From: a virus
IMG/VR virus record: IMGVR_UViG_3300032770_000002
Span: 166,254-230,253 of that record
Length of the DNA stretch: 64,000 bases
Direction: 5' to 3' (one strand)
Both the position numbers and the translations under genes were made by a program. The notes under the pieces are model-generated. The model was not told the origin of the DNA. It worked only from the letters and a program-made list of their open reading frames with translations, and searched no databases. Shown in pieces: positions 1 to 64,000 of this stretch (within the stretch, counting starts at the first letter, position 1; every line of letters begins with the position of its first letter).

Positions 1-591
1 GGCCAGGGTGAAGGCTCGTCCCGCAGCGACCTTGGCCGGTTTGGCTACATCAGCACTGGCACGACGACGACAGGAGCGTATAAGGTGTGGACGGGAGGTG
101 AACCAGGACTGAGCACAGATGAAGCGTATGGATTTGGTGGCAATTACATCGTGTCAACGGGCGGCACGCCCACCGACCAATTTTACGTCTACATAGGTTT
201 CGGAAACAACGTTGCGGCTGTGCCAACCACGGCCGCGTGCGGCTTCCTTTACGACCCTGGCAACGTCACCGGTTACACAGGGACGTCCTCATCAACCAAC
301 AACTGGTGGTTTCTTCACGGCACTGGCGGCGCCCTCGTGGCAACTGACACCGGCGTGGCTGTGACGTTTACCTCAGCGACGGCTCACAGACTTGGGGCCG
401 AATTTGACGCGTCTGGGATTACGGCAAAGGTTGACAGTTCAACTATCTTCTCTGATTCGACCGACATCACCGAAAGCGCGCTGTATAACTGGATTACCAT
501 CGTCAAGACAGCTGGCACTACATCTCGCCTTCTATATGAAGCTCGGCCTTGGCTGCACATCCGGCAATCGACGCTCAAGTTAAATCCGTAA
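1..591 (+). CDS. Virion/tail fibre-like protein, C-terminal part (cut by window edge)
   Basis: The reading frame is open from base 1, so this is the 3' end of a gene that begins upstream; about 196 residues are visible. The composition is rich in Gly, Thr, Ser and aromatic residues with little charge, alternating as in beta-rich phage fibre or decoration proteins. I recognise no named domain. It is not an obvious relative of the fibre-like protein at 50327-51625, though composition is similar. A structural role is inferred from composition only. Confidence 0.6.
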   Translation, partial: GQGEGSSRSDLGRFGYISTGTTTTGAYKVWTGGEPGLSTDEAYGFGGNYIVSTGGTPTDQFYVYIGFGNNVAAVPTTAACGFLYDPGNVTGYTGTSSSTNNWWFLHGTGGALVATDTGVAVTFTSATAHRLGAEFDASGITAKVDSSTIFSDSTDITESALYNWITIVKTAGTTSRLLYEARPWLHIRQSTLKLNP

Positions 592-603
592 GTTCTAAAA
601 CCA

Positions 604-882
604 GTGAACTACATCGTTTACGAAGAAGACGGTTTCGGAGTGGTGGAGTCACCTTGCGTTGAAGGGCGAAGTCTTGGCGTGTTTTCAGGGACGGAAGCTG
701 AGGTCGCGGCCTACTGTGAAGCTGAGACGCGTAAACTCCACCCGAAGCGAACGAACTGGGATTCACCGCAGATTCGTTTTAAGCCAGCGATTCAACTTAA
801 CCCAAATCACGTAGAATGGCAATCTTCATTAGTTTCGAAGGGGACGAGTGTGTCGGAAAGACCACACAAGCAAGCATCTTGA
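604..882 (+). CDS. Hypothetical 92-residue protein overlapping tmk
   Basis: GTG-initiated frame starting 12 nt after the preceding stop. The first ~70 residues (MNYIVYEEDGFGVVESP...) have a normal acidic, phage-like composition. The last ~22 codons overlap thymidylate kinase in another frame, which is longer than the 1-8 nt overlaps typical of this genome. The N-terminal part looks genuinely coding; the end may be extended by loss of an earlier stop. Function unknown. Confidence 0.5.
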   Translation: MNYIVYEEDGFGVVESPCVEGRSLGVFSGTEAEVAAYCEAETRKLHPKRTNWDSPQIRFKPAIQLNPNHVEWQSSLVSKGTSVSERPHKQAS

Positions 883-1478
883 CGGCTCGGCTTAAGGCCT
901 CGCGCATCCCGGCCATCTTGGTCCGAGAACCTGGTGGGACGCCGTTTGGCGAAACATGCCGATCGATCCTAAAGGACCCAAACAACGACCTGTGCCCGGA
1001 AGCTGAGCTGCTCTTGATGAACGCTAGCCGCTCGCAACTTGTCAGCACAGTCATCTTGCCAGCTTTGAATGAAGGCGTTACCGTAATTGCCGATCGCTTT
1101 CATGACTCGACCATCGCCTATCAGGGTTACGGGCGTGAATTGGGACAGAAGGCCGAAGACGTTGTCAACGTCGCCATCGGTGACGTCATCCCAGACATTA
1201 CCTTTTACCTGTGGGCGGCCAAGGGCACGAAGGAACGCCGACAAATTCAGCGTGGAGCTCCGCCAACTGACAAGTTTGAGTCGCTAGACCAGGCCTTTTT
1301 TGCTAGGGTGCGTGAAGGCTACGAGCACATCATGACTCATAATGCGCGCGTTGCGTGCATCGAATCTAGCGGCGCCATTGACCAGGTTTCAGACGCAATT
1401 TGGAGCAAGCTACTCAGCTGGAAGGAGTGGTGCGTAAATCGGCCCAAAAAGCCCTGGGAGCCAAGTCTCAGCTTGTGA
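816..1478 (+). CDS. tmk: Thymidylate kinase (dTMP kinase)
   Basis: Would phosphorylate dTMP (or a modified dNMP) to the diphosphate with ATP. P-loop EGDECVGKTT lies at residues 8-17, EPGGTP at 38-43, and the DR motif with substrate-binding segment DRFHDSTIAYQG at 93-104; 220 residues is the normal family length. The start is set by the P-loop lying 8 residues from the N-terminus. In a phage that also has PurZ and a hydroxymethylase-like enzyme in this window, the substrate could be broader than dTMP, as for the T4 dNMP kinase; that part is inference. Confidence 0.93.
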   Translation: MAIFISFEGDECVGKTTQASILTARLKASRIPAILVREPGGTPFGETCRSILKDPNNDLCPEAELLLMNASRSQLVSTVILPALNEGVTVIADRFHDSTIAYQGYGRELGQKAEDVVNVAIGDVIPDITFYLWAAKGTKERRQIQRGAPPTDKFESLDQAFFARVREGYEHIMTHNARVACIESSGAIDQVSDAIWSKLLSWKEWCVNRPKKPWEPSLSL

Positions 1479-1500
1479 GTATATTTAGGTTACGAACGAT

Positions 1501-1722
1501 ATGAAAAACGAACAGTTAGCTAACCAGATCTGTGACCAACTTTTGGCCCGTGAAGAAGTTAAAGAATGCGGCCCTGGAATGCGCGGCAGCCGCTCCGCCG
1601 AAGGGTCCGGAAGCCGAGCTGGGTTTGCTTCTCGGGCTTCGCGTGGATCCGCATCAGCTTCCCGTGAAGCGTCCGCGTCGCGTGAAGCATCGGCCTCGCG
1701 TGAAGCGGCTGGGTCGCGCTAG
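1501..1722 (+). CDS. Small Ser/Ala/Arg/Glu repeat protein
   Basis: 73 residues starting MKNEQLANQICDQLL. The second half consists of ASASRE-type repeats encoded by an 18-bp tandem repeat, so the C-terminus is low-complexity and charged. It is followed about 30 nt later by a perfect hairpin with a short T-run. Another frame (from 1532) is also open across the repeat, but this one has an ATG start and a more normal N-terminus. Function unknown; could be a small nucleic-acid-binding or internal virion protein. Confidence 0.55.
   Translation: MKNEQLANQICDQLLAREEVKECGPGMRGSRSAEGSGSRAGFASRASRGSASASREASASREASASREAAGSR
1651..1716 (+). repeat. 18-bp tandem repeat (about 3.5 copies)
   Basis: Units at 1651-1668, 1669-1686 and 1687-1704 and a partial fourth at 1705-1722 follow the pattern GC-nTC-nGC-nTC-nCGTGAA and encode Ala-Ser-Ala-Ser-Arg-Glu. 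Differences fall mostly at codon third positions, so the peptide repeat has been kept while the DNA has diverged. Confidence 0.85.
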
Positions 1723-1994
1723 AAGGCCTTGATTTCGATGACCGGAAGTTGTGAACCGTCCGCCATTACCGGACGGTTTCGTTTTGTCTCCTGAAGGTCA
1801 TCTTCGGTTATTGCCGAGTTCCAGCACTCGGAACACAAGAATCCATCGTAGCCGTAGATGGAGTGGAAGTCGGATGATTTAATGAGGAGGGTTTGGCAGT
1901 TGACGCACACCCCACACGTCACCATGTCACGGTGCCACCCGATTATTGAGTAGCCCGCGTTGTCAACCCCAAAGTCGTCTGATTTTGCGGACAT
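1719..1994 (-). CDS. Small zinc-ribbon protein
   Basis: 91 residues with CGVCVNC and CSEC motifs, a four-Cys arrangement typical of small phage zinc ribbons. ATG start at 1994, which overlaps the 5' end of the HNH frame on the other strand by 35 nt. The last ~20 codons cover a perfect inverted repeat that looks like a terminator for the plus-strand gene upstream, so the 3' end serves two purposes. Function unknown. Confidence 0.6.
   Translation of the reverse strand: MSAKSDDFGVDNAGYSIIGWHRDMVTCGVCVNCQTLLIKSSDFHSIYGYDGFLCSECWNSAITEDDLQETKRNRPVMADGSQLPVIEIKAF
1754..1785 (+). terminator. Hairpin terminator candidate
   Basis: Perfect inverted repeat AACCGTCCG (1754-1762) / CGGACGGTT (1770-1778) with a 7-nt loop, followed by TCGTTTTG. 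It lies about 30 nt after the stop of the small repeat gene. The T-run is short and the hairpin is inside the C-terminal codons of the minus-strand zinc-ribbon gene, which lowers confidence. Confidence 0.55.
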
Positions 1995-2643
1995 TGGTTT
2001 CTTCTCGCGATTTAAGAACAGCAGTGTTCTCAGGTTCGTGCGTTATTTACCTGGACATCAATTTGAAAGTGGTTTGATTTTAGTAAGGAGATCTCGAACC
2101 GTTCATCGAGGAATTTTCAAGTGTGTTTGCGGTGATGAATTTGAAACATTTATAGCCAATGTCGCTAGGGGTATTACTCGATCATGTGGATGTCTTAAGT
2201 CAATACTTCGTCGACAAACACTGGGTCCAATCGATTACGAGTCTGCTCGTGATAAAATTCTCTTTTCTACGATCAAATTTCATGCCAAAGATCGAGGTCT
2301 TGAGTTTGAGTTAACTCTCGATGATGTCCGAAGATTAACGCGTCAAAACTGCCATTTCTGTGGGAGTCCTCCGGCCAGTCGTCATTTTATTGGAGGTCGA
2401 AATAGACTTGCGTCATTTTACATCATTCATAATGGGATTGACCGATTGGATAATCTAAAAGGTTACACTGTCAAAAACTCGGTGCCCTGCTGTAAACAGT
2501 GCAACTATTCAAAACGCGACAACAGTGTCGACGAATTTAACGCCTGGATTGATCGCGTTGTGGCCCATCGTAACGCGGTTAAAGATCAAAGTGAGATGGC
2601 TTCAACAGTGATTCTCAGACGAAATTGTCAGTTGACGTGTTAA
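1960..2643 (+). CDS. HNH endonuclease (probable homing endonuclease)
   Basis: 227 residues. A CVCG ... SCGC module (about residues 55-78) is the small DNA-binding zinc element common in phage HNH homing enzymes. The nuclease core follows: CHFCG, then NGIDRLDN, GYTVKNSVPCC and CNYSKRD. The track start is TTG and true initiation may be nearer residue 29, because the first ~28 codons overlap the zinc-ribbon gene. The DNA here is visibly more AT-rich than its neighbours, and its last 29 nt overlap the end of the radical SAM gene. Both suggest recent insertion of a selfish gene. Confidence 0.85.
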   Translation: MSTPKSSDFADIGFFSRFKNSSVLRFVRYLPGHQFESGLILVRRSRTVHRGIFKCVCGDEFETFIANVARGITRSCGCLKSILRRQTLGPIDYESARDKILFSTIKFHAKDRGLEFELTLDDVRRLTRQNCHFCGSPPASRHFIGGRNRLASFYIIHNGIDRLDNLKGYTVKNSVPCCKQCNYSKRDNSVDEFNAWIDRVVAHRNAVKDQSEMASTVILRRNCQLTC

Positions 2644-3679
2644 GAATTTCGTGAATGAGAAGATTTTTTTCATTGTTCGCACATTGGTGGCAGCAGTCTC
2701 TGACCGGGTCTAAGCCGTCAAACCTTGCCTTGGCCTCGTCGCTGAACCACAGCTCGCTAAACTTTCGGTCCTTGATTGACCCGATTGCGCCAGTCTCATC
2801 ATAGGCCTTGTTGTGGCAAGCATAGACGTTTAAGTCCGCGCCAACGACCGGGACAATCTGCATGAAATAGCACCGGTGATAGGTTCGAAAGCTGTTGTGG
2901 GCCGATGACATCAAGTCATAGGTCGTGTTGACCGAGAACGTCTTGTCAACGATCTTGTCGCGAATCTGGTCGAGTTGAACCTGCACCCGTGCAGCGATCT
3001 TGCGGTGATACTCGTGGAAGCCGGGTGAAAGCCACATCGGGCTGAAGCGCACGTTCTGAACGCCGCAGTCCTTAAGCTGCTGTGAGAATTGGAATAGCTT
3101 GGAGCAGTTGTCGGCGTGGACGATGAAGTTGACGTAGAGGTCGCAGGTCTTTGACTTTCTTTTTGCAAAGGCCGCAATGTTGACCATGATCTCGTCGAAC
3201 ATCGACTCATGGACGTGGCGGAACTTTGCCAGCTCCTCCTTGCACGAGTAGTCCATTGACACGCGAACCCACTTGGCGTTGGCGAGAGTCTCTGCCCGCT
3301 CGTCACTCAGAAAGGACCCGTTGGTGATGATGGAGAGGTCGATGTTCCGCTCAAGCGTGTATCGCATCATCGGCACGATGTCTGGGTGGATGAGCGGCTC
3401 ACCGCCACCAGAGAACGTCAAGGCCTTGACCCCAATGTCGGAAAAGTCGTCGAGAAGCTCAATCATCTTCTCGAGCTTGATGCGGTCACGCACGGCCATC
3501 TCCTTGTGCATCTGGGACATCTCTGGCGCGTGATAGACACACCACCAACAGTGATGGTTGCAGAGATTGATTGGCTTGACCCGGACGTAAATAGGCGCAC
3601 TGATGGTGCCTTTTCTGAACGACTTGAGCTTGTCCGGGAAGTGAACTATCTTCAGGTCTGAATACTTGTTGCTCGGCAC
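2615..3679 (-). CDS. Radical SAM enzyme with C-terminal cysteine cluster
   Basis: 354 residues. The CxxxCxxC motif CNHHCWWC (C40, C44, C47) binds the radical [4Fe-4S] cluster, and GGGEP at 91-95 is the SAM-binding glycine motif. The C-terminus has further cysteines (CYF, YACHN, CCHQC), as in SPASM/twitch radical SAM enzymes that carry auxiliary clusters. Start is GTG. It leads into transketolase-like genes on the same strand (gap of 7 nt), so a role in modifying a sugar or peptide is likely. The substrate cannot be read from sequence. Confidence 0.85.
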   Translation of the reverse strand: MPSNKYSDLKIVHFPDKLKSFRKGTISAPIYVRVKPINLCNHHCWWCVYHAPEMSQMHKEMAVRDRIKLEKMIELLDDFSDIGVKALTFSGGGEPLIHPDIVPMMRYTLERNIDLSIITNGSFLSDERAETLANAKWVRVSMDYSCKEELAKFRHVHESMFDEIMVNIAAFAKRKSKTCDLYVNFIVHADNCSKLFQFSQQLKDCGVQNVRFSPMWLSPGFHEYHRKIAARVQVQLDQIRDKIVDKTFSVNTTYDLMSSAHNSFRTYHRCYFMQIVPVVGADLNVYACHNKAYDETGAIGSIKDRKFSELWFSDEAKARFDGLDPVRDCCHQCANNEKNLLIHEILNTSTDNFV

Positions 3680-3686
3680 GGTTAAA

Positions 3687-4160
3687 CTACGCTGGCACTT
3701 TCTTCAGGCTGATGAACCACGGTCGTTCATAGTCAATTGACTTCATGGCTCGAATGAGGCCGTCGACTGACGCCGGAAATTTGGCCTGGATGTTTCGGAA
3801 CATTCCAGTCATTGACAGTGCGTCAAGTTCGTTGTGGCTTGGGCCGTAGGTTGGGTAGTCCGCGTAGCCAACTAAGCCGACCGGCAGTTTTTGGAAGTCA
3901 ATGTCAAGCTTGACTTGCTCAAAGGCCCGCTCAAGCAGGAATGGCGTGATCGTGTAGACGATCGGACGCAGACCGGCGATGGCCATCCCGGCGGCAAATC
4001 CAACCATGCTCTGCTCGGCAATTCCAAACTCAATGTGCCTCCGCGGGCAGAGCGCGCGAAACGTGTCGAACATCGCTCCGCCGACGTCGCCAGTGATGAG
4101 GTGGACACGCCCGTCTTGCAGGCCTAACGCGGCAATGGATTCGGCAAACTGTTTTCTCAT
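3687..4160 (-). CDS. Transketolase-like enzyme, C-terminal (pyrimidine-binding) subunit
   Basis: 157 residues matching the second domain of transketolase/DXS-type enzymes: ITGDVGG near the N-terminus and FGIAEQSMVGFAAGMA (45-60), whose Glu49 is the residue that activates thiamine diphosphate. It overlaps the N-terminal subunit gene by 4 nt (ATGA) and is shorter than most split-transketolase C subunits (about 300), lacking the third domain. Together the pair would transfer a two-carbon ketol unit between sugars. Confidence 0.85.
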   Translation of the reverse strand: MRKQFAESIAALGLQDGRVHLITGDVGGAMFDTFRALCPRRHIEFGIAEQSMVGFAAGMAIAGLRPIVYTITPFLLERAFEQVKLDIDFQKLPVGLVGYADYPTYGPSHNELDALSMTGMFRNIQAKFPASVDGLIRAMKSIDYERPWFISLKKVPA

Positions 4161-4792
4161 AGTTCGGACATGATCGATTGAAATTCAGGGTCGGTTAGGA
4201 AGTGAACGTGCCAGTCAGGGTGGGCTTCGAAAAGCTTGACACCGAAGCCCTTCTGGCGTCCGTATGTCTTGATTGGGAACACTTGGTTCATGAGCTTAGT
4301 GATTGACGGATCGAGACACCGGCACGAGCCCTGCCACCCGTTGTCGTCGACGTGAACGGTGAGATTATCGAGGTTGTATCGGCGGGCGACGTTCAAACTT
4401 TCCCACGTCGTTCCCTCAAGGCACTCGCCATCGCCAAGCAGGACGTGGACGTGGCCAGGGGCGTGGATAAACTTCTTGGCGTAGGCGATCCCGACGGCCG
4501 TTGGAAGGCCGTGTCCAAGGCTGCCTGTTGTTGACGGAATGCCATTGGCCGGGTCAATGTCAGGGTGGACCTTCATGACGTTAGGGTGAAAGCCGTGGCT
4601 CTCCAAGACCGCAAACCACGCGACACACGCGTGACCCTTGCTAAGGATGAAGACGTCATTCTTGTGGTCGAATTGCTTGTAGATGTCCACGATGACCGGA
4701 AGTGCGCTCAGGCTGCTGGCGATGTGGCCGTGTGAGTTGATGTCACGGTGGGACCTGGCTATTTCAATGACGCGGCGAATGAGTTCTTTCAT
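4157..4792 (-). CDS. Transketolase-like enzyme, N-terminal (TPP-binding) subunit
   Basis: 211 residues. Motifs in order: SKGHA (51-55), GSLGHGLP (90-97), and the thiamine-diphosphate motif GDG (120-122) ... DDN (149-151). This is the first domain of transketolase; the second is the next gene. The ATG is only 2 nt from the ATG of a divergent methyltransferase gene (CATacATG), leaving no room for a promoter between them. Likely works in sugar rearrangement with the neighbouring sugar enzymes. Confidence 0.88.
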   Translation of the reverse strand: MKELIRRVIEIARSHRDINSHGHIASSLSALPVIVDIYKQFDHKNDVFILSKGHACVAWFAVLESHGFHPNVMKVHPDIDPANGIPSTTGSLGHGLPTAVGIAYAKKFIHAPGHVHVLLGDGECLEGTTWESLNVARRYNLDNLTVHVDDNGWQGSCRCLDPSITKLMNQVFPIKTYGRQKGFGVKLFEAHPDWHVHFLTDPEFQSIMSEL

Positions 4793-4794
4793 AC

Positions 4795-5466
4795 ATGTTT
4801 AGCAAAGAAGAAGTCATCTCGAGCTTGACCACTCCACGTCAAGCTCTGCTTAACCCGGCTCGGTGGAACCAATTCCTCTCGATGGGCCTGCCGATTAAGG
4901 ACAAGACGATTTTTGAGCCAGGCGCTGGCATCGGCGACCAGACTGATTGGCTGTTGAAGCAGGGCGTGAAACACGTCACGGTCCACGACGGCCGGCCGGA
5001 GTCGTTGAAGGTGATTCAAGACCGTTTCGGCTCTGACCCTCGGCTCAGTTACGTGTGCGGTAACTTGGAGAACGGCCTGACTGAAGCGCAGTTCAACTTC
5101 ACCGTTGACTTCATCTACTGCTATGGCGTCTACTATCATCTCAACGAGTCAATGCAGAATTGGAACATCATGAAAGGCCTCGCCAAGATGGGACCAACCA
5201 TGGCCTTTGACTACCTTGAAAGTCACCGTGGTGACGACTACACGTATTCATACGGGTATGAAGTTCCAAGCACGTCAATGAGCCGGTTTGCGCTGCGTCC
5301 GACTCGCGCGACTTTAATCAAGGCTGTCAGGGACATCTGGGGCTTTGCCTACTTGCCAAAGAACCAGCTTCAGTGGAATGACCCTTACGACGGGACGGAG
5401 CGGCGCTTTGTCATGGTCGCTTCTCATGTTCCATTGGACGGCGCTAACCTTGAGCTTCAGACCTGA
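4795..5466 (+). CDS. SAM-dependent methyltransferase (class I)
   Basis: 223 residues with a Rossmann SAM-binding start, TIFEPGAGIGDQT (motif I), then VTVHDGRPES (acidic loop) and FIYCYGVYYHL (motif IV region). It lacks the NPPY/DPPY motif of adenine or N4-cytosine DNA methyltransferases and the PC motif of 5-methylcytosine enzymes, so a sugar or small-molecule substrate is more likely. It sits inside the sugar cassette on the opposite strand. Its 3' end overlaps the convergent gene at 5444 by 23 nt. Confidence 0.8.
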   Translation: MFSKEEVISSLTTPRQALLNPARWNQFLSMGLPIKDKTIFEPGAGIGDQTDWLLKQGVKHVTVHDGRPESLKVIQDRFGSDPRLSYVCGNLENGLTEAQFNFTVDFIYCYGVYYHLNESMQNWNIMKGLAKMGPTMAFDYLESHRGDDYTYSYGYEVPSTSMSRFALRPTRATLIKAVRDIWGFAYLPKNQLQWNDPYDGTERRFVMVASHVPLDGANLELQT

Positions 5467-5839
5467 CAGAGTCTGTTAGGGCTTTAGACACCTTCTGGCG
5501 TAGAATCAACGTGAGCAGGTGTTGGGCCGCGTCGCCTAGTTCTGGGTCATTTTTAATGTTGTGGAGCCATGTTGTGCAAAGGGTCTTGGCCGTTTCAGGG
5601 CCAAACGAGTCAATAAATTCATTGTCTTTCAAAAAGAAGACAATGATACCCTGTGGCAGCTTTCCTTTCAAAACTCGATGAATAGCTTGGTATATGTGCA
5701 TCCGCCTTTGGGCGCCTTTAACGCGAATGACGAGAAGAGACCCTGGCTTTAATTCGCGGACGTCACCCACAAGCTCACACGAGATCAGGGTAGACAACCA
5801 CAAGCCAAAGACGCGTAGAAAGTAAAATTTTTTAATCAT
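5444..5839 (-). CDS. Hypothetical protein in sugar cassette
   Basis: 131 residues from ATG 5839 (MIKKFYFLRV...), which overlaps the stop of the upstream glycosyltransferase-like gene in an ATGATTAA arrangement, so the two are translationally coupled. A hydrophobic N-terminus (FYFLRVFGLWLSTLIS) might be membrane-associated. No recognised domain. Confidence 0.65.
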   Translation of the reverse strand: MIKKFYFLRVFGLWLSTLISCELVGDVRELKPGSLLVIRVKGAQRRMHIYQAIHRVLKGKLPQGIIVFFLKDNEFIDSFGPETAKTLCTTWLHNIKNDPELGDAAQHLLTLILRQKVSKALTDSVRSEAQG

Positions 5840-6596
5840 TGAGGTTGTTGAGTTCACGCTCGAGTTGATCGACGCCATTGACGAGAACCACGCGGTCGTC
5901 AAAGTTCACGAGGTCGTGGCTGTAGTTGACCCACCGCTTGACGTGTGGAAAAGCGAGCTCATTGAACGTGGCCAGGAATGGGGCGTTGGCCACGCCAACC
6001 ACGAACTTGCACCGCGACGCCAGTTCACCGATTTGGTTGAGTTTCAACCCGAGTTGAGTCGTCACGGGGATGCGGTCATCGCCGCAAGGGTGAGTGGCCA
6101 CAAGTTTAAACTTTCCAGCAAAGCGGCGAACCAGCTCGTCAACTAGGCCCTGTGAAAACCCATGGCACTGCCCGCTCAATGGCGTGGAGTTGACGAAGAG
6201 CATGTCAAATGACTGGCCGCTGAGAGGGTGATTCGGGTCCATTGACTCGGCTGGAAACAACATCTCCTTGTGGCTCGGCGTGGCCCACGAAAGCCCTAAC
6301 AACTTGGCGATGTAGCCGTGAAACTCAATGAGAAAGTCGAGGAACTTGCTCGGGTTGCGGCGCGTCTGATACCAGTTATCACGGCCTATCCACCCATCAA
6401 AAGACCCGTCGACGTGCTTGTCAGTAATGATTAGGTTTGGCAACTTTCTGGCCATTCCACGAACCTGGTCGACATACTCCGGACGCACTGAAAAGACGAA
6501 CTCGTCCGTAGTTCGTTTGGCCGCAATGTTGAGGAACATTAACATGAACAACTGGTCACCGCAATGAAATGACGAAAAGACGTTCTTTGTTGACAT
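5832..6596 (-). CDS. GT-B-like glycosyltransferase (heptosyltransferase/GT9-like)
   Basis: 254 residues. The C-terminal half has the pattern of GT9-type nucleotide-sugar binding domains: THPCGDDR, then LNQIGELASRCKFVVGVANAP, where the family usually has 'l..li..c...vg.dsGp.H'. The catalytic details are weak and the protein is shorter than GT9 enzymes (about 330), so the assignment is by pattern only. Start ATG abuts the ATG of the divergent gene (CATATG, zero gap). It could glycosylate DNA, a virion protein or a cell-surface sugar. Confidence 0.55.
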   Translation of the reverse strand: MSTKNVFSSFHCGDQLFMLMFLNIAAKRTTDEFVFSVRPEYVDQVRGMARKLPNLIITDKHVDGSFDGWIGRDNWYQTRRNPSKFLDFLIEFHGYIAKLLGLSWATPSHKEMLFPAESMDPNHPLSGQSFDMLFVNSTPLSGQCHGFSQGLVDELVRRFAGKFKLVATHPCGDDRIPVTTQLGLKLNQIGELASRCKFVVGVANAPFLATFNELAFPHVKRWVNYSHDLVNFDDRVVLVNGVDQLERELNNLND

Positions 6597-7337
6597 ATGA
6601 TCGTGATGACTACTCTGTTCCGATTAACCGGAGAACTAGCGAGTGATCGATTGAAGGAATTTCGGTATTGCATCGAGAAAAATGCTGACAACCCGATTGT
6701 CGAAAAGCTTCACGTCCTGTGGGAGCGGAAAGATCCTATCAAGTCTCGCGATCCGAAGCTGAAGGTGCGGGAGCATTACTTCGGTGATCCATTCCCGTTC
6801 GATGACGACCATCTATTTTTGAATCATCCTAAGATCACCGTTCATATCTGTGATGGTCGGCCGATGTATAGCGACTTTATTCGTGTGGCCAGGGACGAGC
6901 ACCTTGAAGGAAAGGTCATTGCAATTTGCAACACAGACATTTGGACTGACGAGACCTTAGCCCTGGCCGAGAACATCCAGACTGACACGATTTACGCCAT
7001 CACGCGCCACAACTGGGACCCTGGAAAAAAGGAGTCCACTGGGTTGCAAGGTGACGGGCTGCACGGGTCACAGGACACGTGGATCTTTCGCCACCCGCTC
7101 AGGCCATTCCAGAATGAGATCTACATGGGCGTTCTTGGGTGTGATTCATATTTTGCCCAGAAAGCCATCGAGATGGGCATCACGGTCATCAACCCGTGCC
7201 GCCAGATCAAGACGTATCACCTGCACACGATCGGGTGGCGAAACAACACTCCAGGCGGAAAAAGCTACTGGGATTCACCCGATTACATGGCTGTCTGTAT
7301 TCAACCGAGTGACATTAATGCGCCGCCGGCGCCCTAA
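6597..7337 (+). CDS. Glycosyltransferase-like protein (GT-A-like; DSQDTWIF-type family)
   Basis: 246 residues. Conserved-looking stations are AICNTDIWTDETL, YAITRHNWDPG, GSQDTWIFRHP and GVLGCDSYFAQKAIEMGITVINPCRQIKTYHLH. This pattern (NTDI, QDTWIF, GCDxxxA, NPxxxIxxxHLH) is one I associate with glycosyltransferase-type proteins of bacteria and large viruses. The acidic 'NTDI' and 'QDTW' may hold the metal and sugar. The exact reaction is unknown. No promoter is visible at its start, which touches the divergent gene. Confidence 0.6.
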   Translation: MIVMTTLFRLTGELASDRLKEFRYCIEKNADNPIVEKLHVLWERKDPIKSRDPKLKVREHYFGDPFPFDDDHLFLNHPKITVHICDGRPMYSDFIRVARDEHLEGKVIAICNTDIWTDETLALAENIQTDTIYAITRHNWDPGKKESTGLQGDGLHGSQDTWIFRHPLRPFQNEIYMGVLGCDSYFAQKAIEMGITVINPCRQIKTYHLHTIGWRNNTPGGKSYWDSPDYMAVCIQPSDINAPPAP

Positions 7338-7352
7338 AAATTTTTCCACTTT

Positions 7353-7384
7353 TTTGTTTACAAATGTCAGAAGAGCGGTATATT
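7353..7384 (+). promoter_or_regulatory. Sigma70-like promoter with TTTGTTTACAAA element
   Basis: Palindrome-like element at 7353-7364 contains the -35 TTTACA (7357-7362); -10 TATATT at 7379-7384; spacer 16. Unlike most members of this family in the window, transcription would leave a leader of about 39 nt before the gene at 7430, with a small GTTAA/TTAAC inverted repeat. Confidence 0.85.
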
Positions 7385-7429
7385 AGGGATGTAAGTTAAA
7401 ACTTAACACGACCAAAGAAAGATAATCAT

Positions 7430-8134
7430 ATGGCACTCAAAGACATTTCAGTCAAAACTCCCAAGGCCAAAGCCGGCAAGTCCGAAATGCCCGTCGTCGA
7501 GATCAACGCGATGACCACGGTGACCGACGCTGAAGGCGTTGCCAAACAAGTTCCGCTGATCACCGAGTTCAACAAGGCCAAACTGGCCATGAAGGACGCC
7601 GAAGCCAAGGTCAAGGAGATGGAGCCGGAAGTCAAAAAGCTTGGCGTGCTGGAGTGGATCAAAGCCAACGTTGACAAAGGCCCGGGTGAACCGCTCTCGA
7701 GCGTCAAGCTTATCGACCCCAATGGCAGCGAGCTGCGCCTGACCGGTCAAGACCGCTATCCGCTGGCCGACGCCGAGCCCGTCGACGTTCTCTTCACCGA
7801 GACCCTCCACGAGGACATCAACCAGTATGTTCAGTTCACGCTCAAGGCCGCGTTCAACAGCAAGGTGTTCCTCGACGCCGACGGCGACTTCCAGGAGGAG
7901 ATTTATGAGCAGTTCAACCAGGCGTGCGCCGCCGTGGCCAAGAAGCTTGGCGTCGCCAACCCGCTGTCCGCGACCAAGGTCCTCCAGCCGAAGCCTCAGT
8001 TCCACAAGGAACGCTGGGTCAACTTCAACGTCGTGCAGAACCGCCAGCTCTTTGACGTGCTGCCGAACGTCGTGACCATGACGCCGCTCGTGACCAACGA
8101 CAAGCCCGCAGTTAAAGCTGAGTCAGCTGCGTAA
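7430..8134 (+). CDS. Abundant unknown protein (own promoter and terminator)
   Basis: 234 residues, starting MALKDISVKTPK. It forms a single-gene unit: strong promoter at 7353, terminator at 8181. Codon use is strikingly uniform, with C/G-ending codons (AAG, GTC, CTC, GCC), as in highly expressed genes. A Lys/Glu-rich stretch around residues 45-72 (AKLAMKDAEAKVKEMEPEVKK) is probably helical. No signal peptide, membrane segment or recognised domain. High abundance suggests a stoichiometric role such as DNA binding or host takeover, but that is inference. Confidence 0.85.
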   Translation: MALKDISVKTPKAKAGKSEMPVVEINAMTTVTDAEGVAKQVPLITEFNKAKLAMKDAEAKVKEMEPEVKKLGVLEWIKANVDKGPGEPLSSVKLIDPNGSELRLTGQDRYPLADAEPVDVLFTETLHEDINQYVQFTLKAAFNSKVFLDADGDFQEEIYEQFNQACAAVAKKLGVANPLSATKVLQPKPQFHKERWVNFNVVQNRQLFDVLPNVVTMTPLVTNDKPAVKAESAA

Positions 8135-8180
8135 CAATTTTGCTGGTGTGGTCGTGTCATCGTAAAGCATCAGCAACTAG

Positions 8181-8216
8181 GTGGCCGGGATTGTCTTCCC
8201 GGCCACCGCTCTTTTT
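8181..8216 (+). terminator. Rho-independent terminator
   Basis: Perfect 10-bp inverted repeat GTGGCCGGGA (8181-8190) / TCCCGGCCAC (8197-8206), 6-nt loop, followed by CGCTCTTTTT. It closes the single-gene unit at 7430-8134. The T-run ends at the ATG of the next gene, so that gene needs read-through or another promoter. Confidence 0.9.
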
Positions 8217-8525
8217 ATGACTCGATTTGAAAAAGAAATCATGACTCGCTACAGCGATCACCCGTTGGCCATGGCTCGACAACTTTACGAGCGTGACAAT
8301 GAAATTTACGAGCGTGACCATGAAATCAAAAGGTTAAAGGCCGATCTAATCCACCTGACTGTCTGCGTGAGGCGTGCTCACGAAGCTTTGGACCGGGTGA
8401 TGAACGGACCGCCAACCGTCGAGAGGGGTAGAAAGATTGCCAAAATCACCAACTACCTCGAAGACTGCAATTCCATGTTCGGCTTCAAGAAGCCAGTGAA
8501 AAAATCAGCGAAGTCGAAGACATGA
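8217..8525 (+). CDS. Hypothetical coiled-coil protein
   Basis: 102 residues from ATG 8217 (MTRFEKEIMTRYS). A GTG further upstream lies inside the terminator hairpin and was rejected. Residues ~24-60 contain heptad-like repeats (YERDNEIYERDHEIKRLKADLI) and the C-terminus is Lys-rich. It overlaps the next gene by 4 nt (ATGA). Function unknown. Confidence 0.75.
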   Translation: MTRFEKEIMTRYSDHPLAMARQLYERDNEIYERDHEIKRLKADLIHLTVCVRRAHEALDRVMNGPPTVERGRKIAKITNYLEDCNSMFGFKKPVKKSAKSKT

Positions 8526-9025
8526 GCGAACAACTTCAACGATCGGAACGCTTGACCCTCGACGAGATTGACGACCTTGAGAAGGGTCTCGAAGGGCTCA
8601 AGACGTGGATGGACACCCTTGGATTTGGCGTCATCGCTGAGACCCCGCGCACCATCACATTCAGTCCGCGCATGCGGTCGGCTTTGGCTCGCAGCGGAAA
8701 CCTGATCATGGACATGTCCATCATGGAGACGAGGTTCATCCAGCAGTGCGGCGCCACGACGGTCAAGGCGAAGGACCACGTCCAGGAGGAATTTTGCCTG
8801 CTTGTCACGTTGAACAACGAGCGTGAGACGATGGTCCAACTGTATGGCGTGATGAACGGCCAGGAGGTCTTCAACAACTTCAAGGGCTTCGTCCACGACG
8901 TCGTCACGAACCGGCTGGCCATGCCACAGCCGATCAAAGAAGAGCTGTCCAGGACGTTTCTGGAAGGCCTGCAGGTGCTCAAGAAAGACCCTGTGAAGCT
9001 TCTTCAATTTGGCGTTACGCCATGA
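8522..9025 (+). CDS. Hypothetical protein
   Basis: 167 residues, soluble, mixed alpha/beta composition (MSEQLQRSERLTLDEIDDLEKG...). ATGA overlaps at both ends tie it to the genes before and after in one operon. No motif recognised. Confidence 0.75.
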   Translation: MSEQLQRSERLTLDEIDDLEKGLEGLKTWMDTLGFGVIAETPRTITFSPRMRSALARSGNLIMDMSIMETRFIQQCGATTVKAKDHVQEEFCLLVTLNNERETMVQLYGVMNGQEVFNNFKGFVHDVVTNRLAMPQPIKEELSRTFLEGLQVLKKDPVKLLQFGVTP

Positions 9026-9648
9026 AATGGACGCATTGCAAATATGACGGTGCAAGGCTGAGGAAAGATGCGGACAATACTGTCCAACGAAAAACTGTCA
9101 GTGGCACCATGGTCTTCCGACGTCAGAAGATGATGGGCCTCCACGTCATCGAAAATTCCATCGTGTTCCTATGGGTGATGTCAACCGCTCGACGAGTCAT
9201 TGACCAAGTTGCTGAGTCTGACGACCTCAGTCAGGCCATTCGTCAGCGTGAACACTTGATCCTGTGCATGCGCGACCCAGCATTTGTCGCGCGGAGTGAA
9301 AATCCTCGGAAAGCCATTACTGGAGACATTCTCAAGATCACACGGAGAATGAAGCACCCGCCTGGTTCAACAGTCCACATCATGCAATTGACCAGGGACG
9401 CCGAGGACATTGATCGGCCGTGGGACCGCGGCACGCGAACGGTTCGTGCAACTCAGTTTCAAGGAATTCCACCGCAGGACAGTAAGACGTGGGGTCGTCC
9501 AACTTATGGTCATTCCGTTGATTATTGGAACTATGAACCACACGAGTGGGGCACCCAGGAAGTCGAACTGGTCGGGCACGGAAAACGTCATGAGCTGGGA
9601 CGGCTATGGACGCCACGGCCTGGAAATCCTGGCTACGATTTGGGCTAG
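9022..9648 (+). CDS. Hypothetical protein
   Basis: 208 residues (MKWTHCKYDGARLRKDAD...). The N-terminal half could be a small alpha/beta domain; the C-terminal half is rich in Trp, Gly and Pro (WGRPTYGHSVDYWNYEPHEWG), suggesting an extended or irregular structure. No family recognised. Translationally coupled to the preceding gene. Confidence 0.7.
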   Translation: MKWTHCKYDGARLRKDADNTVQRKTVSGTMVFRRQKMMGLHVIENSIVFLWVMSTARRVIDQVAESDDLSQAIRQREHLILCMRDPAFVARSENPRKAITGDILKITRRMKHPPGSTVHIMQLTRDAEDIDRPWDRGTRTVRATQFQGIPPQDSKTWGRPTYGHSVDYWNYEPHEWGTQEVELVGHGKRHELGRLWTPRPGNPGYDLG

Positions 9649-9655
9649 TTAGCAT

Positions 9656-10075
9656 ATGCCGAGTTTAGCTCGAGTCGTCATCAACATTTTCGAGGCATGT
9701 TACTGCCAAGCCTCTGGCGAGGAGGTCGTCAACTACCTGCTTGACATTGGCACGTCACATGGCGGATTTTTGCCAAAAACCTTGCGTGACATCGCCGGCC
9801 GTGACTTTGAGTTGACGTCAGTTCCCATTGACGACCTGCTCAGGTCCGATGACAAGTTCGCTGAATTTTATCGCAAGACCAAGCGGCCAGACCCAAACAA
9901 ACCTTACCAGCCGCGTGATTTAAGGCAGACCGACAAGGGTGAGCCGGTGGAGGCTGAGGACTTGATTGACTCGCCAGTCGTTGTCATTGATGGGAAGCTC
10001 CGTGACGGGTGGCACAGAACGGCCGGAAAATTGGACAGGGGTGACAAGAAGGTCTTGGCATACGTAGCAAAATGA
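9656..10075 (+). CDS. ParB-like domain protein (putative)
   Basis: 139 residues. The C-terminal segment SPVVVIDGKLRDGWHRTAGKL followed by DKKVLAYVAK resembles the ParB N-terminal core, where a 'vDGnHR...A' loop precedes a 'v.ayV' strand. The rest (VPIDDLL near residue 57) fits the earlier strands. Assignment is by pattern and the catalytic context is incomplete. ATGA overlap with the next gene. Confidence 0.5.
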   Translation: MPSLARVVINIFEACYCQASGEEVVNYLLDIGTSHGGFLPKTLRDIAGRDFELTSVPIDDLLRSDDKFAEFYRKTKRPDPNKPYQPRDLRQTDKGEPVEAEDLIDSPVVVIDGKLRDGWHRTAGKLDRGDKKVLAYVAK

Positions 10076-10668
10076 AAGCACGCGACATCATCGATTCGGT
10101 CACACCAGAGCGGGCGTGTGTTCAGTGCGAAATTGAACACGGCATTTACGACAAGTCAGACCCTAACAAGTCACATGGCTCGTGCCGGCGTCACCTTGAA
10201 CAGTGGGCAAGGGAACAAGGATTGACTGACGCCCAAGTTGATGAGATCATGCGTGAGACCAAGTCTTACCCACCGGACTTGGGGCCAGTTCGTGAAGCCT
10301 TAGAAAGGGCTTGTTCGCAGTGCGAAAAGGACCACGGGATTCGAAGCCACGGTAAAAGCCACGGGCTCTGCAAGCGGCATACCATTGAGTGGGCCAGGGA
10401 AGGCGGAGTCTCCGAACCTGAGATTGAGGCCATCGTTCGTGAAGTTGACGCTGGTAGTGGCTTTCCAGAGGACCTTGGGCCAGTCAAGAAGGATGAGGAC
10501 CTTGAAAAACAGTGCCTCTACTGTGGGCGGCTATTTGACCCGCAGTCAAACCAGTGGGTCGACGCAAAACCTAGGGACCCGAATAACGTCAGTCACGGCT
10601 ACTGCCCTGATTGTTTGGAGAAGTCCAAGCAACAGGTTCGGTCTATGTTTGGAACGGAGCGCCGTTGA
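10072..10668 (+). CDS. Triple Cys/His zinc-binding repeat protein
   Basis: 198 residues with three diverged copies of a C-x2-C ... SHG-x-C-x2-(H/C) module: ACVQCEIEHG ... SHGSCRRH, ACSQCEKDHG ... SHGLCKRH and QCLYCGRLFD ... SHGYCPDC. Each probably binds one zinc. Copies 1 and 2 are each followed by a similar helix (QWAREQGL, EWAREGGV). The N-terminus MKARDIIDSVTPE resembles the starts of two other proteins in this window. It overlaps the next gene at TTGA. Confidence 0.8.
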   Translation: MKARDIIDSVTPERACVQCEIEHGIYDKSDPNKSHGSCRRHLEQWAREQGLTDAQVDEIMRETKSYPPDLGPVREALERACSQCEKDHGIRSHGKSHGLCKRHTIEWAREGGVSEPEIEAIVREVDAGSGFPEDLGPVKKDEDLEKQCLYCGRLFDPQSNQWVDAKPRDPNNVSHGYCPDCLEKSKQQVRSMFGTERR

Positions 10669-11171
10669 ACGCCCGCAATCTTATCGACCGGTTGGTTGAA
10701 ACGTCTGACTTGACGTTTGTCCCGATGGACGCTGACGAGATCCGGCAGGTTCAGTCTATTGCCGCTGGACAGCTGGCCAACGTGGACAATCTTTACTTCA
10801 TTAACCAGGACATTACTGATTATCACAGCCTTAACATCGACATCCCGCAGGAGTATTTGCGCAAGAAGGTTGGACACGGCCTTGAATCGGGTGACGTTCA
10901 CGGCGAGTTTTACGGATTCGGTCGAATGGCCTTCACACCTTCATCTCTTTTACGGTCTGAAATTGGAAGAGTTCCAGTTGTCTCTGGCTTGCACGTCATG
11001 GTGTTAAAGAGCAGCCAAGGGTGGGTTATTGGAACCACTCGCGGAGGGTCATACGGTGGCATAACTTTTTACAAGGACCACCCGATGCATGACCTCAACG
11101 CGGCCATCCAGAAGTTCATTGCCACGCTGGAAGTCATTGCAAATGGACAAAATTCCCGGTTTGACAGCTGA
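10665..11171 (+). CDS. Hypothetical protein with MNARNLID N-terminus
   Basis: 168 residues from TTG 10665, which overlaps the upstream stop (TTGA); an upstream ATG in frame would create a long overlap and was rejected. The N-terminus MNARNLIDRLVE matches those of the neighbour at 10072 and of the small minus-strand gene at 29987. No domain recognised in the body (GEFYGFGRMAFTPS, VVSGLHVMVL). Its 3' end overlaps the convergent PurZ-like gene by 38 nt. Confidence 0.7.
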   Translation: MNARNLIDRLVETSDLTFVPMDADEIRQVQSIAAGQLANVDNLYFINQDITDYHSLNIDIPQEYLRKKVGHGLESGDVHGEFYGFGRMAFTPSSLLRSEIGRVPVVSGLHVMVLKSSQGWVIGTTRGGSYGGITFYKDHPMHDLNAAIQKFIATLEVIANGQNSRFDS

Positions 11172-12126
11172 CGAACATGTCTAGCCGCTTGGCGTAGGGC
11201 GTCAGTCTATGGAAGTCGACCCACTCCAGAAAGTTGTCCAGGTCATTCTGGTCCAAGTTGGTCAGCCCGAGATAGTCAAGGAACGTGAACATCAGCCCGT
11301 CTGGGCGCGCAAGCTGAAGGCTGCGCATAAATTCACCCGTTGAAAATTCAAAGACGCGGCGCACGCGCTTCGTCACGGTTGTGATTTCGGGCTTTACGCC
11401 CAATGACGCCCACGTCAGCTCCTTTCCAGCACACGGCCCAGACGGCCCGCCAGTCCGTATCGGATATGTCCTAAAGACGCCATAGTAGCTCCAGTCAAGT
11501 CCACCAAGCCCATTGCGCTCAACTGCAACCCTCGGCAGCGTTGAGCGTGACGTGACGTGTGGAAAGAGCCCAAAATTCGTGTCGAGCAACAGGCCTTGTG
11601 AGCACTCAAAGATGGCCAAGTTGGAACTGATGTGCGAGATCAGGTTGAAGTAGGCCTCGTTGTCAACGACGACGATGTCCTGGTTGAGTGAGAAGAAGTC
11701 ATGTTCAATGACTGACTCAACACGGCGGTGGATAAACTTCCCTGCCCGGGCCATCCCTGTCCCTGACCCAGTTGACGAAATTCGCCTTACCAGGTCGGAT
11801 TCGTCGGCCTTCATCTCAGGCATTAAGACGGCCGCGTGCTCGTGGATGTAAATCGGCTTTTTGACGGCGCGCCAGTCTCGTTGAAGAAGTTCGAGTTCGA
11901 TGACTGAGTCTGGGCCCATCAAGATCGAGTCGGCCCAAAAGCTTGAAGCCGGGATGGAGCGCGTTGACCCTTGGGTGCTCGTGTGTCCGGAGTTCGGGCC
12001 GTTTTCACCAATGACGGTCAAGTGGAGTCCCGGGTATTCAGCCCTCAGTTTCTTGGCCAAAAATTCAGCCGCTGAGGCTTTTCCTTCACTGCCATATTGC
12101 CCGCCAAAGACAACGACGTGACGCAT
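11134..12126 (-). CDS. purZ: PurZ-like adenylosuccinate synthetase (2-aminoadenine pathway)
   Basis: 330 residues, shorter than cellular PurA (about 430). The N-terminal P-loop reads VVVFGGQYGSEGK: the position of the catalytic Asp13 in PurA (GDEGK) is Ser13 here, the substitution known in phage PurZ, which joins aspartate to dGMP on the route to dZMP. Other PurA landmarks are present: GPNSGHT with His48, ISSTGSGTGMA (116-126), FECSQGLLLD (173-182), FPHVTS and RTYPIRTGGPSGP. A partial family A polymerase match to Z-genome phages exists at 51640. No DatZ or MazZ was seen in the window. An ordinary phage PurA is less likely given the Ser. Confidence 0.82.
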   Translation of the reverse strand: MRHVVVFGGQYGSEGKASAAEFLAKKLRAEYPGLHLTVIGENGPNSGHTSTQGSTRSIPASSFWADSILMGPDSVIELELLQRDWRAVKKPIYIHEHAAVLMPEMKADESDLVRRISSTGSGTGMARAGKFIHRRVESVIEHDFFSLNQDIVVVDNEAYFNLISHISSNLAIFECSQGLLLDTNFGLFPHVTSRSTLPRVAVERNGLGGLDWSYYGVFRTYPIRTGGPSGPCAGKELTWASLGVKPEITTVTKRVRRVFEFSTGEFMRSLQLARPDGLMFTFLDYLGLTNLDQNDLDNFLEWVDFHRLTPYAKRLDMFVSCQTGNFVHLQ

Positions 12127-12150
12127 GAGCTGAAGAACGTTCTATCGACC

Positions 12151-12663
12151 ATGCATCGTTCCATCAAGATTATCTCCGGTGGTCAGACGGGGGCCGATCG
12201 TGCTGGTTTAATTTTTGCTCGCGACAACAACATCCCGTATGGAGGCTATGTGCCTTTGCGTCGAAAGGCCGAAGACGGGGTGGTGCCGATGATCTTCACC
12301 GAGATGACTGAGTCGGCATCGTCAGATTATCGTGTCAGGACTGAGTTAAACGTGAGAGAGGCCGACTGCACGATCGTCTTTACACGCTGCCCGCTCAGTG
12401 AAGTGGCCAGCGGGTCATGGCTGACGATTGCCTTCGCAAAGAAGTATGGGAAGGAGTGGCGGCACGTTGACGTCAACAAGCCGAACATGAACGAGGTTGA
12501 CAAGTGGCTTGAGATGCTTTACGCCAGGTGGCATCACTACGGAAGCGGGCTTCAATTCACGATCAACGTCGCTGGTGGGCGCGAGTCAAAGAACCGCGGC
12601 ATTCAAGACGCGGTCCTGGCGCTGTTAAAATCATCCACATTTTTGTTTACAAATCAAGGTTAG
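12151..12663 (+). CDS. SLOG/YpsA-like nucleotide-binding protein
   Basis: 170 residues from ATG 12151. The N-terminal KIISGGQTGADRAGLIFA is the hallmark of the YpsA/'molybdenum carrier' branch of the SLOG superfamily, followed by GYVPLRRKAEDG, RTELNVREADCTIVF and GSWLTIAFAKKYGKEW in the expected order. Known family members bind or cleave nucleotides or nucleotide sugars; the substrate here is unknown. It is divergent from the PurZ-like gene (24 nt between starts). Its last residues (FLFTNQG) are encoded by the promoter element of the next gene. Confidence 0.8.
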   Translation: MHRSIKIISGGQTGADRAGLIFARDNNIPYGGYVPLRRKAEDGVVPMIFTEMTESASSDYRVRTELNVREADCTIVFTRCPLSEVASGSWLTIAFAKKYGKEWRHVDVNKPNMNEVDKWLEMLYARWHHYGSGLQFTINVAGGRESKNRGIQDAVLALLKSSTFLFTNQG

Positions 12664-12674
12664 TGTGGTATATT
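12642..12674 (+). promoter_or_regulatory. Sigma70-like promoter with TTTGTTTACAAA element (leaderless)
   Basis: Element at 12642-12653 includes -35 TTTACA (12646-12651); spacer 17; -10 TATATT (12669-12674) preceded by TGTGG. The ATG at 12681 follows after exactly 6 nt, where transcription should begin, predicting a leaderless mRNA. Confidence 0.88.
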
Positions 12675-12680
12675 AACGGC

Positions 12681-13769
12681 ATGATACGGATTGACAACGC
12701 GCCTGTTCCAAACGTGGTCTCGGACCGCAAACTGGGCCTTGAGATCGAGATTGATCTCGGCAACAATGGGGACCTCAGCGACCTTCCAGACATTCAAGGC
12801 TGGATCAAAAAGGGTGACGGCTCGCTCACGCACGGCTACGAATACACGTTCAACGGACCGTGCACACCGTCAACATCGAAGGAACGGTGTGAACGATTCT
12901 GTCAGTCGATTAAAGATGTGAACGTTCACCGCTCTGGCGGCTTTCACGTTCATGTCCAGGGCAACAACTATTCACACGAGGACGCATACAACCTTTGCTT
13001 GATTTACACGAAATTCCAGGACGTCATCAACAAGCTTGTGGCGCCTTCTCGAGTCAGCAACACCTACTGCGAAGCCTATTCGTGGACGTCACTCCGACAT
13101 CACACTCCGGCGTCATTCGCCCAGGCCTACAATTTGACGCCGCTTGTCAGCAGTCGTGGCTCCGCGAAAAACGTGGCCAACCGCTATCGGGCAGTCAACA
13201 CGAACATGCTAGCTTGCCGTGACGAGGCCGACCGCAGCATTGAATTTCGACAGGGCAGTGTCAGCAAGCGATTTGGCGTGGTCTACGGGTGGCCTTGCTT
13301 CCTTGCGGCATTGACTGAGTTGGCCCAGTGCAAAGACCTCTTCGACGAAGTCCTTAGTGCGCGGTCCATTCAACTTCGCGACCTCTTGGCCGTGCTTCAC
13401 GCCTGGGAGTCCAAGTCCGGTTCAACGGGCGTCGCCGACTGGGTGGAGTGGCGATACAATTACCTGAATCAGAAGCCTGACGACGCTGAACTTCGCCTCG
13501 CCTTGGAAGCCATCGCTGAGAAGCCAATCGGTCTTTATGGCCTGTCTCGCAAGATCGACATCAACCTGGCCGTGACAAAGCGGATCATTGATGACCTCTT
13601 GGCCAAGGGCCTCATCTTCAAGCGGGCCAACTCGACAGCTTATGTCACGTCCTATGAGTTTAAGGCTGAGGCCGACCTGAAGCAGATGATTGAGGCTTTG
13701 AAGAGCCGAGCGGCCAGTCTTACACCGCCTCCGCCAATGCCGGCCACCCTGCCTCCGCCACAAACATGA
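12681..13769 (+). CDS. Amidoligase-family protein 1 (COOH-NH2 ligase)
   Basis: 362 residues from ATG 12681. Amidoligase signatures: GLEIEID (19-25), DGSL ... GYEYTFNGP (46-60), GGFHVHVQG (86-94) and SIEFRQGS later. The family has a glutamine-synthetase-like fold and uses ATP to form amide bonds. The C-terminal region (IGLYGLSRKIDINLAVTKRIIDDLL) looks like a winged helix, followed by a proline-rich tail (TPPPPMPATLPPPQT). Two relatives occur at 23281 and 57534, and a glutamine amidotransferase at 58683. An earlier in-frame start would run through the promoter and was rejected. Confidence 0.85.
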   Translation: MIRIDNAPVPNVVSDRKLGLEIEIDLGNNGDLSDLPDIQGWIKKGDGSLTHGYEYTFNGPCTPSTSKERCERFCQSIKDVNVHRSGGFHVHVQGNNYSHEDAYNLCLIYTKFQDVINKLVAPSRVSNTYCEAYSWTSLRHHTPASFAQAYNLTPLVSSRGSAKNVANRYRAVNTNMLACRDEADRSIEFRQGSVSKRFGVVYGWPCFLAALTELAQCKDLFDEVLSARSIQLRDLLAVLHAWESKSGSTGVADWVEWRYNYLNQKPDDAELRLALEAIAEKPIGLYGLSRKIDINLAVTKRIIDDLLAKGLIFKRANSTAYVTSYEFKAEADLKQMIEALKSRAASLTPPPPMPATLPPPQT

Positions 13770-13975
13770 CGACGCTTACCCACGAACAATTCGAAGAATA
13801 CATCAAGGACCCGCTGGCCGCTGACGCTAAAGTGCGCAAGTGGTGTGACCTGCCGGAGGATCGCTACTACACTGTCTCGGTCTGGCCAATGCCGGGGATC
13901 GTTCGGCCCACCAATGTCCACCGGCCGTTGCCGCCAAAAAGATCTCCAAGTCCAATCAGAGTTGAAAATTATTAA
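13766..13975 (+). CDS. Small hypothetical protein
   Basis: 69 residues (MTTLTHEQFEEYIKDP...), ATGA-coupled to amidoligase 1. The C-terminus is Pro/Arg-rich (RPLPPKRSPSP). No domain recognised. The tight coupling makes it a candidate partner or substrate of the amidoligase. Confidence 0.65.
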   Translation: MTTLTHEQFEEYIKDPLAADAKVRKWCDLPEDRYYTVSVWPMPGIVRPTNVHRPLPPKRSPSPIRVENY

Positions 13976-13978
13976 GCC

Positions 13979-14239
13979 ATGCCTGATTTCATCAAGCCTA
14001 ACATCGTCGGTCGGCACTGGGCCACGCACAGCTTTAAGCACGAGAGCACGCAAATTTACCTCTGCGAGAGCTACGATCCAGCTACGGGCTACAACATGAC
14101 GAACGTCAGCGACCCGACTGACAAACACTGCATTTCAGAGCGGGCCCCAAATCGAACTTGGTGGCCGGCTGAAGACCGCGGCGAACACTGGTGGATTGAA
14201 CAGTGGTGCCGTAAAATCCCAAAGCGTAGAATCCTATGA
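13979..14239 (+). CDS. Small hypothetical protein
   Basis: 86 residues (MPDFIKPNIVGRHWATHSF...), rich in Trp and His, soluble. It starts 3 nt after the previous stop and overlaps the exonuclease gene by 4 nt. No family recognised. Confidence 0.65.
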   Translation: MPDFIKPNIVGRHWATHSFKHESTQIYLCESYDPATGYNMTNVSDPTDKHCISERAPNRTWWPAEDRGEHWWIEQWCRKIPKRRIL

Positions 14240-14769
14240 TGATTATCGTTGACGTTGAGTCTGACGGGCCCTGTCCTGTTGACTATTCAATGGTGTGTTT
14301 CGGTGCCGTCGTGGTTGAAGACACCAGTCGCACATTTTTCGGTCGAACGGCCCCGTTGCCTGGCGCAAAGTGGGACCCACAGGCCCTAGCAGTTAGTGGT
14401 CACACGCGCGAAGAGCACCTAACTTTTATGCATCCTGAAACCACGATGCTCGGGTTTGAAATGTGGCTGACTAGCTTGGGCAAGACCAAGTATCAGTTTA
14501 TCTCGGATAACCCGGCCTTTGATTGGCAGTGGATCAATTACTACTTCCACCACTTTGTCGGGCATAACCCATTCGGCTTTTCAGCAAGACGCATTGGCGA
14601 TTTCTATGCCGGGCTTGTCAAGAATTGGCGGTGCGCCAATGACTGGAAGAGCCTGCGTGTAACTGAGCACACGCACCACCCGGTCGATGACGCAAAAGGA
14701 AACGCTGAAGCGTTAATGGCGATGGCCCACAAGTATTCAGCGAAGCTGCTTAAGGTGGAGTCCACGTGA
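14236..14769 (+). CDS. DEDD-family 3'-5' exonuclease
   Basis: 177 residues. IIVDVESDG (residues 3-10) is ExoI with the D-x-E metal ligands, SDNPAFDWQWI is ExoII, and HHPVDDAKGNAEAL is ExoIII of the DEDDh type. Length matches stand-alone phage exonucleases related to RNase T/DnaQ. Probably trims DNA or RNA ends during replication or repair. It overlaps the convergent virion gene by 20 nt. Confidence 0.85.
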   Translation: MMIIVDVESDGPCPVDYSMVCFGAVVVEDTSRTFFGRTAPLPGAKWDPQALAVSGHTREEHLTFMHPETTMLGFEMWLTSLGKTKYQFISDNPAFDWQWINYYFHHFVGHNPFGFSARRIGDFYAGLVKNWRCANDWKSLRVTEHTHHPVDDAKGNAEALMAMAHKYSAKLLKVEST

Positions 14770-15631
14770 TGGTTCCAGCAACGGGGATTCCAGCCCTGTT
14801 GTCAATGACCGGGTTCTCGTCGATGTCACGCAAGTCTACGGTCGACGTCATCAACTGCTCCAACGTGTCAGGCGCGACGACCGCGTTCAAGTTCGTGGTC
14901 ACTTGCCACAAGGCCGGCAGGACGAGGTCTTGCATGTCGACCTGGTAGCCTTCAACCCGGACTGAGAACGTCGTCTGGTATCGAATCTGCTGGCTTCCAC
15001 GGTCATCCTCAGTGGCGTCGGACACGTCGGACTCAAGGCACAGCCTGATCAGCATCACATTTTCCTCAGTCGGATACTTCGCCCTGATCCACGTCTGGGG
15101 TTGCGCCCCGTTTCGCCAGAAGCATGCCCAGACGCGCTGCATGAATAGGGCCTGAGTGTCGGGACGCAGGCACCAATACGTGACGTCCAGGTGAAAGTTC
15201 AAGCCAATCGGCCTGTTTCTGACGCGGACGTTCCCGAGGTCCTGTTTTACGACGTCATTGGAAACGGTGGGCCAGCTGATGTGGCGGGCCCGGTGGGTTG
15301 AAAATGTCCCATAGTTTCGATACGATTGGCGCCGCCGCGTGATGGAGATGAGCGGGTATCGCGCTGGCGATGGATACGGCTCGTAGAGCGGGGAGCCATT
15401 TTTGTTCTTGGCCTTGAGCAGGTAAAGGTAAGGATTGTCAGGATTGGACCACTGCTGCTTAAAGTCCGCAAAGGCGTCCATCGGCTTTGCGAAGACGACC
15501 GGGACTGGATACCCGTCAGCAACAAAGAAGTGCGTGTGGCACCACCACTGCAGAGCCAGCTCGTGGATCCGCATTGGGGTCAAGTTAAAGTCAGGCGTGA
15601 CTCCAGGGCCGGTTATGATTGGCGCGTCCAT
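14750..15631 (-). CDS. Putative virion structural protein
   Basis: 293 residues. Composition (Pro/Trp/aromatic-rich, beta-like; YPLISITRRRQSYRN, LTPMRIHELALQWWCH) and isolation from enzyme motifs fit a tail or baseplate component. A segment near residues 100-130 with alternating Arg and aromatics may be an interaction loop. I cannot match it to a named tail protein. It is divergent from the HAD gene with a 20-nt gap and no promoter-like sequence. Confidence 0.55.
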   Translation of the reverse strand: MDAPIITGPGVTPDFNLTPMRIHELALQWWCHTHFFVADGYPVPVVFAKPMDAFADFKQQWSNPDNPYLYLLKAKNKNGSPLYEPYPSPARYPLISITRRRQSYRNYGTFSTHRARHISWPTVSNDVVKQDLGNVRVRNRPIGLNFHLDVTYWCLRPDTQALFMQRVWACFWRNGAQPQTWIRAKYPTEENVMLIRLCLESDVSDATEDDRGSQQIRYQTTFSVRVEGYQVDMQDLVLPALWQVTTNLNAVVAPDTLEQLMTSTVDLRDIDENPVIDNRAGIPVAGTITWTPP

Positions 15632-15651
15632 CGTTTGCTACTTAAACTACC

Positions 15652-16002
15652 ATGACAGAATTGTTGACAGGCCGATCACGGCGAGGTTCAGAACCTTGGC
15701 TAGGTGTCGACCTTGACGCTACTTTGGCCACCCACAAAGAGGGCTCTGGCATTGATTCCATCGGTGAGCCAGTGCCTGGCATGCTTGAGAAGGTTAAGCG
15801 CGCATTGCGGGCCGGACGCAAGGTGAAGGTCTTCACCGCGCGAGCGGGTGACCCTAGGCAAATTCCGCTCATTCAGCAGTGGACAGTCAAACATGGGCTT
15901 GGAAAGCTCGAAGTGACCAACGAAAAAGACGAGAACTGTGAAGAGATTTGGGACGACCGTGCCAAGAGCGTGGTTCCTAACAAAGGACGCTTTGCCAACT
16001 AG
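15652..16002 (+). CDS. HAD-family phosphatase-like protein
   Basis: 116 residues. LGVDLDATLATH (17-28) is HAD motif I (DxD nucleophile), VKVFTAR gives motif II, and WDDRAKSV carries the late acidic motif. Small HAD proteins of this pattern are common in phages and related to polynucleotide-kinase or nucleotide phosphatase domains. The substrate is unknown; a nucleotide or 3'-phosphate end is plausible. Confidence 0.8.
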   Translation: MTELLTGRSRRGSEPWLGVDLDATLATHKEGSGIDSIGEPVPGMLEKVKRALRAGRKVKVFTARAGDPRQIPLIQQWTVKHGLGKLEVTNEKDENCEEIWDDRAKSVVPNKGRFAN

Positions 16003-16006
16003 ATTT

Positions 16007-17143
16007 ATGAGTGAAGAGAACCAACAGGTGCCGGAATTTGACGTTCTAACTCCAGACATTCCACTGCCGCAAGTCGTGGCGAGGCAGGAAATTGCGGATG
16101 AACGGAAGGGAGCGTTTCGATTCAGCTTTATCGGGTCTGGCCAGGGTGGCGGGAGAATTGCGGCGACATTCCGCGCCCTGGGCTACAAGCGCGTTTGCGC
16201 GATCAACACGGCGCGTCAGGACCTGGCGTCGCTCCCAGCCGACGTTAAGAAACTCGTTATCGGCGATGGAGAAGGAGGTGCTGGCAAAGACCCAGCCGTG
16301 GCGAAGGCAGCGTTTGATAAAAACGCTGAAAATGTCCTAGACCTGATGCGGGCGTCATTTGGCCAAGTGTATGACCGAACAATCATCTGTGTTGGGGCCG
16401 GCGGTGGAACTGGCGCTGGAACGGTGATCGGCCTTGTCGACAAAGCGCGTGAGCTTCAGGTTGCCAGCAAGTGTCCGACTGACAAGGTCGGCGTCATCGT
16501 TGCCCTGCCCAAGGTGACCGAAGGCCGGCGTCCAAGCATCAACGCTCACACCGTCTTGTTATCATTGGTCGCCTACGTTGAACAGGGCTTTGTCTCACCG
16601 CTTATCGTTCTTGACAACGAGCGAATGAGCTCACTCTATCCTGGGCTCGCGATCGATCCATTCTGGGACACGGCCAATCAAAGCGTCTGTCGGCTGTTTG
16701 ACCTCTTCAACATGATCTGCGTTCAAAATTCGACATACACCGCGTTCGACCCGGCTGATTACAAGTCGATCCTCGACTCAGGCCTGATCGTCTTTGGGGC
16801 CACGCCCGTCGCCAACTGGTCGGAGGCCGGCCAAATCAGCTCCGCACTGCGAGACAACTTGAAGAAAAACATTCTTGCAGGAGGTGTCAACCTGTCAACT
16901 GGAACGGTCGCCGCGGCAATCGTTATTGCTGGAAAGAGCGTCTTAAGCCAAGTGCCGCACGAGCACCTCGACCAGGCCTTCGATCAATTGACAAGGTTGT
17001 TGAAAACAAACAGCATGGTGCACCGTGGCATCTACAGCGGAAACAAGGACTCCATGGCCATTTACACCGCAATTGGCGGCCTGGCCGCACCGACTGAGAA
17101 GCTGGACGAGCTGGCCAAAATCGGCGGGATAAGCGGTAAATAA
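16007..17143 (+). CDS. FtsZ/tubulin-superfamily GTPase
   Basis: 378 residues from ATG 16007. The nucleotide site is built by FIGSGQGGGR (41-50), the tubulin signature GAGGGTGAGT (130-139) and INTARQDL. FDPADYKSILDSG later matches the T7 loop region whose acidic residues trigger GTP hydrolysis in the next subunit. Should polymerise into filaments. Phage tubulins (PhuZ, TubZ types) centre or rotate the replicating phage nucleus or segregate plasmids; this one is closer by eye to FtsZ in the G-box. An N-terminal tail of about 36 residues precedes the GTPase domain. A terminator follows. Confidence 0.88.
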   Translation: MSEENQQVPEFDVLTPDIPLPQVVARQEIADERKGAFRFSFIGSGQGGGRIAATFRALGYKRVCAINTARQDLASLPADVKKLVIGDGEGGAGKDPAVAKAAFDKNAENVLDLMRASFGQVYDRTIICVGAGGGTGAGTVIGLVDKARELQVASKCPTDKVGVIVALPKVTEGRRPSINAHTVLLSLVAYVEQGFVSPLIVLDNERMSSLYPGLAIDPFWDTANQSVCRLFDLFNMICVQNSTYTAFDPADYKSILDSGLIVFGATPVANWSEAGQISSALRDNLKKNILAGGVNLSTGTVAAAIVIAGKSVLSQVPHEHLDQAFDQLTRLLKTNSMVHRGIYSGNKDSMAIYTAIGGLAAPTEKLDELAKIGGISGK

Positions 17144-17206
17144 TTTGTTAACAACTTAAAGTTGCAAGTTCTATCTGATGTCGTCGTAAACGTCGTAGGA
17201 CGTTTT

Positions 17207-17236
17207 GGCGGGCCGGTTTTGGCGGCCCGCCTTCTT
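17207..17236 (+). terminator. Rho-independent terminator after FtsZ-like gene
   Basis: Perfect 8-bp inverted repeat GGCGGGCC (17207-17214) / GGCCCGCC (17224-17231), 9-nt loop, then TTCTTCATTT. It lies between the FtsZ-like gene and the convergent small zinc protein, so it may serve both strands. Confidence 0.8.
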
Positions 17237-17239
17237 CAT

Positions 17240-17440
17240 TTAGAGGCCAAGTTCGTCAGGCGTTCCCTCGATTAGCCCATCAGACCTGGTCGAGGCTTTT
17301 GGCTCCAAATTTTCAACGTCTCCATGCGTTTTCGTGTGGTCTTCGTAGCATGCAGCACAGACGTTGTCGTCACAGTGCTCACACCGGCCAATCGTCATTC
17401 TCCCGCACTCACAGCAGGGTTGTTCAAGAGCGTCTGCCAT
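17240..17440 (-). CDS. Small B-box-like zinc-finger protein
   Basis: 66 residues. CCECG, CEHC, CAACYEDH and HTKTHG give a Cys/His pattern like a B-box or ZPR1-type zinc finger in the first 42 residues; the rest is acidic and flexible. It lies 15 nt from the next gene on the same strand. A protein-interaction role is plausible. Confidence 0.65.
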   Translation of the reverse strand: MADALEQPCCECGRMTIGRCEHCDDNVCAACYEDHTKTHGDVENLEPKASTRSDGLIEGTPDELGL

Positions 17441-17455
17441 ATCAAAAATAATCTA

Positions 17456-18298
17456 CTAGTCCCTAATTGCCCGGTCGAGGACTTCTGAATAGTGGTCAAT
17501 TTGGTTGTGCTTAAACCGCCTGACCCAGGCCGGGTGGCTGACTCGCCGAATCGGTGTCAACCCTAATTTTCTCAAGCCTTCGTGGGCTACGTTGCCCATG
17601 GCGATGATCTTCAACGTTGGTTTCCAGACCATCAAAGCCTGAATCAGGTTGGCTTCAGTCGGGTGAATGATGTTTGTCCACATTAGGTCCGATTCAAGCA
17701 CGTTGCTTTTTTCAAGGGCCAAGCTAATGTAACTGGCGGCGTCCCGGTCGTCGAAAAATGGCCAATGTTCGAAGTCCAAATATCGGTTGATTTCTTCACC
17801 TACTAAGACGGCCCGCGCTCGAATGTGCCCGCTCAGATTTTTGAGCCTAGGGTCAAGGGCTTCCGGAAACTGTGAATGGCGAAGCGCCGTCATTCGTTCG
17901 ATGGCGACGCGCGGCGTGTGCGAACCTGTCCACACGATGACGTCCGGGCGTGGAGCTTGGAGTGTCTCACACTTGAGCAAGGCCTTTTGGAGCGTGCTAG
18001 ACGTGATGATGTTGACAGCTCCAAATCGAAGCATGACTCTGTCGATGGCGCGAGCGGCTGCGAGAAAATTCTCTGATGAATCGGCAAGTTCTTTAACCCA
18101 GTTTGTGCAAACAATGACGAGATGATCACACGAAAGATCAATCGATTTTCTGACGATTTCGGTCAAGTAGATAAAGCGTCTTGACGATGACGACTTATCC
18201 ACGCGAATCACACTTGACTTAACCGTCGGTCCGACCACTTTTTGAATCAAGTCAACCATTTCGTGGCTAAAGTCATCTATGCAGATCAGTCCACGCAT
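17456..18298 (-). CDS. Uracil-DNA-glycosylase-superfamily-like protein
   Basis: 280 residues. The C-terminal half follows the UDG-fold pattern: LVGEEINR (motif 1 region), HWPFFDD, LMWTNIIHPTEANL, LKIIAMGNVAHEGL and the terminal SHPAWVRRF with the motif 2 His. The N-terminal ~140 residues have no clear relative. The catalytic Asp/Asn of active UDGs is not obvious, so it may act on a different base or be a nucleotide-binding relative. It is divergent from the ribonucleotide reductase gene. Confidence 0.55.
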   Translation of the reverse strand: MRGLICIDDFSHEMVDLIQKVVGPTVKSSVIRVDKSSSSRRFIYLTEIVRKSIDLSCDHLVIVCTNWVKELADSSENFLAAARAIDRVMLRFGAVNIITSSTLQKALLKCETLQAPRPDVIVWTGSHTPRVAIERMTALRHSQFPEALDPRLKNLSGHIRARAVLVGEEINRYLDFEHWPFFDDRDAASYISLALEKSNVLESDLMWTNIIHPTEANLIQALMVWKPTLKIIAMGNVAHEGLRKLGLTPIRRVSHPAWVRRFKHNQIDHYSEVLDRAIRD

Positions 18299-18321
18299 GC
18301 TAGGGTAGAACGAATTTCACT

Positions 18322-21135
18322 ATGAATGAGCCAATGCCAACACTGAATGAGCGCGTTGAGATCTTAGATGACCTACCAAAACCGATAATTGACGACGCTT
18401 CTGCTGCACCTGAACCAGCTCGCCTGACGCGAGTCTTTTCAAAGTCAGGAATTTGCCCATTTGACGACGTCACGTGGATCAAGCGAGACGTCGACATCAC
18501 CGATGACAAGGGTAAGGTCGTCTTCACGCAGAAGGGCGTCGAGACTCCAGAATTTTGGTCCGACCTGGCTGTCAAGATCGTCGCTTCGAAGTATTTTTGG
18601 GGCGAAAAGAACACCGACCAGCGTGAACACTCCGTGCGCCAGTTGATTCATCGCGTGTGTGACACCATTGCGACGTGGGCCGTTGAAGGACGATACGTTC
18701 ACCCTGACGACGAGACGCTCTTCTACAACGAACTTTGCTGGCTTTGCCTGCATCAACACGCGTCTTTTAATTCGCCCGTTTGGTTTAACGTTGGGCTGTT
18801 CCACCAATATGAAGCCGGGCGCGGCAGTGAAGGCGGGTGGGCTTGGGACCAAGACCTCGGCGAAGCTGTGAGGGTCAGGACGATGTATGAGAAGCCACAG
18901 TGCTCGGCTTGCTTCATCGTGTCCGTCGCTGACAACATGGAGGCACTCCTTGACTTGGCCAAGACTGAGGCGATGCTCTTCAAGTTTGGAAGCGGAACTG
19001 GGACGGACCTGACGCCCATTCGTTCATTTCGTGAGAAACTCTCCGGCGGTGGGTCGCCGTCAGGCCCGATGAGTTTTTTGCGCGTCTACGACCAGGTTGC
19101 TGGCATCGTCAAGTCAGGCGGCCGAACTCGTCGTGCGGCGAAGATGAACACCATCCGTGACTGGCACCCTGACATCGAGGAGTTCATTAACGCGAAGCCA
19201 GTTGAGGAACGAAAAGCGCGGGCCCTAATCGAGTCAGGCTATGATGGCTCCATTAACGGTGACGCCTACTCGAGCGTGATGTATCAGAATGAGAACCTTT
19301 CTGTTCGAGTCAGCGACCAGTTCATGAAGGCAGCCACGAATGGCGATGGAACGTGGTGGACAAAAGCGGTCACGAGTGGAGACCGGGTTGAGAAGAAAGA
19401 CGCCAAGGACTTGCTGCACAAGATGGCCGAAGCAGCTTGGTTCTGTGGTGACCCAGGCGTGCAGTTTGACGGCGTCATCCAGCGTTACCACACGTGTGCT
19501 GGAACGGAGCCGATTCACAGCACAAACCCATGTGCTGAATATGTCTTCATCAACAACACGTCGTGCAACCTCGCCTCAATTAACCTCGTCAAGTTCATGG
19601 AAGGCGAGGTGTTCAACGTCGAGCGGTTCAAAGCCGCGGTGCGGCTCATCTTTACGGCCCAAGAGATCTTGTTTGACAACTCGAGCTATCCAACCAAGAC
19701 GATTGCCGAGAACTCGCACATCTTCAGGACTGTAGGGCTTGGCTTTGCGAACCTTGGCTCGCTGTTGATGGGCCTTGGCATTCCATATAACTCTGACCAA
19801 GGCCGTAGCATTGCCGCTTCGATTACGGCCATCATGACGGGTGAAGCTTACGCCACGTCGGCTGGAATGGCCAAGACGCTGGGACCGTTTCCGGGGTTCT
19901 ATGACGCGCGCTGTTCGCACGTCAAGCACCCGGTCAAGGCGAACAATGTTGAGTCGATGCGCGACGTCTTAAACCTCCACGCCGCACACGCGAGCAAGCT
20001 CAAGACTCCAGGGCACCGCTATCTCGATGCCGCCGCAAACGAGTGTTGGCTGCGGGCGATTGGACTGTTCAACTGCCACGGTGTGCGCAACGCCCAGGCA
20101 ACGGTCATTGCGCCAACTGGAACGATCGCATTCATGATGGACTGCGACACGACCGGGATAGAGCCAGAGCTTAGCTTGGTCAAGGTTAAGTCGCTCATCG
20201 GTGGCGGGTCCTTGACGATCGTCAATCGCTCCATCGGTCGGGTGCTTCGCCAGCTCGGCTACAGTGAGCCTGAAATTGATGCCGCGATCAAACACGTGGA
20301 GAAATATGGCCACCTTGAGGCCATCAGCGAGGACATCAAGTCGCCGCTCAGGATTGACGACCACCACGACGTCTTTGACACGTCACTGCCGGCCGGGCCG
20401 AGCAAGCGCTCCATCCCATACATGGCCCACGTCCAGATGATGGCTGCAGTTCAGCCGTTCATCTCTGGGGCGATTTCAAAGACGATCAACATGCCAGAAA
20501 GCTCCACGGTCGAAGACGTGAAGCAGGCTTACGTGGAAGCGTGGAAGTCTGGTCTGAAGTGTGTGGCCATCTACCGTGATGGCTCTAAACGAGCCCAGCC
20601 ATTAAACGTCAAAAAGTTTGGTCAAGACAAAGCAGCGGACCCGGCGTTAAATGGCCACGGTGTTTATCTCCCAAATCGACACCGGCTCCCTGACACCCGG
20701 AAGGCCGTGACGCACAAGTTCAGCGTTGGTGGCCATGAGGGTTACCTGACTGTCGGCCTCTTTGAAAACGACATGCCAGGTGAGCTGTTCATCACGATGG
20801 CCAAGGAGGGTTCGACGGTAGGCGGCCTGATGGACACGATTGGCACGCTGACAAGTTTGGCGCTGCAGTATGGCGTGCCACTCGAAGCTTTAATCCGCAA
20901 GTTTCGGTCAACTCACTTCGAGCCATCTGGCATTACGACAAATCCAAAAATCCGGATGTCGGCCTCGATCATCGACTACATATTCCACTGGATGGCCCTT
21001 GAATTTGACCACGATGACGAAGTTTCCAGCGTCAGTGACGAGGTAAAGACGTGCCCACATTGCGGCCACGTGGCGCAGCGTAGTGGGACGTGTTACACTT
21101 GCACGAATTGCGGAAGCAGTCTCGGTTGCAGTTGA
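18322..21135 (+). CDS. nrdJ: Adenosylcobalamin-dependent (class II) ribonucleotide reductase
   Basis: 937 residues. Makes deoxynucleotides from ribonucleotides using vitamin B12, needing no oxygen. Diagnostic parts: CSACFIVSVADNM, KFGSGTGTDLTPIR, the active-site NPCAEY with NTSCNLASINL, PTGTIAFMMDCDTTGIEP, and a C-terminal zinc-ribbon-like CPHCG ... CYTCTNCGSSLGCS typical of long NrdJ proteins. No intein or frameshift is seen. No beta subunit is needed. The gene anchors the nucleotide-metabolism block. There is no room for a cobalamin riboswitch in the 23-nt gap upstream. Confidence 0.95.
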   Translation: MNEPMPTLNERVEILDDLPKPIIDDASAAPEPARLTRVFSKSGICPFDDVTWIKRDVDITDDKGKVVFTQKGVETPEFWSDLAVKIVASKYFWGEKNTDQREHSVRQLIHRVCDTIATWAVEGRYVHPDDETLFYNELCWLCLHQHASFNSPVWFNVGLFHQYEAGRGSEGGWAWDQDLGEAVRVRTMYEKPQCSACFIVSVADNMEALLDLAKTEAMLFKFGSGTGTDLTPIRSFREKLSGGGSPSGPMSFLRVYDQVAGIVKSGGRTRRAAKMNTIRDWHPDIEEFINAKPVEERKARALIESGYDGSINGDAYSSVMYQNENLSVRVSDQFMKAATNGDGTWWTKAVTSGDRVEKKDAKDLLHKMAEAAWFCGDPGVQFDGVIQRYHTCAGTEPIHSTNPCAEYVFINNTSCNLASINLVKFMEGEVFNVERFKAAVRLIFTAQEILFDNSSYPTKTIAENSHIFRTVGLGFANLGSLLMGLGIPYNSDQGRSIAASITAIMTGEAYATSAGMAKTLGPFPGFYDARCSHVKHPVKANNVESMRDVLNLHAAHASKLKTPGHRYLDAAANECWLRAIGLFNCHGVRNAQATVIAPTGTIAFMMDCDTTGIEPELSLVKVKSLIGGGSLTIVNRSIGRVLRQLGYSEPEIDAAIKHVEKYGHLEAISEDIKSPLRIDDHHDVFDTSLPAGPSKRSIPYMAHVQMMAAVQPFISGAISKTINMPESSTVEDVKQAYVEAWKSGLKCVAIYRDGSKRAQPLNVKKFGQDKAADPALNGHGVYLPNRHRLPDTRKAVTHKFSVGGHEGYLTVGLFENDMPGELFITMAKEGSTVGGLMDTIGTLTSLALQYGVPLEALIRKFRSTHFEPSGITTNPKIRMSASIIDYIFHWMALEFDHDDEVSSVSDEVKTCPHCGHVAQRSGTCYTCTNCGSSLGCS

Positions 21136-21147
21136 GAAAGTCACGTG

Positions 21148-21441
21148 ATGAAAAAAGGCAAGAAGTCGGACAAGAAAATTGGCAAAAAACTCGAGAAGGT
21201 TTTGTTTCATGGGCTGGACCCTAAGATGTGCGACCTTCTTCGCCCGTCAGTGGAAAAGCTGAACAACACCGAAAAAGGCCTGCTCACGTTGATGGTCTTG
21301 ACACAGCGGGCCCACTCGAAGTTCATGCAGGAAGTCATGAATGAATTGATTCCAATGCAGTCGATGAATACGCCGGCGGCGAACGTCTTTTATCCAGACA
21401 TCGTTCACCGGAACGGCAGTAAGAAGAAGTCCAAGAAGTAA
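21148..21441 (+). CDS. Small basic hypothetical protein
   Basis: 97 residues from ATG 21148, two codons into a GTG-initiated frame. Both ends are Lys-rich (MKKGKKSDKKIGKKLEK and SKKKSKK) around a helical centre. Could bind nucleic acid. It follows nrdJ by 12 nt. Confidence 0.7.
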   Translation: MKKGKKSDKKIGKKLEKVLFHGLDPKMCDLLRPSVEKLNNTEKGLLTLMVLTQRAHSKFMQEVMNELIPMQSMNTPAANVFYPDIVHRNGSKKKSKK

Positions 21442-21447
21442 CGTATT

Positions 21448-21480
21448 TTTGTTTACAAACGTCTCTCTCCCGTGTAGATT
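21448..21480 (+). promoter_or_regulatory. Promoter with TTTGTTTACAAA element (leaderless GTG)
   Basis: Element at 21448-21459 with -35 TTTACA (21452-21457), spacer 17, weaker -10 TAGATT (21475-21480). The GTG of the next gene is 7 nt further on, close to the expected transcription start. An ATG directly after the -10 opens only a 28-codon frame. Confidence 0.75.
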
Positions 21481-21487
21481 ATGGCTC

Positions 21488-21772
21488 GTGAAGACGCTCA
21501 ATTTGCAAGTCGGTGCGATGTGCGGCATGCCAAGCCAGACGTGCCTCATGTCCAAGAAAAATCGTGAAGCTCTTCAACTTGACGTCAACGGCCTGGTCGT
21601 TGTGCGGTCCAATGACCAAGACACCTCGGTGGTTCGACGCATCCTTAAGGCTCCAAACATCCCGCAAAAGGACGCCTTCGTGTTCTTGTCACCTGACGAC
21701 CTAAACTTGCTCAATGTCAACATTGCAGACAACGTCGAGCTCAGCCAAGACACCGAGGGAGTGGAGACTTAG
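21488..21772 (+). CDS. Hypothetical protein, double-psi beta-barrel-like
   Basis: 94 residues from GTG 21488, chosen because it sits 7 nt after the -10. After a Cys-containing N-terminus (GAMCGMPSQTCLM) the pattern VNGLVVVRSNDQDTSVVRRIL ... DAFVFLSPDDLNLLNV resembles Cdc48-N/double-psi barrel sequences. It overlaps the next gene by 59 nt, perhaps translationally coupled. The fold is a guess by pattern. Confidence 0.55.
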   Translation: MKTLNLQVGAMCGMPSQTCLMSKKNREALQLDVNGLVVVRSNDQDTSVVRRILKAPNIPQKDAFVFLSPDDLNLLNVNIADNVELSQDTEGVET

Positions 21773-22544
21773 CGACTTTCTTTTAAACGAAACCGAAGTG
21801 GCCTATCTGACGTGTTTGGCTAACGTCATGGACAATGGAAAACCGACCGGTCCAAGGGGCCAGCAAACGCGTGAAGTCTTAAACGCGTCATTCAAAATCA
21901 GGCACCCATCTTCAGCCCCAATTCGAACGTGTGACCTAGAACGGAACAAGGTCATTGCGGAGTATACCCACAAGGAGATGGAGCTTTATCTTAGCGGTTC
22001 GAATAGCGTCAGTGACTTTGCAAAGGCAAGCCAATTCTGGAAGAAAATTGCCAACCCAGATGGGACCATCAATTCGGCCTACGGTTATTTGATTTGGCAC
22101 GAGAAAAGCTGTGGTGACCCAACAATGGAGGTCCCACATTTTGAACCAGGACGGATGAATGGAAGTTTGGCCATGCGGACTCCGTGGGAGTGGGCCCGCA
22201 ATTCCATGCTTCAAGATAAGGACACCAGACAAGCATTCCTTCGGTTTAGCCTGCCACGTCACCAGTGGGTCGGCAACCGCGACCAAGTCTGCACGATGCA
22301 CGGTCACTTTGTCATCCGCGACGACAAGCTGAACTTCTCCATCGTGATGCGGTCAAATGATTGTTTTAAGGGCCTCGTCTATGACCTTCCGTTTTTCATT
22401 AAGCTCATGGAATTGATGGCCGACGAGCTGAAGCCGACTTATCCAAATCTCCAAGTTGGCGAGTATTTTCACCTCGCCCACAGTCTCCACATCTACGAGT
22501 CAGACATCCCAAAGATCTTGAAGATGCTAGGCAGTTCTGCTTAG
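21714..22544 (+). CDS. Thymidylate-synthase-fold dNMP hydroxymethylase (dCMP type likely)
   Basis: 276 residues. ELYLSGSNSVSDF and INSAYGYLIW are the TS N-terminal folate/active-site region. The catalytic cysteine is C193 in QVCTMHGHF, followed by MRSND (212-216). Where dUMP-specific thymidylate synthases have Asn (E. coli N177, GLPFN) this protein has Asp224 (KGLVYD). T4 dCMP hydroxymethylase also has MRSND and Asp at this place, and also MCT after its own catalytic Cys region. So the likely product is 5-hydroxymethyl-dCMP, made with methylene-tetrahydrofolate. A plain thymidylate synthase is the alternative. Confidence 0.75.
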   Translation: MSTLQTTSSSAKTPREWRLSDFLLNETEVAYLTCLANVMDNGKPTGPRGQQTREVLNASFKIRHPSSAPIRTCDLERNKVIAEYTHKEMELYLSGSNSVSDFAKASQFWKKIANPDGTINSAYGYLIWHEKSCGDPTMEVPHFEPGRMNGSLAMRTPWEWARNSMLQDKDTRQAFLRFSLPRHQWVGNRDQVCTMHGHFVIRDDKLNFSIVMRSNDCFKGLVYDLPFFIKLMELMADELKPTYPNLQVGEYFHLAHSLHIYESDIPKILKMLGSSA

Positions 22545-22545
22545 T

Positions 22546-23055
22546 GTGTCAAGACAAATCGTCCACTACTTGGGCCACGGCATGTCAGCCTGCATGCGGG
22601 AAGGGCCCCCTTCGCTGTGGCCTGACAACCATAAGTGGTCAAGTGACTGGAAGGACGTTACATGTGGAGAATGTCTCCTTGGAAAAAACGAAGTCCACAC
22701 GTTCATGATTTCGCCTGATGGTCGAAGCATCACGTGTCTTCGGTGCCACATGACGAGCTTTAATCCAACGGACGTCGAGCGACACTACTGCAGCTACTGT
22801 GATGTCTTCCATGACGACCTTTGGCCTCCAGCAAGGCGGGCGTGGATGCATTCACTTCTGGCCACGGTTAACCAAGTCTATGACGAAGACACGTTTTCGG
22901 TGACGGATCGACAAGGACAATCACACTGCATTTACGTTTCCAACCATGACGTCAATGTTGGCGACATCGGCATTCTTCGATATAACGATCGTGATTGGTC
23001 TTGGAAGCGGTTGGAAAAGCGCGAAACCGGCGTCGTCCTGATCTCCAGAAAATAA
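22546..23055 (+). CDS. Zinc-binding hypothetical protein
   Basis: 169 residues from GTG 22546. CGECLLG is followed by TCLRCHMTSFNPTDVERHYCSYCDVFHDD, whose CxxC pairs should bind zinc. The C-terminal domain (DTFSVTDRQGQSHCIYVSNHDVNVGDIGIL) looks beta-rich. Position right after the hydroxymethylase-like gene hints at nucleotide or DNA work, but no function is recognised. Confidence 0.7.
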   Translation: MSRQIVHYLGHGMSACMREGPPSLWPDNHKWSSDWKDVTCGECLLGKNEVHTFMISPDGRSITCLRCHMTSFNPTDVERHYCSYCDVFHDDLWPPARRAWMHSLLATVNQVYDEDTFSVTDRQGQSHCIYVSNHDVNVGDIGILRYNDRDWSWKRLEKRETGVVLISRK

Positions 23056-23086
23056 TTGTTTACAAACCTCAGAAGTGTGGTATATT
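23056..23086 (+). promoter_or_regulatory. Promoter with TTGTTTACAAA element (leaderless)
   Basis: -35 TTTACA (23059-23064), spacer 16, TGTGG-extended -10 TATATT (23081-23086). The ATG at 23093 is exactly 6 nt downstream. It drives the small repeat protein and amidoligase 2. Confidence 0.87.
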
Positions 23087-23092
23087 GGTTCC

Positions 23093-23281
23093 ATGAGTGA
23101 TGCACTTCGAGACAAAAATGGACGTGCCATCGGTTACGTGACCGAGGACAGCAGCCGCAAAACGGTCCGTGACGTCAACGGCCGGCCTCAAGGCAGCTAC
23201 GACTCACGAGACAACGCAACTCGCGATAAAAATGGGCGCGTGACCGGATACGGTGACCAGACATTCGGCTTTCTTCGATAA
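23093..23281 (+). CDS. Small D-x-NGR repeat protein
   Basis: 62 residues from ATG 23093. Three repeats are visible: LRDKNGRAIGYV, VRDVNGRPQGSY and TRDKNGRVTGYG, each probably a beta hairpin with an NGR turn. Its stop codon overlaps the start of amidoligase 2 (TAATG). As the leader gene of an amidoligase operon it could be a modified peptide substrate; this is inference. Similar D-x-NGR repeats occur in other bacterial and phage proteins of unknown role. Confidence 0.75.
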   Translation: MSDALRDKNGRAIGYVTEDSSRKTVRDVNGRPQGSYDSRDNATRDKNGRVTGYGDQTFGFLR

Positions 23282-24531
23282 TGAACTTGACGACATCAGT
23301 TGGGTTTGAACTCGAGTTTAGCGGGTCAAATCTTGACCGTGTTGAACGCGAGCTTCGCTCTAAGGGGATCGACTGTCACAATTACGGCCGGTGGCGCCAC
23401 TCTGACGGCGACCTGTGGGACCTTAAGACCGACTCGTCATGTGGGTTTGAAGCCGTCAGCCCGATATTGCAGACCTATGAGGAGCTGGTTGATGCTGCTG
23501 GTGTCGGCGCCTTGATCGCCAATGTCGGTGGAACTGCGACAGAGAGGTGCGGGCTTCACGTTCACATCGGCGGCGGTGACTTCAGTTCGCTTCAACTTGA
23601 AAACGTCTTTCGATTTTTCACACGGTATGAGTTCGCCTTTTTTCTCATGGTGCCTCCGGCTAGGCGGACAAACATCTACTGCAAGCGGCTTTCACCAGCT
23701 ACGATCAACTCAATCAAGCGGGCGTCATTTCAGCGCAATGACTGGTGGATTCACACGTGGACTGACAAGAATGTCTGGCTGAATGGGCGCCGTTGGCCGG
23801 ACATCAGGACGCTTGAGTTTCGCATCATGCCCGGGTCACTCAGCCCATACTTCATCATTGGCTACGTGACGTTTCTTCAGTGCGTGATCAACACGGTCAA
23901 GGACCGAACGATTAACTGGGGCATGGCTCGCAGCAAGGATGACCGCTCGCTCTTCCAGACGATGCTTGGTCAGTCCGGATTTTATGGCCCATGGATTAGT
24001 GAAGACCTTAAGGAACTCTACCTCACCGGGCGCAAGTGGGCGATCGAGCGGTATAAGCTGGCGAACGAGTTAGTGTCGGGTTTCTTTGAAATGACGCGGG
24101 TCGTTCCTAAAATCCCGTCGGTCGACTGCCGGCCAAGTTGGGACCGTGGAGACACATCGCTCCCACAACGGACACGCCGTGTGAGGCGACGAGTGCCGGA
24201 AGTAGAGGTGCGAAGCCCCGCGTCATCTCCGCCTCCGCCATCGACGGCTTATTCACCGATTCAGCAGCCTCAGTTTATAAGCTCAACGCCTGTGGTGACG
24301 TCATTTGCTACTCAGACGACGCAGACGATGCCAGAAATTTCAATCAGCAACGCTACCACTACTTCCGGCGATTGGATTGTCTCATGGGGACAAGGAGGAA
24401 CGAGCCACTTGAACATGGGCCAAGCTTCTAGCTCAGCGGAAACAACTCCAACCGCAGAACGCAGTGAAACGACAGCAACTCCGCCGACGCCGTCGTCCGA
24501 ATCTACACCGTCTGAATCTCAGGGCTCGTAG
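23281..24531 (+). CDS. Amidoligase-family protein 2 (COOH-NH2 ligase)
   Basis: 416 residues. Signatures: VGFELEFSG (7-15), TDSSCGFEAVSP (50-61), CGLHVHIGG (90-98) and TLEFRIMPGS. They are collinear with the proteins at 12681 and 57534. After the catalytic domain (about 270 residues) comes a long low-complexity tail rich in Pro, Ser and Thr (PASSPPPPSTAYSP ... TTPTAERSETTATPPTP). It probably forms an amide bond with ATP; the substrate is unknown. Confidence 0.85.
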   Translation: MNLTTSVGFELEFSGSNLDRVERELRSKGIDCHNYGRWRHSDGDLWDLKTDSSCGFEAVSPILQTYEELVDAAGVGALIANVGGTATERCGLHVHIGGGDFSSLQLENVFRFFTRYEFAFFLMVPPARRTNIYCKRLSPATINSIKRASFQRNDWWIHTWTDKNVWLNGRRWPDIRTLEFRIMPGSLSPYFIIGYVTFLQCVINTVKDRTINWGMARSKDDRSLFQTMLGQSGFYGPWISEDLKELYLTGRKWAIERYKLANELVSGFFEMTRVVPKIPSVDCRPSWDRGDTSLPQRTRRVRRRVPEVEVRSPASSPPPPSTAYSPIQQPQFISSTPVVTSFATQTTQTMPEISISNATTTSGDWIVSWGQGGTSHLNMGQASSSAETTPTAERSETTATPPTPSSESTPSESQGS

Positions 24532-24541
24532 TTAGCCCAAG

Positions 24542-25702
24542 ATGAGACAGGCAAAAGCTACTATCGACCAGCTGTTTGAGCGCCAGATTGATGAGATCTG
24601 GCGCCCTCCAAATCTTCCCGATAAGGAGCCTGAAGACATCTTTCAAGACACCATGGACCGCGCTTACGCGGGCTATGAGCAAAAGGCTGGTCGACAGCAG
24701 GTTAATCGGGCATTCGACAACCGTGAAAAGCAGTCCGGTCATCGTAATTTTCTAGACGCTTTGGCGGAACCCGAACAACTTGCAGTCGTCTTCGGGAACC
24801 TCAACTATCAAGTTGAAAATGGCGGATTCACACAGTGGATCGACAACAATTATTACGAAGACACGATCGACAGGCTGCGTGAATTTGGTGACCGATTCAA
24901 GGAACGATTTCCAGTTTTAGGCCGGGTGTTAGCGATCATCGATGAGTTGGAGGAGTATGCCTCGAATTTTGGCGAGGACATGACCCTGCCCAAGTTGACC
25001 GGCCGCGAGTGGGATGAGGACATCGGCAACGCCTTTTACGATGAGGATTGGGACAGGCTCAACGAGCTTACGGGCGGAACTGACATCGACAAGCGCAGGG
25101 TTGACGACGCCACGGAGGATGTGCTCAAGGACATGATCGAACTTTCGGTCGATGAGTCAGAGACCGAAGGCCAGTTTTACTGGGCGATTAAGCGGTCACG
25201 CCTGCATGGCCACGATGAGGAGATTGAGCGTTCGAGCATGACATATGCTGACGAGGACCAGGCTTACGAAGCGGGTGAAAAGAGAGCTGAGGAACTCCAA
25301 AAAGAAGCCATGGAGGAGCAGAATGAGCTCTACGACTTAGCCCGTGAGGAAGCAAAGAATGAACTGGAAAAGGAGCTGCGTGAGGGTCTTGACAAAGACG
25401 TTCATCGGACTTTTGAACGAGCCGACCACGACTATTACGCGATTCACACCGAGGTTCTTGACGCAATTTCTAGCATCCTTCGCACGGAATATAACGTCAA
25501 TTCGTCATTCAGTCAATTTTTCACTCAGGCCATGGGCAAGGTCCGTCAGTCACTTAAACGCGTGGCCGATGTAGCTCGACAAAAACTCTCGTCCGGACTT
25601 GGACGGGCAGCTGGAGCATTGACTCGAGCTTCACAGAAAGTTCGTCCGGGAGAATCTGCGGAAGAATCTGCGAAAGACTCGATCTGTCGACTCATCTCAT
25701 AG
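24542..25702 (+). CDS. DMP19/DUF4375-like protein with charged helical region
   Basis: 386 residues. The segment LNYQVENGGFTQWIDNNYY (around residues 88-106) matches the 'NGGF.q...N' core of DMP19-like domains. A long highly charged helical part follows (EEAMEEQNELYDLAREEAKNE, rich in E/K/R), then a basic amphipathic C-terminus (KVRQSLKRVADVARQKL). It is 10 nt from amidoligase 2, in the same operon. Role unknown. Confidence 0.7.
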   Translation: MRQAKATIDQLFERQIDEIWRPPNLPDKEPEDIFQDTMDRAYAGYEQKAGRQQVNRAFDNREKQSGHRNFLDALAEPEQLAVVFGNLNYQVENGGFTQWIDNNYYEDTIDRLREFGDRFKERFPVLGRVLAIIDELEEYASNFGEDMTLPKLTGREWDEDIGNAFYDEDWDRLNELTGGTDIDKRRVDDATEDVLKDMIELSVDESETEGQFYWAIKRSRLHGHDEEIERSSMTYADEDQAYEAGEKRAEELQKEAMEEQNELYDLAREEAKNELEKELREGLDKDVHRTFERADHDYYAIHTEVLDAISSILRTEYNVNSSFSQFFTQAMGKVRQSLKRVADVARQKLSSGLGRAAGALTRASQKVRPGESAEESAKDSICRLIS

Positions 25703-25718
25703 CCTGGGAGGTCAGGAC

Positions 25719-26021
25719 ATGATTATGGGCCGAGAACAGACAAAAGGAGGAACAAGCCTGCTTCAGGCCATTCAGATGATCTTAGTCGCAGTCATGCTGG
25801 GGGCCATCTCATGGATGGCAAACTCAATCGTTCAAAGCCGTGAGGAGATAGTTAGATTAAGGACTCAATTCGACGAGCGTAAAGCTACTGTCGATGATTT
25901 GGTCAAAACGCAGCAAGAGGTTTTGAGAACGTTGATTAGCCTGAGGGATGAAGATGCCAGGGCCGATCAACGAATTAGTCAGCTTGAACAGCGGGTTCAA
26001 CGTTTAGAAAAAAGTCCGTGA
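25719..26021 (+). CDS. Single-pass membrane protein with coiled coil
   Basis: 100 residues. A strong Shine-Dalgarno GGGAGGT lies just before the ATG. One transmembrane segment (about residues 15-36, LQAIQMILVAVMLGAISWMAN) is followed by a coiled coil to the end (REEIVRLRTQFDERK ... RISQLEQRVQRLEK). This shape is seen in spanins, XhlA-like haemolysins and phage membrane anchors. It is GTGA-coupled to a second membrane protein. Confidence 0.75.
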   Translation: MIMGREQTKGGTSLLQAIQMILVAVMLGAISWMANSIVQSREEIVRLRTQFDERKATVDDLVKTQQEVLRTLISLRDEDARADQRISQLEQRVQRLEKSP

Positions 26022-26440
26022 AAAGCATCGTCAAATTCGCCTGGCTAAGCACCGGGTTGACGTCGTTGCTCACAGGTCTCGTTACGGGTCTTATGGGAAA
26101 GTTCAACGCTAAAATGGTGGCCAGCATATTAAGCTTGCTGACCATTGCCATCGCCACGTTTTTTGCAATGGGCTACATCTTCAACCAGCCAAATCTTTAT
26201 ACGTGGCCGACGAATGCCACCCCCGTGGCTCTTCCAACGTCGATCATCTTCATCATTGTCGGTTCATCCGTGTTCATTCTGTCAGCCAGAACGCACGGGG
26301 AAGTATATCATCGCTTTGATGTCGAGGACGATCGGTTGGACCTCGTTGAGAGGCGGGTCAATCGCGTTGAATCGATGGTCGCTGAATTACGCCATCAGAA
26401 TGGAAATGGCGAAGTCAGTTCGCGATCACACGATACTTGA
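26018..26440 (+). CDS. Multi-pass membrane protein (holin-like shape)
   Basis: 140 residues from GTG 26018, overlapping the previous stop. Hydrophobic segments at about 8-26, 34-55 and 68-90, then a charged coiled-coil C-terminus (DRLDLVERRVNRVESMVAEL). Size and topology are compatible with a holin, but no lysis enzyme is nearby, so function stays open. It overlaps the convergent ligase gene by 26 nt. Confidence 0.65.
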   Translation: MKSIVKFAWLSTGLTSLLTGLVTGLMGKFNAKMVASILSLLTIAIATFFAMGYIFNQPNLYTWPTNATPVALPTSIIFIIVGSSVFILSARTHGEVYHRFDVEDDRLDLVERRVNRVESMVAELRHQNGNGEVSSRSHDT

Positions 26441-26996
26441 ACTTAAACCAGTCCGAAGAGTCTTGTTCGGGACTTCCAAGCGGCCGATAAGGAGTGCCTT
26501 TTCGTTTCAACACAACGCCCTCGAACTCAGATCGAAGCGTGTGCTCAGTGAGCAGCTCCCCAAGCAGCCAGTCCTCTGTCACTGAAAACATCCACGGAAG
26601 TCCAAGTTGTCCACTGATCTTGACAGCCGCGGCTTGGCGCACGTCCGGTCCTTGGTCGAGGAGTGAAAAGCCGTCGACGCAGAGAGCCTCAAACGGGTAG
26701 AATTTTGACTTGTAGACCTCACCGTCGAGGACCATCAGTTTGCTGACGTGTGTGAAGTCTTTGGCGTTGAGCGCCGGGTGACGAAATTGTTCGGCTCGTC
26801 GATTGATGATTTGAACCTGTCCATTGATGACGGCCAAGACGGCACGGTCACCGTTGAGCTTTCGCTGGACGACGTCGCCGTTTTTCATGCGCGTCATCAG
26901 TTCTGTAATCTTTGACGCCGTCAATTCTTGGCCTTTGGTTGGCCGCATCGGGAACAGGGGAAAGCTCAGTCCTGGGACGATCAGAGTTCGATTCAT
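26415..26996 (-). CDS. Minimal ATP-dependent polynucleotide ligase
   Basis: 193 residues. Motif I RKLNGDRA with the nucleotidyl-accepting Lys46, motif III region LMVLDGEVY, motif IV EGVVLKRK and motif V WFKFKYR are in order. Only the nucleotidyltransferase domain is present; there is no room for an OB domain. It could seal DNA or RNA nicks. Leaderless start: -10 TATATT is 6 nt upstream. A second, NAD-dependent ligase is at 60609. Confidence 0.82.
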   Translation of the reverse strand: MNRTLIVPGLSFPLFPMRPTKGQELTASKITELMTRMKNGDVVQRKLNGDRAVLAVINGQVQIINRRAEQFRHPALNAKDFTHVSKLMVLDGEVYKSKFYPFEALCVDGFSLLDQGPDVRQAAAVKISGQLGLPWMFSVTEDWLLGELLTEHTLRSEFEGVVLKRKGTPYRPLGSPEQDSSDWFKFKYRVIAN

Positions 26997-27002
26997 GGCT
27001 CA

Positions 27003-27031
27003 AATATAACGACCGGCCGTAATTTGTAAAC
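27003..27031 (-). promoter_or_regulatory. Minus-strand promoter of the ligase gene (leaderless)
   Basis: On the minus strand: -35 TTTACA (27025-27030), spacer 16, -10 TATATT (27003-27008), then 6 nt to the ATG at 26996. It lies back to back with the plus-strand promoter, with about 10 nt between the two TTTACA elements. Confidence 0.82.
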
Positions 27032-27040
27032 AGAAAAATA

Positions 27041-27073
27041 ATTGTTTACAAATTATGGAACTTGTGGTATATT
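27041..27073 (+). promoter_or_regulatory. Plus-strand promoter with TTGTTTACAAA element (leaderless)
   Basis: -35 TTTACA (27045-27050), spacer 17, TGTGG-extended -10 TATATT (27068-27073), and ATG 27080 after exactly 6 nt. It shares its upstream region with the divergent ligase promoter. Confidence 0.88.
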
Positions 27074-27079
27074 CCACCC

Positions 27080-27691
27080 ATGAACATCGCCACGATCGAT
27101 TTTCAGATGACGGTAAAGTCCAACGGGTGGTCGAGCGACAAGCTCAAATACGCCGACCTGGCCAAGGACGCTTCCATGCTTGTCGACATGCTCGACGACC
27201 TCGACGCGGACCTGGAAGTCATCACGTTCATCTTCAACGTCAGCATGACATACGATCAGGTCATGCGCATGTTCAGGCTTTTTGCCAAGGGCCGAAACCA
27301 CATGGCATACCACTTCGGCCGATCCTTGCAGGCGACGTCGGCATACGACCCTGATTACAGCCGTGACGGTCAGACGCTGGTTTTCCGGGACATCTGCAAG
27401 GTTGAAAATGCGTCGTGGGACGGGAACAAATCTGCTCCAGTCACAATCACGTTCGAGGACATCCTCAAAATTCAAAACCAACAGCTTCGCGGGTTTACGA
27501 TCGTGGCCAACCTGATTCGATTGGCCAACCTCATTGCGTGGTCCGTGGTGAATGACGTCAAGCTCTCACCAAAACCGGTGACGATGAAGACGTGGAACAC
27601 GATCACCATCTGGGGCGAGAGCCCGTGGACGAAAAAAGTCGAAGGTGTTGGAGCGGTCCCGGACGACGATGACCTTTACGCCGAGGAGTAA
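27080..27691 (+). CDS. Hypothetical protein with leaderless promoter
   Basis: 203 residues from ATG 27080 (MNIATIDFQMTVKSNGW...). Soluble, mixed alpha/beta, with an acidic C-terminus (VPDDDDLYAEE). Strong promoter and C/G-ending codons suggest good expression. No motif recognised. First gene of a run to 28935. Confidence 0.8.
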   Translation: MNIATIDFQMTVKSNGWSSDKLKYADLAKDASMLVDMLDDLDADLEVITFIFNVSMTYDQVMRMFRLFAKGRNHMAYHFGRSLQATSAYDPDYSRDGQTLVFRDICKVENASWDGNKSAPVTITFEDILKIQNQQLRGFTIVANLIRLANLIAWSVVNDVKLSPKPVTMKTWNTITIWGESPWTKKVEGVGAVPDDDDLYAEE

Positions 27692-27694
27692 CAC

Positions 27695-27925
27695 ATGAAC
27701 TTAAAAGAGCAAATTGTGCAGCTTTCTTCCCAAGCTATCGCCACTAAAAAGGATACCTGTTTGGAATTTAACACGACTGGAGGATACATGTCGTTGACGT
27801 TGACGCCAGCCGGTCGAGTAGAAATTTTGTGGAGAGATAGAGCTGGCATTAAAGAGGGTTGGTTCATGAAAGACTGGACTGTTGAAACCACGTTAAAAAA
27901 GCTCGATGGACTCTTGCGGTCATGA
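27695..27925 (+). CDS. Small hypothetical protein
   Basis: 76 residues (MNLKEQIVQLSSQAIATKK...), 3 nt after the previous stop and ATGA-coupled to the TOPRIM gene. Alternating hydrophobic pattern (YMSLTLTPAGRVEILW) suggests a small beta sheet. Function unknown. Confidence 0.7.
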   Translation: MNLKEQIVQLSSQAIATKKDTCLEFNTTGGYMSLTLTPAGRVEILWRDRAGIKEGWFMKDWTVETTLKKLDGLLRS

Positions 27926-28935
27926 AGGAGCGATTTCAAGACATCAGCTTTACTGAGCAGGAGGGCGCGCTCATCAAGGTCTGCAACCGGATCATTGACG
28001 GGTATGCTCGTCAGGGCTACGATTTGTCACTCCGTCAGCTCTACTACGTGCTGGTGACCAAGAACATCATCCCAAACGTCCCGCGCTCCTATGAGAAACT
28101 GGGCGCTCTCATCAACGAGGCGAGAATGGCAGGCCTGGTCGACTGGGACATGATCGTTGACCGTGGGCGCCACGCCATCGTGACTCGGAAATTTTCCGGC
28201 CCTGGAAAGGCCGTCAGCCAGCTCGTCAAGACCTTCAAGCTGAACCGCTGGATTCACCAGCCATTTTACATCGAGGTGATGGCCGAGAAGCAGGCCCTTG
28301 AGGGCGTGCTTTCACCCGTCTGCAGTTATTGGGGCATCACCTACAGCTCGAACAAAGGCTACAGCTCAGCGTCGGCCCTTTATGCGGCGGCCAAGCGCTT
28401 GGCGAAGAAGGCCGAGGCCGGCAAGCAAGTTGTCGTGCTTTACCTTGGCGACCATGACCCAAGTGGCATCGACATGACGCGAGACATCCGTGACCGACTG
28501 ACCATGTTTTCAAGGCTTCCCATCGACGTCAAGCGCCTCGCGTTGAACATGAGCCAGGTTCAGAAGCTCAACTTGCCGCCAAATCCGGCCAAGATGTCGG
28601 ACAGTCGAGCGCCGGACTATTGTGCGAAATTTGGCAACTCATCGTGGGAATTGGACGCCATCCCACCGCGCATCTTGTCAGAGATCATCTCACGTGCTGT
28701 CATGCGTCGCTTGGACGATGACGCGTGGAAAAAAGATGAGAAGCGTGAGAAAAAGGCGATCGAAATTTTAAAGAATGCTGTTCATAGTATTGATCGCGAG
28801 TTCTCAGGCCCGGCGAAGCAGGAAGTTGTTGTCGATGACGATTCAACGCCTCCTCCGAAAGTAGAGATGCCTAAGTTAACTCGTGAGAGTGGCGACGACG
28901 TTGACGAAGGCGACTCAACTCAGCCAACAACATAG
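27922..28935 (+). CDS. TOPRIM-domain protein (Spo11/topoisomerase VI A-like)
   Basis: 337 residues. An N-terminal winged-helix-like part (LSLRQLYYVLVTKNIIPN, INEARMAGLVDWDMIVDRGR) is followed by a TOPRIM core: YIEVMAEKQALEGVL holds the Glu and VVLYLGDHDPSGIDM the DxD. Both are metal-binding motifs of TopoVI-A and Spo11 relatives. The tail is acidic and Pro-rich. I know of no experimental function for this phage family. DNA cleavage is possible, but a catalytic Tyr is not identified. Confidence 0.72.
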   Translation: MKERFQDISFTEQEGALIKVCNRIIDGYARQGYDLSLRQLYYVLVTKNIIPNVPRSYEKLGALINEARMAGLVDWDMIVDRGRHAIVTRKFSGPGKAVSQLVKTFKLNRWIHQPFYIEVMAEKQALEGVLSPVCSYWGITYSSNKGYSSASALYAAAKRLAKKAEAGKQVVVLYLGDHDPSGIDMTRDIRDRLTMFSRLPIDVKRLALNMSQVQKLNLPPNPAKMSDSRAPDYCAKFGNSSWELDAIPPRILSEIISRAVMRRLDDDAWKKDEKREKKAIEILKNAVHSIDREFSGPAKQEVVVDDDSTPPPKVEMPKLTRESGDDVDEGDSTQPTT

Positions 28936-28957
28936 TCTCCATCGTCGCCTTGGCAAC

Positions 28958-29461
28958 GTGTTCAAGACGACGACAATCAAGATCACAGTGGGCGCGTCAT
29001 CATTCGAAAGGGTGGCGATGCGTTGTTTTGAGGCTTCCGAGGATCTTCACATCGTCATCCTTGGCGAGGACCACGACGACCACGACGTCTGGGCGCTCAC
29101 GTCGGACACGATCGAGCTGATTGGCACGTTCAAGAAGTCAGCGCTCAAACGATTTCACGAGCTGATGTTAATGAAGCGGATCAAGCTTGTCGCAAAGGAC
29201 TTCGAGTTTCTCCAGGACCACTACGCGAGAATTGACATGGAGGTCCGACGTGTCTCGATGCGGCTGATTGAAGGGTCCTACAACTACGTTGAATTCTGCA
29301 CGCACTGCAATCGGTATCTCATGGACCCGATTGAGCTTTGCGAACAGAAGGAATGCCTCAAAAACATTCGCAGGCCGGATGAAATTCGCCGAGTTCTTAA
29401 GCTGCCGTGGCCAAAGCTTCAGCCGCAGCCGCATTCTCGGTCTCAGCGCCATTCTGACTGA
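28958..29461 (+). CDS. Hypothetical zinc-finger-like protein
   Basis: 167 residues if GTG 28958 is the start; an upstream frame opens at 28883 inside the TOPRIM gene. A CTHC ... CEQKEC pattern near residues 115-135 may bind zinc. The last ~20 residues (LQPQPHSRSQRHSD) overlap the end of the convergent metallopeptidase gene and look like run-on sequence. Function unknown. Confidence 0.6.
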   Translation: MFKTTTIKITVGASSFERVAMRCFEASEDLHIVILGEDHDDHDVWALTSDTIELIGTFKKSALKRFHELMLMKRIKLVAKDFEFLQDHYARIDMEVRRVSMRLIEGSYNYVEFCTHCNRYLMDPIELCEQKECLKNIRRPDEIRRVLKLPWPKLQPQPHSRSQRHSD

Positions 29462-29972
29462 CCACCATCGCGGCAAGTTCAGCCGCTGCAGCCTGCATTG
29501 CCGAGGAGATGGACTGGTATTCACCTGCATTCTGGCCGTAGTGGCGAATGACGCTAAGGAACCCGGTGATGAAGATGTCATCAGGCACCAGCTTTAACTG
29601 GACCCGCTCGTCCTCATCGCGTTTCGGAATTCCATGGCGGTCGGTGACAACCTTGATGTGGGAAAGCTCGTGGTCAAGCAAAGCTTCACGCTGCTGGTCG
29701 TTCTTCTCCTCCCACATGTGGCCGTCAATGTCAATTTCGGCCTCGTGCGGGTCGCGCAACTTACGCCTCCGGCTAATCAGCTTTACGTAGGCTTCGCAAT
29801 AGTGCCCGGCGTGCTTGAGGGCCGGGGTTGGCTCGTCGTCCTTGTCAAAGGCCTTGACGAAGTTCAATGACACCCTGGACTGGGCGTCAACGAGTTCGTG
29901 GTGATATCGGGCCATGACTTGGTTGAGCATGGCGTAATCGGCACGCGTGCCGTCGGAGAACGCTTTAGACAT
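29397..29972 (-). CDS. Putative phage metallopeptidase
   Basis: 191 residues. ALLDHELSHI (residues 98-106) contains the zinc HExxH motif HELSH. This and the preceding DGHMWEEKNDQQ match the pattern of putative phage metallopeptidases of unknown substrate. The C-terminus is Ala-rich (EALATAA). It is downstream of the small DUF6582-like gene on the same strand. Confidence 0.75.
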   Translation of the reverse strand: MSKAFSDGTRADYAMLNQVMARYHHELVDAQSRVSLNFVKAFDKDDEPTPALKHAGHYCEAYVKLISRRRKLRDPHEAEIDIDGHMWEEKNDQQREALLDHELSHIKVVTDRHGIPKRDEDERVQLKLVPDDIFITGFLSVIRHYGQNAGEYQSISSAMQAAAAELAAMVVSQNGAETENAAAAEALATAA

Positions 29973-29986
29973 ACAGATGAGAACTA

Positions 29987-30235
29987 CTAGTCTTCAGTTT
30001 TTGCGTGGCCAATGTCAGGGAATTTCCGATGAACAGCCGCGCGCACTTTGGCTTTTTCAGCCGGAGTGCCGTGCTGCGAAACTCGTGCCAGGGCATTTCT
30101 GGCGTGGGCTTTGTCATGAATTGGATAGCGGCGTTCTTTTGGAAAGACAAAGTCACCGCCGGGCAAATTCTTGCGAGCTTGGGTCGTTAGTTTACGCTCA
30201 TCAATCAGAGCGTCAATCAGGTGTCTTGCGTTCAC
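29987..30235 (-). CDS. DUF6582-like small protein with MNARHLID N-terminus
   Basis: 82 residues. RKNLPGGDFVFPKERRYPI, then HDKAHARNALARVSQHG and KAKVRAAVHRKFP, is a familiar small domain of phage proteins (NLP..FVFP.ERRYPI..HARNALAR). The N-terminus MNARHLIDALIDE matches those of genes at 10072 and 10665, suggesting a detachable tag. It precedes the metallopeptidase by 14 nt. Confidence 0.75.
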   Translation of the reverse strand: MNARHLIDALIDERKLTTQARKNLPGGDFVFPKERRYPIHDKAHARNALARVSQHGTPAEKAKVRAAVHRKFPDIGHAKTED

Positions 30236-30250
30236 GGGCTTAAGTATAGC

Positions 30251-30598
30251 ATGAGCGACGAACCACTGCCAGCTGGGCGCCTTTTATCGGATGACCAGAT
30301 CAAAACTGCGATTGGTGCTGGACAATTTTATTTTGAGGTGCTTCAGTATTATGACCGTGACTTTAGCCTGGTTTCCATCAGCACGGAGGCCGACCTCGAC
30401 AGGGCTATTTCACTGGCCACGCAGTTTTCAAGCGCTCCACAGACGTTGTTCAAGCCGCATGTTTGGCTGATGGTTCCGGTCGTGTGGAGCGAGTCTCAAG
30501 CCCAGCCGACGTCGCTCGTTGACATGCAGCGAATCAAGGAACTGTTTGTCGGGATGGGCGACTCAGACAAGTATGCGCCCGATGTCGGTGAGCTTTAG
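30251..30598 (+). CDS. Hypothetical protein
   Basis: 115 residues from ATG 30251 (MSDEPLPAGRLLSDDQ...). Soluble; no motif recognised. TATAGC immediately precedes the ATG, but there is no matching -35, so I do not call a promoter. Converges with the AAA+ gene with a 4-nt overlap. Confidence 0.6.
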   Translation: MSDEPLPAGRLLSDDQIKTAIGAGQFYFEVLQYYDRDFSLVSISTEADLDRAISLATQFSSAPQTLFKPHVWLMVPVVWSESQAQPTSLVDMQRIKELFVGMGDSDKYAPDVGEL

Positions 30599-31542
30599 CC
30601 CAGTCGAGCCACGCCATTCGTGCTGTTGTCAACGATGACCGACGACTTGAGGCGCTGGAGAACCTCGCGGACTGGTTCCTTCAACGCGTAAGCGCCGACG
30701 ATCAGTTCGCGCAGGTGTCCAAATGACATGCCATTGGTCTGCTCGGCGAGCCACTGAATCTGCTCTGGTTTTTCAACGGCTTCGAGCTTCTTGGTCAAGT
30801 AGACCTTGCGGGCTTCGAGGGCTGGCGGCCCAAGGTGAATGACCTTGTCAAACCGGCCAGGTCGGCGCAGCCGCGGTGGGATTCGGTCAAGGTAGTTCGT
30901 GCTGCCAAGGTAAAGGATGTTTTGAATCTGGGCGTCGCCGTCGAGGAGCTGGAGCATGGACCGCTCTGAATAGCCGACAATTTCATCAAGGTCTTCGAAG
31001 ACGACCACGACCTTGCGCTCTGGCTCGACCTCACGGTAATTCTTCAGGCCCTCACGCAGCGTGCCAACTTCCGTCGTGAAGAAGATGATGTCGCCGCGGT
31101 TGACCATCATCTCACTGACCTGTTGAAACATCGATGACTTGCCGCACCCGGGCGGGCCCTCCACGAGGATGCCTCGGTTGTGGAGAAAACCAAGCTGATT
31201 GAAGTTTTCCTTCAGGCCCCAGAATCGGTCGATCTCGTCAAGGACCTTTCGCATCGGGCTGGACTCGAACAGGTAAAGCTCGTCGGTCTTTGGCGCAAAC
31301 TTGGTGTAGACCGGGCCTTCCATCGAGCTTTCAATGCGATACGCGAATGCTTGAAGTGCCGGGCGCAGGGTCACGTCACCGATTGGCTTGAGTGAGTTGC
31401 CGCTTTGAAGAAATTGAATGTAGTGCTTCTTAAGTTCTTCTTCGTTTTTAGACTTAAGCCCCTCCATGATGGCGCCACTTTGACGGGCGATGTCACGGGC
31501 TTCGACCACATTCCCGAGAATTTTTGAGATGCTGTTGATCAC
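30595..31542 (-). CDS. AAA+ ATPase
   Basis: 315 residues. Walker A EGPPGCGKS (128-136), Walker B VVVVFEDLDEI (178-188), sensor-1 GSTNYLD and the arginine finger region PPRLRRPGRFDKVI are all present, as in FtsH/Cdc48/BCS1-type ATPases. The N-terminal ~120 residues are helical and unique. A remodelling or unfolding role is likely. The phage has no obvious clamp loader here, and the RPGRFD pattern is not typical of one. Confidence 0.85.
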   Translation of the reverse strand: MINSISKILGNVVEARDIARQSGAIMEGLKSKNEEELKKHYIQFLQSGNSLKPIGDVTLRPALQAFAYRIESSMEGPVYTKFAPKTDELYLFESSPMRKVLDEIDRFWGLKENFNQLGFLHNRGILVEGPPGCGKSSMFQQVSEMMVNRGDIIFFTTEVGTLREGLKNYREVEPERKVVVVFEDLDEIVGYSERSMLQLLDGDAQIQNILYLGSTNYLDRIPPRLRRPGRFDKVIHLGPPALEARKVYLTKKLEAVEKPEQIQWLAEQTNGMSFGHLRELIVGAYALKEPVREVLQRLKSSVIVDNSTNGVARLG

Positions 31543-31678
31543 GTTTTATCTATCAGTCAAAACAATCCCCGGCGGTCCATTTCGCTCACGGAGCGCGTGA
31601 TTGAGCCGCTAAAATACGCTGTTTGACGGTCTTTAAACGTCACTGTTACGCCCCAGGCGTCAAAACTTTTTACATTTT
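31543..31678. other. Intergenic region between divergent AAA+ and SNF2 genes
   Basis: About 135 nt before the SNF2 promoter. It contains a small inverted repeat TGACG ... CGTCA (31624-31643) and AT-rich tracts. A minus-strand promoter for the AAA+ gene is expected here, but no clear -35/-10 pair was found. Confidence 0.4.
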
Positions 31679-31711
31679 TTTGTTTACAAATGGCAGGAGA
31701 CGTGATATATT
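31679..31711 (+). promoter_or_regulatory. Promoter with TTTGTTTACAAA element (leaderless)
   Basis: Element 31679-31690; -35 TTTACA (31683-31688), spacer 17, -10 TATATT (31706-31711); ATG 31718 exactly 6 nt downstream. Confidence 0.88.
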
Positions 31712-31717
31712 CCCTCC

Positions 31718-33718
31718 ATGACAACGACCACAGTTGAGATTGAGAAGCTCCTCAAGTGGAGTGAGCCTCAGATTCGTCAGACGTCGCGCGGCATCCGCTG
31801 CTTGCGCACGGCCGAACCGACCCAAGAATTTCGCGCCATTTGGAAGACCAACAGGCAGGTGCTCAAGGACGCTGGCCTTGGTTGGACCGAGTATCAGGGT
31901 GTCTGGACCGTCAATTGGTGGACTGACCCGCCGAAGGACTTCATGGAAGAGACCGCCGCGAAGGTCGCCGCCTCTTACAAAAAGGTCAGCGACATCACCG
32001 TCCCATCTCCCGACGGCCTCGCATACATGCCCTACCAGCTGGCGGCCATCGAGTTTGCGCAAGGGCGCAACGGCACGCTGTTTGGCGACGAGATGGGCCT
32101 GGGCAAGACCATCGAGGCCATTGGCGTCATCAACAACGACGCGACGATCAAAAATGTCCTGGTCATCTGTCCGTCTCGCCTCAAGATCAATTGGTCCCGT
32201 GAGTTGAACAAGTGGCTTACTCGGCCGATGACTGTCGGCTTGACCAACGGCATTCTTCCCGCCACGAACGTGGTCATCATCGCTTATACGTCTTGCGCCA
32301 AGTTTGAGGCCGAGATCCTGGCCCGCAAGTGGGACCTCGTTGTGATGGACGAAATTCACTACATCAAAAACCCTGGTGCGCAGCGCACTCGGACGGTCAC
32401 CAACATCGCCAAGGAGACGGCGCGCAAGATCGGCATGACTGGCACCCCGATTCAGAATCGCATTGGCGAGCTGTTCACCGTCCTCAACCTCCTTGACCCG
32501 GTCACCTGGAATGACCGCAACAAGTTTTTCCGCCGCTACGTCTACTACGCGAATGAAACTCGCCTCGCTGAACTGCAGCGCCTGCTTCGGACGAGCGTGA
32601 TGATTCGCCGGATGAAGAAGGACGTGCTGACTGAGCTCCCGGCGAAGCGCCGCCAGACCATCATCATCGGCAAGGAAGGTTACGAGAATGCCCTCGCCCA
32701 CGAGCGCGAAGTTATGGCCAAGTTTGAGAAGCAGCTTCTCGAAAGCCACGTCGAGCTCGAGTTAGCCAAGGCCAGTGGCAATGAGGCTGAATATAAGTCA
32801 GCGCTTGCCCGCCTTCGCAGCGCCAACACCGTTTGCTTCGCTGAGATTTCGAAGGCCCGCCACGAGACGGCCAAGGCCAAAGTCCCCGACGTCATCGAGC
32901 AGGTCAAAGGGTTCCTTGACGCAACGAGCGAGAAGATCGTCGTCTTCGCCCATCACGTTGACGTGCTCGAGGCCATTCACGCTGCGTTTCCTGGCTCTGG
33001 GCTTATCCACGGCCAAGTCAGTCAACAGGCTGGTCAAGCCGCTCTGGATCGCTTTCAGACCGACCCTGACTGCCGCGTGCTGGTCAGCTCCATCCTCGCT
33101 GGTGGACTTGGGCTGAACATGACCGCGGGCAGCGTGGCCATCTTTGCCGAACTCGATTGGGTTCCCACAAACTTGGACCAAGCTGAAAGCCGCCTGCATC
33201 GCAAAGGCCAAGAGCTGTCCACGCTGTTTGCCTACGTCATCCTCGAAGACTCGCTCGACGGGCGGATGATTGACATCCTCCTTGAGAAGCTGGCCATCAT
33301 TGACTCAGCCATGGGCGATGAGAAAGACGGCGACGAGCCGCTGTTCCCGAACCTGTCCGGAAACACGGACAAGTCGGCAGTCACCATCACGATGAAGGAA
33401 TATCGTGAGACGACCCTCGTGATGCCCGAGGCCCAGATGAAGGCCATTCACACCGGTCTGCGAATGCTCGCGCGGGTCTGTGACGGAGCCGTTGAGCTGG
33501 ATGGCCAGGGCTTCAACAAGCTTGACACGGCGGTTGGGCATCGGCTGGCCACGCTCAATTATCTCAGCCCGCGGCAAGCCCTGCTAGGTCAGAAGCTGGT
33601 CAATCGCTATCGTGGTCAGCTCCCGGCTGACTTGGTCGCCGTGGCTAAGGGAACACCAGCTACGCAGCCTGAAACTTCCGTGGCGCAGCCCACGCAAACC
33701 TACGACTGTGGGCTATGA
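31718..33718 (+). CDS. SNF2-family DNA translocase/helicase
   Basis: 666 residues. Helicase motifs: MPYQLAAIEFAQG (Q-like), GDEMGLGKT (Walker A, 123-131), VMDEIHYIKN (DEIH box), GMTGTPIQNRIGEL (motif III), then the C-terminal lobe VFAHHVDVLE, LVSSILAGGLGLNMT and DQAESRLHRKGQ (motif VI). Closest pattern is SMARCAL1/ZRANB3-like annealing helicases. Acts on DNA rather than unwinding it conventionally. Probably assists replication or recombination. Confidence 0.93.
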   Translation: MTTTTVEIEKLLKWSEPQIRQTSRGIRCLRTAEPTQEFRAIWKTNRQVLKDAGLGWTEYQGVWTVNWWTDPPKDFMEETAAKVAASYKKVSDITVPSPDGLAYMPYQLAAIEFAQGRNGTLFGDEMGLGKTIEAIGVINNDATIKNVLVICPSRLKINWSRELNKWLTRPMTVGLTNGILPATNVVIIAYTSCAKFEAEILARKWDLVVMDEIHYIKNPGAQRTRTVTNIAKETARKIGMTGTPIQNRIGELFTVLNLLDPVTWNDRNKFFRRYVYYANETRLAELQRLLRTSVMIRRMKKDVLTELPAKRRQTIIIGKEGYENALAHEREVMAKFEKQLLESHVELELAKASGNEAEYKSALARLRSANTVCFAEISKARHETAKAKVPDVIEQVKGFLDATSEKIVVFAHHVDVLEAIHAAFPGSGLIHGQVSQQAGQAALDRFQTDPDCRVLVSSILAGGLGLNMTAGSVAIFAELDWVPTNLDQAESRLHRKGQELSTLFAYVILEDSLDGRMIDILLEKLAIIDSAMGDEKDGDEPLFPNLSGNTDKSAVTITMKEYRETTLVMPEAQMKAIHTGLRMLARVCDGAVELDGQGFNKLDTAVGHRLATLNYLSPRQALLGQKLVNRYRGQLPADLVAVAKGTPATQPETSVAQPTQTYDCGL

Positions 33719-34137
33719 GCGACTTGCCATTTAACGTGCTTGTCGGTTTGACGTTGACTGAGGTTAACGCGACTGTCGGTGACACTGAAGTCTTTCTTCT
33801 TTCAGCCGATGGGCGTCTTTTTAGGATGCACAACTTCGAGTCGGATTGCGGCAATGACGTCGACGTTCAACTTGACGACATCTGCGGTGAGCTCAGCGAC
33901 ATCATCGGTGAACCGATCGTTCAAGCCGAGATGTCGAACAATGACCGCCAGACAATTCACGAACTTCTTGAAACTGGCGTCGTAAAGGGAAAGTCCGATG
34001 ACGAGAATTTTACCTGGACATTTTATCGGATTACGACAATAAAAGGCCAGGTCGTTCTTCGATGGTATGGAAGATCCAATGGCTACTACAGTGAGGAAGT
34101 CCAACTAACGGAGATTAAACCGCGTGAAAACATTTAA
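33715..34137 (+). CDS. Hypothetical protein
   Basis: 140 residues (MSDLPFNVLVGLTLTEVN...), ATGA-coupled to the SNF2 gene. Beta-rich with an acidic middle (CGNDVDVQLDDICGELSDI). No motif recognised. First of five small coupled genes to 35818. Confidence 0.7.
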   Translation: MSDLPFNVLVGLTLTEVNATVGDTEVFLLSADGRLFRMHNFESDCGNDVDVQLDDICGELSDIIGEPIVQAEMSNNDRQTIHELLETGVVKGKSDDENFTWTFYRITTIKGQVVLRWYGRSNGYYSEEVQLTEIKPRENI

Positions 34138-34492
34138 AGCAAGACTAATCGCTGAATTTGAGTTCGAGACTGACGCCGACAGTGTCGGTGACGCCCAAGT
34201 TGACGCCTTGCGTTTCGTGCAGGCGCACATCATGGACGACGAAGACCAGCGTCCAATTCGGATTAAACGGTTGGCCATCGGTGAGGAACCGCTTACCTTA
34301 GACAAGGGCCACATCGACCAGGTAGAGCACAACATCTCGCCACCAATGAGGAAAGCCATCACACTTCCCATTGAACTTGGCGGTGGTAAACGATGCGCCG
34401 TCTACGTGGCGCTGGGCGGTTTTACCGCGCTCAACTACCCAATCTCTAACGAGGAACTTCAAACAATCGCAAAAAGATTGGAGGTCATATGA
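34124..34492 (+). CDS. Hypothetical protein
   Basis: 122 residues from GTG 34124 (MKTFKARLIAEFEFETDAD...). Overlaps the previous gene by 14 nt and the next by 4. Pattern of alternating strands; no recognised domain. Confidence 0.65.
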   Translation: MKTFKARLIAEFEFETDADSVGDAQVDALRFVQAHIMDDEDQRPIRIKRLAIGEEPLTLDKGHIDQVEHNISPPMRKAITLPIELGGGKRCAVYVALGGFTALNYPISNEELQTIAKRLEVI

Positions 34493-34878
34493 CACTGCCT
34501 GAACTACGAAAGCGGCTTGGCTTGACTGAAGGCCAGTTGCTAAAAAGCGACACCGGGATGCTCGGTGACATACTGGGCGTCGTCGATGACTACGCCCTGA
34601 TCGGCGTGCTAGCCACTGGAAGGGTCGAGCGGGTGCCGATCACCTCCCTGCTTGCCAACGCGCCGTGCAAGCTGACGGACCAGGAGAAAGAGGTGGCGCT
34701 TTGCCTTGCCCAAGGGTTCAACAGCATCGAAAAAATTGCCAACATGACAGGCGTTGATGAGGAGGCCGTTGAGGCAATGGTGGCTGTCGTGCGCGACGAA
34801 AAGACCTACCTCGAACTCCTTGAAAAGGACCTTGACGACACGGTCGAATTTTTGGGTGAACACAATTGTGGATTATGA
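34489..34878 (+). CDS. Protein with LuxR-like helix-turn-helix
   Basis: 129 residues. LTDQEKEVALCLAQGFNSIEKIANMTGVDEEAVEAMV (about residues 62-98) fits a LuxR/sigma-region-4-like HTH. The N-terminal part (LTEGQLLKSDTGMLGDILGVVDDYALIGVL) is SH3-like in pattern. Could bind DNA; it is the only candidate transcription factor I see near the TTTACA promoters. Assignment is by pattern. Confidence 0.5.
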   Translation: MTLPELRKRLGLTEGQLLKSDTGMLGDILGVVDDYALIGVLATGRVERVPITSLLANAPCKLTDQEKEVALCLAQGFNSIEKIANMTGVDEEAVEAMVAVVRDEKTYLELLEKDLDDTVEFLGEHNCGL

Positions 34879-35102
34879 GAAAAACGATCAATGACGCTGA
34901 GAAACCTCGTGGCACGCCCATCGAACGGCCGTGGCTTGACAAGGAAGACAAGCCGATACTTGACGAACTGGGTCAACAAATGCGCTGCACTCAGCGTCTT
35001 CTCGTTGACCACGGGCACCACTACATCTTCTGTGGGGCTTACCATCCTAAACTGCCGACCGTCATGACTGAAAAAGGGCCGAGGTGCATTTTTCACCGAT
35101 GA
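34875..35102 (+). CDS. Small hypothetical protein
   Basis: 75 residues from ATG 34875, overlapping the preceding stop (ATGA). Contains CTQRLLVDHGHHYIFCGAYH and CIFH, a possible Cys/His metal site. Function unknown. Confidence 0.65.
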   Translation: MRKTINDAEKPRGTPIERPWLDKEDKPILDELGQQMRCTQRLLVDHGHHYIFCGAYHPKLPTVMTEKGPRCIFHR

Positions 35103-35818
35103 AAACTCTCGTTCTCCACCTTAAGGATTCGACAACGGACTTTCTCAAGGCCATTTACGATGGCCGGCCTGACTGCACGGTCATGACGAATGGTTCGAGG
35201 CGCCAGATCGCGGAAGCTCTGGCTAGTCACGATCAAGTCTACATGCTTGGCCATGGTTGCTTTGACGGTCTCTTCTGGGACGGCTTCATGATCAGCCATG
35301 AGTTTGGGCCGCTCATCAAACTAAAGCCGGGCCTCTTTATCTGGTGCAACGCCGACGGTTACGCCATTCGGCACAAACTGACCGGGCTTGTCTCAGGGAT
35401 GTTCATCTCCGAGGTGATGGAGGCCCAAATTTACAGCGTCCCAACCACGCAGGAGCAGGTGACGGCCTCGAATGACTTCTTCTCAAGGACCGTTCGAAAC
35501 TGCATCGACTCCAATACTCCGCTGGACGCCGTTCGTTTGAACTACTCCAATCACCTTCCAGTGACGGCTTTTAACCGAGATCGGATCTACGTCTTCGACA
35601 AAGGTGAACCGACTCCAAAACTTCACCCAACGAGCGTGGTCAACAAGCTTTATGAAATACGTGATGTTCACTCACAAACCATCAGGGATGCGCTACCCGG
35701 TCTTCATGGCCGGCCATATCAGCCATTCGGACGTAAAACTGGACGACAAAAACTTCGAGGCGACGTCGGCCGGCGAATTCGACGTCGAGACGGGGAGGTG
35801 CGTGGGCCAGAGCTCTAG
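35099..35818 (+). CDS. Hypothetical protein with long out-of-frame 3' overlap
   Basis: 239 residues from ATG 35099. The body (MKTLVLHLKDSTTDFLKAIYD ... YMLGHGCFDGLFWDGFMIS) looks like a genuine alpha/beta protein, and LVLHLKDSTTDFL with LGHG suggests a caspase- or CHAT-like or hydrolase-type fold without clear catalytic proof. After about residue 184 the sequence turns Arg-rich (RKTGRQKLRGDVGRRIRRRD) where it overlaps the next gene, suggesting a lost stop or frameshift. Confidence 0.6.
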   Translation: MKTLVLHLKDSTTDFLKAIYDGRPDCTVMTNGSRRQIAEALASHDQVYMLGHGCFDGLFWDGFMISHEFGPLIKLKPGLFIWCNADGYAIRHKLTGLVSGMFISEVMEAQIYSVPTTQEQVTASNDFFSRTVRNCIDSNTPLDAVRLNYSNHLPVTAFNRDRIYVFDKGEPTPKLHPTSVVNKLYEIRDVHSQTIRDALPGLHGRPYQPFGRKTGRQKLRGDVGRRIRRRDGEVRGPEL

Positions 35819-35927
35819 CCTGCGGATGAAGCCGGCCCACGGCGACGACGTCATCTGCCACCTGGTCGTTTCAAACCTCGAGTCGATGATGATCATGGCC
35901 CAGGACATTGTCGATAATTCTCGTTAA
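35652..35927 (+). CDS. Hypothetical protein overlapping the preceding gene
   Basis: 91 residues from ATG 35652 (MKYVMFTHKPSGMRYPVFMAG...). Composition is normal for a soluble protein, with a beta N-terminus and a C-terminal helix (LESMMIMAQDIVDNS). It shares 167 nt with the preceding gene in another frame. This frame is the more protein-like of the two in the shared stretch. Function unknown. Confidence 0.65.
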   Translation: MKYVMFTHKPSGMRYPVFMAGHISHSDVKLDDKNFEATSAGEFDVETGRCVGQSSSLRMKPAHGDDVICHLVVSNLESMMIMAQDIVDNSR

Positions 35928-35929
35928 TT

Positions 35930-35961
35930 TTTGTTTACAAAATTCGGATTGTATGTATAAT
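35930..35961 (+). promoter_or_regulatory. Promoter with TTTGTTTACAAA element
   Basis: Element 35930-35941; -35 TTTACA (35934-35939), spacer 16, -10 TATAAT (35956-35961), the only perfect consensus -10 of the family here. ATG codons follow at +4 and +7 nt, so a leaderless or near-leaderless transcript is expected. Confidence 0.83.
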
Positions 35962-35965
35962 GGTT

Positions 35966-36604
35966 ATGATGACATTTGACAAAGGCAAACTTGACTTGAT
36001 GGCGATTTACCTGTGCCAGTGTCGCGTGAAGTCGCTGGCCGAATCACAGGACGTCCACGTTCCGCCGAGCGCTGGCGAGGCCATTCAGCTCATTCGATTT
36101 CTCAAGGACGCGGGTGTCAAGCCGCTGGTCATCGGGTCCGTTGGCGTCCTCAGTTACCTGAACGTTGACCCAACCAAGAATTTCAGGCCGACCGTTGACC
36201 TGGACCTCTGGGTTGAAAAAGTTCCGCGTCAGTTGCCGCGTGGTTGGACGATCGACCACGAAGCGATTGGCGTCGACAGCTGGGTGAGTCCTTCGGGTGG
36301 CACGGTTGACTTCATTGTTCCTGGACAAAAATTTCCGTCTGGCGGGCGTTCACCGAAGTCGATCAACGCCAACCCTGACTTTGTCGACACTGACTTTCCA
36401 GTCGCTGATTGGGTTGACTTGGTTAAGCTGAAGCTTAACTCGGTTCGTGAGAAAGACCTGGCTGACGTCATTGCGCTTGTGCGCGCCATGGGCCGCGTTC
36501 CAAGTCCAACTGAACTTGGTTCTTTGAATGGTGACCAGCGCGATAATCTTGACTTGGTTAAGAAGTGGTTCCAGCTTCGTCCAAGTGGTCAATACGGCGA
36601 GTGA
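35966..36604 (+). CDS. Nucleotidyltransferase-fold protein
   Basis: 212 residues from ATG 35966 (or 35969; an upstream ATG overlaps the -10). PLVIGSVGVLSYLNVDPTKNF and RPTVDLDLWVE carry the GS motif and the D-x-D of MNT/AbiEii-like nucleotidyltransferases; the third acidic residue may be in GTVDFIV. The C-terminal half is helical (LADVIALVRAMGRVPS). Relatives act as toxin-antitoxin enzymes or tRNA/nucleotide modifiers. Function here unknown; the strong promoter implies early use. Confidence 0.65.
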   Translation: MMTFDKGKLDLMAIYLCQCRVKSLAESQDVHVPPSAGEAIQLIRFLKDAGVKPLVIGSVGVLSYLNVDPTKNFRPTVDLDLWVEKVPRQLPRGWTIDHEAIGVDSWVSPSGGTVDFIVPGQKFPSGGRSPKSINANPDFVDTDFPVADWVDLVKLKLNSVREKDLADVIALVRAMGRVPSPTELGSLNGDQRDNLDLVKKWFQLRPSGQYGE

Positions 36605-36612
36605 TCAACGTT

Positions 36613-37179
36613 ATGCCAGACGAAAAGGAAAGTAAGCCAAAGCCGGCGGCAAAGCGACCGCCCGTTCTCGACGTTCATCGCCACATTCGTGAACTTGACG
36701 TCGTGTGGTATCACCACAGCTGCTGGGCGTGCGTTCGCTTGACCGACTGTTCAGCCAAGCTGGTCGAAGTGGGCCCAAACTGGGCCGAGGCGACTGGCAT
36801 TCGAACTGACGGAAACGGGATACGCGTCAGTCCTGGGATTCTGGTGGGCTCTGAGGACGGGGTGACAAGCCGTGACTCGACCACGATGTGGCTCATCGGC
36901 CGCCTTACGCCGGGTCAGATTATTCGTGAGGAGACGCCGATCTCGCCAAGTCGAGGACGAACGATCATTGGGACAGTTGACGTGCCAATGCCTGGATTTG
37001 CCCCAAGCGCCAAGCGAAAGCGCGCCCCGGTTGAAGTTGAATCGGCCAGTGATGACTCGCCTATACCGGCTCCCCTGGACCCAATTTTGATGGCGCTACA
37101 ATCTGCCGCCGAACAATTTGCCCGCGTCTTGGGACCGGTTGCGGCACCCGCTGGCGAATCATCTGCTGCCACCGAGTAA
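36613..37179 (+). CDS. Hypothetical protein
   Basis: 188 residues from ATG 36613 (a GTG at 36601 overlapping the previous stop is an alternative). Lys/Pro-rich N-terminus (EKESKPKPAAKRPP), then a beta-like domain and a Pro/Ala C-terminus. Its last 119 nt are covered antisense by another possible gene. No domain recognised. Confidence 0.6.
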   Translation: MPDEKESKPKPAAKRPPVLDVHRHIRELDVVWYHHSCWACVRLTDCSAKLVEVGPNWAEATGIRTDGNGIRVSPGILVGSEDGVTSRDSTTMWLIGRLTPGQIIREETPISPSRGRTIIGTVDVPMPGFAPSAKRKRAPVEVESASDDSPIPAPLDPILMALQSAAEQFARVLGPVAAPAGESSAATE

Positions 37180-37423
37180 GCGGATACTCGCGCAAGAGGC
37201 GGCCCAGTTCCTGGATTACCTTAAAAGCGTCCCCGTTGCGCCCAGTCTCTTCCATCCACAAGGCCACGGCATTCCTCAGCCCTTCGCTGCCAAGAGTCTT
37301 CCAGAGTGAATGCAGGTTGTCCTGCCAGTCATATTGGCCGACCTCGTCCTGGATGAACTCGGCCGCCAGGTCCTCTGGGTCTTCAACTTCAAAGGCAGAC
37401 TCAATCAGTTTCTTTGCCAGCAC
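37061..37423 (-). CDS. Hypothetical protein, partly antisense to the preceding gene
   Basis: 120 residues from GTG 37423 (MLAKKLIESAFEVEDPEDLAAEF...). The first ~85 residues are well-composed and helical (GLRNAVALWMEETGRNGDAF), and occupy the stretch 37180-37423 where no plus-strand gene exists. The last ~35 residues (RQRVPQPVPRRGQIVRRQ) are antisense to the other gene and look non-selected. Confidence 0.55.
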   Translation of the reverse strand: MLAKKLIESAFEVEDPEDLAAEFIQDEVGQYDWQDNLHSLWKTLGSEGLRNAVALWMEETGRNGDAFKVIQELGRLLREYPLTRWQQMIRQRVPQPVPRRGQIVRRQIVAPSKLGPGEPV

Positions 37424-37440
37424 GCCGTAACTAATGCGAG

Positions 37441-37469
37441 TTTACACACGAGCCGAAGTTCTGTATCTT
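37441..37469 (+). promoter_or_regulatory. Promoter-like site without the full palindrome
   Basis: -35 TTTACA (37441-37446), spacer 17, -10 TATCTT (37464-37469), ATG 37475 after 5 nt. The 5' half of the TTTGTTTACAAA element is missing, so it may be constitutive relative to the others. Confidence 0.65.
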
Positions 37470-37474
37470 GTCAT

Positions 37475-37666
37475 ATGAGTGAAGACGCTAACGGGAAGTG
37501 GTGCGTGCTCGTTGACGGGCGCCAGGTGACTGGTCCACTTGACGAGTCCTCCGCTAAGACCCAAGCAGATGAACGCCGACGAAAAATCGCCAAGTCCAAG
37601 TCAACCAACGAAGGACAAGGCGCTTCCGTCCCAATCATCGAAGCGAAACAAATCCTCTTCGGTTGA
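37475..37666 (+). CDS. Small hypothetical protein before terminase genes
   Basis: 63 residues (MSEDANGKWCVLVDGRQVTG...), near-leaderless start. The first ~35 residues look like a small beta sheet. The 3' ~98 nt overlap the next gene in another frame. Function unknown. Confidence 0.55.
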   Translation: MSEDANGKWCVLVDGRQVTGPLDESSAKTQADERRRKIAKSKSTNEGQGASVPIIEAKQILFG

Positions 37667-38276
37667 GAAACAATCGACGCCACCACCGTCGGTTCAGGCT
37701 TCCGTTGCGATTCCACTCGAGGTCCTTCTCAACCCTGGACAATTTCTTAAGGCCTGTCTAGACGCCCCTGAAACCGGGGCTGAGCTCCTAACCACTGACC
37801 CATCGCTATCCGTTTTGCAGGACTTGGTTGAGGCGATGCGGACTGGCGAGAGCGTTGACGACCTCAAAGTCCCAATCATTCAGCTGACTGGGAACCAGGA
37901 AGAACGGGCCAAGCTCGTTCGCAGCCTCCAACTTTCACACGACTACACGCGCCTCGCAAAATTCCTCATCATTCGGTCGAAACTGGAGCAAGTCGTGATG
38001 GGCTATGCCGCGGATGGAAAGTTTACCCCGGCCGAAAGCCTTTCATTTTACCGCACGGTTCGTGAGGAAATTTCTGACATTCAAAGCGCCGTTAGTGAGG
38101 GTGCTGCCGCGGGCGGTGACGTGACGACGATGCTGAACAAGGTTACGTTTGCGACCAAGGCCCAGGAGGTTGAGCTGGCCAAGCGAGTCAAGGGCTCGCC
38201 TTACAACCGCGAGCTAGTTAGAAAGCTAGTTTACAAACTCTCAAAATTGGTTAGGGATAAAAAGGTTAAGGCATGA
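37569..38276 (+). CDS. Putative small terminase subunit
   Basis: 235 residues from ATG 37569. A disordered Ser/Lys/Pro-rich N-terminus (SPSPSQPTKDKALPSQ) is followed by a helical domain (ESLSFYRTVREEISDIQSAV). It ends with a basic segment (RKLVYKLSKLVRDKKVKA). Its position 3 nt before the large terminase gene is the main argument. No HTH is clear. A different DNA-packaging accessory protein is possible. Confidence 0.5.
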   Translation: MNADEKSPSPSQPTKDKALPSQSSKRNKSSSVEKQSTPPPSVQASVAIPLEVLLNPGQFLKACLDAPETGAELLTTDPSLSVLQDLVEAMRTGESVDDLKVPIIQLTGNQEERAKLVRSLQLSHDYTRLAKFLIIRSKLEQVVMGYAADGKFTPAESLSFYRTVREEISDIQSAVSEGAAAGGDVTTMLNKVTFATKAQEVELAKRVKGSPYNRELVRKLVYKLSKLVRDKKVKA

Positions 38277-38279
38277 GCG

Positions 38280-40388
38280 ATGGCTGACAAGCAGACCGAA
38301 AGTCCGATTATCGAGCCAGTTGGCCCGCCAATCATCCACACGGGCCACACGACCGATGTCGATCGGTCCCTTGACTTGATCTTAGATGGTGAGGACGCGA
38401 CAAGGGTTCTCGCCAATCTTGACCCAACAAGCCTCGAGTTTTTCTACGAGCTGATTGATTCGATTAGGCAGGGCAACGACAAGGAGGCCCTTGACCGGCT
38501 GTGGCGGGTTGACTACATCAAGGCTCCGCCGACCATCGAGGAGTTCATTGACGACCCGTATTGGCTGGGTGAGGTGACCTGCCACACGGACGAAAATGAA
38601 GGCATTTTTCCAATATGGCGAAAGGTGCTGCTGACTGACTTTGACCTCGACTCAAAAATCCATAACGCGGTTGTCACTGGCAGCTTGGGCGTTGGCAAAA
38701 GCTTCATCTCCGTCGTCATCTTGCTCTACCGCATTGCCTTGGCTAGGCTCCTGAGAAACCCGTATAACTTCTTCTCGATGTCGAGGGGCACGCAGCTTTT
38801 CTACACGATCATCTCCATCACGCGGGCCCAGGTTCAAGAGACTGCCTTTGGCGACGCGCTGAACTTCATGGCGAACAGCCCGTTCTTCATTGAGGAGTGC
38901 GGGTTTGACCCAAACATGATGTATCGCTCACAGGTCATTGACCTTGGCAACAACGTCATGATCAACGCGGGGTCAAAAGGCTGGCACTTCATCGGTAAAA
39001 GCGTGATGGGGATTCTCTTTGACGAAGGCAACTTTCGCATTGAATCGAACCCAAATTTAAAAGCCTACCAGATGTTCAACGAGGCGAGGAAGCGGTTTAA
39101 GTCACGCTTCCAGAAGAAGGCCACCTACCTTCCGGCCATCTCACTGCTCTCCTCATCTGCAGCTGACGAGTCATCATTCACCGAGCAAATCGTCAAGGAG
39201 ATTGCTGAGTCAGGTGACCCACACCAGAAGGTGTATCGGTTTTCAACTTACGTTGCCCGCGCGCACCTTCTTGAAGACCTCAACCAAGACCGGTGGTTCA
39301 GGGTTTCTTACGGCTTGCGCAACATTGAGCCGACGATTCTTCGTGGGTGGTTTGACGCCGATGGTAAACTGCTGCTGGCGTCTGGCACCCCTGAAGAGCA
39401 AACTCTGGAGCAACCTGCTCCAGGTTGTTCGGTTGAGTATGTGCCAGAGCGGTATTTCGACGTCTATCGACGCGACTGCCGTGGCTCACTTCAGGCGATT
39501 AGCGGCATTTCCGTTGGCGGCACGCATCGGTTGTTCCCATCGACGATTGACATCGAGATCTGCATCGACATGGCCATTAAGGACGGACTGAAAAACCCGT
39601 GCTTGACTGAGCTGATGCCGATCTCGATGGAGGACGACAAGAACGTCTGGGACTACCTGGACCACAACTCATTCTTGATGCTCCATCGCAGCCAGGTCGT
39701 GCCGCGCAGACACCCTGACATGCTGCGATTCGCCCACATCGACTTGGCCACCGAGACCATGGCCGGCGTCAGCATCTGCCACCTTCTCGGGCGGCAGTTG
39801 GTTGAGGACCAAAAGCTCGGCGAGGTCTTCAAGGAATATCGGCTCATCGTCGAGTATGACTTTGTCCTGACCATTATCGCTGGGCAGCGAAAGCCAATTT
39901 CGATTGGGAAGATCTTCAACTTCTTCTTTTGGCTGCGTGACAAGTGCGGCTTCCACTTCGGGTTAATCACCGCGGACCAGTGGCAGTCGGTCCTTCCACT
40001 CCAGACGCTCGAAGCGGCTGGTTTTAACGTCGGCAACGTCTCGTTGGACAGGACGTCGGCGCCATACCATGAGTGGCGCCGTGGATTCAGTGAACACCGC
40101 ATCCGAACTTATCGCCAAAACCAGATGATCAAGGAATGTGAAGCGCTGCTTGACTTCGGCGACCGCGTTGAAAAGCCAGAGGGCGGGTCGAAAGACACGA
40201 CTGACGGTGCCGCTGGAGCGTATTGGAATGCGGTCAGTTCAGCAAGCGAGATGGGCAAGCAGACGACGTCAGCTCCACCGTCCGTGTTTCAGGAAAATGT
40301 CTTCGCCAACGAGGAGGCAGAGAAGCCGCCCATTGAAATTCCAGTCAACATCGAACACCCGCAGGTCGATTCGATCACGATCATTTAG
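38280..40388 (+). CDS. terL: Terminase large subunit
   Basis: 702 residues. Powers DNA packaging and cuts the genome. ATPase: GSLGVGKS (Walker A, about 135-142) and MGILFDEGNF (Walker B with catalytic Glu). Nuclease: FAHIDLATETMAG (first Asp), FGLITADQWQS (middle Asp) and KDTTDGAAGAYWNA (last Asp). All catalytic positions appear present and no intein or intron interrupts the frame. Confidence 0.92.
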   Translation: MADKQTESPIIEPVGPPIIHTGHTTDVDRSLDLILDGEDATRVLANLDPTSLEFFYELIDSIRQGNDKEALDRLWRVDYIKAPPTIEEFIDDPYWLGEVTCHTDENEGIFPIWRKVLLTDFDLDSKIHNAVVTGSLGVGKSFISVVILLYRIALARLLRNPYNFFSMSRGTQLFYTIISITRAQVQETAFGDALNFMANSPFFIEECGFDPNMMYRSQVIDLGNNVMINAGSKGWHFIGKSVMGILFDEGNFRIESNPNLKAYQMFNEARKRFKSRFQKKATYLPAISLLSSSAADESSFTEQIVKEIAESGDPHQKVYRFSTYVARAHLLEDLNQDRWFRVSYGLRNIEPTILRGWFDADGKLLLASGTPEEQTLEQPAPGCSVEYVPERYFDVYRRDCRGSLQAISGISVGGTHRLFPSTIDIEICIDMAIKDGLKNPCLTELMPISMEDDKNVWDYLDHNSFLMLHRSQVVPRRHPDMLRFAHIDLATETMAGVSICHLLGRQLVEDQKLGEVFKEYRLIVEYDFVLTIIAGQRKPISIGKIFNFFFWLRDKCGFHFGLITADQWQSVLPLQTLEAAGFNVGNVSLDRTSAPYHEWRRGFSEHRIRTYRQNQMIKECEALLDFGDRVEKPEGGSKDTTDGAAGAYWNAVSSASEMGKQTTSAPPSVFQENVFANEEAEKPPIEIPVNIEHPQVDSITII

Positions 40389-40419
40389 TTGTTTACAAAT
40401 TTAGGATTCGTGGTATACT
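40389..40419 (+). promoter_or_regulatory. Promoter with TTGTTTACAAA element (leaderless)
   Basis: -35 TTTACA (40392-40397), spacer 16, -10 TATACT (40414-40419), ATG 40426 after exactly 6 nt. It begins directly after the terminase stop. Confidence 0.87.
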
Positions 40420-40425
40420 GGGGCC

Positions 40426-40608
40426 ATGAAGAAGTTTGTTGTCCTGCTCTTTATGGCCTGCTCAGGGTGCGTCACATACATCGAGCCGGGCTATCACGAC
40501 ATTGACGGGGCCGCTCGATGGACGAGCGCCGATTACAGTCAAAGTTCCTGGGTTGAATTTCAATCTGAACCAGGGACTCCAGTCAGAATTCGTCGGTCTA
40601 ACCCTTAG
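40426..40608 (+). CDS. Small secreted lipoprotein (putative)
   Basis: 60 residues. MKKFVVLLFMACSGC is a short signal peptide ending in a lipobox-like CSGC with Cys15 as the likely lipidated residue. The mature part is about 45 residues, polar and aromatic. Small phage lipoproteins of this size act in superinfection exclusion (as T5 Llp) or as outer-membrane spanins; the promoter class favours an early, exclusion-type role. This is inference. Confidence 0.7.
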   Translation: MKKFVVLLFMACSGCVTYIEPGYHDIDGAARWTSADYSQSSWVEFQSEPGTPVRIRRSNP

Positions 40609-40613
40609 ACTTT

Positions 40614-41288
40614 ATGCCAGAATACGTCCTTGGAAAGAAGCCAAGAAAAAAGATCACGCCATTCATTGATTGCGAATTTTTTGTGATTTCTCACTCACGT
40701 CATCGGCTCTATTGGACTATCAGAGGTCAATTTGTAGGGTTAAATGGGTCAAAGCGTAAAATCTACATTGAAGATCTATTAGATGAGTCCTATATTCTAA
40801 TTCATCTAATTCATCCAGATAGGTTTTGCTTTAAATTTAAGGCCCATCCTTCTAACGTGGAGGCGGAATTTCGTGAGGCCGTCAGCCGAATGGGCGTTTC
40901 TCCATCTCACTATGAATTTATCTTAGATCGACCACTGACAGAGCTCCTTAATCTGTTGAAGACATTTCACGAAATGGACGTGGAAAAAGTCTACATGGGC
41001 GAACGCATCAAGCCAGACCGTTGCTTTGAGATTAAGGCAGATTTTCGTCCGTTCGTCTCAAAGTATCGATACATCGACAGGACTCGGAATGACTCAAAGC
41101 CAACATTTTACGCCTTTGTCCTGGGCCACAGAAAACCAGGAGACCAAGTCATGGAGGTTAAAGTCAGAGGTTCCTGGCAAAATAGGTGCGAGTTTGTCCT
41201 GCTCATCGGGCCTGACGAGGCCGATCAATTTCAGCTTGACATAAAGTTGTGCATGCGGGACATGGTTCAAAACGCCCTGAGTAGTTAG
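40614..41288 (+). CDS. Hypothetical protein
   Basis: 224 residues (MPEYVLGKKPRKKITPF...). The DNA from about 40670 to 40960 is more AT-rich than nearby genes. The protein alternates strands and helices (YIEDLLDESYILIHLIHPDRFCF) and has a repeat-like pair of blocks around FYAFVLGHRKPGDQVM. No family recognised; possible recent acquisition. Confidence 0.65.
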   Translation: MPEYVLGKKPRKKITPFIDCEFFVISHSRHRLYWTIRGQFVGLNGSKRKIYIEDLLDESYILIHLIHPDRFCFKFKAHPSNVEAEFREAVSRMGVSPSHYEFILDRPLTELLNLLKTFHEMDVEKVYMGERIKPDRCFEIKADFRPFVSKYRYIDRTRNDSKPTFYAFVLGHRKPGDQVMEVKVRGSWQNRCEFVLLIGPDEADQFQLDIKLCMRDMVQNALSS

Positions 41289-41336
41289 GCCGTTCTTTGA
41301 CATCCGCACCAGCGGTAGAAAGCGAGGTGATTGCAA

Positions 41337-41624
41337 ATGACGCGAACCGTCATAAAAGGTCAGCACGTAATCTTCGTTGATGAGGACAGAGTCGAACACG
41401 CGGCGCTCGTGACACAAGTCTGGGGCACTGGAACGTGGGATGACGAAAAACCACTGGTTCCGAATGGAGACCAAGCAAATTGGCCGACATGTCTGAATAT
41501 GGTCTATGTCCTCAAAGATGATAAACGCACGGACCAATACGGCAACCAAATTCGCCACGTGTCAAGTGTGGTTCACCAGTCCTTGAGTCAAGCGGCTGGC
41601 GGCTACATGTGGCATCACGCGTAA
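41337..41624 (+). CDS. Hypothetical SH3-like protein
   Basis: 95 residues from ATG 41337, with GAGGTGA as Shine-Dalgarno 8 nt upstream. GQHVIFVDEDRVEHAALVTQVWGTGTW looks like a small beta barrel (SH3-like); the C-terminus mentions LNMVYVLKDDKRTDQYGNQ. Similar small proteins occur in other phages; role unknown. Confidence 0.7.
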   Translation: MTRTVIKGQHVIFVDEDRVEHAALVTQVWGTGTWDDEKPLVPNGDQANWPTCLNMVYVLKDDKRTDQYGNQIRHVSSVVHQSLSQAAGGYMWHHA

Positions 41625-41642
41625 AGAGGTTCTGTAAAGTGC

Positions 41643-41918
41643 ATGAGGAATGTAATACAAACCAATAATGCGTTTTACGTTTACACGCTTTCTGGTCCTT
41701 GTGGGGTGTTTTATGTGGGTAAAGGTCAAGGACATAGAATGCTGTGGCATGTCGCTACGGTTAAGCGCACCGGCAGCCATCCACACAATCAAAGACTGGC
41801 CAATTGCATTCGTCAAATTCTCGAGTCTGGCCATGATGTTGTCATTCAAAAAGTTTTTACGGGTTCAGAACAATTGGGGCCGAAGCAGTCAGGAAGTAGC
41901 CATGTTCTAAGTGGCTGA
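41643..41918 (+). CDS. GIY-YIG nuclease-like fragment
   Basis: 91 residues. FYVYTLSGPCGVFYVGKGQGHRM is a LEM3-type GIY-YIG core (YVY ... YVG) with the catalytic Arg; the helix LANCIRQILESGHDVVIQK follows. The usual downstream Glu and the DNA-binding part are absent: the frame stops inside a hairpin at 41911. Likely a truncated homing endonuclease. Confidence 0.65.
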   Translation: MRNVIQTNNAFYVYTLSGPCGVFYVGKGQGHRMLWHVATVKRTGSHPHNQRLANCIRQILESGHDVVIQKVFTGSEQLGPKQSGSSHVLSG

Positions 41919-41942
41919 CGGTTCAAACGTCAGCCACGTATG
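41911..41942 (+). terminator. Hairpin terminator candidate
   Basis: Perfect 10-bp inverted repeat GTGGCTGACG (41911-41920) / CGTCAGCCAC (41928-41937), 7-nt loop, followed by GTATGTTTT with only a short T-run that is already inside the next gene's start. Confidence 0.6.
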
Positions 41943-42449
41943 TTTTACCACATTCAAGGTCTCTGCCCACGTCCAAAAGAGGTTTCTGGGTGTGGATTCT
42001 GCGTCTCACTCTGGCTTGCGTTCAAGGAGGCCGTCGCCAGGTCTGATCTCACTCAAGACATGGTCAACACGGGCATTAGCAACTTGCACCGTGAGTGGCT
42101 TGACGGCTGTGGCTATGACGGAATGTTTGACCCTGACGAGGACCCACTGGAGCGGTGGAAGACTGACCGTGGCCTGCAGGAGAAAAAATATGGCCCGCGT
42201 GCCCATCACCTTTATGACGTCCACTCGATTCGGGTTCAGTGGGGTGAGTGGGGTCCAGAGCACATCACCGTTCCAGGGAATGCGTGTGGTTTAGATTTGG
42301 ACCGAAGCGCGATAGGCCATCCACGTGGTGGAGTTTCTCTGCTGCCGCACAATGTCGACACGATCCGACAGGCCCACCTTCTGCTTGTGATCTTTACGTT
42401 TTTTGCCGACAGCGTCATCCTTCGATCCTCAGCAAAGACGGTTAGATAG
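41940..42449 (+). CDS. Hypothetical protein
   Basis: 169 residues (MFYHIQGLCPRPKEVSGCGF...). Rich in Trp, His and Cys with a hydrophobic helix near the end (LLLVIFTFFADSVIL). It starts right after the terminator stem. No domain recognised. Confidence 0.6.
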   Translation: MFYHIQGLCPRPKEVSGCGFCVSLWLAFKEAVARSDLTQDMVNTGISNLHREWLDGCGYDGMFDPDEDPLERWKTDRGLQEKKYGPRAHHLYDVHSIRVQWGEWGPEHITVPGNACGLDLDRSAIGHPRGGVSLLPHNVDTIRQAHLLLVIFTFFADSVILRSSAKTVR

Positions 42450-42451
42450 TT

Positions 42452-42799
42452 GTGGACAACACGACTGCAGACCAACTCATTCTGGACCAGGTAACCCGAC
42501 CGGCGTTCTCGATGTTTGTGGCAACGCCGCTCTATGTCATTGACGGATTTCCTGTCTACGGGTTAATGCGTCCACCAGTGTTTCCTGACCCGACAGACCA
42601 GGTTTTTACGATGACGGTCCAAGCACAACACAGGCTTGACCTTGTGTCCTACGCATTTTACCAGACGCCTGAATTGGCGCCAGTCATCGCCGAAGTCAAC
42701 AACATTCACGACATGCTGATGGGAGTGCGTGTTGGCTCAACGCTGCGCATACCCCTGAAGTCGAGGTTGACGGCGCTTGGCTTATTGAACAACGCTTGA
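42452..42799 (+). CDS. Baseplate/tail LysM-like protein
   Basis: 115 residues from GTG 42452. RLDLVSYAFYQTPELAPVIAEVN followed by GVRVGSTLRIP has the LysM-like shape of small phage baseplate/tail proteins (gpX / T4 gp53 type), which bind peptidoglycan or the tail tip. First of a run of four virion genes. Confidence 0.68.
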   Translation: MDNTTADQLILDQVTRPAFSMFVATPLYVIDGFPVYGLMRPPVFPDPTDQVFTMTVQAQHRLDLVSYAFYQTPELAPVIAEVNNIHDMLMGVRVGSTLRIPLKSRLTALGLLNNA

Positions 42800-42800
42800 T

Positions 42801-43289
42801 ATGGCCTACATCACTGACAGCGTGTTGCGAAACACGATTGACGTTCCAATCTCACTTCCAGGGACTCGTGTGACAGCGAACGCGTGGCTTGTCGTCGCGA
42901 CGGTCCCAATCAGCGGGTCAACGACGGCCGAGTTCAGGTTCATGCTGCTCCAGCTGCTTGACGCCATTCGAAACAACGTGGTCATCACCCTGAATGACGC
43001 GTGCAATCCAGTCTCGATTGGATTGGTGAACAACAACCGCGGACTGGCTTATTTAGGCATCGTCAAGGACATCGTTGGAAATTCCATTGATCCGGCGACC
43101 GTCCAGTTTGTTGGCACCGTGGCCGATGTCATCTCAGTCTCAACTCAGGGGGTCGTTGTGCGTGACGAGTCCGCGCCATCGCTAATCATCGACGCCCCTG
43201 GGAATTACTCGTTTGTCATCATCAACAACTGCGTCGACGTGGACCTTAGGCTTCTCGTTTCAGGCGTCTTACGGGTCAACTCTTCATAG
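42801..43289 (+). CDS. Virion protein (paralogue A)
   Basis: 162 residues, beta-rich (MAYITDSVLRNTIDVPISL...), ending VDLRLLVSGVLRVNSS. This end and the overall order match the next gene (VEVTVSGVIKVYN), so the two look like tandem paralogues. Probably baseplate, neck or head-decoration components. Confidence 0.65.
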   Translation: MAYITDSVLRNTIDVPISLPGTRVTANAWLVVATVPISGSTTAEFRFMLLQLLDAIRNNVVITLNDACNPVSIGLVNNNRGLAYLGIVKDIVGNSIDPATVQFVGTVADVISVSTQGVVVRDESAPSLIIDAPGNYSFVIINNCVDVDLRLLVSGVLRVNSS

Positions 43290-43291
43290 CC

Positions 43292-43930
43292 ATGGGCTTT
43301 GTCACTACTGAGGACTTTGCGAACTCAACGGCGTTTCCCATTGCCATGCCACAGGGCAAGATGCAGGCGGGTGAAACGATCACGCTGGCGACCATTCAAC
43401 TTGATGAAACGTCGCGCCTCGACCTCGCGTGGTTGACGATGCACCTCTTGACGACGGCTCCGGCCATCCGCAGCAGCTTGTTGACGTTCGCTTCACAGCT
43501 TGGATTTACGGTCACGGCCAACACGCCAATCTTTCAACCTCAAGACGTCGGGTCATTTATCCAGTGGGAGGCAGGAACTCGGTCAACCATCGTGGCCTAC
43601 GTCAGTCCAACGGTCGTGACAGTTGACGTGTCGACGACGCTCGACCCTGACTACTTCACGATTGTCGGCAGCTCACCAGCCTTCATCAACAGCAGCTTTG
43701 GACTTGTCTACGTCGGCCTTTACACCCAAGAATTTTACCGCCTAAGCACTCCTGGAGCGGTGCCGATTTTCTTCCTTTCACTTCCAAACATTGGCCTGGC
43801 TTCGTTGCCTTCACGAACAAGGCGCATCGTTCACGGCCCTGACGTGGTGACGGTCGCCGTGACAAACAACACCACAAACGTCGACGACGTTGAAGTAACG
43901 GTCAGTGGTGTCATCAAAGTTTACAACTGA
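43292..43930 (+). CDS. Virion protein (paralogue B)
   Basis: 212 residues, beta-rich (MGFVTTEDFANSTAFPIAM...). Shares the C-terminal 'vSGvikV' strand and general layout with the previous gene but is longer by an insertion. Overlaps the next start (TGATG). A structural role is inferred from context. Confidence 0.65.
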   Translation: MGFVTTEDFANSTAFPIAMPQGKMQAGETITLATIQLDETSRLDLAWLTMHLLTTAPAIRSSLLTFASQLGFTVTANTPIFQPQDVGSFIQWEAGTRSTIVAYVSPTVVTVDVSTTLDPDYFTIVGSSPAFINSSFGLVYVGLYTQEFYRLSTPGAVPIFFLSLPNIGLASLPSRTRRIVHGPDVVTVAVTNNTTNVDDVEVTVSGVIKVYN

Positions 43931-46170
43931 TGTTCGACGCAACCATCATCCTCAACCGTGACGACATTCTCGTCTGGGCCAGTGCCGGAACGCTGACAAG
44001 CGACCTTGACCAGCAGTCTGGCATCGTCTTTGACTGGTCCACGGCCGCTCGTCGTGACGCCCAGTTGTCACGCCGGGACATTGCACTGGCCAACTCGATT
44101 GCTGATGTGGCCGCGACCGTCGCGACTGTCTGGGGTGGCACCGTGGCGTATTCAGCGCCGCCTGAGCCCCAGGGTGTCGACATTCCAGGCGAGATGGCAC
44201 CGATCACCAACGTGGCAGGAACGGTTGCTCACGTCAAGCCAAGCTCAGTTCCTGGGGACTCCTACACGACCGACCAAGACCTTCTGCAGCGTGACTTGGT
44301 CATCCTTGAAGGGCTTCGCCAGGTCACGAAGATGGTGCCTGACGCTGTCATCAGCGGGACATTGCCGGGTCCAGTGGAACTGTCCGTCGCCTGGTCGCTG
44401 GCTGAAGGGGCGCCAACTGGGGTTTCGGTCAGTCCGATCCTTCCGATGGCCATTGACACGTTTAAGTCGCCTGACGAAGACCTGGCCAACAACGACAACC
44501 AGCTTGCACTGAACGTCGCCTCGCTGTCTCAGTTGTTGAGCAACCCGTTTTTGATGGCCAGTCGGCTGATTGTTCAATCTTCAGACGGGTCGCATGAGGC
44601 CGAAAGTTACGTCCTCATCTCTGAGGATTCGAACACGAAGGTGTGGCAAGCTGAGCCTGGGATTGAAGGGCGGATGCGTGTCACCTATGACAAGCTGCGT
44701 CACACGCTGGCCTGGACTGACGAAACGGAGTCTCCTGCGTTGCCCTACCCACAACCTTATGCTGTGGGCGGCACGATTTCCGGGCCAATTGAGGTCTTGC
44801 CGGCGCTCGACGAGGCGAAGGACGTTGAATTTTGGCGTAAGAAGGCCACGCAGGTCAACTTGCTTTCCGTCAAGGAAGTTCAAGCCGCCCACGTCACCGA
44901 CCCTGGACTGACGGCGATGGGCGACGCTTATGAAAGTCACGGAGCGGCCGTCTTTGTCCAAGCTGGGACATTGACGACAATCGTGGCTGGAACACTCGAC
45001 CCTGGGACGACGCGAGTCGCGCTGCTTGCCGCGTCGGTTCCTGAAGTGGTTGTTGACGGCGCTAAGGGCGTCGGTGGGACACCAACGGGTTTTGCAACGG
45101 ACTTTCCAGCGTCAGGCGGCACAATCCTGTGGGGCATCCAGTTGACTCCAGGGCTGTGGTCAATGACGGTTTATTTTACGAACGTGCTCGGAACGGCGCC
45201 GACGTCGTGGCCATTTTTGGTCCAACTTGGGACGAATGTCGTGTCGGCCTTGGGGCTGCGCTTCACAAAGGACAACGGTGAAGTCGACTCGGCCAACTAT
45301 GCCATCAACGCTCCGGCCGGTCCAGTCACTCTGTCGCTGGCGTGGGGACCGCCAGACGCGTCAAACCAACTTCGCATTGAACGCATTGTCTTTACGCGGC
45401 AAAGCGCTGAACAGACCTATTCATTGTCCGCCTTTCTAGGTTCAACTGGGCCGGCGACCGTCGAGGTGGACATGCTTCCGTATAGGTTGGACGTTCTTTC
45501 GTTTGCCTTTGAAACGACGGAGCAGCTGATTGACCCGGTCTTGACGCTCCTGTGGGAGGACACGGTCATCGTGACTCCAAACGCGACGGACGCGGACACG
45601 ACGCCACTCAGCATCTTTGCGGTCGACGCGATGAACTACCACTCGGTTGAGGTGACAAAGAATGCTGATGGGTTTGAGGCGTGGAAGAGCGAGATGGTCG
45701 AGCGCGCGGCTGAATCGGTCGTTGACGCGTTTAACGCCAGCATCCTAGTCGATCCTGGTTTTGACCCGACTGTTCTCGTGTATGGAACAATCGGTGGCAC
45801 TGTCGTAACTCAGCGGTATTGGACGCTCGACTCCACAAACGCGTGGCTCAACTACCTGCGTGAAAGCGAAGCCAGGTTTGACCTCGCCCTGCGTGAAGGC
45901 GGACCGGGCGACATTGGTCGGCCGGCCATCATTCCAATGGGACTCAAGTATGACTTCGACCAAAACGTGTTTCCACGCAGTGTCACGCTTGAGGAAGAGG
46001 TCATCAACGACACGGTCCCACTCCAAGTGACTGCACGCGTGGCCGGCACGCTGTGCACGCCAATCCTTGCGGCGTATCAGCCATGGATGGCTCGAATCTC
46101 ACTGCCGGTCTTCGTCGAAGATTTTTGGGCCGAAAGCCGAGTTGGTGGGACGGTGACCACAGTCGACTAG
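43930..46170 (+). CDS. Large virion structural protein
   Basis: 746 residues, beta-rich and low in Cys, starting MFDATIILNRDDILVW. N-terminal ~60 residues include a helix (RRDAQLSRRDIALANSIADVAAT); the centre has carbohydrate-binding-like stretches (TPGLWSMTVYFTNVL). Likely a baseplate, tail-tip or adsorption protein given its position after LysM-like and paired virion genes. No named family recognised. Overlaps the convergent helicase gene by 4 nt. Confidence 0.65.
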   Translation: MFDATIILNRDDILVWASAGTLTSDLDQQSGIVFDWSTAARRDAQLSRRDIALANSIADVAATVATVWGGTVAYSAPPEPQGVDIPGEMAPITNVAGTVAHVKPSSVPGDSYTTDQDLLQRDLVILEGLRQVTKMVPDAVISGTLPGPVELSVAWSLAEGAPTGVSVSPILPMAIDTFKSPDEDLANNDNQLALNVASLSQLLSNPFLMASRLIVQSSDGSHEAESYVLISEDSNTKVWQAEPGIEGRMRVTYDKLRHTLAWTDETESPALPYPQPYAVGGTISGPIEVLPALDEAKDVEFWRKKATQVNLLSVKEVQAAHVTDPGLTAMGDAYESHGAAVFVQAGTLTTIVAGTLDPGTTRVALLAASVPEVVVDGAKGVGGTPTGFATDFPASGGTILWGIQLTPGLWSMTVYFTNVLGTAPTSWPFLVQLGTNVVSALGLRFTKDNGEVDSANYAINAPAGPVTLSLAWGPPDASNQLRIERIVFTRQSAEQTYSLSAFLGSTGPATVEVDMLPYRLDVLSFAFETTEQLIDPVLTLLWEDTVIVTPNATDADTTPLSIFAVDAMNYHSVEVTKNADGFEAWKSEMVERAAESVVDAFNASILVDPGFDPTVLVYGTIGGTVVTQRYWTLDSTNAWLNYLRESEARFDLALREGGPGDIGRPAIIPMGLKYDFDQNVFPRSVTLEEEVINDTVPLQVTARVAGTLCTPILAAYQPWMARISLPVFVEDFWAESRVGGTVTTVD

Positions 46171-47738
46171 TGGAGTCTTTGAACGGCCTGTTTCCACCAA
46201 TTCGGGAAGAAACCGGAGTAGCGTCCGTAAATCATCTCAAAGTCAGCGTCTAGGAAGTATGTCACTCCCCAGTCGTCATCAGACCTGACAATTCGCCCGG
46301 ACATCTGGACAATCGTCTTGACCGTTTCAACTTGATACCACTCAGGGTCACGCTGCATCTTTGCGTGGACCTGCCTGTCGCCAAGATTTGGAAATGGAAC
46401 TTTGACAATGACTTGCCACCTGGCTAGGTTTCCCATGAAGTCGAAGCCTTCAGTCATTGATGGGCTGATGATGACTGTCGGGTCTACAGAATTTTTGTGC
46501 AGCTCAAAGGCCGTTTCACGGTCTTCACTGCTTAGCGGCGCGATGATCCTTGCCCTGTGCCTGGTTCGGCCAAGAGCGGTCACAATCTCCTTTTGGATAG
46601 CGTAGCTGTTGGAGTGAATAAGGCCCTTCTCACCCGCGTGCTTGTCAAGAATCATCGTGATAAACTTGATGGCTTTCGGCAGCGTCTGCTCTTGGCAGGC
46701 CTTGCGCATCTGGCCGACATAGGTCAGCATGATGGGTCGCTTGTCTGGGGCGAATGAGCTCGTCAACTTGGCCCACATGACCTTCGCCGGGTCAATGCCG
46801 AGTGACCGGCAGTAGACGGCCTTCTGCCCTGGGAAAGCCGACATGTGAACCTTGACCTTGGCTGAATCGAACAAGAGCGGGGCAAATGGAGCTGCATTCA
46901 GCGGGCGGATAAGCGCTTCGAACGTGCCATCTTCCTGCTCTTGTTGCCAATAGACCCAGTCAGTCGGGTCTTTTTCATAGAGCGTGATGGCCGTCTTAAG
47001 CTTACTGACGTGCTGTGAAATGGCGATGGCCTCACGCGTAAGCTTGTCATCAGCTTGGCCGTCGGACATGATCAGCAGGTTTTCTGAGACCTCAACAAGG
47101 CGTGGCATCAGTTGAAGTTTAATCCAGCTGAGAAACTGGCCAAGGTCAGTCGTTCGAAGGATCTCAATGTCGACGTTCCACTTCTTGAGTTGCTTCGAGT
47201 TGATCGCAAACTCAACGGCGTTGATGATTTGTTTTTCGACGGAGTGGCACTCGTCTAGGACCAAGATCGGCCTTGCGCCAAGCTTGTTGACGTAGAGTCG
47301 TTCCGTCAGGAAGAATGGGTAGTTTGTCACTCCAATCCGCGAACCCATAAAATCAAGCCTGGCCTGAGAGTAGGAGCACGCGCCTTCCTTAAATCGTTCA
47401 CACTTTCGAATGCCACCGAGCGCACAATTTTTATGGCGCTGGCAAGGATACTCGACGGCGGATTTAAGCAAAAAGCACCCCAGTGTCCGGTCAGCGGCCA
47501 GTTCACTTTCAAGCTGGTCTTGGAGCAATTTTTGTGTGACGAGATAGTATCCACTCCCGTGTGAAAGGCAGGCCGTGGCTCCCAACAAACTCTTGCCTGC
47601 CCCAGTTGGCGCCTCAATGACAATGTGTTCGTAACCGCGCCCAATGGCCTCGTCCATAAAGCGCATGGCTTCGACCTGAGACTGCCGCGGAATTTTAAGC
47701 GGAAAGAAGTCGGCCATTTGACGCTTGGTATCGCTCAT
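46167..47738 (-). CDS. DinG/XPD-type superfamily 2 helicase with Fe-S cysteines
   Basis: 523 residues. EAPTGAGKS is Walker A and VLDECHSVEKQI the DECH box (DEAH-type). Between them YPCQRHKNC ... KCERFKEGACSY supplies four cysteines for an iron-sulfur cluster, as in DinG and XPD. Late motifs: MTEGFDF and IVQMSGRIVRSDDD (motif VI). A 5'-3' DNA helicase used in repair, recombination or R-loop removal. Confidence 0.87.
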   Translation of the reverse strand: MSDTKRQMADFFPLKIPRQSQVEAMRFMDEAIGRGYEHIVIEAPTGAGKSLLGATACLSHGSGYYLVTQKLLQDQLESELAADRTLGCFLLKSAVEYPCQRHKNCALGGIRKCERFKEGACSYSQARLDFMGSRIGVTNYPFFLTERLYVNKLGARPILVLDECHSVEKQIINAVEFAINSKQLKKWNVDIEILRTTDLGQFLSWIKLQLMPRLVEVSENLLIMSDGQADDKLTREAIAISQHVSKLKTAITLYEKDPTDWVYWQQEQEDGTFEALIRPLNAAPFAPLLFDSAKVKVHMSAFPGQKAVYCRSLGIDPAKVMWAKLTSSFAPDKRPIMLTYVGQMRKACQEQTLPKAIKFITMILDKHAGEKGLIHSNSYAIQKEIVTALGRTRHRARIIAPLSSEDRETAFELHKNSVDPTVIISPSMTEGFDFMGNLARWQVIVKVPFPNLGDRQVHAKMQRDPEWYQVETVKTIVQMSGRIVRSDDDWGVTYFLDADFEMIYGRYSGFFPNWWKQAVQRLH

Positions 47739-47744
47739 GGAAAT

Positions 47745-47777
47745 TTTGTTTACAAGTTTATGGTTCTTTGGTATGGA
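47745..47777 (+). promoter_or_regulatory. Promoter with TTTGTTTACAA element (long leader)
   Basis: -35 TTTACA (47749-47754), spacer 17, weak -10 TATGGA (47772-47777). The next gene starts at 47841, so the leader is about 57 nt; it contains an 8-codon open frame (47788-47811). Confidence 0.65.
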
Positions 47778-47840
47778 TAGACTGCGGATGCCGCCACCAG
47801 GCTCTGTGTGACATGTTAGTTAAGCGTGATGGCGTAAAAC

Positions 47841-48566
47841 ATGAAGACCGTCAATCAACTTGTTGAATTTCTCTTTCATAGCTCGAAAGAACTGGCCTCG
47901 CTTGGTGATGACCAGCCGTTCTTTGAGGAGCTGAGCGCCGCTGTGCCTGTCAAGGTGTTGGACAAGCAACCGCTGGTTTCTGCCTTAAAGAAGGCTGGCA
48001 TTGAGGGCCTTGGCAACAACCTCAAGTCTGACGCGTCGGGCTTGTTCGCGGAGTTTGACAATACCGCTGATTATCAAGCATTTGTCGGCCAGCTTGTCGA
48101 TGGCGGAAAGCTTTATGACCTCGCTTCGTATGGGTGGGTCGCCACATACTGCGACGACACTTCGGCCCTGGGTGACACGCCCAAGTTTCGAGTCAATTTC
48201 CTTGACATCGGCGAGGTCGAGCCAGGTGACACCAAAGGACATGAGTCTGAAGACGCCGACATCATGGCCATGGACCGCGAGGCCGTCGCGGCCTATAAGG
48301 AAGTCAATGACCTCACAGGACGCAAGGACCAGTTGAAGAAAAAGGAAGAGACGGCGACCTACACTGAGAGTCGAAAGATTGTCGACAACCTGTCGAACGC
48401 CGCCCAAGTAGTGGACGAAATGCTGCGTCGTTCAGAGTCCAAGAAAGACAACACGGACAACACTGTTACCTGCCCAAAATGCCACACCGGGCACGTTAAA
48501 CAGAAGACCGTCAGCGGACAGAGCGAGTTTGAGTGCCAGGACTGTGGCCACACTTTTAAAAGATGA
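47841..48566 (+). CDS. Protein with C-terminal zinc ribbon
   Basis: 241 residues. N-terminal helical domain (QLVEFLFHSSKELASLGDDQP), a charged central helix, and a C-terminal zinc ribbon CPKCHTGHV ... CQDCGHTFKR, as in transcription or replication accessory proteins. The ribbon type is like TFIIS/primase ribbons by spacing only. ATGA-coupled to the next gene. Confidence 0.7.
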   Translation: MKTVNQLVEFLFHSSKELASLGDDQPFFEELSAAVPVKVLDKQPLVSALKKAGIEGLGNNLKSDASGLFAEFDNTADYQAFVGQLVDGGKLYDLASYGWVATYCDDTSALGDTPKFRVNFLDIGEVEPGDTKGHESEDADIMAMDREAVAAYKEVNDLTGRKDQLKKKEETATYTESRKIVDNLSNAAQVVDEMLRRSESKKDNTDNTVTCPKCHTGHVKQKTVSGQSEFECQDCGHTFKR

Positions 48567-49096
48567 GCGAGTTTGGCTTTGACCAAGAGTGGGCGTCGCA
48601 GGCCTTGCGTAATACTCAACGGGCCTTGGTCGAATTTTATGACGGTGAGGACCTGACGGACTGGCAGGAGCGCAAGATTCGCATTCAGCTTTACAACTTG
48701 GCCCGCTCCTACAAGGAGAAAAATGCTGACTACGCCAAGACCCTTGAGAAGTTCATTGAGATTTGGGAGAATCCCGCGAACAAGCTGGACGGCAACACGA
48801 ACATTGAGGCCGTCAACGCTTTAATTGGGGCCGCGAGTTTGGAAGCGGCGCGCGAGTGGCCGCTGCAGAATTTCTTCATGAACCTCGAGGCGTCACTTCG
48901 TCGAATCACCTCGTCTGAAAACAAGCTCCCTCGAATGCCAGTCGGCGGCAATGAACCGCCCAAGGGCATGACCGGCAAAAAACCACTTGGCGCTCAACTC
49001 CCGTCCATGTTTGGCCCAGAGAAGGAGATGCCGACCGGAGCACAACCTGAATTTCCAAAACCTGGAGAAGCTGAAAAACCAGAGCCTGCACTATGA
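48563..49096 (+). CDS. Hypothetical helical protein
   Basis: 177 residues (MSEFGFDQEWASQALRN...). Helical N-terminal two-thirds, then a Pro/Gly-rich tail (GGNEPPKGMTGKKPLGAQLP). ATGA-coupled on both sides. Function unknown. Confidence 0.65.
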   Translation: MSEFGFDQEWASQALRNTQRALVEFYDGEDLTDWQERKIRIQLYNLARSYKEKNADYAKTLEKFIEIWENPANKLDGNTNIEAVNALIGAASLEAAREWPLQNFFMNLEASLRRITSSENKLPRMPVGGNEPPKGMTGKKPLGAQLPSMFGPEKEMPTGAQPEFPKPGEAEKPEPAL

Positions 49097-49632
49097 GAAA
49101 GCAAATCGCGACAAAGTTACTCGAGCATCGGGTCGTCAATTTTTCATCGTTTATACCCGCTGGCTTGCTTGAGCCGGACGAGCTCGCGGAGGCGATTCGC
49201 TTGCGGTGGGTTGAGGGAACGCCCGAGACGGATGGGCGCCTTCACGTGACGCACCAGCTTGGCAAGATTGAGGAGATGGAAAATTCACGTGACGAACTTG
49301 GCCAAGGTGACACCGTCACAGTTGGTGAGGACGGCGAGAGCTACACCGGCACCGTTCACTCGATTGACAAGGACGGCGTGCGCGTCTCATTTGGCACTGG
49401 AACGGACACGGCGGGAAATGTCAAGAAGACGCCGAAGAAAGCTCAAGGCGGAGTGGCTTTATATCGGCCTGAAGAGCTTCAACGTGTAGCCCAGCCAAAG
49501 TTTGTGGCGCCTCCAGGCCAGCAGGCGACTGACCGCCAGCACCAGATGTTCGGCTACGCCAGGCAGATGATGGGCGGCGCGGCACCTACGTCCGGAAGCG
49601 GTGGACCTGGCGCTTTTGGACTGTCTCGCTGA
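49093..49632 (+). CDS. Hypothetical protein with KOW/SH3-like segment
   Basis: 179 residues. N-terminal helices, then GDTVTVGEDGESYTGTVHSIDKDGVRVSFG resembles a small SH3/KOW-type barrel, and a Gly/Pro-rich C-terminus. Converges with the membrane zinc-ribbon gene. Function unknown. Confidence 0.62.
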   Translation: MRKQIATKLLEHRVVNFSSFIPAGLLEPDELAEAIRLRWVEGTPETDGRLHVTHQLGKIEEMENSRDELGQGDTVTVGEDGESYTGTVHSIDKDGVRVSFGTGTDTAGNVKKTPKKAQGGVALYRPEELQRVAQPKFVAPPGQQATDRQHQMFGYARQMMGGAAPTSGSGGPGAFGLSR

Positions 49633-50085
49633 TCATTCCTTGGTCACGTTACCGCACTCCTTGCAGACATAGGTGGTGACGACGTTGTTCTCACCGATGG
49701 TTCGGTGTATTGCTTCCCTTTGGCCACCGCAGGAAACGCACCGTTCGACCTCCTCTTCAACTTCGAGATTCGTGCTTGGGCTGTGAATTTTGTCTAGCTC
49801 ACGCACCTTGTCGAGCTCACGTGTGTTGTCCTGTTTTTGGTCTTCAACAGTCAGGGCCTGATTTTCTGGGGTTGCCGGTCGAGTTGGCCTGGTCAGTGGA
49901 AGCAACGTTGACCAGCTTGTGCTTGGGATGGGCTGAGTGGTGTCCGACGTCGACTTTTTAAACAGGTCTTGCAGGGCCCTTAACGTCGACTTAAAAGCGA
50001 GAATCAAGACCACGGAAGAAACGATCTGGAGCGCCGCAAGAATCGCCAGGATAACGACCAGGATTGTGTTTGAATTTTGGTTCAC
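49633..50085 (-). CDS. Membrane-anchored zinc-ribbon protein
   Basis: 150 residues from GTG 50085. A transmembrane segment (about 8-31, TILVVILAILAALQIVSSVVL) is followed by a linker and a C-terminal zinc ribbon (CVSCGG ... CKECG). The start is 4 nt from the divergent TTTGTTTACAAA element, so it may share its control region. Function unknown. Confidence 0.7.
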   Translation of the reverse strand: MNQNSNTILVVILAILAALQIVSSVVLILAFKSTLRALQDLFKKSTSDTTQPIPSTSWSTLLPLTRPTRPATPENQALTVEDQKQDNTRELDKVRELDKIHSPSTNLEVEEEVERCVSCGGQREAIHRTIGENNVVTTYVCKECGNVTKE

Positions 50086-50088
50086 TTT

Positions 50089-50121
50089 TTTGTTTACAAA
50101 TTACGGTTGTTGTGGTATAGT
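50089..50121 (+). promoter_or_regulatory. Promoter with TTTGTTTACAAA element (leaderless)
   Basis: -35 TTTACA (50093-50098), spacer 17, TGTGG-extended -10 TATAGT (50116-50121), ATG 50128 after exactly 6 nt. Confidence 0.87.
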
Positions 50122-50127
50122 GTGGCC

Positions 50128-50349
50128 ATGATGACCGACGACATTCTTGACGGAGCAGAACTTGCTATTGATGACGGAAGCGCCAGGGAAGACTTGGACA
50201 GGCTGGAAGCCGCCGTCTCAAAGACCATCGCTGAGGACCAGTATTTCTGGGCCATTGAGATGGGCTTCAACAACACCGAAGCCTGCGCCATCGCTGACGC
50301 TGCTGTGATCGATTACAACTCGAGCTTTATCTTAGCTCGAGCCAATTGA
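50128..50349 (+). CDS. Small acidic protein with leaderless promoter
   Basis: 73 residues (MMTDDILDGAELAIDDGS...), strongly acidic N-terminus, helical throughout (REDLDRLEAAVSKTIAE). DNA-mimic or host-takeover roles are typical for such early acidic phage proteins, but nothing specific is recognised. Converges with the fibre-like gene with a 23-nt overlap. Confidence 0.7.
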   Translation: MMTDDILDGAELAIDDGSAREDLDRLEAAVSKTIAEDQYFWAIEMGFNNTEACAIADAAVIDYNSSFILARAN

Positions 50350-51625
50350 TGGAAAACGAGCAGGCGCTCGTCCCGGTATAACTGGTGAGCAGCAAAGTGA
50401 GCGTGCCAAGTGACCGAACGGCCCCTGAGCGGTCCAAACTGATCGGGTAACTCATTGCGATGTCCTTCGACACTGATTGCTTGCCGGCAGTTCCACCCGT
50501 TGGAACAAACCCCGATTGGATGACGAGGCCGCCAGTCAAGTTTGAATACGTTGCCCCAGTTGCGGCCTCAATAAATGAATAGGTGCTGTTGACGGCCGCG
50601 TAACTCGGAGCCGGGCTGAAGTTGCAACCGATGACGAGTTCCCACAGCACTTGATTCGCTCCTGACAGGATTTCAATCGAATCAAGCACGAAGAGTCCAC
50701 GATTTGTAAGCCCATTGAACGTGGTCAGCGGACGGAGTGAGACGGCCTGCGTGCGAGTGTCCTTGGCCGCGGTGACTGAGCCGTTGGTTGAAAAGTTTCT
50801 TCCAAGCCCAAATTCGAGGCCGCCTTCACTGATGACAGTCGCGCATTTAAACTGGGCCGACGCGGGACTTCCAAGGCCACTTGCGGCAACCACTTCGGCC
50901 ATGACTGGAAGCGTGGCCGTCTGCATGTATGGGACGCTCAGGACGTTGGCGCTCACAAATTGGTGCGCATAGGTGATGACGCCGTTAAAGTCAAAGCCAA
51001 CTCGGACACGGCCCATTGAGAGGAACTGCAGGTCGATGACAAGGATGAAGTCCTTGGTCGGGTCTAACGTGATCCCGCTGTAACCGGTCCCGTCGAGCCT
51101 GTCCAAGTTCCAGTTCGCTTGGGTAACGGTGTTGTTGACGATGCTGCCACTGGTTGACGTGCGGCGGTTAAACTGGAGCCCACTGGTGCCATTCTGTTCG
51201 TAGAAGATGCCATTGGACGCGTCCCCGTAGCCAAAGCGCTTGACTGCACCAGCTACTGCGGAGTTGAGCACGCCGGTCATGAAAATCAACTGTGACTTTC
51301 CTGGCTGATAAGGAACGTATTGAAAACTTTGGGTGAATGACGTCCCGCCAGAGGAGCCAGCGTTGACTTGCAGTGTTACCATCCTAGTGCTTGATGACCA
51401 AGATGGAGCAATGGCGTCAGTTCCGCTGTTTCCTGTCTCCATCCGCAGCGTGTCGGAGTTGTATTGGGTCTGTGACTCGAAGAGTGTTATCGGGTTGCTG
51501 ACACGTAGACGGCCAAAGGCGTCCACATTGTAGCAATCATTAAGCTCGACGACCGCTACTTCCGATTCCGGCGCTGTCGTGTATGGAACGCGAGTTACCC
51601 ACGACGGTAACGCTATTTGGGCCAC
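50327..51625 (-). CDS. Tail fibre/virion structural protein
   Basis: 432 residues, Gly/Thr/Ser/Asn-rich, beta-predominant. YNVDAFGRLRVSNPITLFESQ near residues 32-52 is a conserved opening of phage structural proteins, followed by alternating strands (GGTSFTQSFQYVPYQP). Similar composition to the fragment at the left edge. Probably a trimeric fibre or decoration protein. The start at 51625 is CGTGG context GTG/ATG-type on the minus strand; the gene is 14 nt from the polymerase gene. Confidence 0.72.
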   Translation of the reverse strand: MAQIALPSWVTRVPYTTAPESEVAVVELNDCYNVDAFGRLRVSNPITLFESQTQYNSDTLRMETGNSGTDAIAPSWSSSTRMVTLQVNAGSSGGTSFTQSFQYVPYQPGKSQLIFMTGVLNSAVAGAVKRFGYGDASNGIFYEQNGTSGLQFNRRTSTSGSIVNNTVTQANWNLDRLDGTGYSGITLDPTKDFILVIDLQFLSMGRVRVGFDFNGVITYAHQFVSANVLSVPYMQTATLPVMAEVVAASGLGSPASAQFKCATVISEGGLEFGLGRNFSTNGSVTAAKDTRTQAVSLRPLTTFNGLTNRGLFVLDSIEILSGANQVLWELVIGCNFSPAPSYAAVNSTYSFIEAATGATYSNLTGGLVIQSGFVPTGGTAGKQSVSKDIAMSYPISLDRSGAVRSLGTLTLLLTSYTGTSACSFSINWLELR

Positions 51626-51639
51626 GCATTTTAACTACC

Positions 51640-54600
51640 TTATTGGTCCTGTCGCTCATCTAGCAACTTGTCCCAATCGATGTCACCTGTCTTAGGAATG
51701 GTGCGCAGGTCGTAGTAGTTCTTGCCGATTTCACCGTCGCCGTCAAATGGCACGATCATCCAACTGAGGTCGACGTCGTCGCCGAACCAGAGCTGCATCA
51801 CCTCTGGCATGTTTTGAAGGACCGACATGACGATCTCATGGATAGTCGGCAACTCTGACCGCCGTCGGAAGTCGATGGCCAAGGAGTCGTGGACGGTTAG
51901 GACTAGCTTCGATTCCAGTTCGGCCTGTCGCATTAGGTCCTCAATGACGCACAGGCAAATCAGCATCATGTCTGAGGCCGTGGCTTGGATGAGGTGATTG
52001 CACCCAGCTCGCAAGGCCTTGTTGACCAGTCCTCGGTCATCGCTGAACACCTCTTCGAAGACTCGAACGCGCCCGAGGATGGAGACGGCCACGCCATATT
52101 CGAGGATGAACTGCTTGTATGCGGCAAGGTAATTTTTCAGCGTTGGATAGCTGTCGAAGAAGGCCTCAAGGAACTCTTCACAGGCCTCGAGCGTGAAGTA
52201 GACAGAGTCAGCCGCGAGCGTGCCTTGCAGGCCATTGGCTCCGCCACCATACCCCGTGAGAAAGTTGATCGTCTTTGAAATTTTACGCTGGATTTTGCAC
52301 TTCTTCGACTCTTCGGTTCGTCCCTGTTGCTGGAGCCACTCGTCAAACTCCTTCGTGCATTCCTCATAGGGTCGGTTGAAGATCTTGCTGTGTGACAGTG
52401 AGTGCAAGTCAATCCCATTCCAGTAAGCGTCGACCATGGCCGAATCGCCACACGCGGCGGCAATGAGGCGCAACTCAATCTGGCTCAGGTCATACGACAT
52501 GATGCCACCGTCTTCGCTGGCCCACCTGGAATTGTAGATGCGCTTGACGAAGGACTTTGTTGGAAGCTGCTGAAGGTTGGGGTCATGCGCGGCCAGCCTC
52601 CCAGAGCGAGTGCCCGGGATGATGAACTGTCCGTGGACACAACCATCAGCCATCAGGTGCGGGTGCTTCTCTCGGTGTTTCTTGTCAAGTCCTTCGGAGA
52701 ACGCATTGCGCATTGGCCTGATGTAGCTCGACCAAGCCTTGAAGAGGCGCCGGTAGTCGAGCATAGGCCTGATTGACTCGTGTTCAGCGGCCAGCGCGTT
52801 CAGCGTGTATTTGTCGACGGCCGCATACTTGAGCAGCTCATCTTTCGGTAACAGGCTAAAGTCAGCGTCGTCACCGTAGAGCTTTCGGCCTCCTTCAGTT
52901 AAGGCCTTGACTGGATACTCGAGGACGTCAAATAACAGTCCTTTGAGGACTTCCTTGTTTTCGAGGTCAAACTCCCACTCCGGGTCGTTGGCTACCTGCA
53001 CGTCACACCAGCTGAGAATGCGTGGGTCGCTTTCACGAATTTTGTGCTTTGCCTCAGCGATTTGGCGTGGAAGAAATGTCTCTTGGTTTTGAAGCTCAGC
53101 GAGGTCGACGTGCATTCCACGGGCCATCATCTTGATGAGCGTGCGTGAGGCCGGCGAGATGACCTTATTGTAGACCGTGTTGCGTGAAATGGGCGTAAAC
53201 CGCCTGAACCGGCCACGGTTGGTCACGTGGGCCAGTGGGATCTGGTAGACAGGCGCCTCCTCAAGCTTATTCTGGAGCGCCCGGTGGCACAGGTGGGTTG
53301 CCTCAACGTCACCCATGACGTAGCACTTAAGGTGCGTGTCCCAATACTCCGTGGGACACCGGGCGTAGTGCCCACCAAAATCTGGGTGCATCTGCTCCTT
53401 GAACAGCTCAATGAGGAGCGTAAAGTCCTCTTCGTAGCCTGCAATGTCCGGCGCGTATGTGTAGGCGAGGAGCTCAAGGCCAAGCGATCCACGTTGCTGG
53501 CGGAGCGTGTAAGCTTCATGCCACGTGTCAAACTTCATGGACGGCGCGATGACGTCAATGCTATCAGGGCCAAGGTCGGCCATCTCGAAAAGGGCGTCAA
53601 AGGTCAGGTTGTGGCCAACGACGTTGGAGACACGAAAAACTTCGAGGACGTAGGGTCGTAGCTCATCGAGGTGGCCAAGAAGCGGGCTTTCAGGGTAGTC
53701 CCACGGAAAGCCAATGGACTGCGGCTGCCCTTGGTCGTCAACCCATCGAAACATCTTGAAGACGACGCCCTGCCGAACGTCAAGAAGTTGTTTCTTGATC
53801 ATCTTCCAACCCCACGGCTTGAGGCCGCTCGTTTCGGTGTCGAACGTCACCTCAGTTCCAGGGTGCTCAATGATCCACATCAATTTCGACTTGATGTGCT
53901 CGACGTCAGTGGAGATGTCATACCAGGGCCGAAAATAGTTCGGTGGTTGGATGCCATTGACGGCCACGGTCATGGCCTTTTTGACGTGAAGCCGCCACCG
54001 GTCAATGACCTGCCTGTTTTGCGTGGCCCAGACGATTCGTGGATTTTGAATCGGAAGGAGCGTCACTCTTTCAGTTGGAATTGGCCCAAAGAGCGGGTGG
54101 CCAGTGATGGTGGAGTGTTCTGGGTCGCGTGGGTCTGGGCGTGGCAGGACATTTTCCTTGTCCGTCAGCCAATCGTCAGGCCAGCCGCGCCACGTCAACA
54201 CGCGGCCACCCCAATCTTGGGCATTTGACTTGTGGCTTAGCAGACCAAGGACAACGCTGCCAATGGGCATGATGACCTTTGGCGTGTGGTCACGCAGCTC
54301 TTGGATGACGTGATTTCTGCACCACCCTCCTTTGGTGCCGAAGTCGGGCCGCTTTCCTATTCGCGCGGAACACCGGGTGATCGGGACCCACCGAATCCGA
54401 CTGAGGTCAAACTTTGTCTCGATGGCCAATTCGGCCATGACCTTGTGGACAAACCCTGACACGCCGTCTTTTCCAAGGTCGCCAGAGTCATCTTCACGGG
54501 CGGACACGCTTTCGTAGATGACGGTGATAAGCGGCTCTTCACTTCCGGCGTAATTGATAAATGGGTTTTTAGCGCCGCTGGTGTGCAGTCCACACTTTGC

Positions 54601-54846
54601 GCAGATGGGTGAGTCCGGCCCTGGAATGAGCAGCGAGCCATTAAGCGGGTTAACTGGGTCAAAGCTTGTAACCTGGTTGCGTTCATCCCCTTGAACTCCG
54701 TGGACCCACTTCAATGTGTCGCGAAAAACTTTGTTGACTGACTTGAGGTCGAGCGGCCGACCATCGTAGTCCTGAAATATGTGGCGCGGCTTCTTCTGAC
54801 GTCGTGGCTGTGGGACGTTAATCAGATCAAGCTGCTTGTTGGACAT
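51640..54846 (-). CDS. Family A DNA polymerase with fused UDG-like and exonuclease domains
   Basis: 1068 residues. N-terminal ~80-260: CAKCGLH, TRCSAR and GGWCRNHV give the four-Cys Fe-S pattern of family 4 UDGs with MPIGSVVLGLL. Middle: FDTETSGLKPW (Exo I), GHNLTFDALF (Exo II), MGDVEATHL (Exo III). C-terminus: MSYDLSQIELRLIA (pol motif A), KISKTINFLTGYG (motif B), VLTVHDSLAIDF (motif C, HDS). It replicates the genome. Its partnership with PurZ recalls the DpoZ-type polymerases of Z-genome phages. Confidence 0.92.
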   Translation of the reverse strand: MSNKQLDLINVPQPRRQKKPRHIFQDYDGRPLDLKSVNKVFRDTLKWVHGVQGDERNQVTSFDPVNPLNGSLLIPGPDSPICAKCGLHTSGAKNPFINYAGSEEPLITVIYESVSAREDDSGDLGKDGVSGFVHKVMAELAIETKFDLSRIRWVPITRCSARIGKRPDFGTKGGWCRNHVIQELRDHTPKVIMPIGSVVLGLLSHKSNAQDWGGRVLTWRGWPDDWLTDKENVLPRPDPRDPEHSTITGHPLFGPIPTERVTLLPIQNPRIVWATQNRQVIDRWRLHVKKAMTVAVNGIQPPNYFRPWYDISTDVEHIKSKLMWIIEHPGTEVTFDTETSGLKPWGWKMIKKQLLDVRQGVVFKMFRWVDDQGQPQSIGFPWDYPESPLLGHLDELRPYVLEVFRVSNVVGHNLTFDALFEMADLGPDSIDVIAPSMKFDTWHEAYTLRQQRGSLGLELLAYTYAPDIAGYEEDFTLLIELFKEQMHPDFGGHYARCPTEYWDTHLKCYVMGDVEATHLCHRALQNKLEEAPVYQIPLAHVTNRGRFRRFTPISRNTVYNKVISPASRTLIKMMARGMHVDLAELQNQETFLPRQIAEAKHKIRESDPRILSWCDVQVANDPEWEFDLENKEVLKGLLFDVLEYPVKALTEGGRKLYGDDADFSLLPKDELLKYAAVDKYTLNALAAEHESIRPMLDYRRLFKAWSSYIRPMRNAFSEGLDKKHREKHPHLMADGCVHGQFIIPGTRSGRLAAHDPNLQQLPTKSFVKRIYNSRWASEDGGIMSYDLSQIELRLIAAACGDSAMVDAYWNGIDLHSLSHSKIFNRPYEECTKEFDEWLQQQGRTEESKKCKIQRKISKTINFLTGYGGGANGLQGTLAADSVYFTLEACEEFLEAFFDSYPTLKNYLAAYKQFILEYGVAVSILGRVRVFEEVFSDDRGLVNKALRAGCNHLIQATASDMMLICLCVIEDLMRQAELESKLVLTVHDSLAIDFRRRSELPTIHEIVMSVLQNMPEVMQLWFGDDVDLSWMIVPFDGDGEIGKNYYDLRTIPKTGDIDWDKLLDERQDQ

Positions 54847-54868
54847 ATAATTCTAAGCACTGCTCTAG

Positions 54869-55831
54869 ATGAGAACACCGCGGCCGCCATCGCCTTTGCC
54901 TTGTTTTGGACTTTGGACCGAAAGTCTTCAGCCTTGTGTCGTGTGCCCGCACCGTCCGGCGTGTCAGAACTCAAATCAAGCTAGAAAACAACGCGTCCCG
55001 ATTGAAAGCGTCCAAGTCGAACTGGCGCCAAAAAAGCTGGCTGAGGACGTGGCCGTTAAGGAAAGCTTGGACCAGCTGTATGACTTGACCCACGTCATCG
55101 TCTATGACCGGCCAGCGAAAGATAAGATCTCACGCATTGACGACTATGAAACGCGTTACGATGAGATCTGCGACCAGCTTGGGTGCTCACGCCAGCTGTT
55201 CATGCTCGCGGTCATGACCAGTGCTTTTGCCGCTGACAAGGACCAGGTATTTTGGGCGAACATGCTGTTCGGGCCAAGTGCAATTTCACGCTACGAGCAA
55301 TACAAGGAGATGTGCCGGGTTAAGTTTGGCCAATTTGACTTGACGTCCATCGAACTGACTCGGCCGTCAGCTTCCCGTGGCCGATTTTTGAGCAGTGAGC
55401 AGATCTTCGGTGATTTCGTCATTGACGCCATCATCAACAAGGAGAATGAGATTTCATTTTGGAACCTTTACAGGTTTCGCGAGCTGGCTTTTGACCCGTT
55501 TTGGCTGGCCATTGAGGACAGTTATTTGGACACCGTTCTCAAGCCGCACTTGAATGGTCTGATTGAAAAGACCGGTGAGACGAGCCACTTCCGGTCCAAC
55601 GTCGCTCAAGCTAGGCGGGCGCTTTTAAAACACAAGGCCCACGCACTGACAGTGTTTAAACTTCGTGGTCTCGTTCTTAAGGACGCGATGCGGCTCGTTC
55701 TTCATCGCTATCGCTTGAATGAACACGATTTTCTCTTCGAGCCGCAATTCACGGATGCCGTTCATTTTTGGACATCTTTAGGTTTGGCCATTCGGCGCGT
55801 TGAGTTGCTGCGCCTGCTTGGCGACTTATGA
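54869..55831 (+). CDS. Hypothetical protein with N-terminal four-Cys motif
   Basis: 320 residues from ATG 54869. CVVCPHRPACQ with an upstream PCF gives four cysteines for a metal or Fe-S site within the first 35 residues. The rest is helical and charged (ISRIDDYETRYDEICDQLGCS). Located between polymerase and DnaB-like helicase, so a primase- or loader-like replication role is plausible but unproven. The N-terminal ~45 codons may be less certain. Confidence 0.65.
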   Translation: MRTPRPPSPLPCFGLWTESLQPCVVCPHRPACQNSNQARKQRVPIESVQVELAPKKLAEDVAVKESLDQLYDLTHVIVYDRPAKDKISRIDDYETRYDEICDQLGCSRQLFMLAVMTSAFAADKDQVFWANMLFGPSAISRYEQYKEMCRVKFGQFDLTSIELTRPSASRGRFLSSEQIFGDFVIDAIINKENEISFWNLYRFRELAFDPFWLAIEDSYLDTVLKPHLNGLIEKTGETSHFRSNVAQARRALLKHKAHALTVFKLRGLVLKDAMRLVLHRYRLNEHDFLFEPQFTDAVHFWTSLGLAIRRVELLRLLGDL

Positions 55832-55846
55832 TCGAAAGAGCTTTGA

Positions 55847-57259
55847 ATGCCTGAAGTTTCAGACCAATCCTTTAATTTTTCGCCAGAATTTCAAGACTTA
55901 ATCCTGTCTTGCATTGTCAAGGAACACCAGGAGTTTGGCTTTCTCACGATCAACCTTTCAGCGCGCCACTTTACCGGGTTGCAAGCGTCGGTCATCGCGA
56001 AGGTCATGCTTGAATATATTGGCATCTACACCACGCCGCCGTCTTTTCCGATGCTCTATGAGCTCTCCAGATCGGAGGCCGTCCGCCACGGGATGGACAA
56101 GACCCAGCTCTCGGACTACGTCAAGAAGCTTGAGGACATGGACACGACGCGGCACTGGCGCAAGGTCAAGGACAAGGTGGCCAACTTCATCAAGGAGCGT
56201 GAGATCATCGCGACGCACCGTCGGTCACTTGAGTCCATGCGTGAGGGAACGCCTTTTGACTACGTGACGGAGTTCACCAAGGCTGTCAACGTCTGCAATG
56301 ACTTGAATGAGATGGGGCTTCTGTTCGACCCAACGGACACGGCCAAGACGATCAGGAAGGTGACGTCACGCGGCTACGGCGTCAGGTGCGGGTATCCGCT
56401 GATTGACAACCACTTCCCATGGGGCTTTATGCCAGGTGAGCTCATTGTCCCATTGGCCCCACCCAAGTCCTGCAAAACGACCTTGTGTTTGAATTTTGCA
56501 TTCAACATGGTTTCGCCAGCCGTTGACGTTGACGTGCTCTATTACACCTGCGAGATCAGCCAAGAGATTGCGTTGCTTCGCCAGGCCTGTCGATTGGCCC
56601 GCCTTCCACTGGCGTCAATCTTTCAGAATCCGGACCTTTTCATCGAGCAGTTCAACCAGGCTTTTGCGACAATCGGGTTTCGTTCACGGCTTTTGTTTAA
56701 GGGCTTTGCGTCCAACACGGCCACGATTTCAGACATTCAAAATCACGCGCTGGCCATCAAGGCCATGGGGCTGGAACCGAAGGCCATCTTCATTGACTAT
56801 GCCGAGCGCGTCAAATACTCGAAGCCAGTCGGTGAAGCGAAAGACCACCGGTTGTCGGCTAACATCTTCAGTGAGGCTAGAGCGTTCGGAACAAACCTCG
56901 AGTGCCCAGTCTTCATGCCTGAACGCTGCAACGCGGAGACCGTGTCAAAAGCTGTCCCGAACATGACGTCATTCCAAGGGTCTTTCGAAAAAGGAGGCAT
57001 TGTCGACTACGCGTTTGGAATTTGCATGACGGAGCAGGAGAAGTTGAACAACATCTTTCGCCTGTTCTTTTTCCTGGCCCGCAATCAAAAGTCGATGCAG
57101 TATTTTCGAGGCACGCTTGACCTTGAGACATACCGAATGGAGGTGAATGAGGAGATCGAGTATGCCCCGGATCCTGACGATCATGTGGCCGTTAGAGCGC
57201 GCCAAAGCAGGACGCGGAACAGCGGCGACCACGCTTTGCCAACGGAGCTTCAAGAATGA
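55847..57259 (+). CDS. DnaB-like replicative helicase
   Basis: 470 residues. N-terminal helical region (about 1-170), then a RecA-like ATPase: LAPPKSCKTT (Walker A, 203-212), TCEISQEIALLRQA, IFIDYAERV (Walker B), and GGIVDYAFGICM with an Arg-containing late segment. Pattern fits DnaB/T7 gp4-type helicases with an unusual 'PPKSCKT' P-loop. Unwinds DNA ahead of the polymerase; the neighbouring gene may be its partner. Confidence 0.85.
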   Translation: MPEVSDQSFNFSPEFQDLILSCIVKEHQEFGFLTINLSARHFTGLQASVIAKVMLEYIGIYTTPPSFPMLYELSRSEAVRHGMDKTQLSDYVKKLEDMDTTRHWRKVKDKVANFIKEREIIATHRRSLESMREGTPFDYVTEFTKAVNVCNDLNEMGLLFDPTDTAKTIRKVTSRGYGVRCGYPLIDNHFPWGFMPGELIVPLAPPKSCKTTLCLNFAFNMVSPAVDVDVLYYTCEISQEIALLRQACRLARLPLASIFQNPDLFIEQFNQAFATIGFRSRLLFKGFASNTATISDIQNHALAIKAMGLEPKAIFIDYAERVKYSKPVGEAKDHRLSANIFSEARAFGTNLECPVFMPERCNAETVSKAVPNMTSFQGSFEKGGIVDYAFGICMTEQEKLNNIFRLFFFLARNQKSMQYFRGTLDLETYRMEVNEEIEYAPDPDDHVAVRARQSRTRNSGDHALPTELQE

Positions 57260-57474
57260 ACGTTCGACTGTGGTTTGTCAGAGACAATCCCGGCGGTTTG
57301 TCGAGGATTTATTCACGCATTCCGAGTTCACGAAATCCGGATGACTTTGACATGATTCTCATTCCACGAAGTCAAATTGAACGCTGTCAAAAGTGGCCAG
57401 TCAAGGAGGGTGAAAGGTGGCCTGAGCACCACATTACTATTCCGGACTGGCTTGCCCAAAAGAAGGGCCTGTAA
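57256..57474 (+). CDS. Small hypothetical protein
   Basis: 72 residues (MNVRLWFVRDNPGGLSR...), ATGA-coupled to the DnaB-like gene. Compact, aromatic-rich (RWPEHHITIPDWLAQKKG). Function unknown. Confidence 0.7.
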   Translation: MNVRLWFVRDNPGGLSRIYSRIPSSRNPDDFDMILIPRSQIERCQKWPVKEGERWPEHHITIPDWLAQKKGL

Positions 57475-57487
57475 ATTTTTTCAATTT

Positions 57488-57520
57488 TTTGTTTACAACT
57501 TCGGTTCGTTGTGGTATATT
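57488..57520 (+). promoter_or_regulatory. Promoter with TTTGTTTACAA element (short leader)
   Basis: -35 TTTACA (57492-57497), spacer 17, TGTGG-extended -10 TATATT (57515-57520). The ATG is 13 nt downstream, so a leader of about 7 nt. Confidence 0.83.
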
Positions 57521-57533
57521 CATCCCAGAGTTT

Positions 57534-58634
57534 ATGCCAAACGTTGATGAGAAACTGACATTCGGGATTGAGTTGGAAGGCGTGCGAGCCTCCTCTGAAT
57601 CGCAGGTCTTGGCCCAAATGTGGAACTTCACAAAGCGTTACGATCACTCCATCACTGACGACCACGGGCAACCGCTTCCTCGGACACTTGAAGAGGGCGG
57701 CGGCTTTGAATACATCACGCCTGTGCTGAGCGTCGATGTTCGCATGACCAACGCCGGTGAGCGATTGGCCATCAACTGGGGCACTTCACTGAATGCCATC
57801 CGCGACCTCTGTTTATGCGTCGCTCACGTCAACAAGTCGTGCGGCGTTCACATTCACCTCGGCCGCCCGGCAAGTGACAGCGTGACCCACTCGAAGTGGG
57901 AGCCAGAGCGAGTTCGGACCATGCTGACAGTCGGCATGCTCCTGGAGCCCAAGATTTTTGACGTCGTTCCTGAAAGCCGCCGTGGAAATCACCACTCGAA
58001 CTTCATTCGTTCACGATACTCCTCTGACGACATCTGCCAATTTTATCCGACTGGAAATGTGGTCGCCAGAAAGTTCGATAATCCCAAGCGGTATTGCTGG
58101 ATGAACCTCATTGAGACTCGGCGAGTGGGCAACGACACGCGTCCAGGGCGTGGTTCATCGACGGCTCTTGGAACGATCGAAATCCGGGCTCTTGGCAACA
58201 CAGCGTCTTACGACTACATCAGCGCTTGGACAGTCCTGTGGATGAAGATTGCAGCTTTCGTGGCCTACTTGCCATCATCGCTGGCCATGATGCGGTGCGT
58301 GTTTTCCGAAGAGCTTGCGTCGGACTTTGCGACACTGGCCAAGCTCAAGTCGACGGTCGACGAGAGCGTGGTGCTGCCGGCTGAACCGCCATCGCCGGCT
58401 CTGCCTCAGTTGACTCCTCAGCCAGCACCGCCGCGGCCACATCGACCGCTTCGTCGCCCGCTGAATGTGCTGGCCGAGCGTGAAGCTCGAAGAGAGCGCG
58501 CTCCACGTGAAGCTCGACAAGCTGGCATCCCGTCGCATGACGCAATTTTACGTGGGGCTGAACGGCTTGCTGAACCACAGACGCCTCAAATCCCGGCTGA
58601 AAATGACGGTCCGGTCGAGGAAAATCGTGACTGA
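57534..58634 (+). CDS. Amidoligase-family protein 3 (COOH-NH2 ligase)
   Basis: 366 residues from ATG 57534. Signatures: FGIELEGVR (10-18), GGFEYITPVL (56-65), CGVHIHLGR (103-111), and TIEIRALGN. Proline/Arg-rich C-terminal tail (PALPQLTPQPAPPRPHRP). Sits one promoter upstream of the class II glutamine amidotransferase gene. Third paralogue in the window. Confidence 0.85.
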   Translation: MPNVDEKLTFGIELEGVRASSESQVLAQMWNFTKRYDHSITDDHGQPLPRTLEEGGGFEYITPVLSVDVRMTNAGERLAINWGTSLNAIRDLCLCVAHVNKSCGVHIHLGRPASDSVTHSKWEPERVRTMLTVGMLLEPKIFDVVPESRRGNHHSNFIRSRYSSDDICQFYPTGNVVARKFDNPKRYCWMNLIETRRVGNDTRPGRGSSTALGTIEIRALGNTASYDYISAWTVLWMKIAAFVAYLPSSLAMMRCVFSEELASDFATLAKLKSTVDESVVLPAEPPSPALPQLTPQPAPPRPHRPLRRPLNVLAEREARRERAPREARQAGIPSHDAILRGAERLAEPQTPQIPAENDGPVEENRD

Positions 58635-58640
58635 CGTTTA

Positions 58641-58672
58641 ATTGTTTACAAATCGCAGAAACGTGATATATT
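58641..58672 (+). promoter_or_regulatory. Promoter with TTGTTTACAAA element (short leader)
   Basis: -35 TTTACA (58645-58650), spacer 16, -10 TATATT (58667-58672). AAGGA precedes the ATG at 58683 and could serve as Shine-Dalgarno, so this one is probably not leaderless. Confidence 0.84.
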
Positions 58673-58682
58673 AAGGACAAGT

Positions 58683-59645
58683 ATGTGTGCCATCATCTCC
58701 TGGAAAGGAAAACTTCCAAAAGGCCTGCTGACTCAGTTGCTTCTCAAGTCTGAGCGGCGTGGGCGTGACTCGACTGGCGTTGCATTTCGCTTGGCGTCAA
58801 GCACGGTGTCATATCGTCAGGCAGTTCCGGCCAATGAATTTGTCAGCGACCCTGAAAACAACAAGTTTTTGGGTGACGCTCGTCGGGCCATGAGCGGCAT
58901 TGCTCACACTCGTCGCGCCAGTCCTGGCATGCCAATTGACAACAGGAACGCACACCCGTTCCTTTATTGGCGGTATTTCTTTGCGCACAATGGCAAGATC
59001 CAAAACTGGAAGTCGTTGCAACAGCGCTTGATCGACCACTACTCTCAGGTGGCCAATTCCGCGACTGACGATGAGAGCAGGAAAAGCGCCGAGTGGTGTG
59101 TTCACTATTGCCGAAACATTCAGACCGATTCGAAGGTCCTTGGTCCATACATCCACACTGAGAACTTTTCACTGATCGAAGGGTGCATGGCCTTGGTGTG
59201 GCTTAAGGGCGACGAAGCCTTTACGCTGCGCATGGCCAAAGAGGCCACGGCCACGTCAGTCATTTGGCGATACATCGTTCCGCCGAAGGACGAGGAAATT
59301 GAGGACCACATGGTGACGATTGTCGGGTCAACTCACGAGATCATCGATGACTCGCTCAAGTCGCTGTCGAAGGTCATTGAGTATGACCGTGGCTCATTCA
59401 ACGACTTTCCTGAAGGGATCATTTACAAGATCGAGGCCAATGGCCTGAAGGAGCACAAGCGCCTTGACCAAAAGCCCGTCGCAATGGAGGACCAGTTTAC
59501 GTCCGAGGAAGTCAAGGACGAGACGCCCATTCAAGAGAATATCGGGTCGACTCCAGCTACTGGAGAACCTGGCGAGCCGCCGTCACCCAACTTTGAGTCG
59601 GCCCCGGCGCCTGAGTCAGCGACCACGACCACGAATCCTGTCTAA
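58683..59645 (+). CDS. Class II glutamine amidotransferase-like (Ntn hydrolase)
   Basis: 320 residues. MCAIISWKG puts the catalytic Cys at position 2, the defining feature of class II GATases; RRGRDSTGVAF, GIAHTRRASPG and FFAHNGKIQNW supply the usual binding residues. It releases ammonia from glutamine. The synthetase partner is not fused; the amidoligase encoded 49 nt upstream is the best candidate. The C-terminus is a Pro/Thr/Ala-rich tail. Confidence 0.85.
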   Translation: MCAIISWKGKLPKGLLTQLLLKSERRGRDSTGVAFRLASSTVSYRQAVPANEFVSDPENNKFLGDARRAMSGIAHTRRASPGMPIDNRNAHPFLYWRYFFAHNGKIQNWKSLQQRLIDHYSQVANSATDDESRKSAEWCVHYCRNIQTDSKVLGPYIHTENFSLIEGCMALVWLKGDEAFTLRMAKEATATSVIWRYIVPPKDEEIEDHMVTIVGSTHEIIDDSLKSLSKVIEYDRGSFNDFPEGIIYKIEANGLKEHKRLDQKPVAMEDQFTSEEVKDETPIQENIGSTPATGEPGEPPSPNFESAPAPESATTTTNPV

Positions 59646-59647
59646 CC

Positions 59648-60184
59648 GTGTCAATCTGCCTTTCATGTTACAAGCCCATTGAGCAGGAGAAGGTCGCCGT
59701 TCTCCCTGACGCTCGATACTGCATGAAGTGCGCTCACGCGATGATGGTCGCACCCTCAAAGAGGAAGAAGAGCAATAACGGCAATGGCCACATCTCCATG
59801 GTGCCGACCCAAATGCCGACTCAGCTGCTTCTTCCTGATTCTTCGACGGTCTTGACGACGGACGCCCCAAAGGTCGTCTACGTCAAGCGTCCGTCCGTTT
59901 TGAAGGAGGAGGTTTTTGACGATGGCAAGTGCTCAACGTCGATGATGAAACGTCATCGCAAGCGAAAATCATCGCCGAGTGCTTGGCGTTATTCAAATGG
60001 CGGTGAGGCTAAAGTCGGTGACATCGTTGGACAAAGTGACGACTGTCCATCATGGGTCGTTGTTGAAGTTGACGCCAACGTGATCCACTGCCGGCGAGCT
60101 GGAGAAAGCAAGGGAACGGCCTCATTCTACATTCGCATGATGGAGCTGTTCTTCAGAGAATCGGAACTCTCAGTCGATGAATGA
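59648..60184 (+). CDS. Hypothetical zinc-finger protein
   Basis: 178 residues from GTG 59648. N-terminal CLSCYKPI ... CMKCAHAM zinc ribbon, a basic linker (SKRKKSNNGN, KRHRKRKSSP) and a C-terminal SH3/KOW-like segment (AKVGDIVGQSDDCPSWVVVEVD). Follows the amidotransferase by 2 nt. Function unknown. Confidence 0.68.
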   Translation: MSICLSCYKPIEQEKVAVLPDARYCMKCAHAMMVAPSKRKKSNNGNGHISMVPTQMPTQLLLPDSSTVLTTDAPKVVYVKRPSVLKEEVFDDGKCSTSMMKRHRKRKSSPSAWRYSNGGEAKVGDIVGQSDDCPSWVVVEVDANVIHCRRAGESKGTASFYIRMMELFFRESELSVDE

Positions 60185-60548
60185 ACCACAATACATCCTG
60201 CCGGAATATCGCGAGCTCTTTAAGCGGCTGCGACCGGAAGACCTTCAATTCCCTGAGTGGCTTCAACGCAAGCTGCAGTCAAGTTTTTGCTACAGCCAGT
60301 GGGGCCCGCACTTGAGGGCTGCCGTCGTGGCCTGCCTTCAGGAGTCGGTTGTCCGGACGGACGATGACTTCGTCATTGAACTGGCCCTTCGATTCGAGAA
60401 TGAAGCCAACGCACGCCGCGACCTGGTGCGGGTCTTGGCCAAGATCGCCGAGAAGAAGGCCATCCCGTTTGACGAGTTCGTCAACGTCCAGTTTGACCAC
60501 ACTTCGCCCATGGCCAATTTGACGCCGCACCCGCTTGACGATATTTAA
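60177..60548 (+). CDS. Hypothetical protein
   Basis: 123 residues (MNEPQYILPEYRELFKRL...), helical, overlapping the previous gene by 8 nt. C-terminal Pro/His-rich end. Function unknown. Confidence 0.65.
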   Translation: MNEPQYILPEYRELFKRLRPEDLQFPEWLQRKLQSSFCYSQWGPHLRAAVVACLQESVVRTDDDFVIELALRFENEANARRDLVRVLAKIAEKKAIPFDEFVNVQFDHTSPMANLTPHPLDDI

Positions 60549-60569
60549 GCGTCTGGCAAGCTGAAAATT

Positions 60570-60602
60570 TTTGTTTACAAACCACGGTAAGCGTGGTATA
60601 TT
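60570..60602 (+). promoter_or_regulatory. Promoter with TTTGTTTACAAA element (leaderless)
   Basis: -35 TTTACA (60574-60579), spacer 17, TGG-extended -10 TATATT (60597-60602), ATG 60609 after exactly 6 nt. Confidence 0.88.
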
Positions 60603-60608
60603 ACCTAC

Positions 60609-62729
60609 ATGAATGACACGATCTCCATCTCTGACAGAATCAAAGAGCTGCGTCAAATCATCCACACGCACAACCACAATTACTTCATTCTCAACAAGCC
60701 GACAATCCCTGACGAGACGTTCGACCAGATATTCCGCGAGCTTCTTGAGCTTGAAAGAGCGCACCCTGAATTTGCCGACCCAAACAGCCCGACAGTGCGG
60801 GTTGGGTGTGACCTCGTCAACGACTTCTCAAAGGTCCAGCACGTTCGGCCGATGCAAAGCCTGGCCAAGTCGTTCACGACCGAAGAGACCGTCGGATTTT
60901 TCGTCTCGGCTCTTGGCGAAAGCTTTGACACCGACGTCGAGGTCGTTGTTGAGCCAAAAATTGACGGCCTGTCCCTGTCACTTCACTATGAGAATGGCAA
61001 GCTGGTCCAAGCCGTGACGCGTGGTGACGGAGCTGTCGGCGATGACGTCACGGCAAATGCTCGAACGATCGTGTCGGTCCCTATCGACGTTGTCCCGGAC
61101 GCCAAGGTGCGAAGCACAAACCTCACGTTTGAAGTTCGTGGTGAGGTTTACATGAGCCGGCAAACCTTGAATGAGCTCAACGCCGAACGGGCCGAAAACA
61201 ACCTTGAACCCTTTGCCAACCCACGCAATGCGGCCGCTGGAACCATGAAGCTGAAGGACTCGCGTGAAGTGGCTCGCCGGCACCTTAAGTTCGTGGCTTA
61301 TCAGGCCTTTGGCTTGGACGTCGAGTCACACGCGGCCATGATCGGCATGCTCAACCTTCTTGGCTTTACCACGCCGAACACCCACGTTTATTCCTGCAAG
61401 TTGGACGCTGATGAGGTCGACGCGATCATCGAAAAAATCAGCAAGGAACGCAATGATTACCCTTACGACATCGATGGCGTCGTTTTCAAGATCGCCTCAA
61501 TTCCACTGCGAACTGAACTGGGCCTGGCCACGTCGACACCACGTTGGGCCGTGGCCTACAAGTTTCCGGCTGAGCGCAAAGCGACAAAGCTTCTTGGCAT
61601 TGAACTGACCGTTGGTCGCACGGGCCAAATCACGCCAAACGCTCGCATCGAGCCGGTCCAATTGGCCGGAACGACGGTTAAAAACGCCAGCTTGAGCAAC
61701 ATCGATGAGATCGTCAGGATGCGAATCAATGTGGGTGACAGGGTCATCATCCAAAAGGCGGGCGAAATTATCCCACAGGTTGTCGGCGTTGAATTTGGCC
61801 GATTTTGCTTCATCGAGGGCGTGCTCGACAGCGAAGCCACTGGCGGCCTTGACGCCGATGCTCCGGCAGCCGCTGAAAAGACCGTCGCCGATTTCAGCCA
61901 GAAGCCCGTCTGGCCAATGCCTGAAACCTGCCCAAGTTGCAACGAGCCATTGCACCGAGACGGCGTCCACTACTTCTGCGTCAATGCGCGCTGCAAGGAA
62001 CGCCTTGTCCAGGGCCTAATCTATTCCCTTGGAAAAGGGTGCCTTGACATGAATGGGTCTGGTGAGGCGACTTGCCGAGCCCTCGTGGACAATGGCCGGT
62101 TGACGCTCCTGGACGTTTTTAAGATGTCCAAAACTGAAGTCTGCAGTCTATTCACAGGGTCGGCCGCAAGTAAGTTCATGCGCGAACGGGAGCGCATCAA
62201 GACGGCTCCGCTCTGGCGTAAGCTGAAGGCGCTAGGCATCAATGGACTTGGGTCAACTAACGCCAAGGCCTTGGCTCAGAAGTGGAGCAACATTGCCGAC
62301 ATCGTCGACCACATGCCGGAGCTTGCTTCTGTCATTGGCACGGTCAACGCGGGTGAATTTTCCAAGTATGTTGAGGAAAACCAAGACTACCTCATTCAGC
62401 TTCAAGAGGTTGGTCTTGTCTTTGCTGAAGAGCGCCACGACGGTCCGCTTTCTGGGAAGGTCTTCGTGATCACCGGCGCGCTGCAATCTGGATCGCGCGA
62501 ACAAGTTGTTTCGCGAATTGAAGCGGCGGGCGGCATCGTCAAAGACTCAGTGGGTCGAAAGGTCAATTACCTCATTGCTGGTGAAGGCGGCGGTCGGAAG
62601 CGTCAAGACGCCGCGAAGCACAATGTGCCAGTCATTTCCGAGGAAGACCTCTACAAAATGCTTGGCCAGGAGATGCCGACCGGAACCGGCCACGGCAAAG
62701 CCAACGAGTTCGAGTTTCAACAACCCTAA
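60609..62729 (+). CDS. ligA: NAD-dependent DNA ligase
   Basis: 706 residues. EPKIDGLSL carries the adenylated Lys117; EVRGEVYM, DGVVFKI and AVAYKFPAE are later nucleotidyltransferase motifs. OB region (GRTGQITPNARIEPV), four-Cys zinc finger (CPSCNEP ... CVNARCK), HhH region and a C-terminal BRCT domain (GKVFVITGALQSGSREQVV) complete the bacterial LigA architecture. The N-terminal Ia domain (HNHNYFILNKPTIPDETFD) is present, so NAD is the cofactor. Confidence 0.94.
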   Translation: MNDTISISDRIKELRQIIHTHNHNYFILNKPTIPDETFDQIFRELLELERAHPEFADPNSPTVRVGCDLVNDFSKVQHVRPMQSLAKSFTTEETVGFFVSALGESFDTDVEVVVEPKIDGLSLSLHYENGKLVQAVTRGDGAVGDDVTANARTIVSVPIDVVPDAKVRSTNLTFEVRGEVYMSRQTLNELNAERAENNLEPFANPRNAAAGTMKLKDSREVARRHLKFVAYQAFGLDVESHAAMIGMLNLLGFTTPNTHVYSCKLDADEVDAIIEKISKERNDYPYDIDGVVFKIASIPLRTELGLATSTPRWAVAYKFPAERKATKLLGIELTVGRTGQITPNARIEPVQLAGTTVKNASLSNIDEIVRMRINVGDRVIIQKAGEIIPQVVGVEFGRFCFIEGVLDSEATGGLDADAPAAAEKTVADFSQKPVWPMPETCPSCNEPLHRDGVHYFCVNARCKERLVQGLIYSLGKGCLDMNGSGEATCRALVDNGRLTLLDVFKMSKTEVCSLFTGSAASKFMRERERIKTAPLWRKLKALGINGLGSTNAKALAQKWSNIADIVDHMPELASVIGTVNAGEFSKYVEENQDYLIQLQEVGLVFAEERHDGPLSGKVFVITGALQSGSREQVVSRIEAAGGIVKDSVGRKVNYLIAGEGGGRKRQDAAKHNVPVISEEDLYKMLGQEMPTGTGHGKANEFEFQQP

Positions 62730-63181
62730 TGTCCACGTTCGTTACAATCAAGGTTCAGGACACGATTCAGGTCGATGAGTTCGAGGCAAGGCTGACGTGT
62801 GGCGTTGATGGCTTTCACGTGTGGGACTTCTTTGCGCCAAAACTGTCAAACAGTCTGCGGCACAAGGTTGGCCAAGTTGTGCTGACGCGTGAAATTGGCT
62901 CAGACATGTGGACCGTGGCCAACTTGTTTCTTCGTGACTCGATTACAAACAAGCACGCCAAGTTTGTTGGGTTGAAGTCTGAGGCGATTGACGTCAACAT
63001 TCGTGGGCGCGGCATCATGCGCCGCTTTCTGATGATGATCTTGCCACGTTACGGCAAGATCTGTGCCGATCGGTCTGGGACGTGGTCAGATGACGCGATT
63101 AAGATGTGGAAGGCCATCGGGGCCAAGCGGCTTAAAACTAAGGAGTGCCCTAAAGGATTCGTTTATGTCATCGAAGTCTAA
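62729..63181 (+). CDS. GNAT-like acetyltransferase (putative)
   Basis: 150 residues. DVNIRGRGIMRRFLMMILPRYG and DAIKMWKAIGA resemble GNAT motif A (the acyl-CoA pyrophosphate loop) and the motif B 'w.k.G' end. Pattern is weak at the N-terminus. TAATG overlap with ligA. Could modify a host protein. Confidence 0.5.
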   Translation: MSTFVTIKVQDTIQVDEFEARLTCGVDGFHVWDFFAPKLSNSLRHKVGQVVLTREIGSDMWTVANLFLRDSITNKHAKFVGLKSEAIDVNIRGRGIMRRFLMMILPRYGKICADRSGTWSDDAIKMWKAIGAKRLKTKECPKGFVYVIEV

Positions 63182-63377
63182 TAAAGTCGTGCGAATCGTC
63201 AAAGGAACGCTTGGGATTTTAATCATCATCGGTTTCTTTGTCCCCAAGTTGTTGGAGATCTACCGTGATGAAGGAGGCTTGTCAGCTGTGTTTCTCAATG
63301 TCGGAATTTTTGGCGCGTTATTAGCCCTGCTTTTGTTAGCCATGTGGCTGATAGTAAGCTCGGTGTTCGACCACTAG
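63165..63377 (+). CDS. Small two-span membrane protein
   Basis: 70 residues from ATG 63165. Hydrophobic spans at about 10-27 (IVKGTLGILIIIGFFVPKLL) and 43-66 (VGIFGALLALLLLAMWLIV). It overlaps the previous gene by 17 nt in a different frame; an earlier start would run through that gene. Function unknown. Confidence 0.6.
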   Translation: MSSKSNKVVRIVKGTLGILIIIGFFVPKLLEIYRDEGGLSAVFLNVGIFGALLALLLLAMWLIVSSVFDH

Positions 63378-64000
63378 TCCGTGTTTCCATTTAGGATTAT
63401 ATTGCCCACCTTTAGAAGCTCGGTCTCACCCGCGACGACACTGGAACTGCTGTTCAGTGGCGTTCCAAGCGAAAGCTTGGTGACGCTGTCAACGTCTGGA
63501 GTTGCCTCGATGACGGCCGTTAAATTTGACTGCGAGATGGTGACTCCTTGGGCCGTGTCCCCGTAAAGGGTTGACCCAATCCCAAGTCCTTCAGCCCACG
63601 TTCGAATGCGTGTGCGAATTTCCTGTCGTTTTTCAGGCGTGGACAGGCCCGTGTAATTGGCGTAGACGTTGATGGTCCGCTCCGTCGTGTAGCCTTGAAT
63701 CGTGATGAGTGACAGTGTCAAGTCACCGACCACGCCGATGGTTGACAGCACGGCTTGGCCAGTCAGGAGGTTGACGTAAGACGGAAAGGCTGGGTCGCTG
63801 CTCAAAAGCTGCGTGTTGTAAAGCTGAGCTGTTCCTGGAGTGATTCCAGGCACGACGGCGATGTTTTGCCCGACGAGCGCAAGATTGAATGCCCAGGGTG
63901 CCAACGGAGCGACTGGAAGTTGAGCGGTGTAAACAGTCACGGTCTGGAGGTCAACCGTGGACAGGGCGTCGCTTTGGTAATTCTTCGTGACCGTGTATGA
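63374..64000 (-). CDS. Baseplate J-like protein (cut by window edge)
   Basis: The frame is open to base 64000, so the gene begins beyond the window; about 208 C-terminal residues are visible. TINVYANYTGLSTPEKRQEI, LGIGSTLYGDTAQGVTISQS, ATPDVDSVTKLSLGTPLN and ETELLKVGNIILNG follow the Baseplate_J (Mu gp47 / T4 gp6) C-terminal pattern. It forms the baseplate wedge ring, supporting a contractile-tailed phage. Confidence 0.8.
   Translation of the reverse strand, partial: SYTVTKNYQSDALSTVDLQTVTVYTAQLPVAPLAPWAFNLALVGQNIAVVPGITPGTAQLYNTQLLSSDPAFPSYVNLLTGQAVLSTIGVVGDLTLSLITIQGYTTERTINVYANYTGLSTPEKRQEIRTRIRTWAEGLGIGSTLYGDTAQGVTISQSNLTAVIEATPDVDSVTKLSLGTPLNSSSSVVAGETELLKVGNIILNGNTD

Follow-up and report, generated by a model that had tools for sequence, protein, structure and literature searches.

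A linear IMG/VR virus record of 230,253 bp carries, in its right end, a gene whose product resembles PurZ, the phage relative of adenylosuccinate synthetase (PurA) that makes the precursor of 2-aminoadenine (Z); this end was analyzed as a window of 64,000 bp (positions 166,254–230,253 of record IMGVR_UViG_3300032770_000002). The locus raises the question of whether its phage makes Z and, if so, whether Z would replace all or only some of the A in its DNA. A sequence-only reading of the window had described a PurZ-like protein of 330 amino acids with Ser at the catalytic Asp position, encoded by a large phage that also has an FtsZ-like gene, and had proposed a possible replacement of A by Z in the DNA of this phage. 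The description is borne out by the ORF translation, HMMs, PDB search, structure model and trees discussed below, and by the FtsZ/tubulin-like match and the length of the record; the proposal, as stated, is not established.

The PurZ-like gene, its genome and its family

The PurZ-like gene (Table 1) has an intact frame from its ATG at bp 12126 to its stop at bp 11134, and its coding score is typical. It is a lone minus-strand gene among plus-strand neighbors, it shares 38 bp (11134–11171) with the 3′-end of a plus-strand ORF, and no promoter signals above chance were found around it. Ser13 is encoded by AGT (bp 12088–12090) and occupies the position of PurA Asp13, as judged from the ORF translation and alignment. 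The start of a divergent cpYpsA-type SLOG gene lies across a 24 bp gap from that of the PurZ-like gene; it was considered as a conserved PurZ partner and rejected, since none of 168 further PurZ or homolog loci (88 in viruses, 80 in chromosomes) has it.

Table 1. Positions of the features discussed (window coordinates, except for the two phage MaF61 genes)
Feature	Position	Strand	Basis or remark
PurZ-like Ser-type adenylosuccinate synthetase homolog, 330 aa	11134..12126	minus	ORF, families, PDB match, model
Nucleotide-binding loop GQYGSEGK (residues 9–16)	12079..12102	minus	alignment; Ser13 aligns with S-2L PurZ S23 and PurA Asp
Thr225 replacing Val (S-2L V241)	11452..11454	minus	122-row alignment
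Aspartate-binding loop tip TTVT (residues 249–252)	11371..11382	minus	alignment
Asp284 at S-2L Q308 position	11275..11277	minus	alignment
cpYpsA-type SLOG (nucleotide-fold) gene	12151..12663	plus	Pfam PF12694, 2.6e-36
Thymidylate kinase	816..1478	plus	PF02223, 2.8e-37 in window set; ORF assigned from sequence
FtsZ/tubulin-like protein	15938..17143	plus	PF00091, 3.7e-9 in window set
Ribonucleotide reductase large subunit, class II type	18322..21135	plus	Pfam; deoxynucleotide source
Family-A DNA polymerase, 1068 aa	51640..54846	minus	HMM, tree
MaF61 Ser-type PurZ homolog, ~90 extra residues	L248:8992–10335 (PQ858689.1)		between prohead and terminase genes
MaF61 Lyase_1-family (PurB-type) gene	MaF61 record 129885–130682		~10 kb from MaF61 PurZ

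The phage is a very large (jumbo), T4-like one. When 214 predicted proteins (63 + 88 + 63) were scanned against Pfam, T4-type structural genes were found in the record (gp23 capsid, gp20 portal, S77 protease and sheath), as well as NAD ligase, a DnaB-type helicase, glutamine amidotransferases, a carbamoyltransferase and radical-SAM proteins. A DNA-level search of phage records with the window's first 20 kb found no relatives, no relatives of the FtsZ/tubulin-like protein were found among phage records, and pattern searches of IMG/VR found no relatives of the FtsZ-like and PolA proteins; there is therefore no close relative with which to compare this phage. Its genome has three thymidylate-synthase-family genes (L009:3181–4068, L010:8539–9510 and window 21714–22544), one a canonical ThyA and two very divergent; an O-carbamoyltransferase gene (L010:6851–8542) adjoins one of them, which suggests hydroxymethyl/carbamoyl pyrimidine modification. 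At least four amidoligase-2 family members (including window 12528–13769, 23281–24531 and 57489–58634), two GATase_6 proteins, and QueC and NADAR domain proteins are also present.

The NCBIfam PurZ model NF038379 gives the top match of all models to the PurZ-like protein (7.9e-42, 143.5–143.8 bits), at a score below that model's curated cut-off of 300 bits; PurA models reach 84.3 and 60.5 bits (the short archaeal-type model matches at 7.3e-24 and the bacterial model at 1.3e-16). Pfam PF00709 (8.3e-18) and PHROG 1211, annotated as "2-aminooxy adenylosuccinate synthetase" (1.6e-41), also match. A PDB sequence search placed phiVC8 PurZ (6FM1, 1.5e-23) first, followed by S-2L PurZ (7ODX, 7.9e-18) and 7VF6, PurZ0 by its title (3.3e-15), with Pyrococcus horikoshii PurA below these (1.5e-11). 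Identity to any relative is about 30%; by these matches the homology to the synthetase family is far beyond chance. The AlphaFold2 model (pLDDT 85, pTM 0.86, with the last 25 residues unreliable) likewise finds phiVC8 PurZ first in the PDB (TMq 0.81), then S-2L PurZ and PurZ0.

Three trees were built, a quick one with 122 rows, a careful one with 73 rows and a resampled careful one with 59 rows, and in all three the PurZ-like protein stands next to the phage PurZ clade and lies outside its core. Support for the sister relationship is 100/96 in the 73-row tree and 99/92 in the 59-row tree, and exclusion from the 34-row PurZ core has 100/92 support in the former. Because its branch is very long (1.7–2.0), AU tests were run. 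Forcing the protein together with the phiVC8/S-2L half of PurZ is rejected (p 0.006), as is forcing it with PurZ0 (p 0.018); forcing it with the OH/L098 half of PurZ is not rejected (p 0.17), and with viral GSEGK proteins the value is p 0.12. The trees, HMMs, PDB sequence search and AlphaFold2 model thus put the protein on the PurZ side, its exact place being unsure. With PurZ0 (Arthrobacter phage Wayne group, Gordonia phage Ghobes; 7VF6) it shares the GGQYGSE loop and an Asp at the nucleotide-base position, but not, by the AU test, a common branch, and its phage lacks DutZ, DmtZ and DpoZ-1.

Active site of the PurZ-like protein

The active site was read from an alignment of 122 homologs, with positions as described for S-2L PurZ (PMC8342488). 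Retained are Ser13 (S-2L S23), Lys16, Asn45, His48, Thr119, Arg134 (the cross-dimer R146 of S-2L PurZ), Gln177, Thr192, Arg224, the TTVT loop tip and Arg256. Two of the three PurZ-type substrate residues (S23, T273 and Q308 in S-2L numbering) are present as Ser13 and Thr249, and the third differs. At Thr249 the protein follows PurZ and not PurA, which has Gly there. Asp284 stands where ATP-using phage PurZ proteins have Asn or Gln and where PurA, PurZ0 and most chromosomal homologs have Asp, and because of this residue, taken by itself, GTP is predicted to be the energy donor. (The ATP/GTP preference of PurZ0 and PurZ stated in PMC12884076 conflicts with that paper's own introduction.) Thr225 is found at a site that, apart from one Ile, is Val in the other aligned proteins; its S-2L counterpart, V241, adjoins the sugar 2′ position (PMC8342488). 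Read from the alignment, then, Thr225 and Asp284 are departures from ATP-using phage PurZ, and the Val-to-Thr change predicted to lie beside the deoxyribose is unique. Compared with the PurZ proteins of phiVC8, S-2L and Acinetobacter phage SH-Ab 15497, the window protein has the same fold, first-loop Ser, TTVT and full catalytic set, but is only about 30% identical and differs, besides Asp284 and Thr225, in reading GSEGKA rather than GSTGKG (GKA for GKG after the loop Ser).

The protein keeps 24 of the 25 columns that are invariant in 35 relatives, a pattern that speaks for an active site under selection and, as far as conservation can tell, for a protein that is probably active. That the gene is an inactive relic in decay might be suspected from its very long branch and from the change of five of 20 nearly invariant columns (at least 90% conserved; the other 15 are kept), but the intact frame, the typical coding score and the retained invariant columns make this very improbable. 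It is also quite unlikely that the protein is a diverged PurA, using IMP to make adenylosuccinate and so boosting adenine nucleotides during infection. The protein has the overall fold and chemistry of PurA and the short length of archaeal PurA (P. horikoshii 5K7X). In favor of a PurA, Asp284 resembles the PurA GTP site, and on the protein's long branch a forced grouping with PurA is not rejected (AU p 0.07); on the other hand, it branches outside PurA in both careful trees, the tree, HMM and fold evidence all favor PurZ, and it has Thr249 for the PurA Gly and Ser for the catalytic Asp (Asp13, whose conservation across the PurA group is 99%; PMC12884076).

Z partner genes, DNA polymerase and predicted extent of substitution

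HMMs for DatZ, MazZ/DUF550, MazZ-2-type, DUF5664-DUF550, DutZ, DpoZ-1, DpoZ-2 and PurB proteins were built from known Z phages and IMG/VR PurZ loci. The 88 viral loci compared comprise eight reference phages and 80 IMG/VR loci (mostly ±6 kb around PurZ, the best 80 of at least 542 relatives, on contigs that may be incomplete), and DatZ is present at 54 of them and a family-A polymerase at 69. The absence of DatZ and MazZ from the window, noted in the sequence-only reading, extends to the whole known sequence, so that its suggestion of partners elsewhere in the genome finds no support in the present, possibly incomplete record: no ORF of the 230,253 bp matches the DatZ, MazZ/DUF550, MazZ-2, DUF5664-DUF550 or DutZ models, and direct profile searches of the record likewise found no Z partner. 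Neither a PurB HMM match nor a Lyase_1 match was found in the record, and its predicted proteins contain no HD or MazG family member in the Pfam scans. A weak match between an HD-like protein of another PurZ phage record (L026:4288–5001) and an ORF of this phage (L011:13813–14235) was rejected on reading the sequence.

The only partner-HMM match in the record is the family-A DNA polymerase of the window. It clusters with SPO1-like and T5-like polymerases (97/95), outside both DpoZ-1 and DpoZ-2, and has about 300 extra N-terminal residues with CxxC and PITRC/MPIGS motifs; from its sequence we infer that this N-terminal part resembles the uracil-glycosylase-like domain that SPO1-type polymerases carry. 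The true Z phage S-2L likewise lacks an annotated Pol I and has only a PrimPol (PMC8065100). The phage also encodes a D12 class adenine-N6 methyltransferase by Pfam (likely L012:8928–9887, genome bp 86928–87887, with a YLDPPYGT motif), which suggests that its DNA still contains A or a base like it.

Complete replacement of A by Z is thus not supported for this phage. It would call for unrecognized analogs of DatZ, MazZ and DpoZ, or for partners beyond the known 230 kb, which we consider quite unlikely given the absent partner matches, the type of polymerase and the methyltransferase. In its favor, the linear IMG/VR contig may not cover the whole genome, Z phages have acquired their pool enzymes independently on several occasions (PMC12884076), and a NUDIX protein (L010:19325–19885) and the SLOG protein are nucleotide-related and have no assigned role.

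The reading that we favor, with slightly better than even confidence, is that the gene product is a working succino-2-amino-deoxyadenylate synthetase that has diverged fast, and whose pathway is completed by the host and leads to partial Z. Such an enzyme would join L-aspartate to the 6-position of dGMP, with GTP rather than ATP, to give succino-2-amino-dAMP; PurB and kinases of the host would convert this to dZMP and then to dZTP, and the phage's ordinary, non-DpoZ polymerase would insert some Z for A. Lacking DatZ and MazZ, the phage would neither clear dATP nor raise dGMP, so only partial substitution is expected. Klenow polymerase, like most polymerases, does not discriminate A from Z, and in Escherichia coli plasmid A-to-Z substitution reached 22.7% with the complete S-2L cluster and was lower with incomplete ones (PMC8342488); complete replacement of A is stated to require degradation of dATP (PMC12697855). 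Further support comes from other large phages that have a Ser-type PurZ but no DatZ or DpoZ, among them the cultured MaF61 with its Lyase_1-family gene (see below). Weighing against this reading are the score below the PurZ cut-off, the low identity and long branch with the AU values for PurA and chromosomal homologs, Thr225 and Asp284, the absent partners and the methyltransferase. With its partner genes missing from the known sequence, this phage may make some Z-DNA by itself.

Ser-type homologs in chromosomes and in other large phages

The loop Ser had been taken as a hallmark of phage PurZ. It is reported in 100% of the 147 phage sequences in the PurZ group of Poubanne et al., whose four archaeal members have Ser or Gly (PMC12884076), but it is found more widely. 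Pattern and tblastn searches of 84,980 species genomes gave 275 relatives with a Ser loop, many of them on large bacterial contigs, and Ser is present in PurZ0 proteins and in all 45 aligned chromosomal homologs of cellular organisms from many phyla; these 45 were fetched with a pattern that itself contained Ser, so the frequency of Ser among all homologs cannot be inferred from them. Ser is therefore not phage-specific, and was rejected as a diagnostic of PurZ. The short Ser-type PurA homologs (GGQ[FY]GSEGKG, ~350 aa) form a large chromosomal family in bacteria and archaea (L102–L181, for example L123, L125 and L137), and most of their genomes also carry an ordinary PurA: a full-length PurA (443–615 bits) accompanies the Ser-type homolog in 12 of 15 cellular genomes checked, and the other three, small archaeal MAGs, have no second, full-length PurA.

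The strongest rival to partial Z is that the window protein has a different function, common to this chromosomal family, with some other (deoxy)nucleotide as substrate or a place in a pathway not leading to DNA, so that the gene would be an auxiliary metabolic gene of a phage whose DNA has no Z. The window protein resembles the homologs from Bradyrhizobium, Sphingomonas, Terriglobus, Nanoarchaeota and others in its Ser, length class and GSEGK loop, and its Asp284 is of the kind that most of them have at the base position, as against GSTGK and Asn in core phage PurZ; Ser is shared by the whole (pattern-selected) chromosomal set, whose genomes mostly have a full-length PurA as well, forced grouping with seven of these homologs is not firmly rejected (AU p 0.06), and there is no Z-cluster. 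Against this, the best trees put the protein beside phage PurZ with strong support and not nearest to the chromosomal homologs, and it keeps the TTVT loop and an RRVFEFS stretch, both characteristic of phage PurZ and missing from many chromosomal homologs. We regard such a function as unlikely, yet deserving of more weight than the other rivals to partial Z.

PurZ is not confined to this one large phage. Four of the IMG/VR PurZ contigs (among the best 80 of at least 542 relatives) exceed 100 kb, namely L067 (105 kb), L100 (142 kb), L078 (268 kb) and L098 (287 kb); DatZ and MazZ are absent from all four, and a polymerase matching the DpoZ profiles from three. The cultured Flavobacterium phage MaF61 (168 kb), annotated with T4-type neck, portal and baseplate, has a Ser-type PurZ (ORF141, loop GSFGSSGKGK) and no DpoZ, and its single DatZ match is not credible (E 0.0087, 27 residues). 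The records of L078, L100 and MaF61 have a family-B polymerase. Because these contigs and MaF61 lack DatZ, stand-alone PurZ appears to recur in large phages. Like the window protein, the proteins of MaF61 and of L078, L098 and L100 (142–287 kb) are of Ser type and come from large phages that lack DatZ and DpoZ, with MazZ missing as well from these three contigs, but they form separate branches of the PurZ tree (L098, L100 and L026 are one branch within core PurZ in the 73-row tree), and MaF61, unlike the window phage, has a Lyase_1-family gene. The 67-kb PurZ phage whose record (G080) includes L026 has a family-B polymerase match at bp 22597–23388 that spans three in-frame TGA codons, so this phage may reassign TGA. 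Another candidate for a PurZ in a huge phage, LR756503.1 (L249, a 735-kb uncultured phage), was rejected, as its 400 aa protein has GDEGK and is an ordinary Asp-type PurA.

The Z-DNA phages for which we found descriptions in openly available papers are small; alongside PurZ they encode pool-cleaning enzymes and, in most cases, DpoZ. No description of PurZ in jumbo phages was found in the open-access literature. We suggest, tentatively and with more doubt than assurance, that in the lineages of large phages represented by the window phage, L098/L100/L026, L078 and MaF61, a stand-alone PurZ serves partial or timed use of Z in A-containing DNA, or makes another succino-purine nucleotide. If this is true, such a PurZ, working without dATP removal or a Z-specific polymerase, would modify purines in a way that differs from the known complete Z genomes. 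Should a lone PurZ in jumbo and T4-like phages prove active, Z or its precursor could be seen to serve phages that do not replace all of their A, and the practice of recognizing Z genomes by PurZ, or by the Ser on its own, would come into question. Since MaF61 is in culture, the question is directly testable there, and the function of the chromosomal Ser family would clarify the origin of PurZ.

Follow-up and report, generated by a model that had tools for sequence, protein, structure and literature searches.

The window, that is, the whole stretch of 64,000 nucleotides analyzed here, forms the end of a virus record of 230,253 bases, whose length points to a jumbo-phage contig. Translation of the minus-strand ORF that heads Table 1 yielded a protein of 1,068 amino acids followed by a stop codon. 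Pfam detected DNA_pol_A alone in this protein (E = 1.5e-55), and the PHROGs assignment was DNA polymerase (phrog_17; E = 3e-97). A whole-protein AlphaFold (AF2) model, with a mean pLDDT of 91.1 and a pTM of 0.88, approximated the fold of Bst DNA polymerase I (TM score of 0.84 of the target). Exonuclease motifs (D336/E338, N413/D417, and Y509/D513) and polymerase motifs A (D786 in SYDLSQ), B (R854, K858, F862, and Y866), and C (H986-D987-S988) were detected after the N-terminal domain, as an earlier note made from the letters of the sequence had described. The exonuclease catalytic positions showed little or no variation over 39 sequences, and the catalytic residues of the exonuclease and of motifs A, B, and C were all present and conserved in these 39 homologues. 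As the exonuclease and polymerase residues are intact, the window protein should be a working polymerase, and the gene encodes a family A DNA polymerase that serves a jumbo phage as its replicative enzyme.

No relatives were found when IMG/VR was scanned with the single sequence. An alignment-based scan detected two full-length relatives, with 48% identity in the best segment and ∼50% overall, and a second alignment-based scan detected 12 loci, the same two contigs included. The clade considered below consists of 12 distinct members, the window among them, on contigs of 17 to 238 kb; a scan of genome_contigs found no cellular relative. A homologue of the 320-amino-acid divergent neighbor, which matches no Pfam family, adjoins the polymerase gene in 11 of the 12 clade loci. 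The DnaB-like helicase gene is also conserved in the clade loci and forms a divergent module with the polymerase gene. No dUTPase (PF00692) was detected in any clade record, and Rfam (46 to 60 kb) and tRNA scans were empty.

Table 1. Features of the polymerase locus and genes of possible relevance to base modification (window numbering unless the genome is named)
Feature	Position	Strand	Basis or remark
Family A DNA polymerase, 1,068 aa (UDG-like domain, 3'-5' exonuclease, polymerase)	51640..54846	-	Pfam, PHROGs, AF2
UDG-like domain, residues ∼79-297	53956..54612	-	HMM match (residues 79-218), hhalign, domain model and Foldseek to family 4 UDG
Predicted Fe-S ligand pair C82-x2-C85	54592..54603	-	12/12 clade members; ≥90% in 39 fused polymerases
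Degenerate motif 1, YESVSARED, residues 111-119 (family 4, GEAPGxxED)	54490..54516	-	Alignment
P155 at the uracil-binding Asn80 position of Tth UDGa	54382..54384	-	Alignment
Predicted third Fe-S ligand, C159 (TRC)	54370..54372	-	Conservation in clade and fused polymerases
Predicted fourth Fe-S ligand, C176 (WCR)	54319..54321	-	Conservation in clade and fused polymerases
Clade-specific loop HKSNAQDW, residues 205-212, after strand IMPIG	54211..54234	-	Nearly invariant in clade
N268 at the catalytic His155 position (motif 2 QNP, not HPA)	54043..54045	-	Alignment
3'-5' exonuclease domain, residues ∼332-530	53257..53853	-	Catalytic D336, E338, D417, D513
Polymerase domain, residues ∼560-1048	51703..53169	-	Pfam and motif positions
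Divergent neighbor, 320 aa	54869..55831	+	Conserved beside polymerase
DnaB-like helicase	55847..57259	+	Pfam DnaB_C, E = 7e-10; next gene of replication module
PurZ-like protein	11137-12126	-	Best model PurZ; GGQYGSEGK
Thymidylate synthase homologue 1	21714-22541	+	dCMP-type Asn-to-Asp change
Thymidylate synthase homologue 2	genome 47542-48510	-	dCMP-type Asn-to-Asp change
Carbamoyltransferase	genome 45854-47542	-	Beside thymidylate synthase homologue 2

Fold and ancestry of the N-terminal domain

The earlier note had described the N terminus of the polymerase as a four-Cys domain resembling uracil-DNA glycosylase (UDG) and had proposed an AlphaFold comparison with family 4 UDG. Direct searches of the PDB and of phage records with the N-terminal 300 residues gave chance matches only. 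Among these chance matches was one to CcrBL9, which spans small ORFs whose annotation is on the other strand. Nothing was found in the window phage genome with the Pfam UDG model. An HMM made from eight other phage polymerase N termini, with the window clade excluded, detected 11 of the 12 clade members (only L103 was missed), with E values of 1.1e-5 for the window protein and 2e-13 for L106, and short polymerases without the domain gave no match. Comparison of the clade domain with free-standing family 4 UDGs by hhalign gave a probability of 96.8% and an E value of 2.6e-10, with the cysteines aligned.

A domain-only AlphaFold model (m5a813836e574; pLDDT of 91.0) was compared to the PDB by Foldseek. 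The top match was Thermus UDGa (1ui0; E = 1.1e-9), a TMt of 0.74 was obtained with 1ui1, and the ranking placed Thermus and Thermotoga UDGs on top, followed by UdgX and Sulfolobus UDG. The UDG-like character of the domain was thus borne out by the HMM, by hhalign, and by Foldseek. On these sequence and model comparisons, the N-terminal domain is descended from a family 4 UDG and has kept the UDG-superfamily fold.

The Pfam and NCBIfam UDG models gave zero match on the window protein, and the domain would therefore escape simple annotation. This result is a point in favor of a domain unrelated to UDG, in which the cysteines bind zinc or the resemblance is due to chance. The Pfam UDG model, however, did match this domain in two relatives within the clade (E = 1e-4), and the HMM, hhalign, and fold comparisons agreed on family 4 UDG, so that the fold part of this explanation is already refuted and the whole is extremely improbable.

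Cluster cysteines and the glycosylase active site

Three short motifs of the domain, CAKCGLH (residues 82 to 88), TRCSAR (residues 157 to 162), and GGWCRNHV (residues 173 to 180), had been matched in the earlier note to the Fe-S cysteine spacing of family 4 UDGs. Alignment confirmed this assignment, and a cysteine ligand set with family 4 spacing, aligned with the family 4 cysteines, was present in all 12 clade members. C82, C85, C159, and C176 were each invariant in these 12 distinct sequences and, over 39 fused polymerases, were at least 90% conserved and belonged to the best-conserved alignment columns of this domain. Conservation of this kind indicates that a 4Fe-4S cluster is very probably retained in the window domain, where it should have a structural role.

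The catalytic residues presented a different picture. The pocket of Thermus UDGa contains E41, G42, E47, F54, N80, and H155; an H155S change lowers k2 by more than three orders of magnitude, changes of N80 lower k2/Km more than 40-fold, and families 2 and 6 of the UDG superfamily are active though they are without the motif 2 His (PMC5387724). In the clade, the GE[A/G]PG of motif 1 was replaced by x[DE][SGAC]V[STGN], with a consensus of x[DE][SG]V[ST]xxED. The position of Asn80 was occupied by Pro or Ala in all 12 members, and that of His155 was occupied by Ala, Ser, Asn, or Val in 11 members, with His only in L100; a motif 2 HPA or HPS with the catalytic His was absent from the window protein. 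An invariant Gln precedes the lost His, and Asn/Asp is present in the motif 3 region. An acidic residue was mostly retained at the positions of Glu41, Glu47, and Asp48, and an altered pocket of some kind could remain, given these residues.

Two relatives, G003 (the L097 contig) and G012 (the L106 contig), encode a free-standing family 4 UDG besides the fused domain. GEAPG, Asn, and HPA/HPS were all present in these two proteins, which scored 183 and 196 bits, respectively, versus a TIGR00758 cutoff of 125. As these are canonical enzymes, uracil removal has an enzyme of its own in both phages, of which the domain on the polymerase is a degenerate paralogue. The loss of Asn and His, together with the separate UDG of two relatives, makes uracil excision by the window domain unlikely, and from the alignments we firmly expect the window domain not to work as a uracil glycosylase. 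The earlier proposal that the domain may read bases ahead of the fork finds no support, as far as a glycosylase is meant, in the same evidence, since the residues for uracil holding and release are gone.

Fused polymerases of other phages

A survey was made of 71 fused phage polymerases, comprising the 12 clade members and 59 others. Domains were scored as intact if the E41/N80/H155 set was present, with Asp accepted for Glu. Among the 59 other polymerases, 25 were intact and 34 were degenerate, having lost at least one of Glu, Asn, and His. All four cysteines were found in 24 of the 25 intact and 25 of the 34 degenerate domains, some N termini being incomplete or poorly aligned; with the clade included, 37 of 46 degenerate polymerases had all four. 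In a quick tree, with some long branches, that was built from the exonuclease-polymerase region of 60 polymerases, the catalytic state changed nine times. At least four of these changes fell on well-supported branches, and the clade of the window protein formed a single group with full support. State changes alone do not distinguish a loss from a gain; loss is preferred as the natural interpretation because all of the free-standing family 4 UDGs compared carry the Glu/Asn/His set. When the sequences are read in this way, the active site is lost at least several times among the 71 polymerases while the cysteines are mostly kept. Retention of the cysteines without the active site suggests that the domain is kept for a job other than uracil removal.

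The fusion itself is already known, the earlier statement that it occurs in some phage polymerases being correct for SPO1, PaBG, and phiLo, and what is new is the clade and the pattern of site loss with kept cysteines. A gene of Thermus phage phiLo matched the chain of PDB entry 9QHS end to end; the title of this entry, which was released in March 2026, describes the phiLo family-A DNA polymerase with a modified template. As in the window protein, a UDG-like N terminus, an exonuclease, and a polymerase are present in one chain, here with a solved structure. The phiLo polymerase differs, however, in having kept the canonical GEAPG, TN, and HPS that are lost in the window clade, and the Foldseek match of 9QHS to the window domain was modest (E = 8e-5). 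The polymerases of Herelleviridae (SPO1 gp31, Bacillus phi18, and Lysinibacillus LysYB1) have the same domain order and are also degenerate at Asn but have ∼25% identity to the window protein, and in SPO1 and phi18 the cysteines are gone and the motif 2 His is kept, which is the reverse of the state in the window clade. The Pfam UDG model was clear at the N termini of the LysYB1, phi18, and Streptomyces Zuko polymerases, and the LysYB1 domain matched Tth UDGa with an E value of 1.4e-27. Family 4 UDG itself (Thermus UDGa, 1ui0) shares the fold and the four-Cys ligand set, whereas its catalytic Asn and His and its GE[A/G]PG are absent from the window clade, in which the domain is fused to a polymerase. 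Several UdgX entries of the PDB are named Phage SPO1 DNA polymerase-related protein; UdgX-type cross-linking was rejected for the clade, since no KRRIH R-loop, which carries the nucleophilic His of UdgX, was present between C159 and C176 in the 12 members.

The jumbo phage polymerase of PaBG/Lupandier, which was compared to the window protein by its published description, has the same UDG-exonuclease-polymerase architecture, reported in 2020, and its domain was read as an active UDG from homology modeling (PMC7412058). This report, the full Glu/Asn/His set in 25 of the 59 other fused polymerases, phiLo included, and the mostly kept acidic residues of the clade are all in keeping with an active DNA glycosylase of altered specificity, which would provide built-in base excision. 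With both Asn80 and His155 lost in the clade and separate canonical UDGs in two relatives, such an activity is highly unlikely for the window domain.

Role of the domain and the modified-base genes

The HKSNAQ[DE]W loop was the most conserved new feature of the clade, followed by RGWPDD, and neither was seen in the other fused polymerases compared. The Gly-Ser loop of family 1 UNG suggests an analogous role for HKSNAQ[DE]W, which may touch the DNA backbone. We favor, with somewhat better than even confidence, the view that a UDG-derived domain has kept its 4Fe-4S cluster, has lost uracil excision, and acts as a noncatalytic, cis DNA-binding module of the replicase. Ancestry, fold, cysteine conservation, and catalytic loss come from the sequence and model comparisons, and we infer the cluster, the inactivity, and the DNA binding. 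The cluster would hold the domain together, and the domain, which would not excise uracil, would bind DNA in cis, most likely the single-stranded template or the duplex. This grip would keep the polymerase on DNA or steady it there.

The invariance of HKSNAQ[DE]W and RGWPDD in this clade alone, and the conserved module with the DnaB-like helicase and the 320-amino-acid protein, would also suit a protein-docking platform, in which the domain tethers the polymerase to the helicase, the clamp, or other parts of the replisome and the Fe-S cluster does no more than maintain the fold. The same domain, however, is found in phages with quite different replisomes, and a docking role is rather doubtful.

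The remaining alternatives concern modified bases. In both thymidylate synthase homologues, the position of thymidylate synthase Asn177 is occupied by Asp, the residue found in dCMP hydroxymethylases, as read by eye against the motif. The pairing of a thymidylate synthase-type enzyme and a carbamoyltransferase, as seen for the second homologue, has been reported for 5-carbamoyloxymethylcytosine (PMC8670742). The PurZ-like protein scored best with the PurZ model, at 143 bits versus a cutoff of 300, and lower with PurA models. Its GGQYGSEGK motif has the PurZ Asp-to-Ser change, and an Asp13-to-Ser change was present in every phage PurZ sequence of one study (PMC12884076). Members of the MazG and HD_3 families were not found. 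The earlier idea of a phage with a modified genome gains support from the PurZ-like protein, the two thymidylate synthase homologues, and the carbamoyltransferase. The further idea that the domain fits such a genome fared less well, as the domain is universal in the clade and these genes are patchy. Among the records of 12 relatives, which are possibly fragments, a thymidylate synthase was present in one, a carbamoyltransferase in none, and a PurZ-like protein in two, and all three were absent from relative G004 (199 kb). The general job of the domain is therefore not tied to these modifications. A link of the domain to cytosine modification as a general rule was rejected, since there are large relatives without the thymidylate synthase and carbamoyltransferase.

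Archaeal family B polymerases read ahead for uracil and are a precedent for a sensor that would capture a template base, either uracil or modified, without cleaving it and would stall or tune the polymerase. A pocket derived from a UDG lends itself naturally to base reading, the window phage has modified-base genes, and the title of 9QHS mentions a modified template. Fused polymerases were also often near genes for thymidylate synthase or dUMP hydroxymethylase. A thymidylate synthase-family gene was nearby in 26 of 46 IMG/VR loci of fused polymerases versus 0 of 29 loci without the domain (P = 6e-8), and in 20 of 28 degenerate versus 6 of 18 intact cases (P = 0.016), both P values being uncorrected for shared descent. 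The uracil-recognizing Asn, however, is lost in the whole clade, and clade members have the domain with or without the thymidylate synthase, carbamoyltransferase, or PurZ genes, of which G004 has none; a sensor of this kind is a minority possibility. It is distinctly unlikely that an inactivated UDG, its pocket rebuilt from the acidic motif 1, HKSNAQ[DE]W, and the invariant Gln that precedes the lost His, has become a reader on the replicase that recognizes a noncanonical template base and leaves it uncut, possibly in 2-aminoadenine or modified-cytosine genomes.

On these results, the loose annotation of a polymerase with a UDG domain becomes a testable question. Intact and degenerate fused domains both occur in isolated phages, and their comparison could show the role of a glycosylase fold on a replicase and could tell whether phage polymerases use the domain for gripping template DNA or for inspecting it.

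The HDS of motif C and the SYDLSQ of motif A had also been proposed to tune nucleotide choice. Both are present in the window polymerase, but a special nucleotide choice was not supported. The window protein is, like DpoZ, a phage family A polymerase, and its genome has a PurZ-like gene with a score below the PurZ cutoff. Its scores with the DpoZ models were 38.5 bits versus a cutoff of 500 (NF038380) and 22.5 bits versus a cutoff of 350 (NF038381). Tyr866 of helix O was invariant over 39 sequences, whereas the helix-O position common to both DpoZ groups is Phe (PMC8599892). Membership in DpoZ was rejected on both counts. The HDS is ordinary, the third position of motif C being Ser in 24 and Glu in 1 of 39 fused polymerases, and the Leu that follows the motif A Asp ranked second in frequency at its position (9 of 39).

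A PurZ-like protein

The Asp-to-Ser change of PurZ was present in a PurZ-like protein encoded in the window (GGQYGSEGK), and the PurZ score of this protein was below the PurZ cut-off. Similar proteins were detected in two relatives from the clade of the fused polymerase, with Ser at this position in one genome (G006) and Leu in the other (G003). A search for a MazG or an HD_3 partner detected neither. The PurZ-like protein suggested that this could possibly be a jumbo phage with a Z-genome.

Features of the window and of the whole genome record
Feature	Position	Strand	Basis
PurZ-like protein, 330 aa	window 11137-12126	-	GGQYGSEGK
FtsZ/tubulin-like protein	window 15938-17140	+	FtsZ model, E 4e-13
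Class II ribonucleotide reductase	window 18322-21132	+	
Second dCMP-type thymidylate synthase homologue	window 21714-22541	+	
Amidoligase_2 enzyme	window 23281-24528	+	
XPD/DinG-like helicase	window 46167-47738	-	Helicase_C_2, E 2e-21
Second amidoligase-resembling protein	window 57489-58634	+	likeness by eye
Glutamine amidotransferase	window 58683-59645	+	adjoins the preceding protein
Carbamoyltransferase and thymidylate synthase homologue	genome record 45854-48510 (locus L088:5854-8510)	-	

Possible base modification and neighboring genes

The thymidylate synthase homologue of L088 carries the Asp of dCMP hydroxymethylases and adjoins the carbamoyltransferase; such a gene pair has been reported for 5-carbamoyloxymethylcytosine in phage DNA (PMC8670742). 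The second dCMP-type homologue adjoins the ribonucleotide reductase. The polymerase gene lies near that of the helicase, which has a four-Cys cluster of the kind usual in Fe-S helicases. The FtsZ/tubulin-like protein is perhaps a phage tubulin.

Other fused polymerases

Genes of the queC/queE type for 7-deazaguanine were observed near fused polymerases, each with an intact UDG motif set, on phage contigs L057, L077, L080 and L116. Inspection by eye placed two inteins within the polymerase domain in each of the ORFs of L101, L102 and L104 and one in that of L103, the insertion points being the pre-motif A region and the region of motif B.
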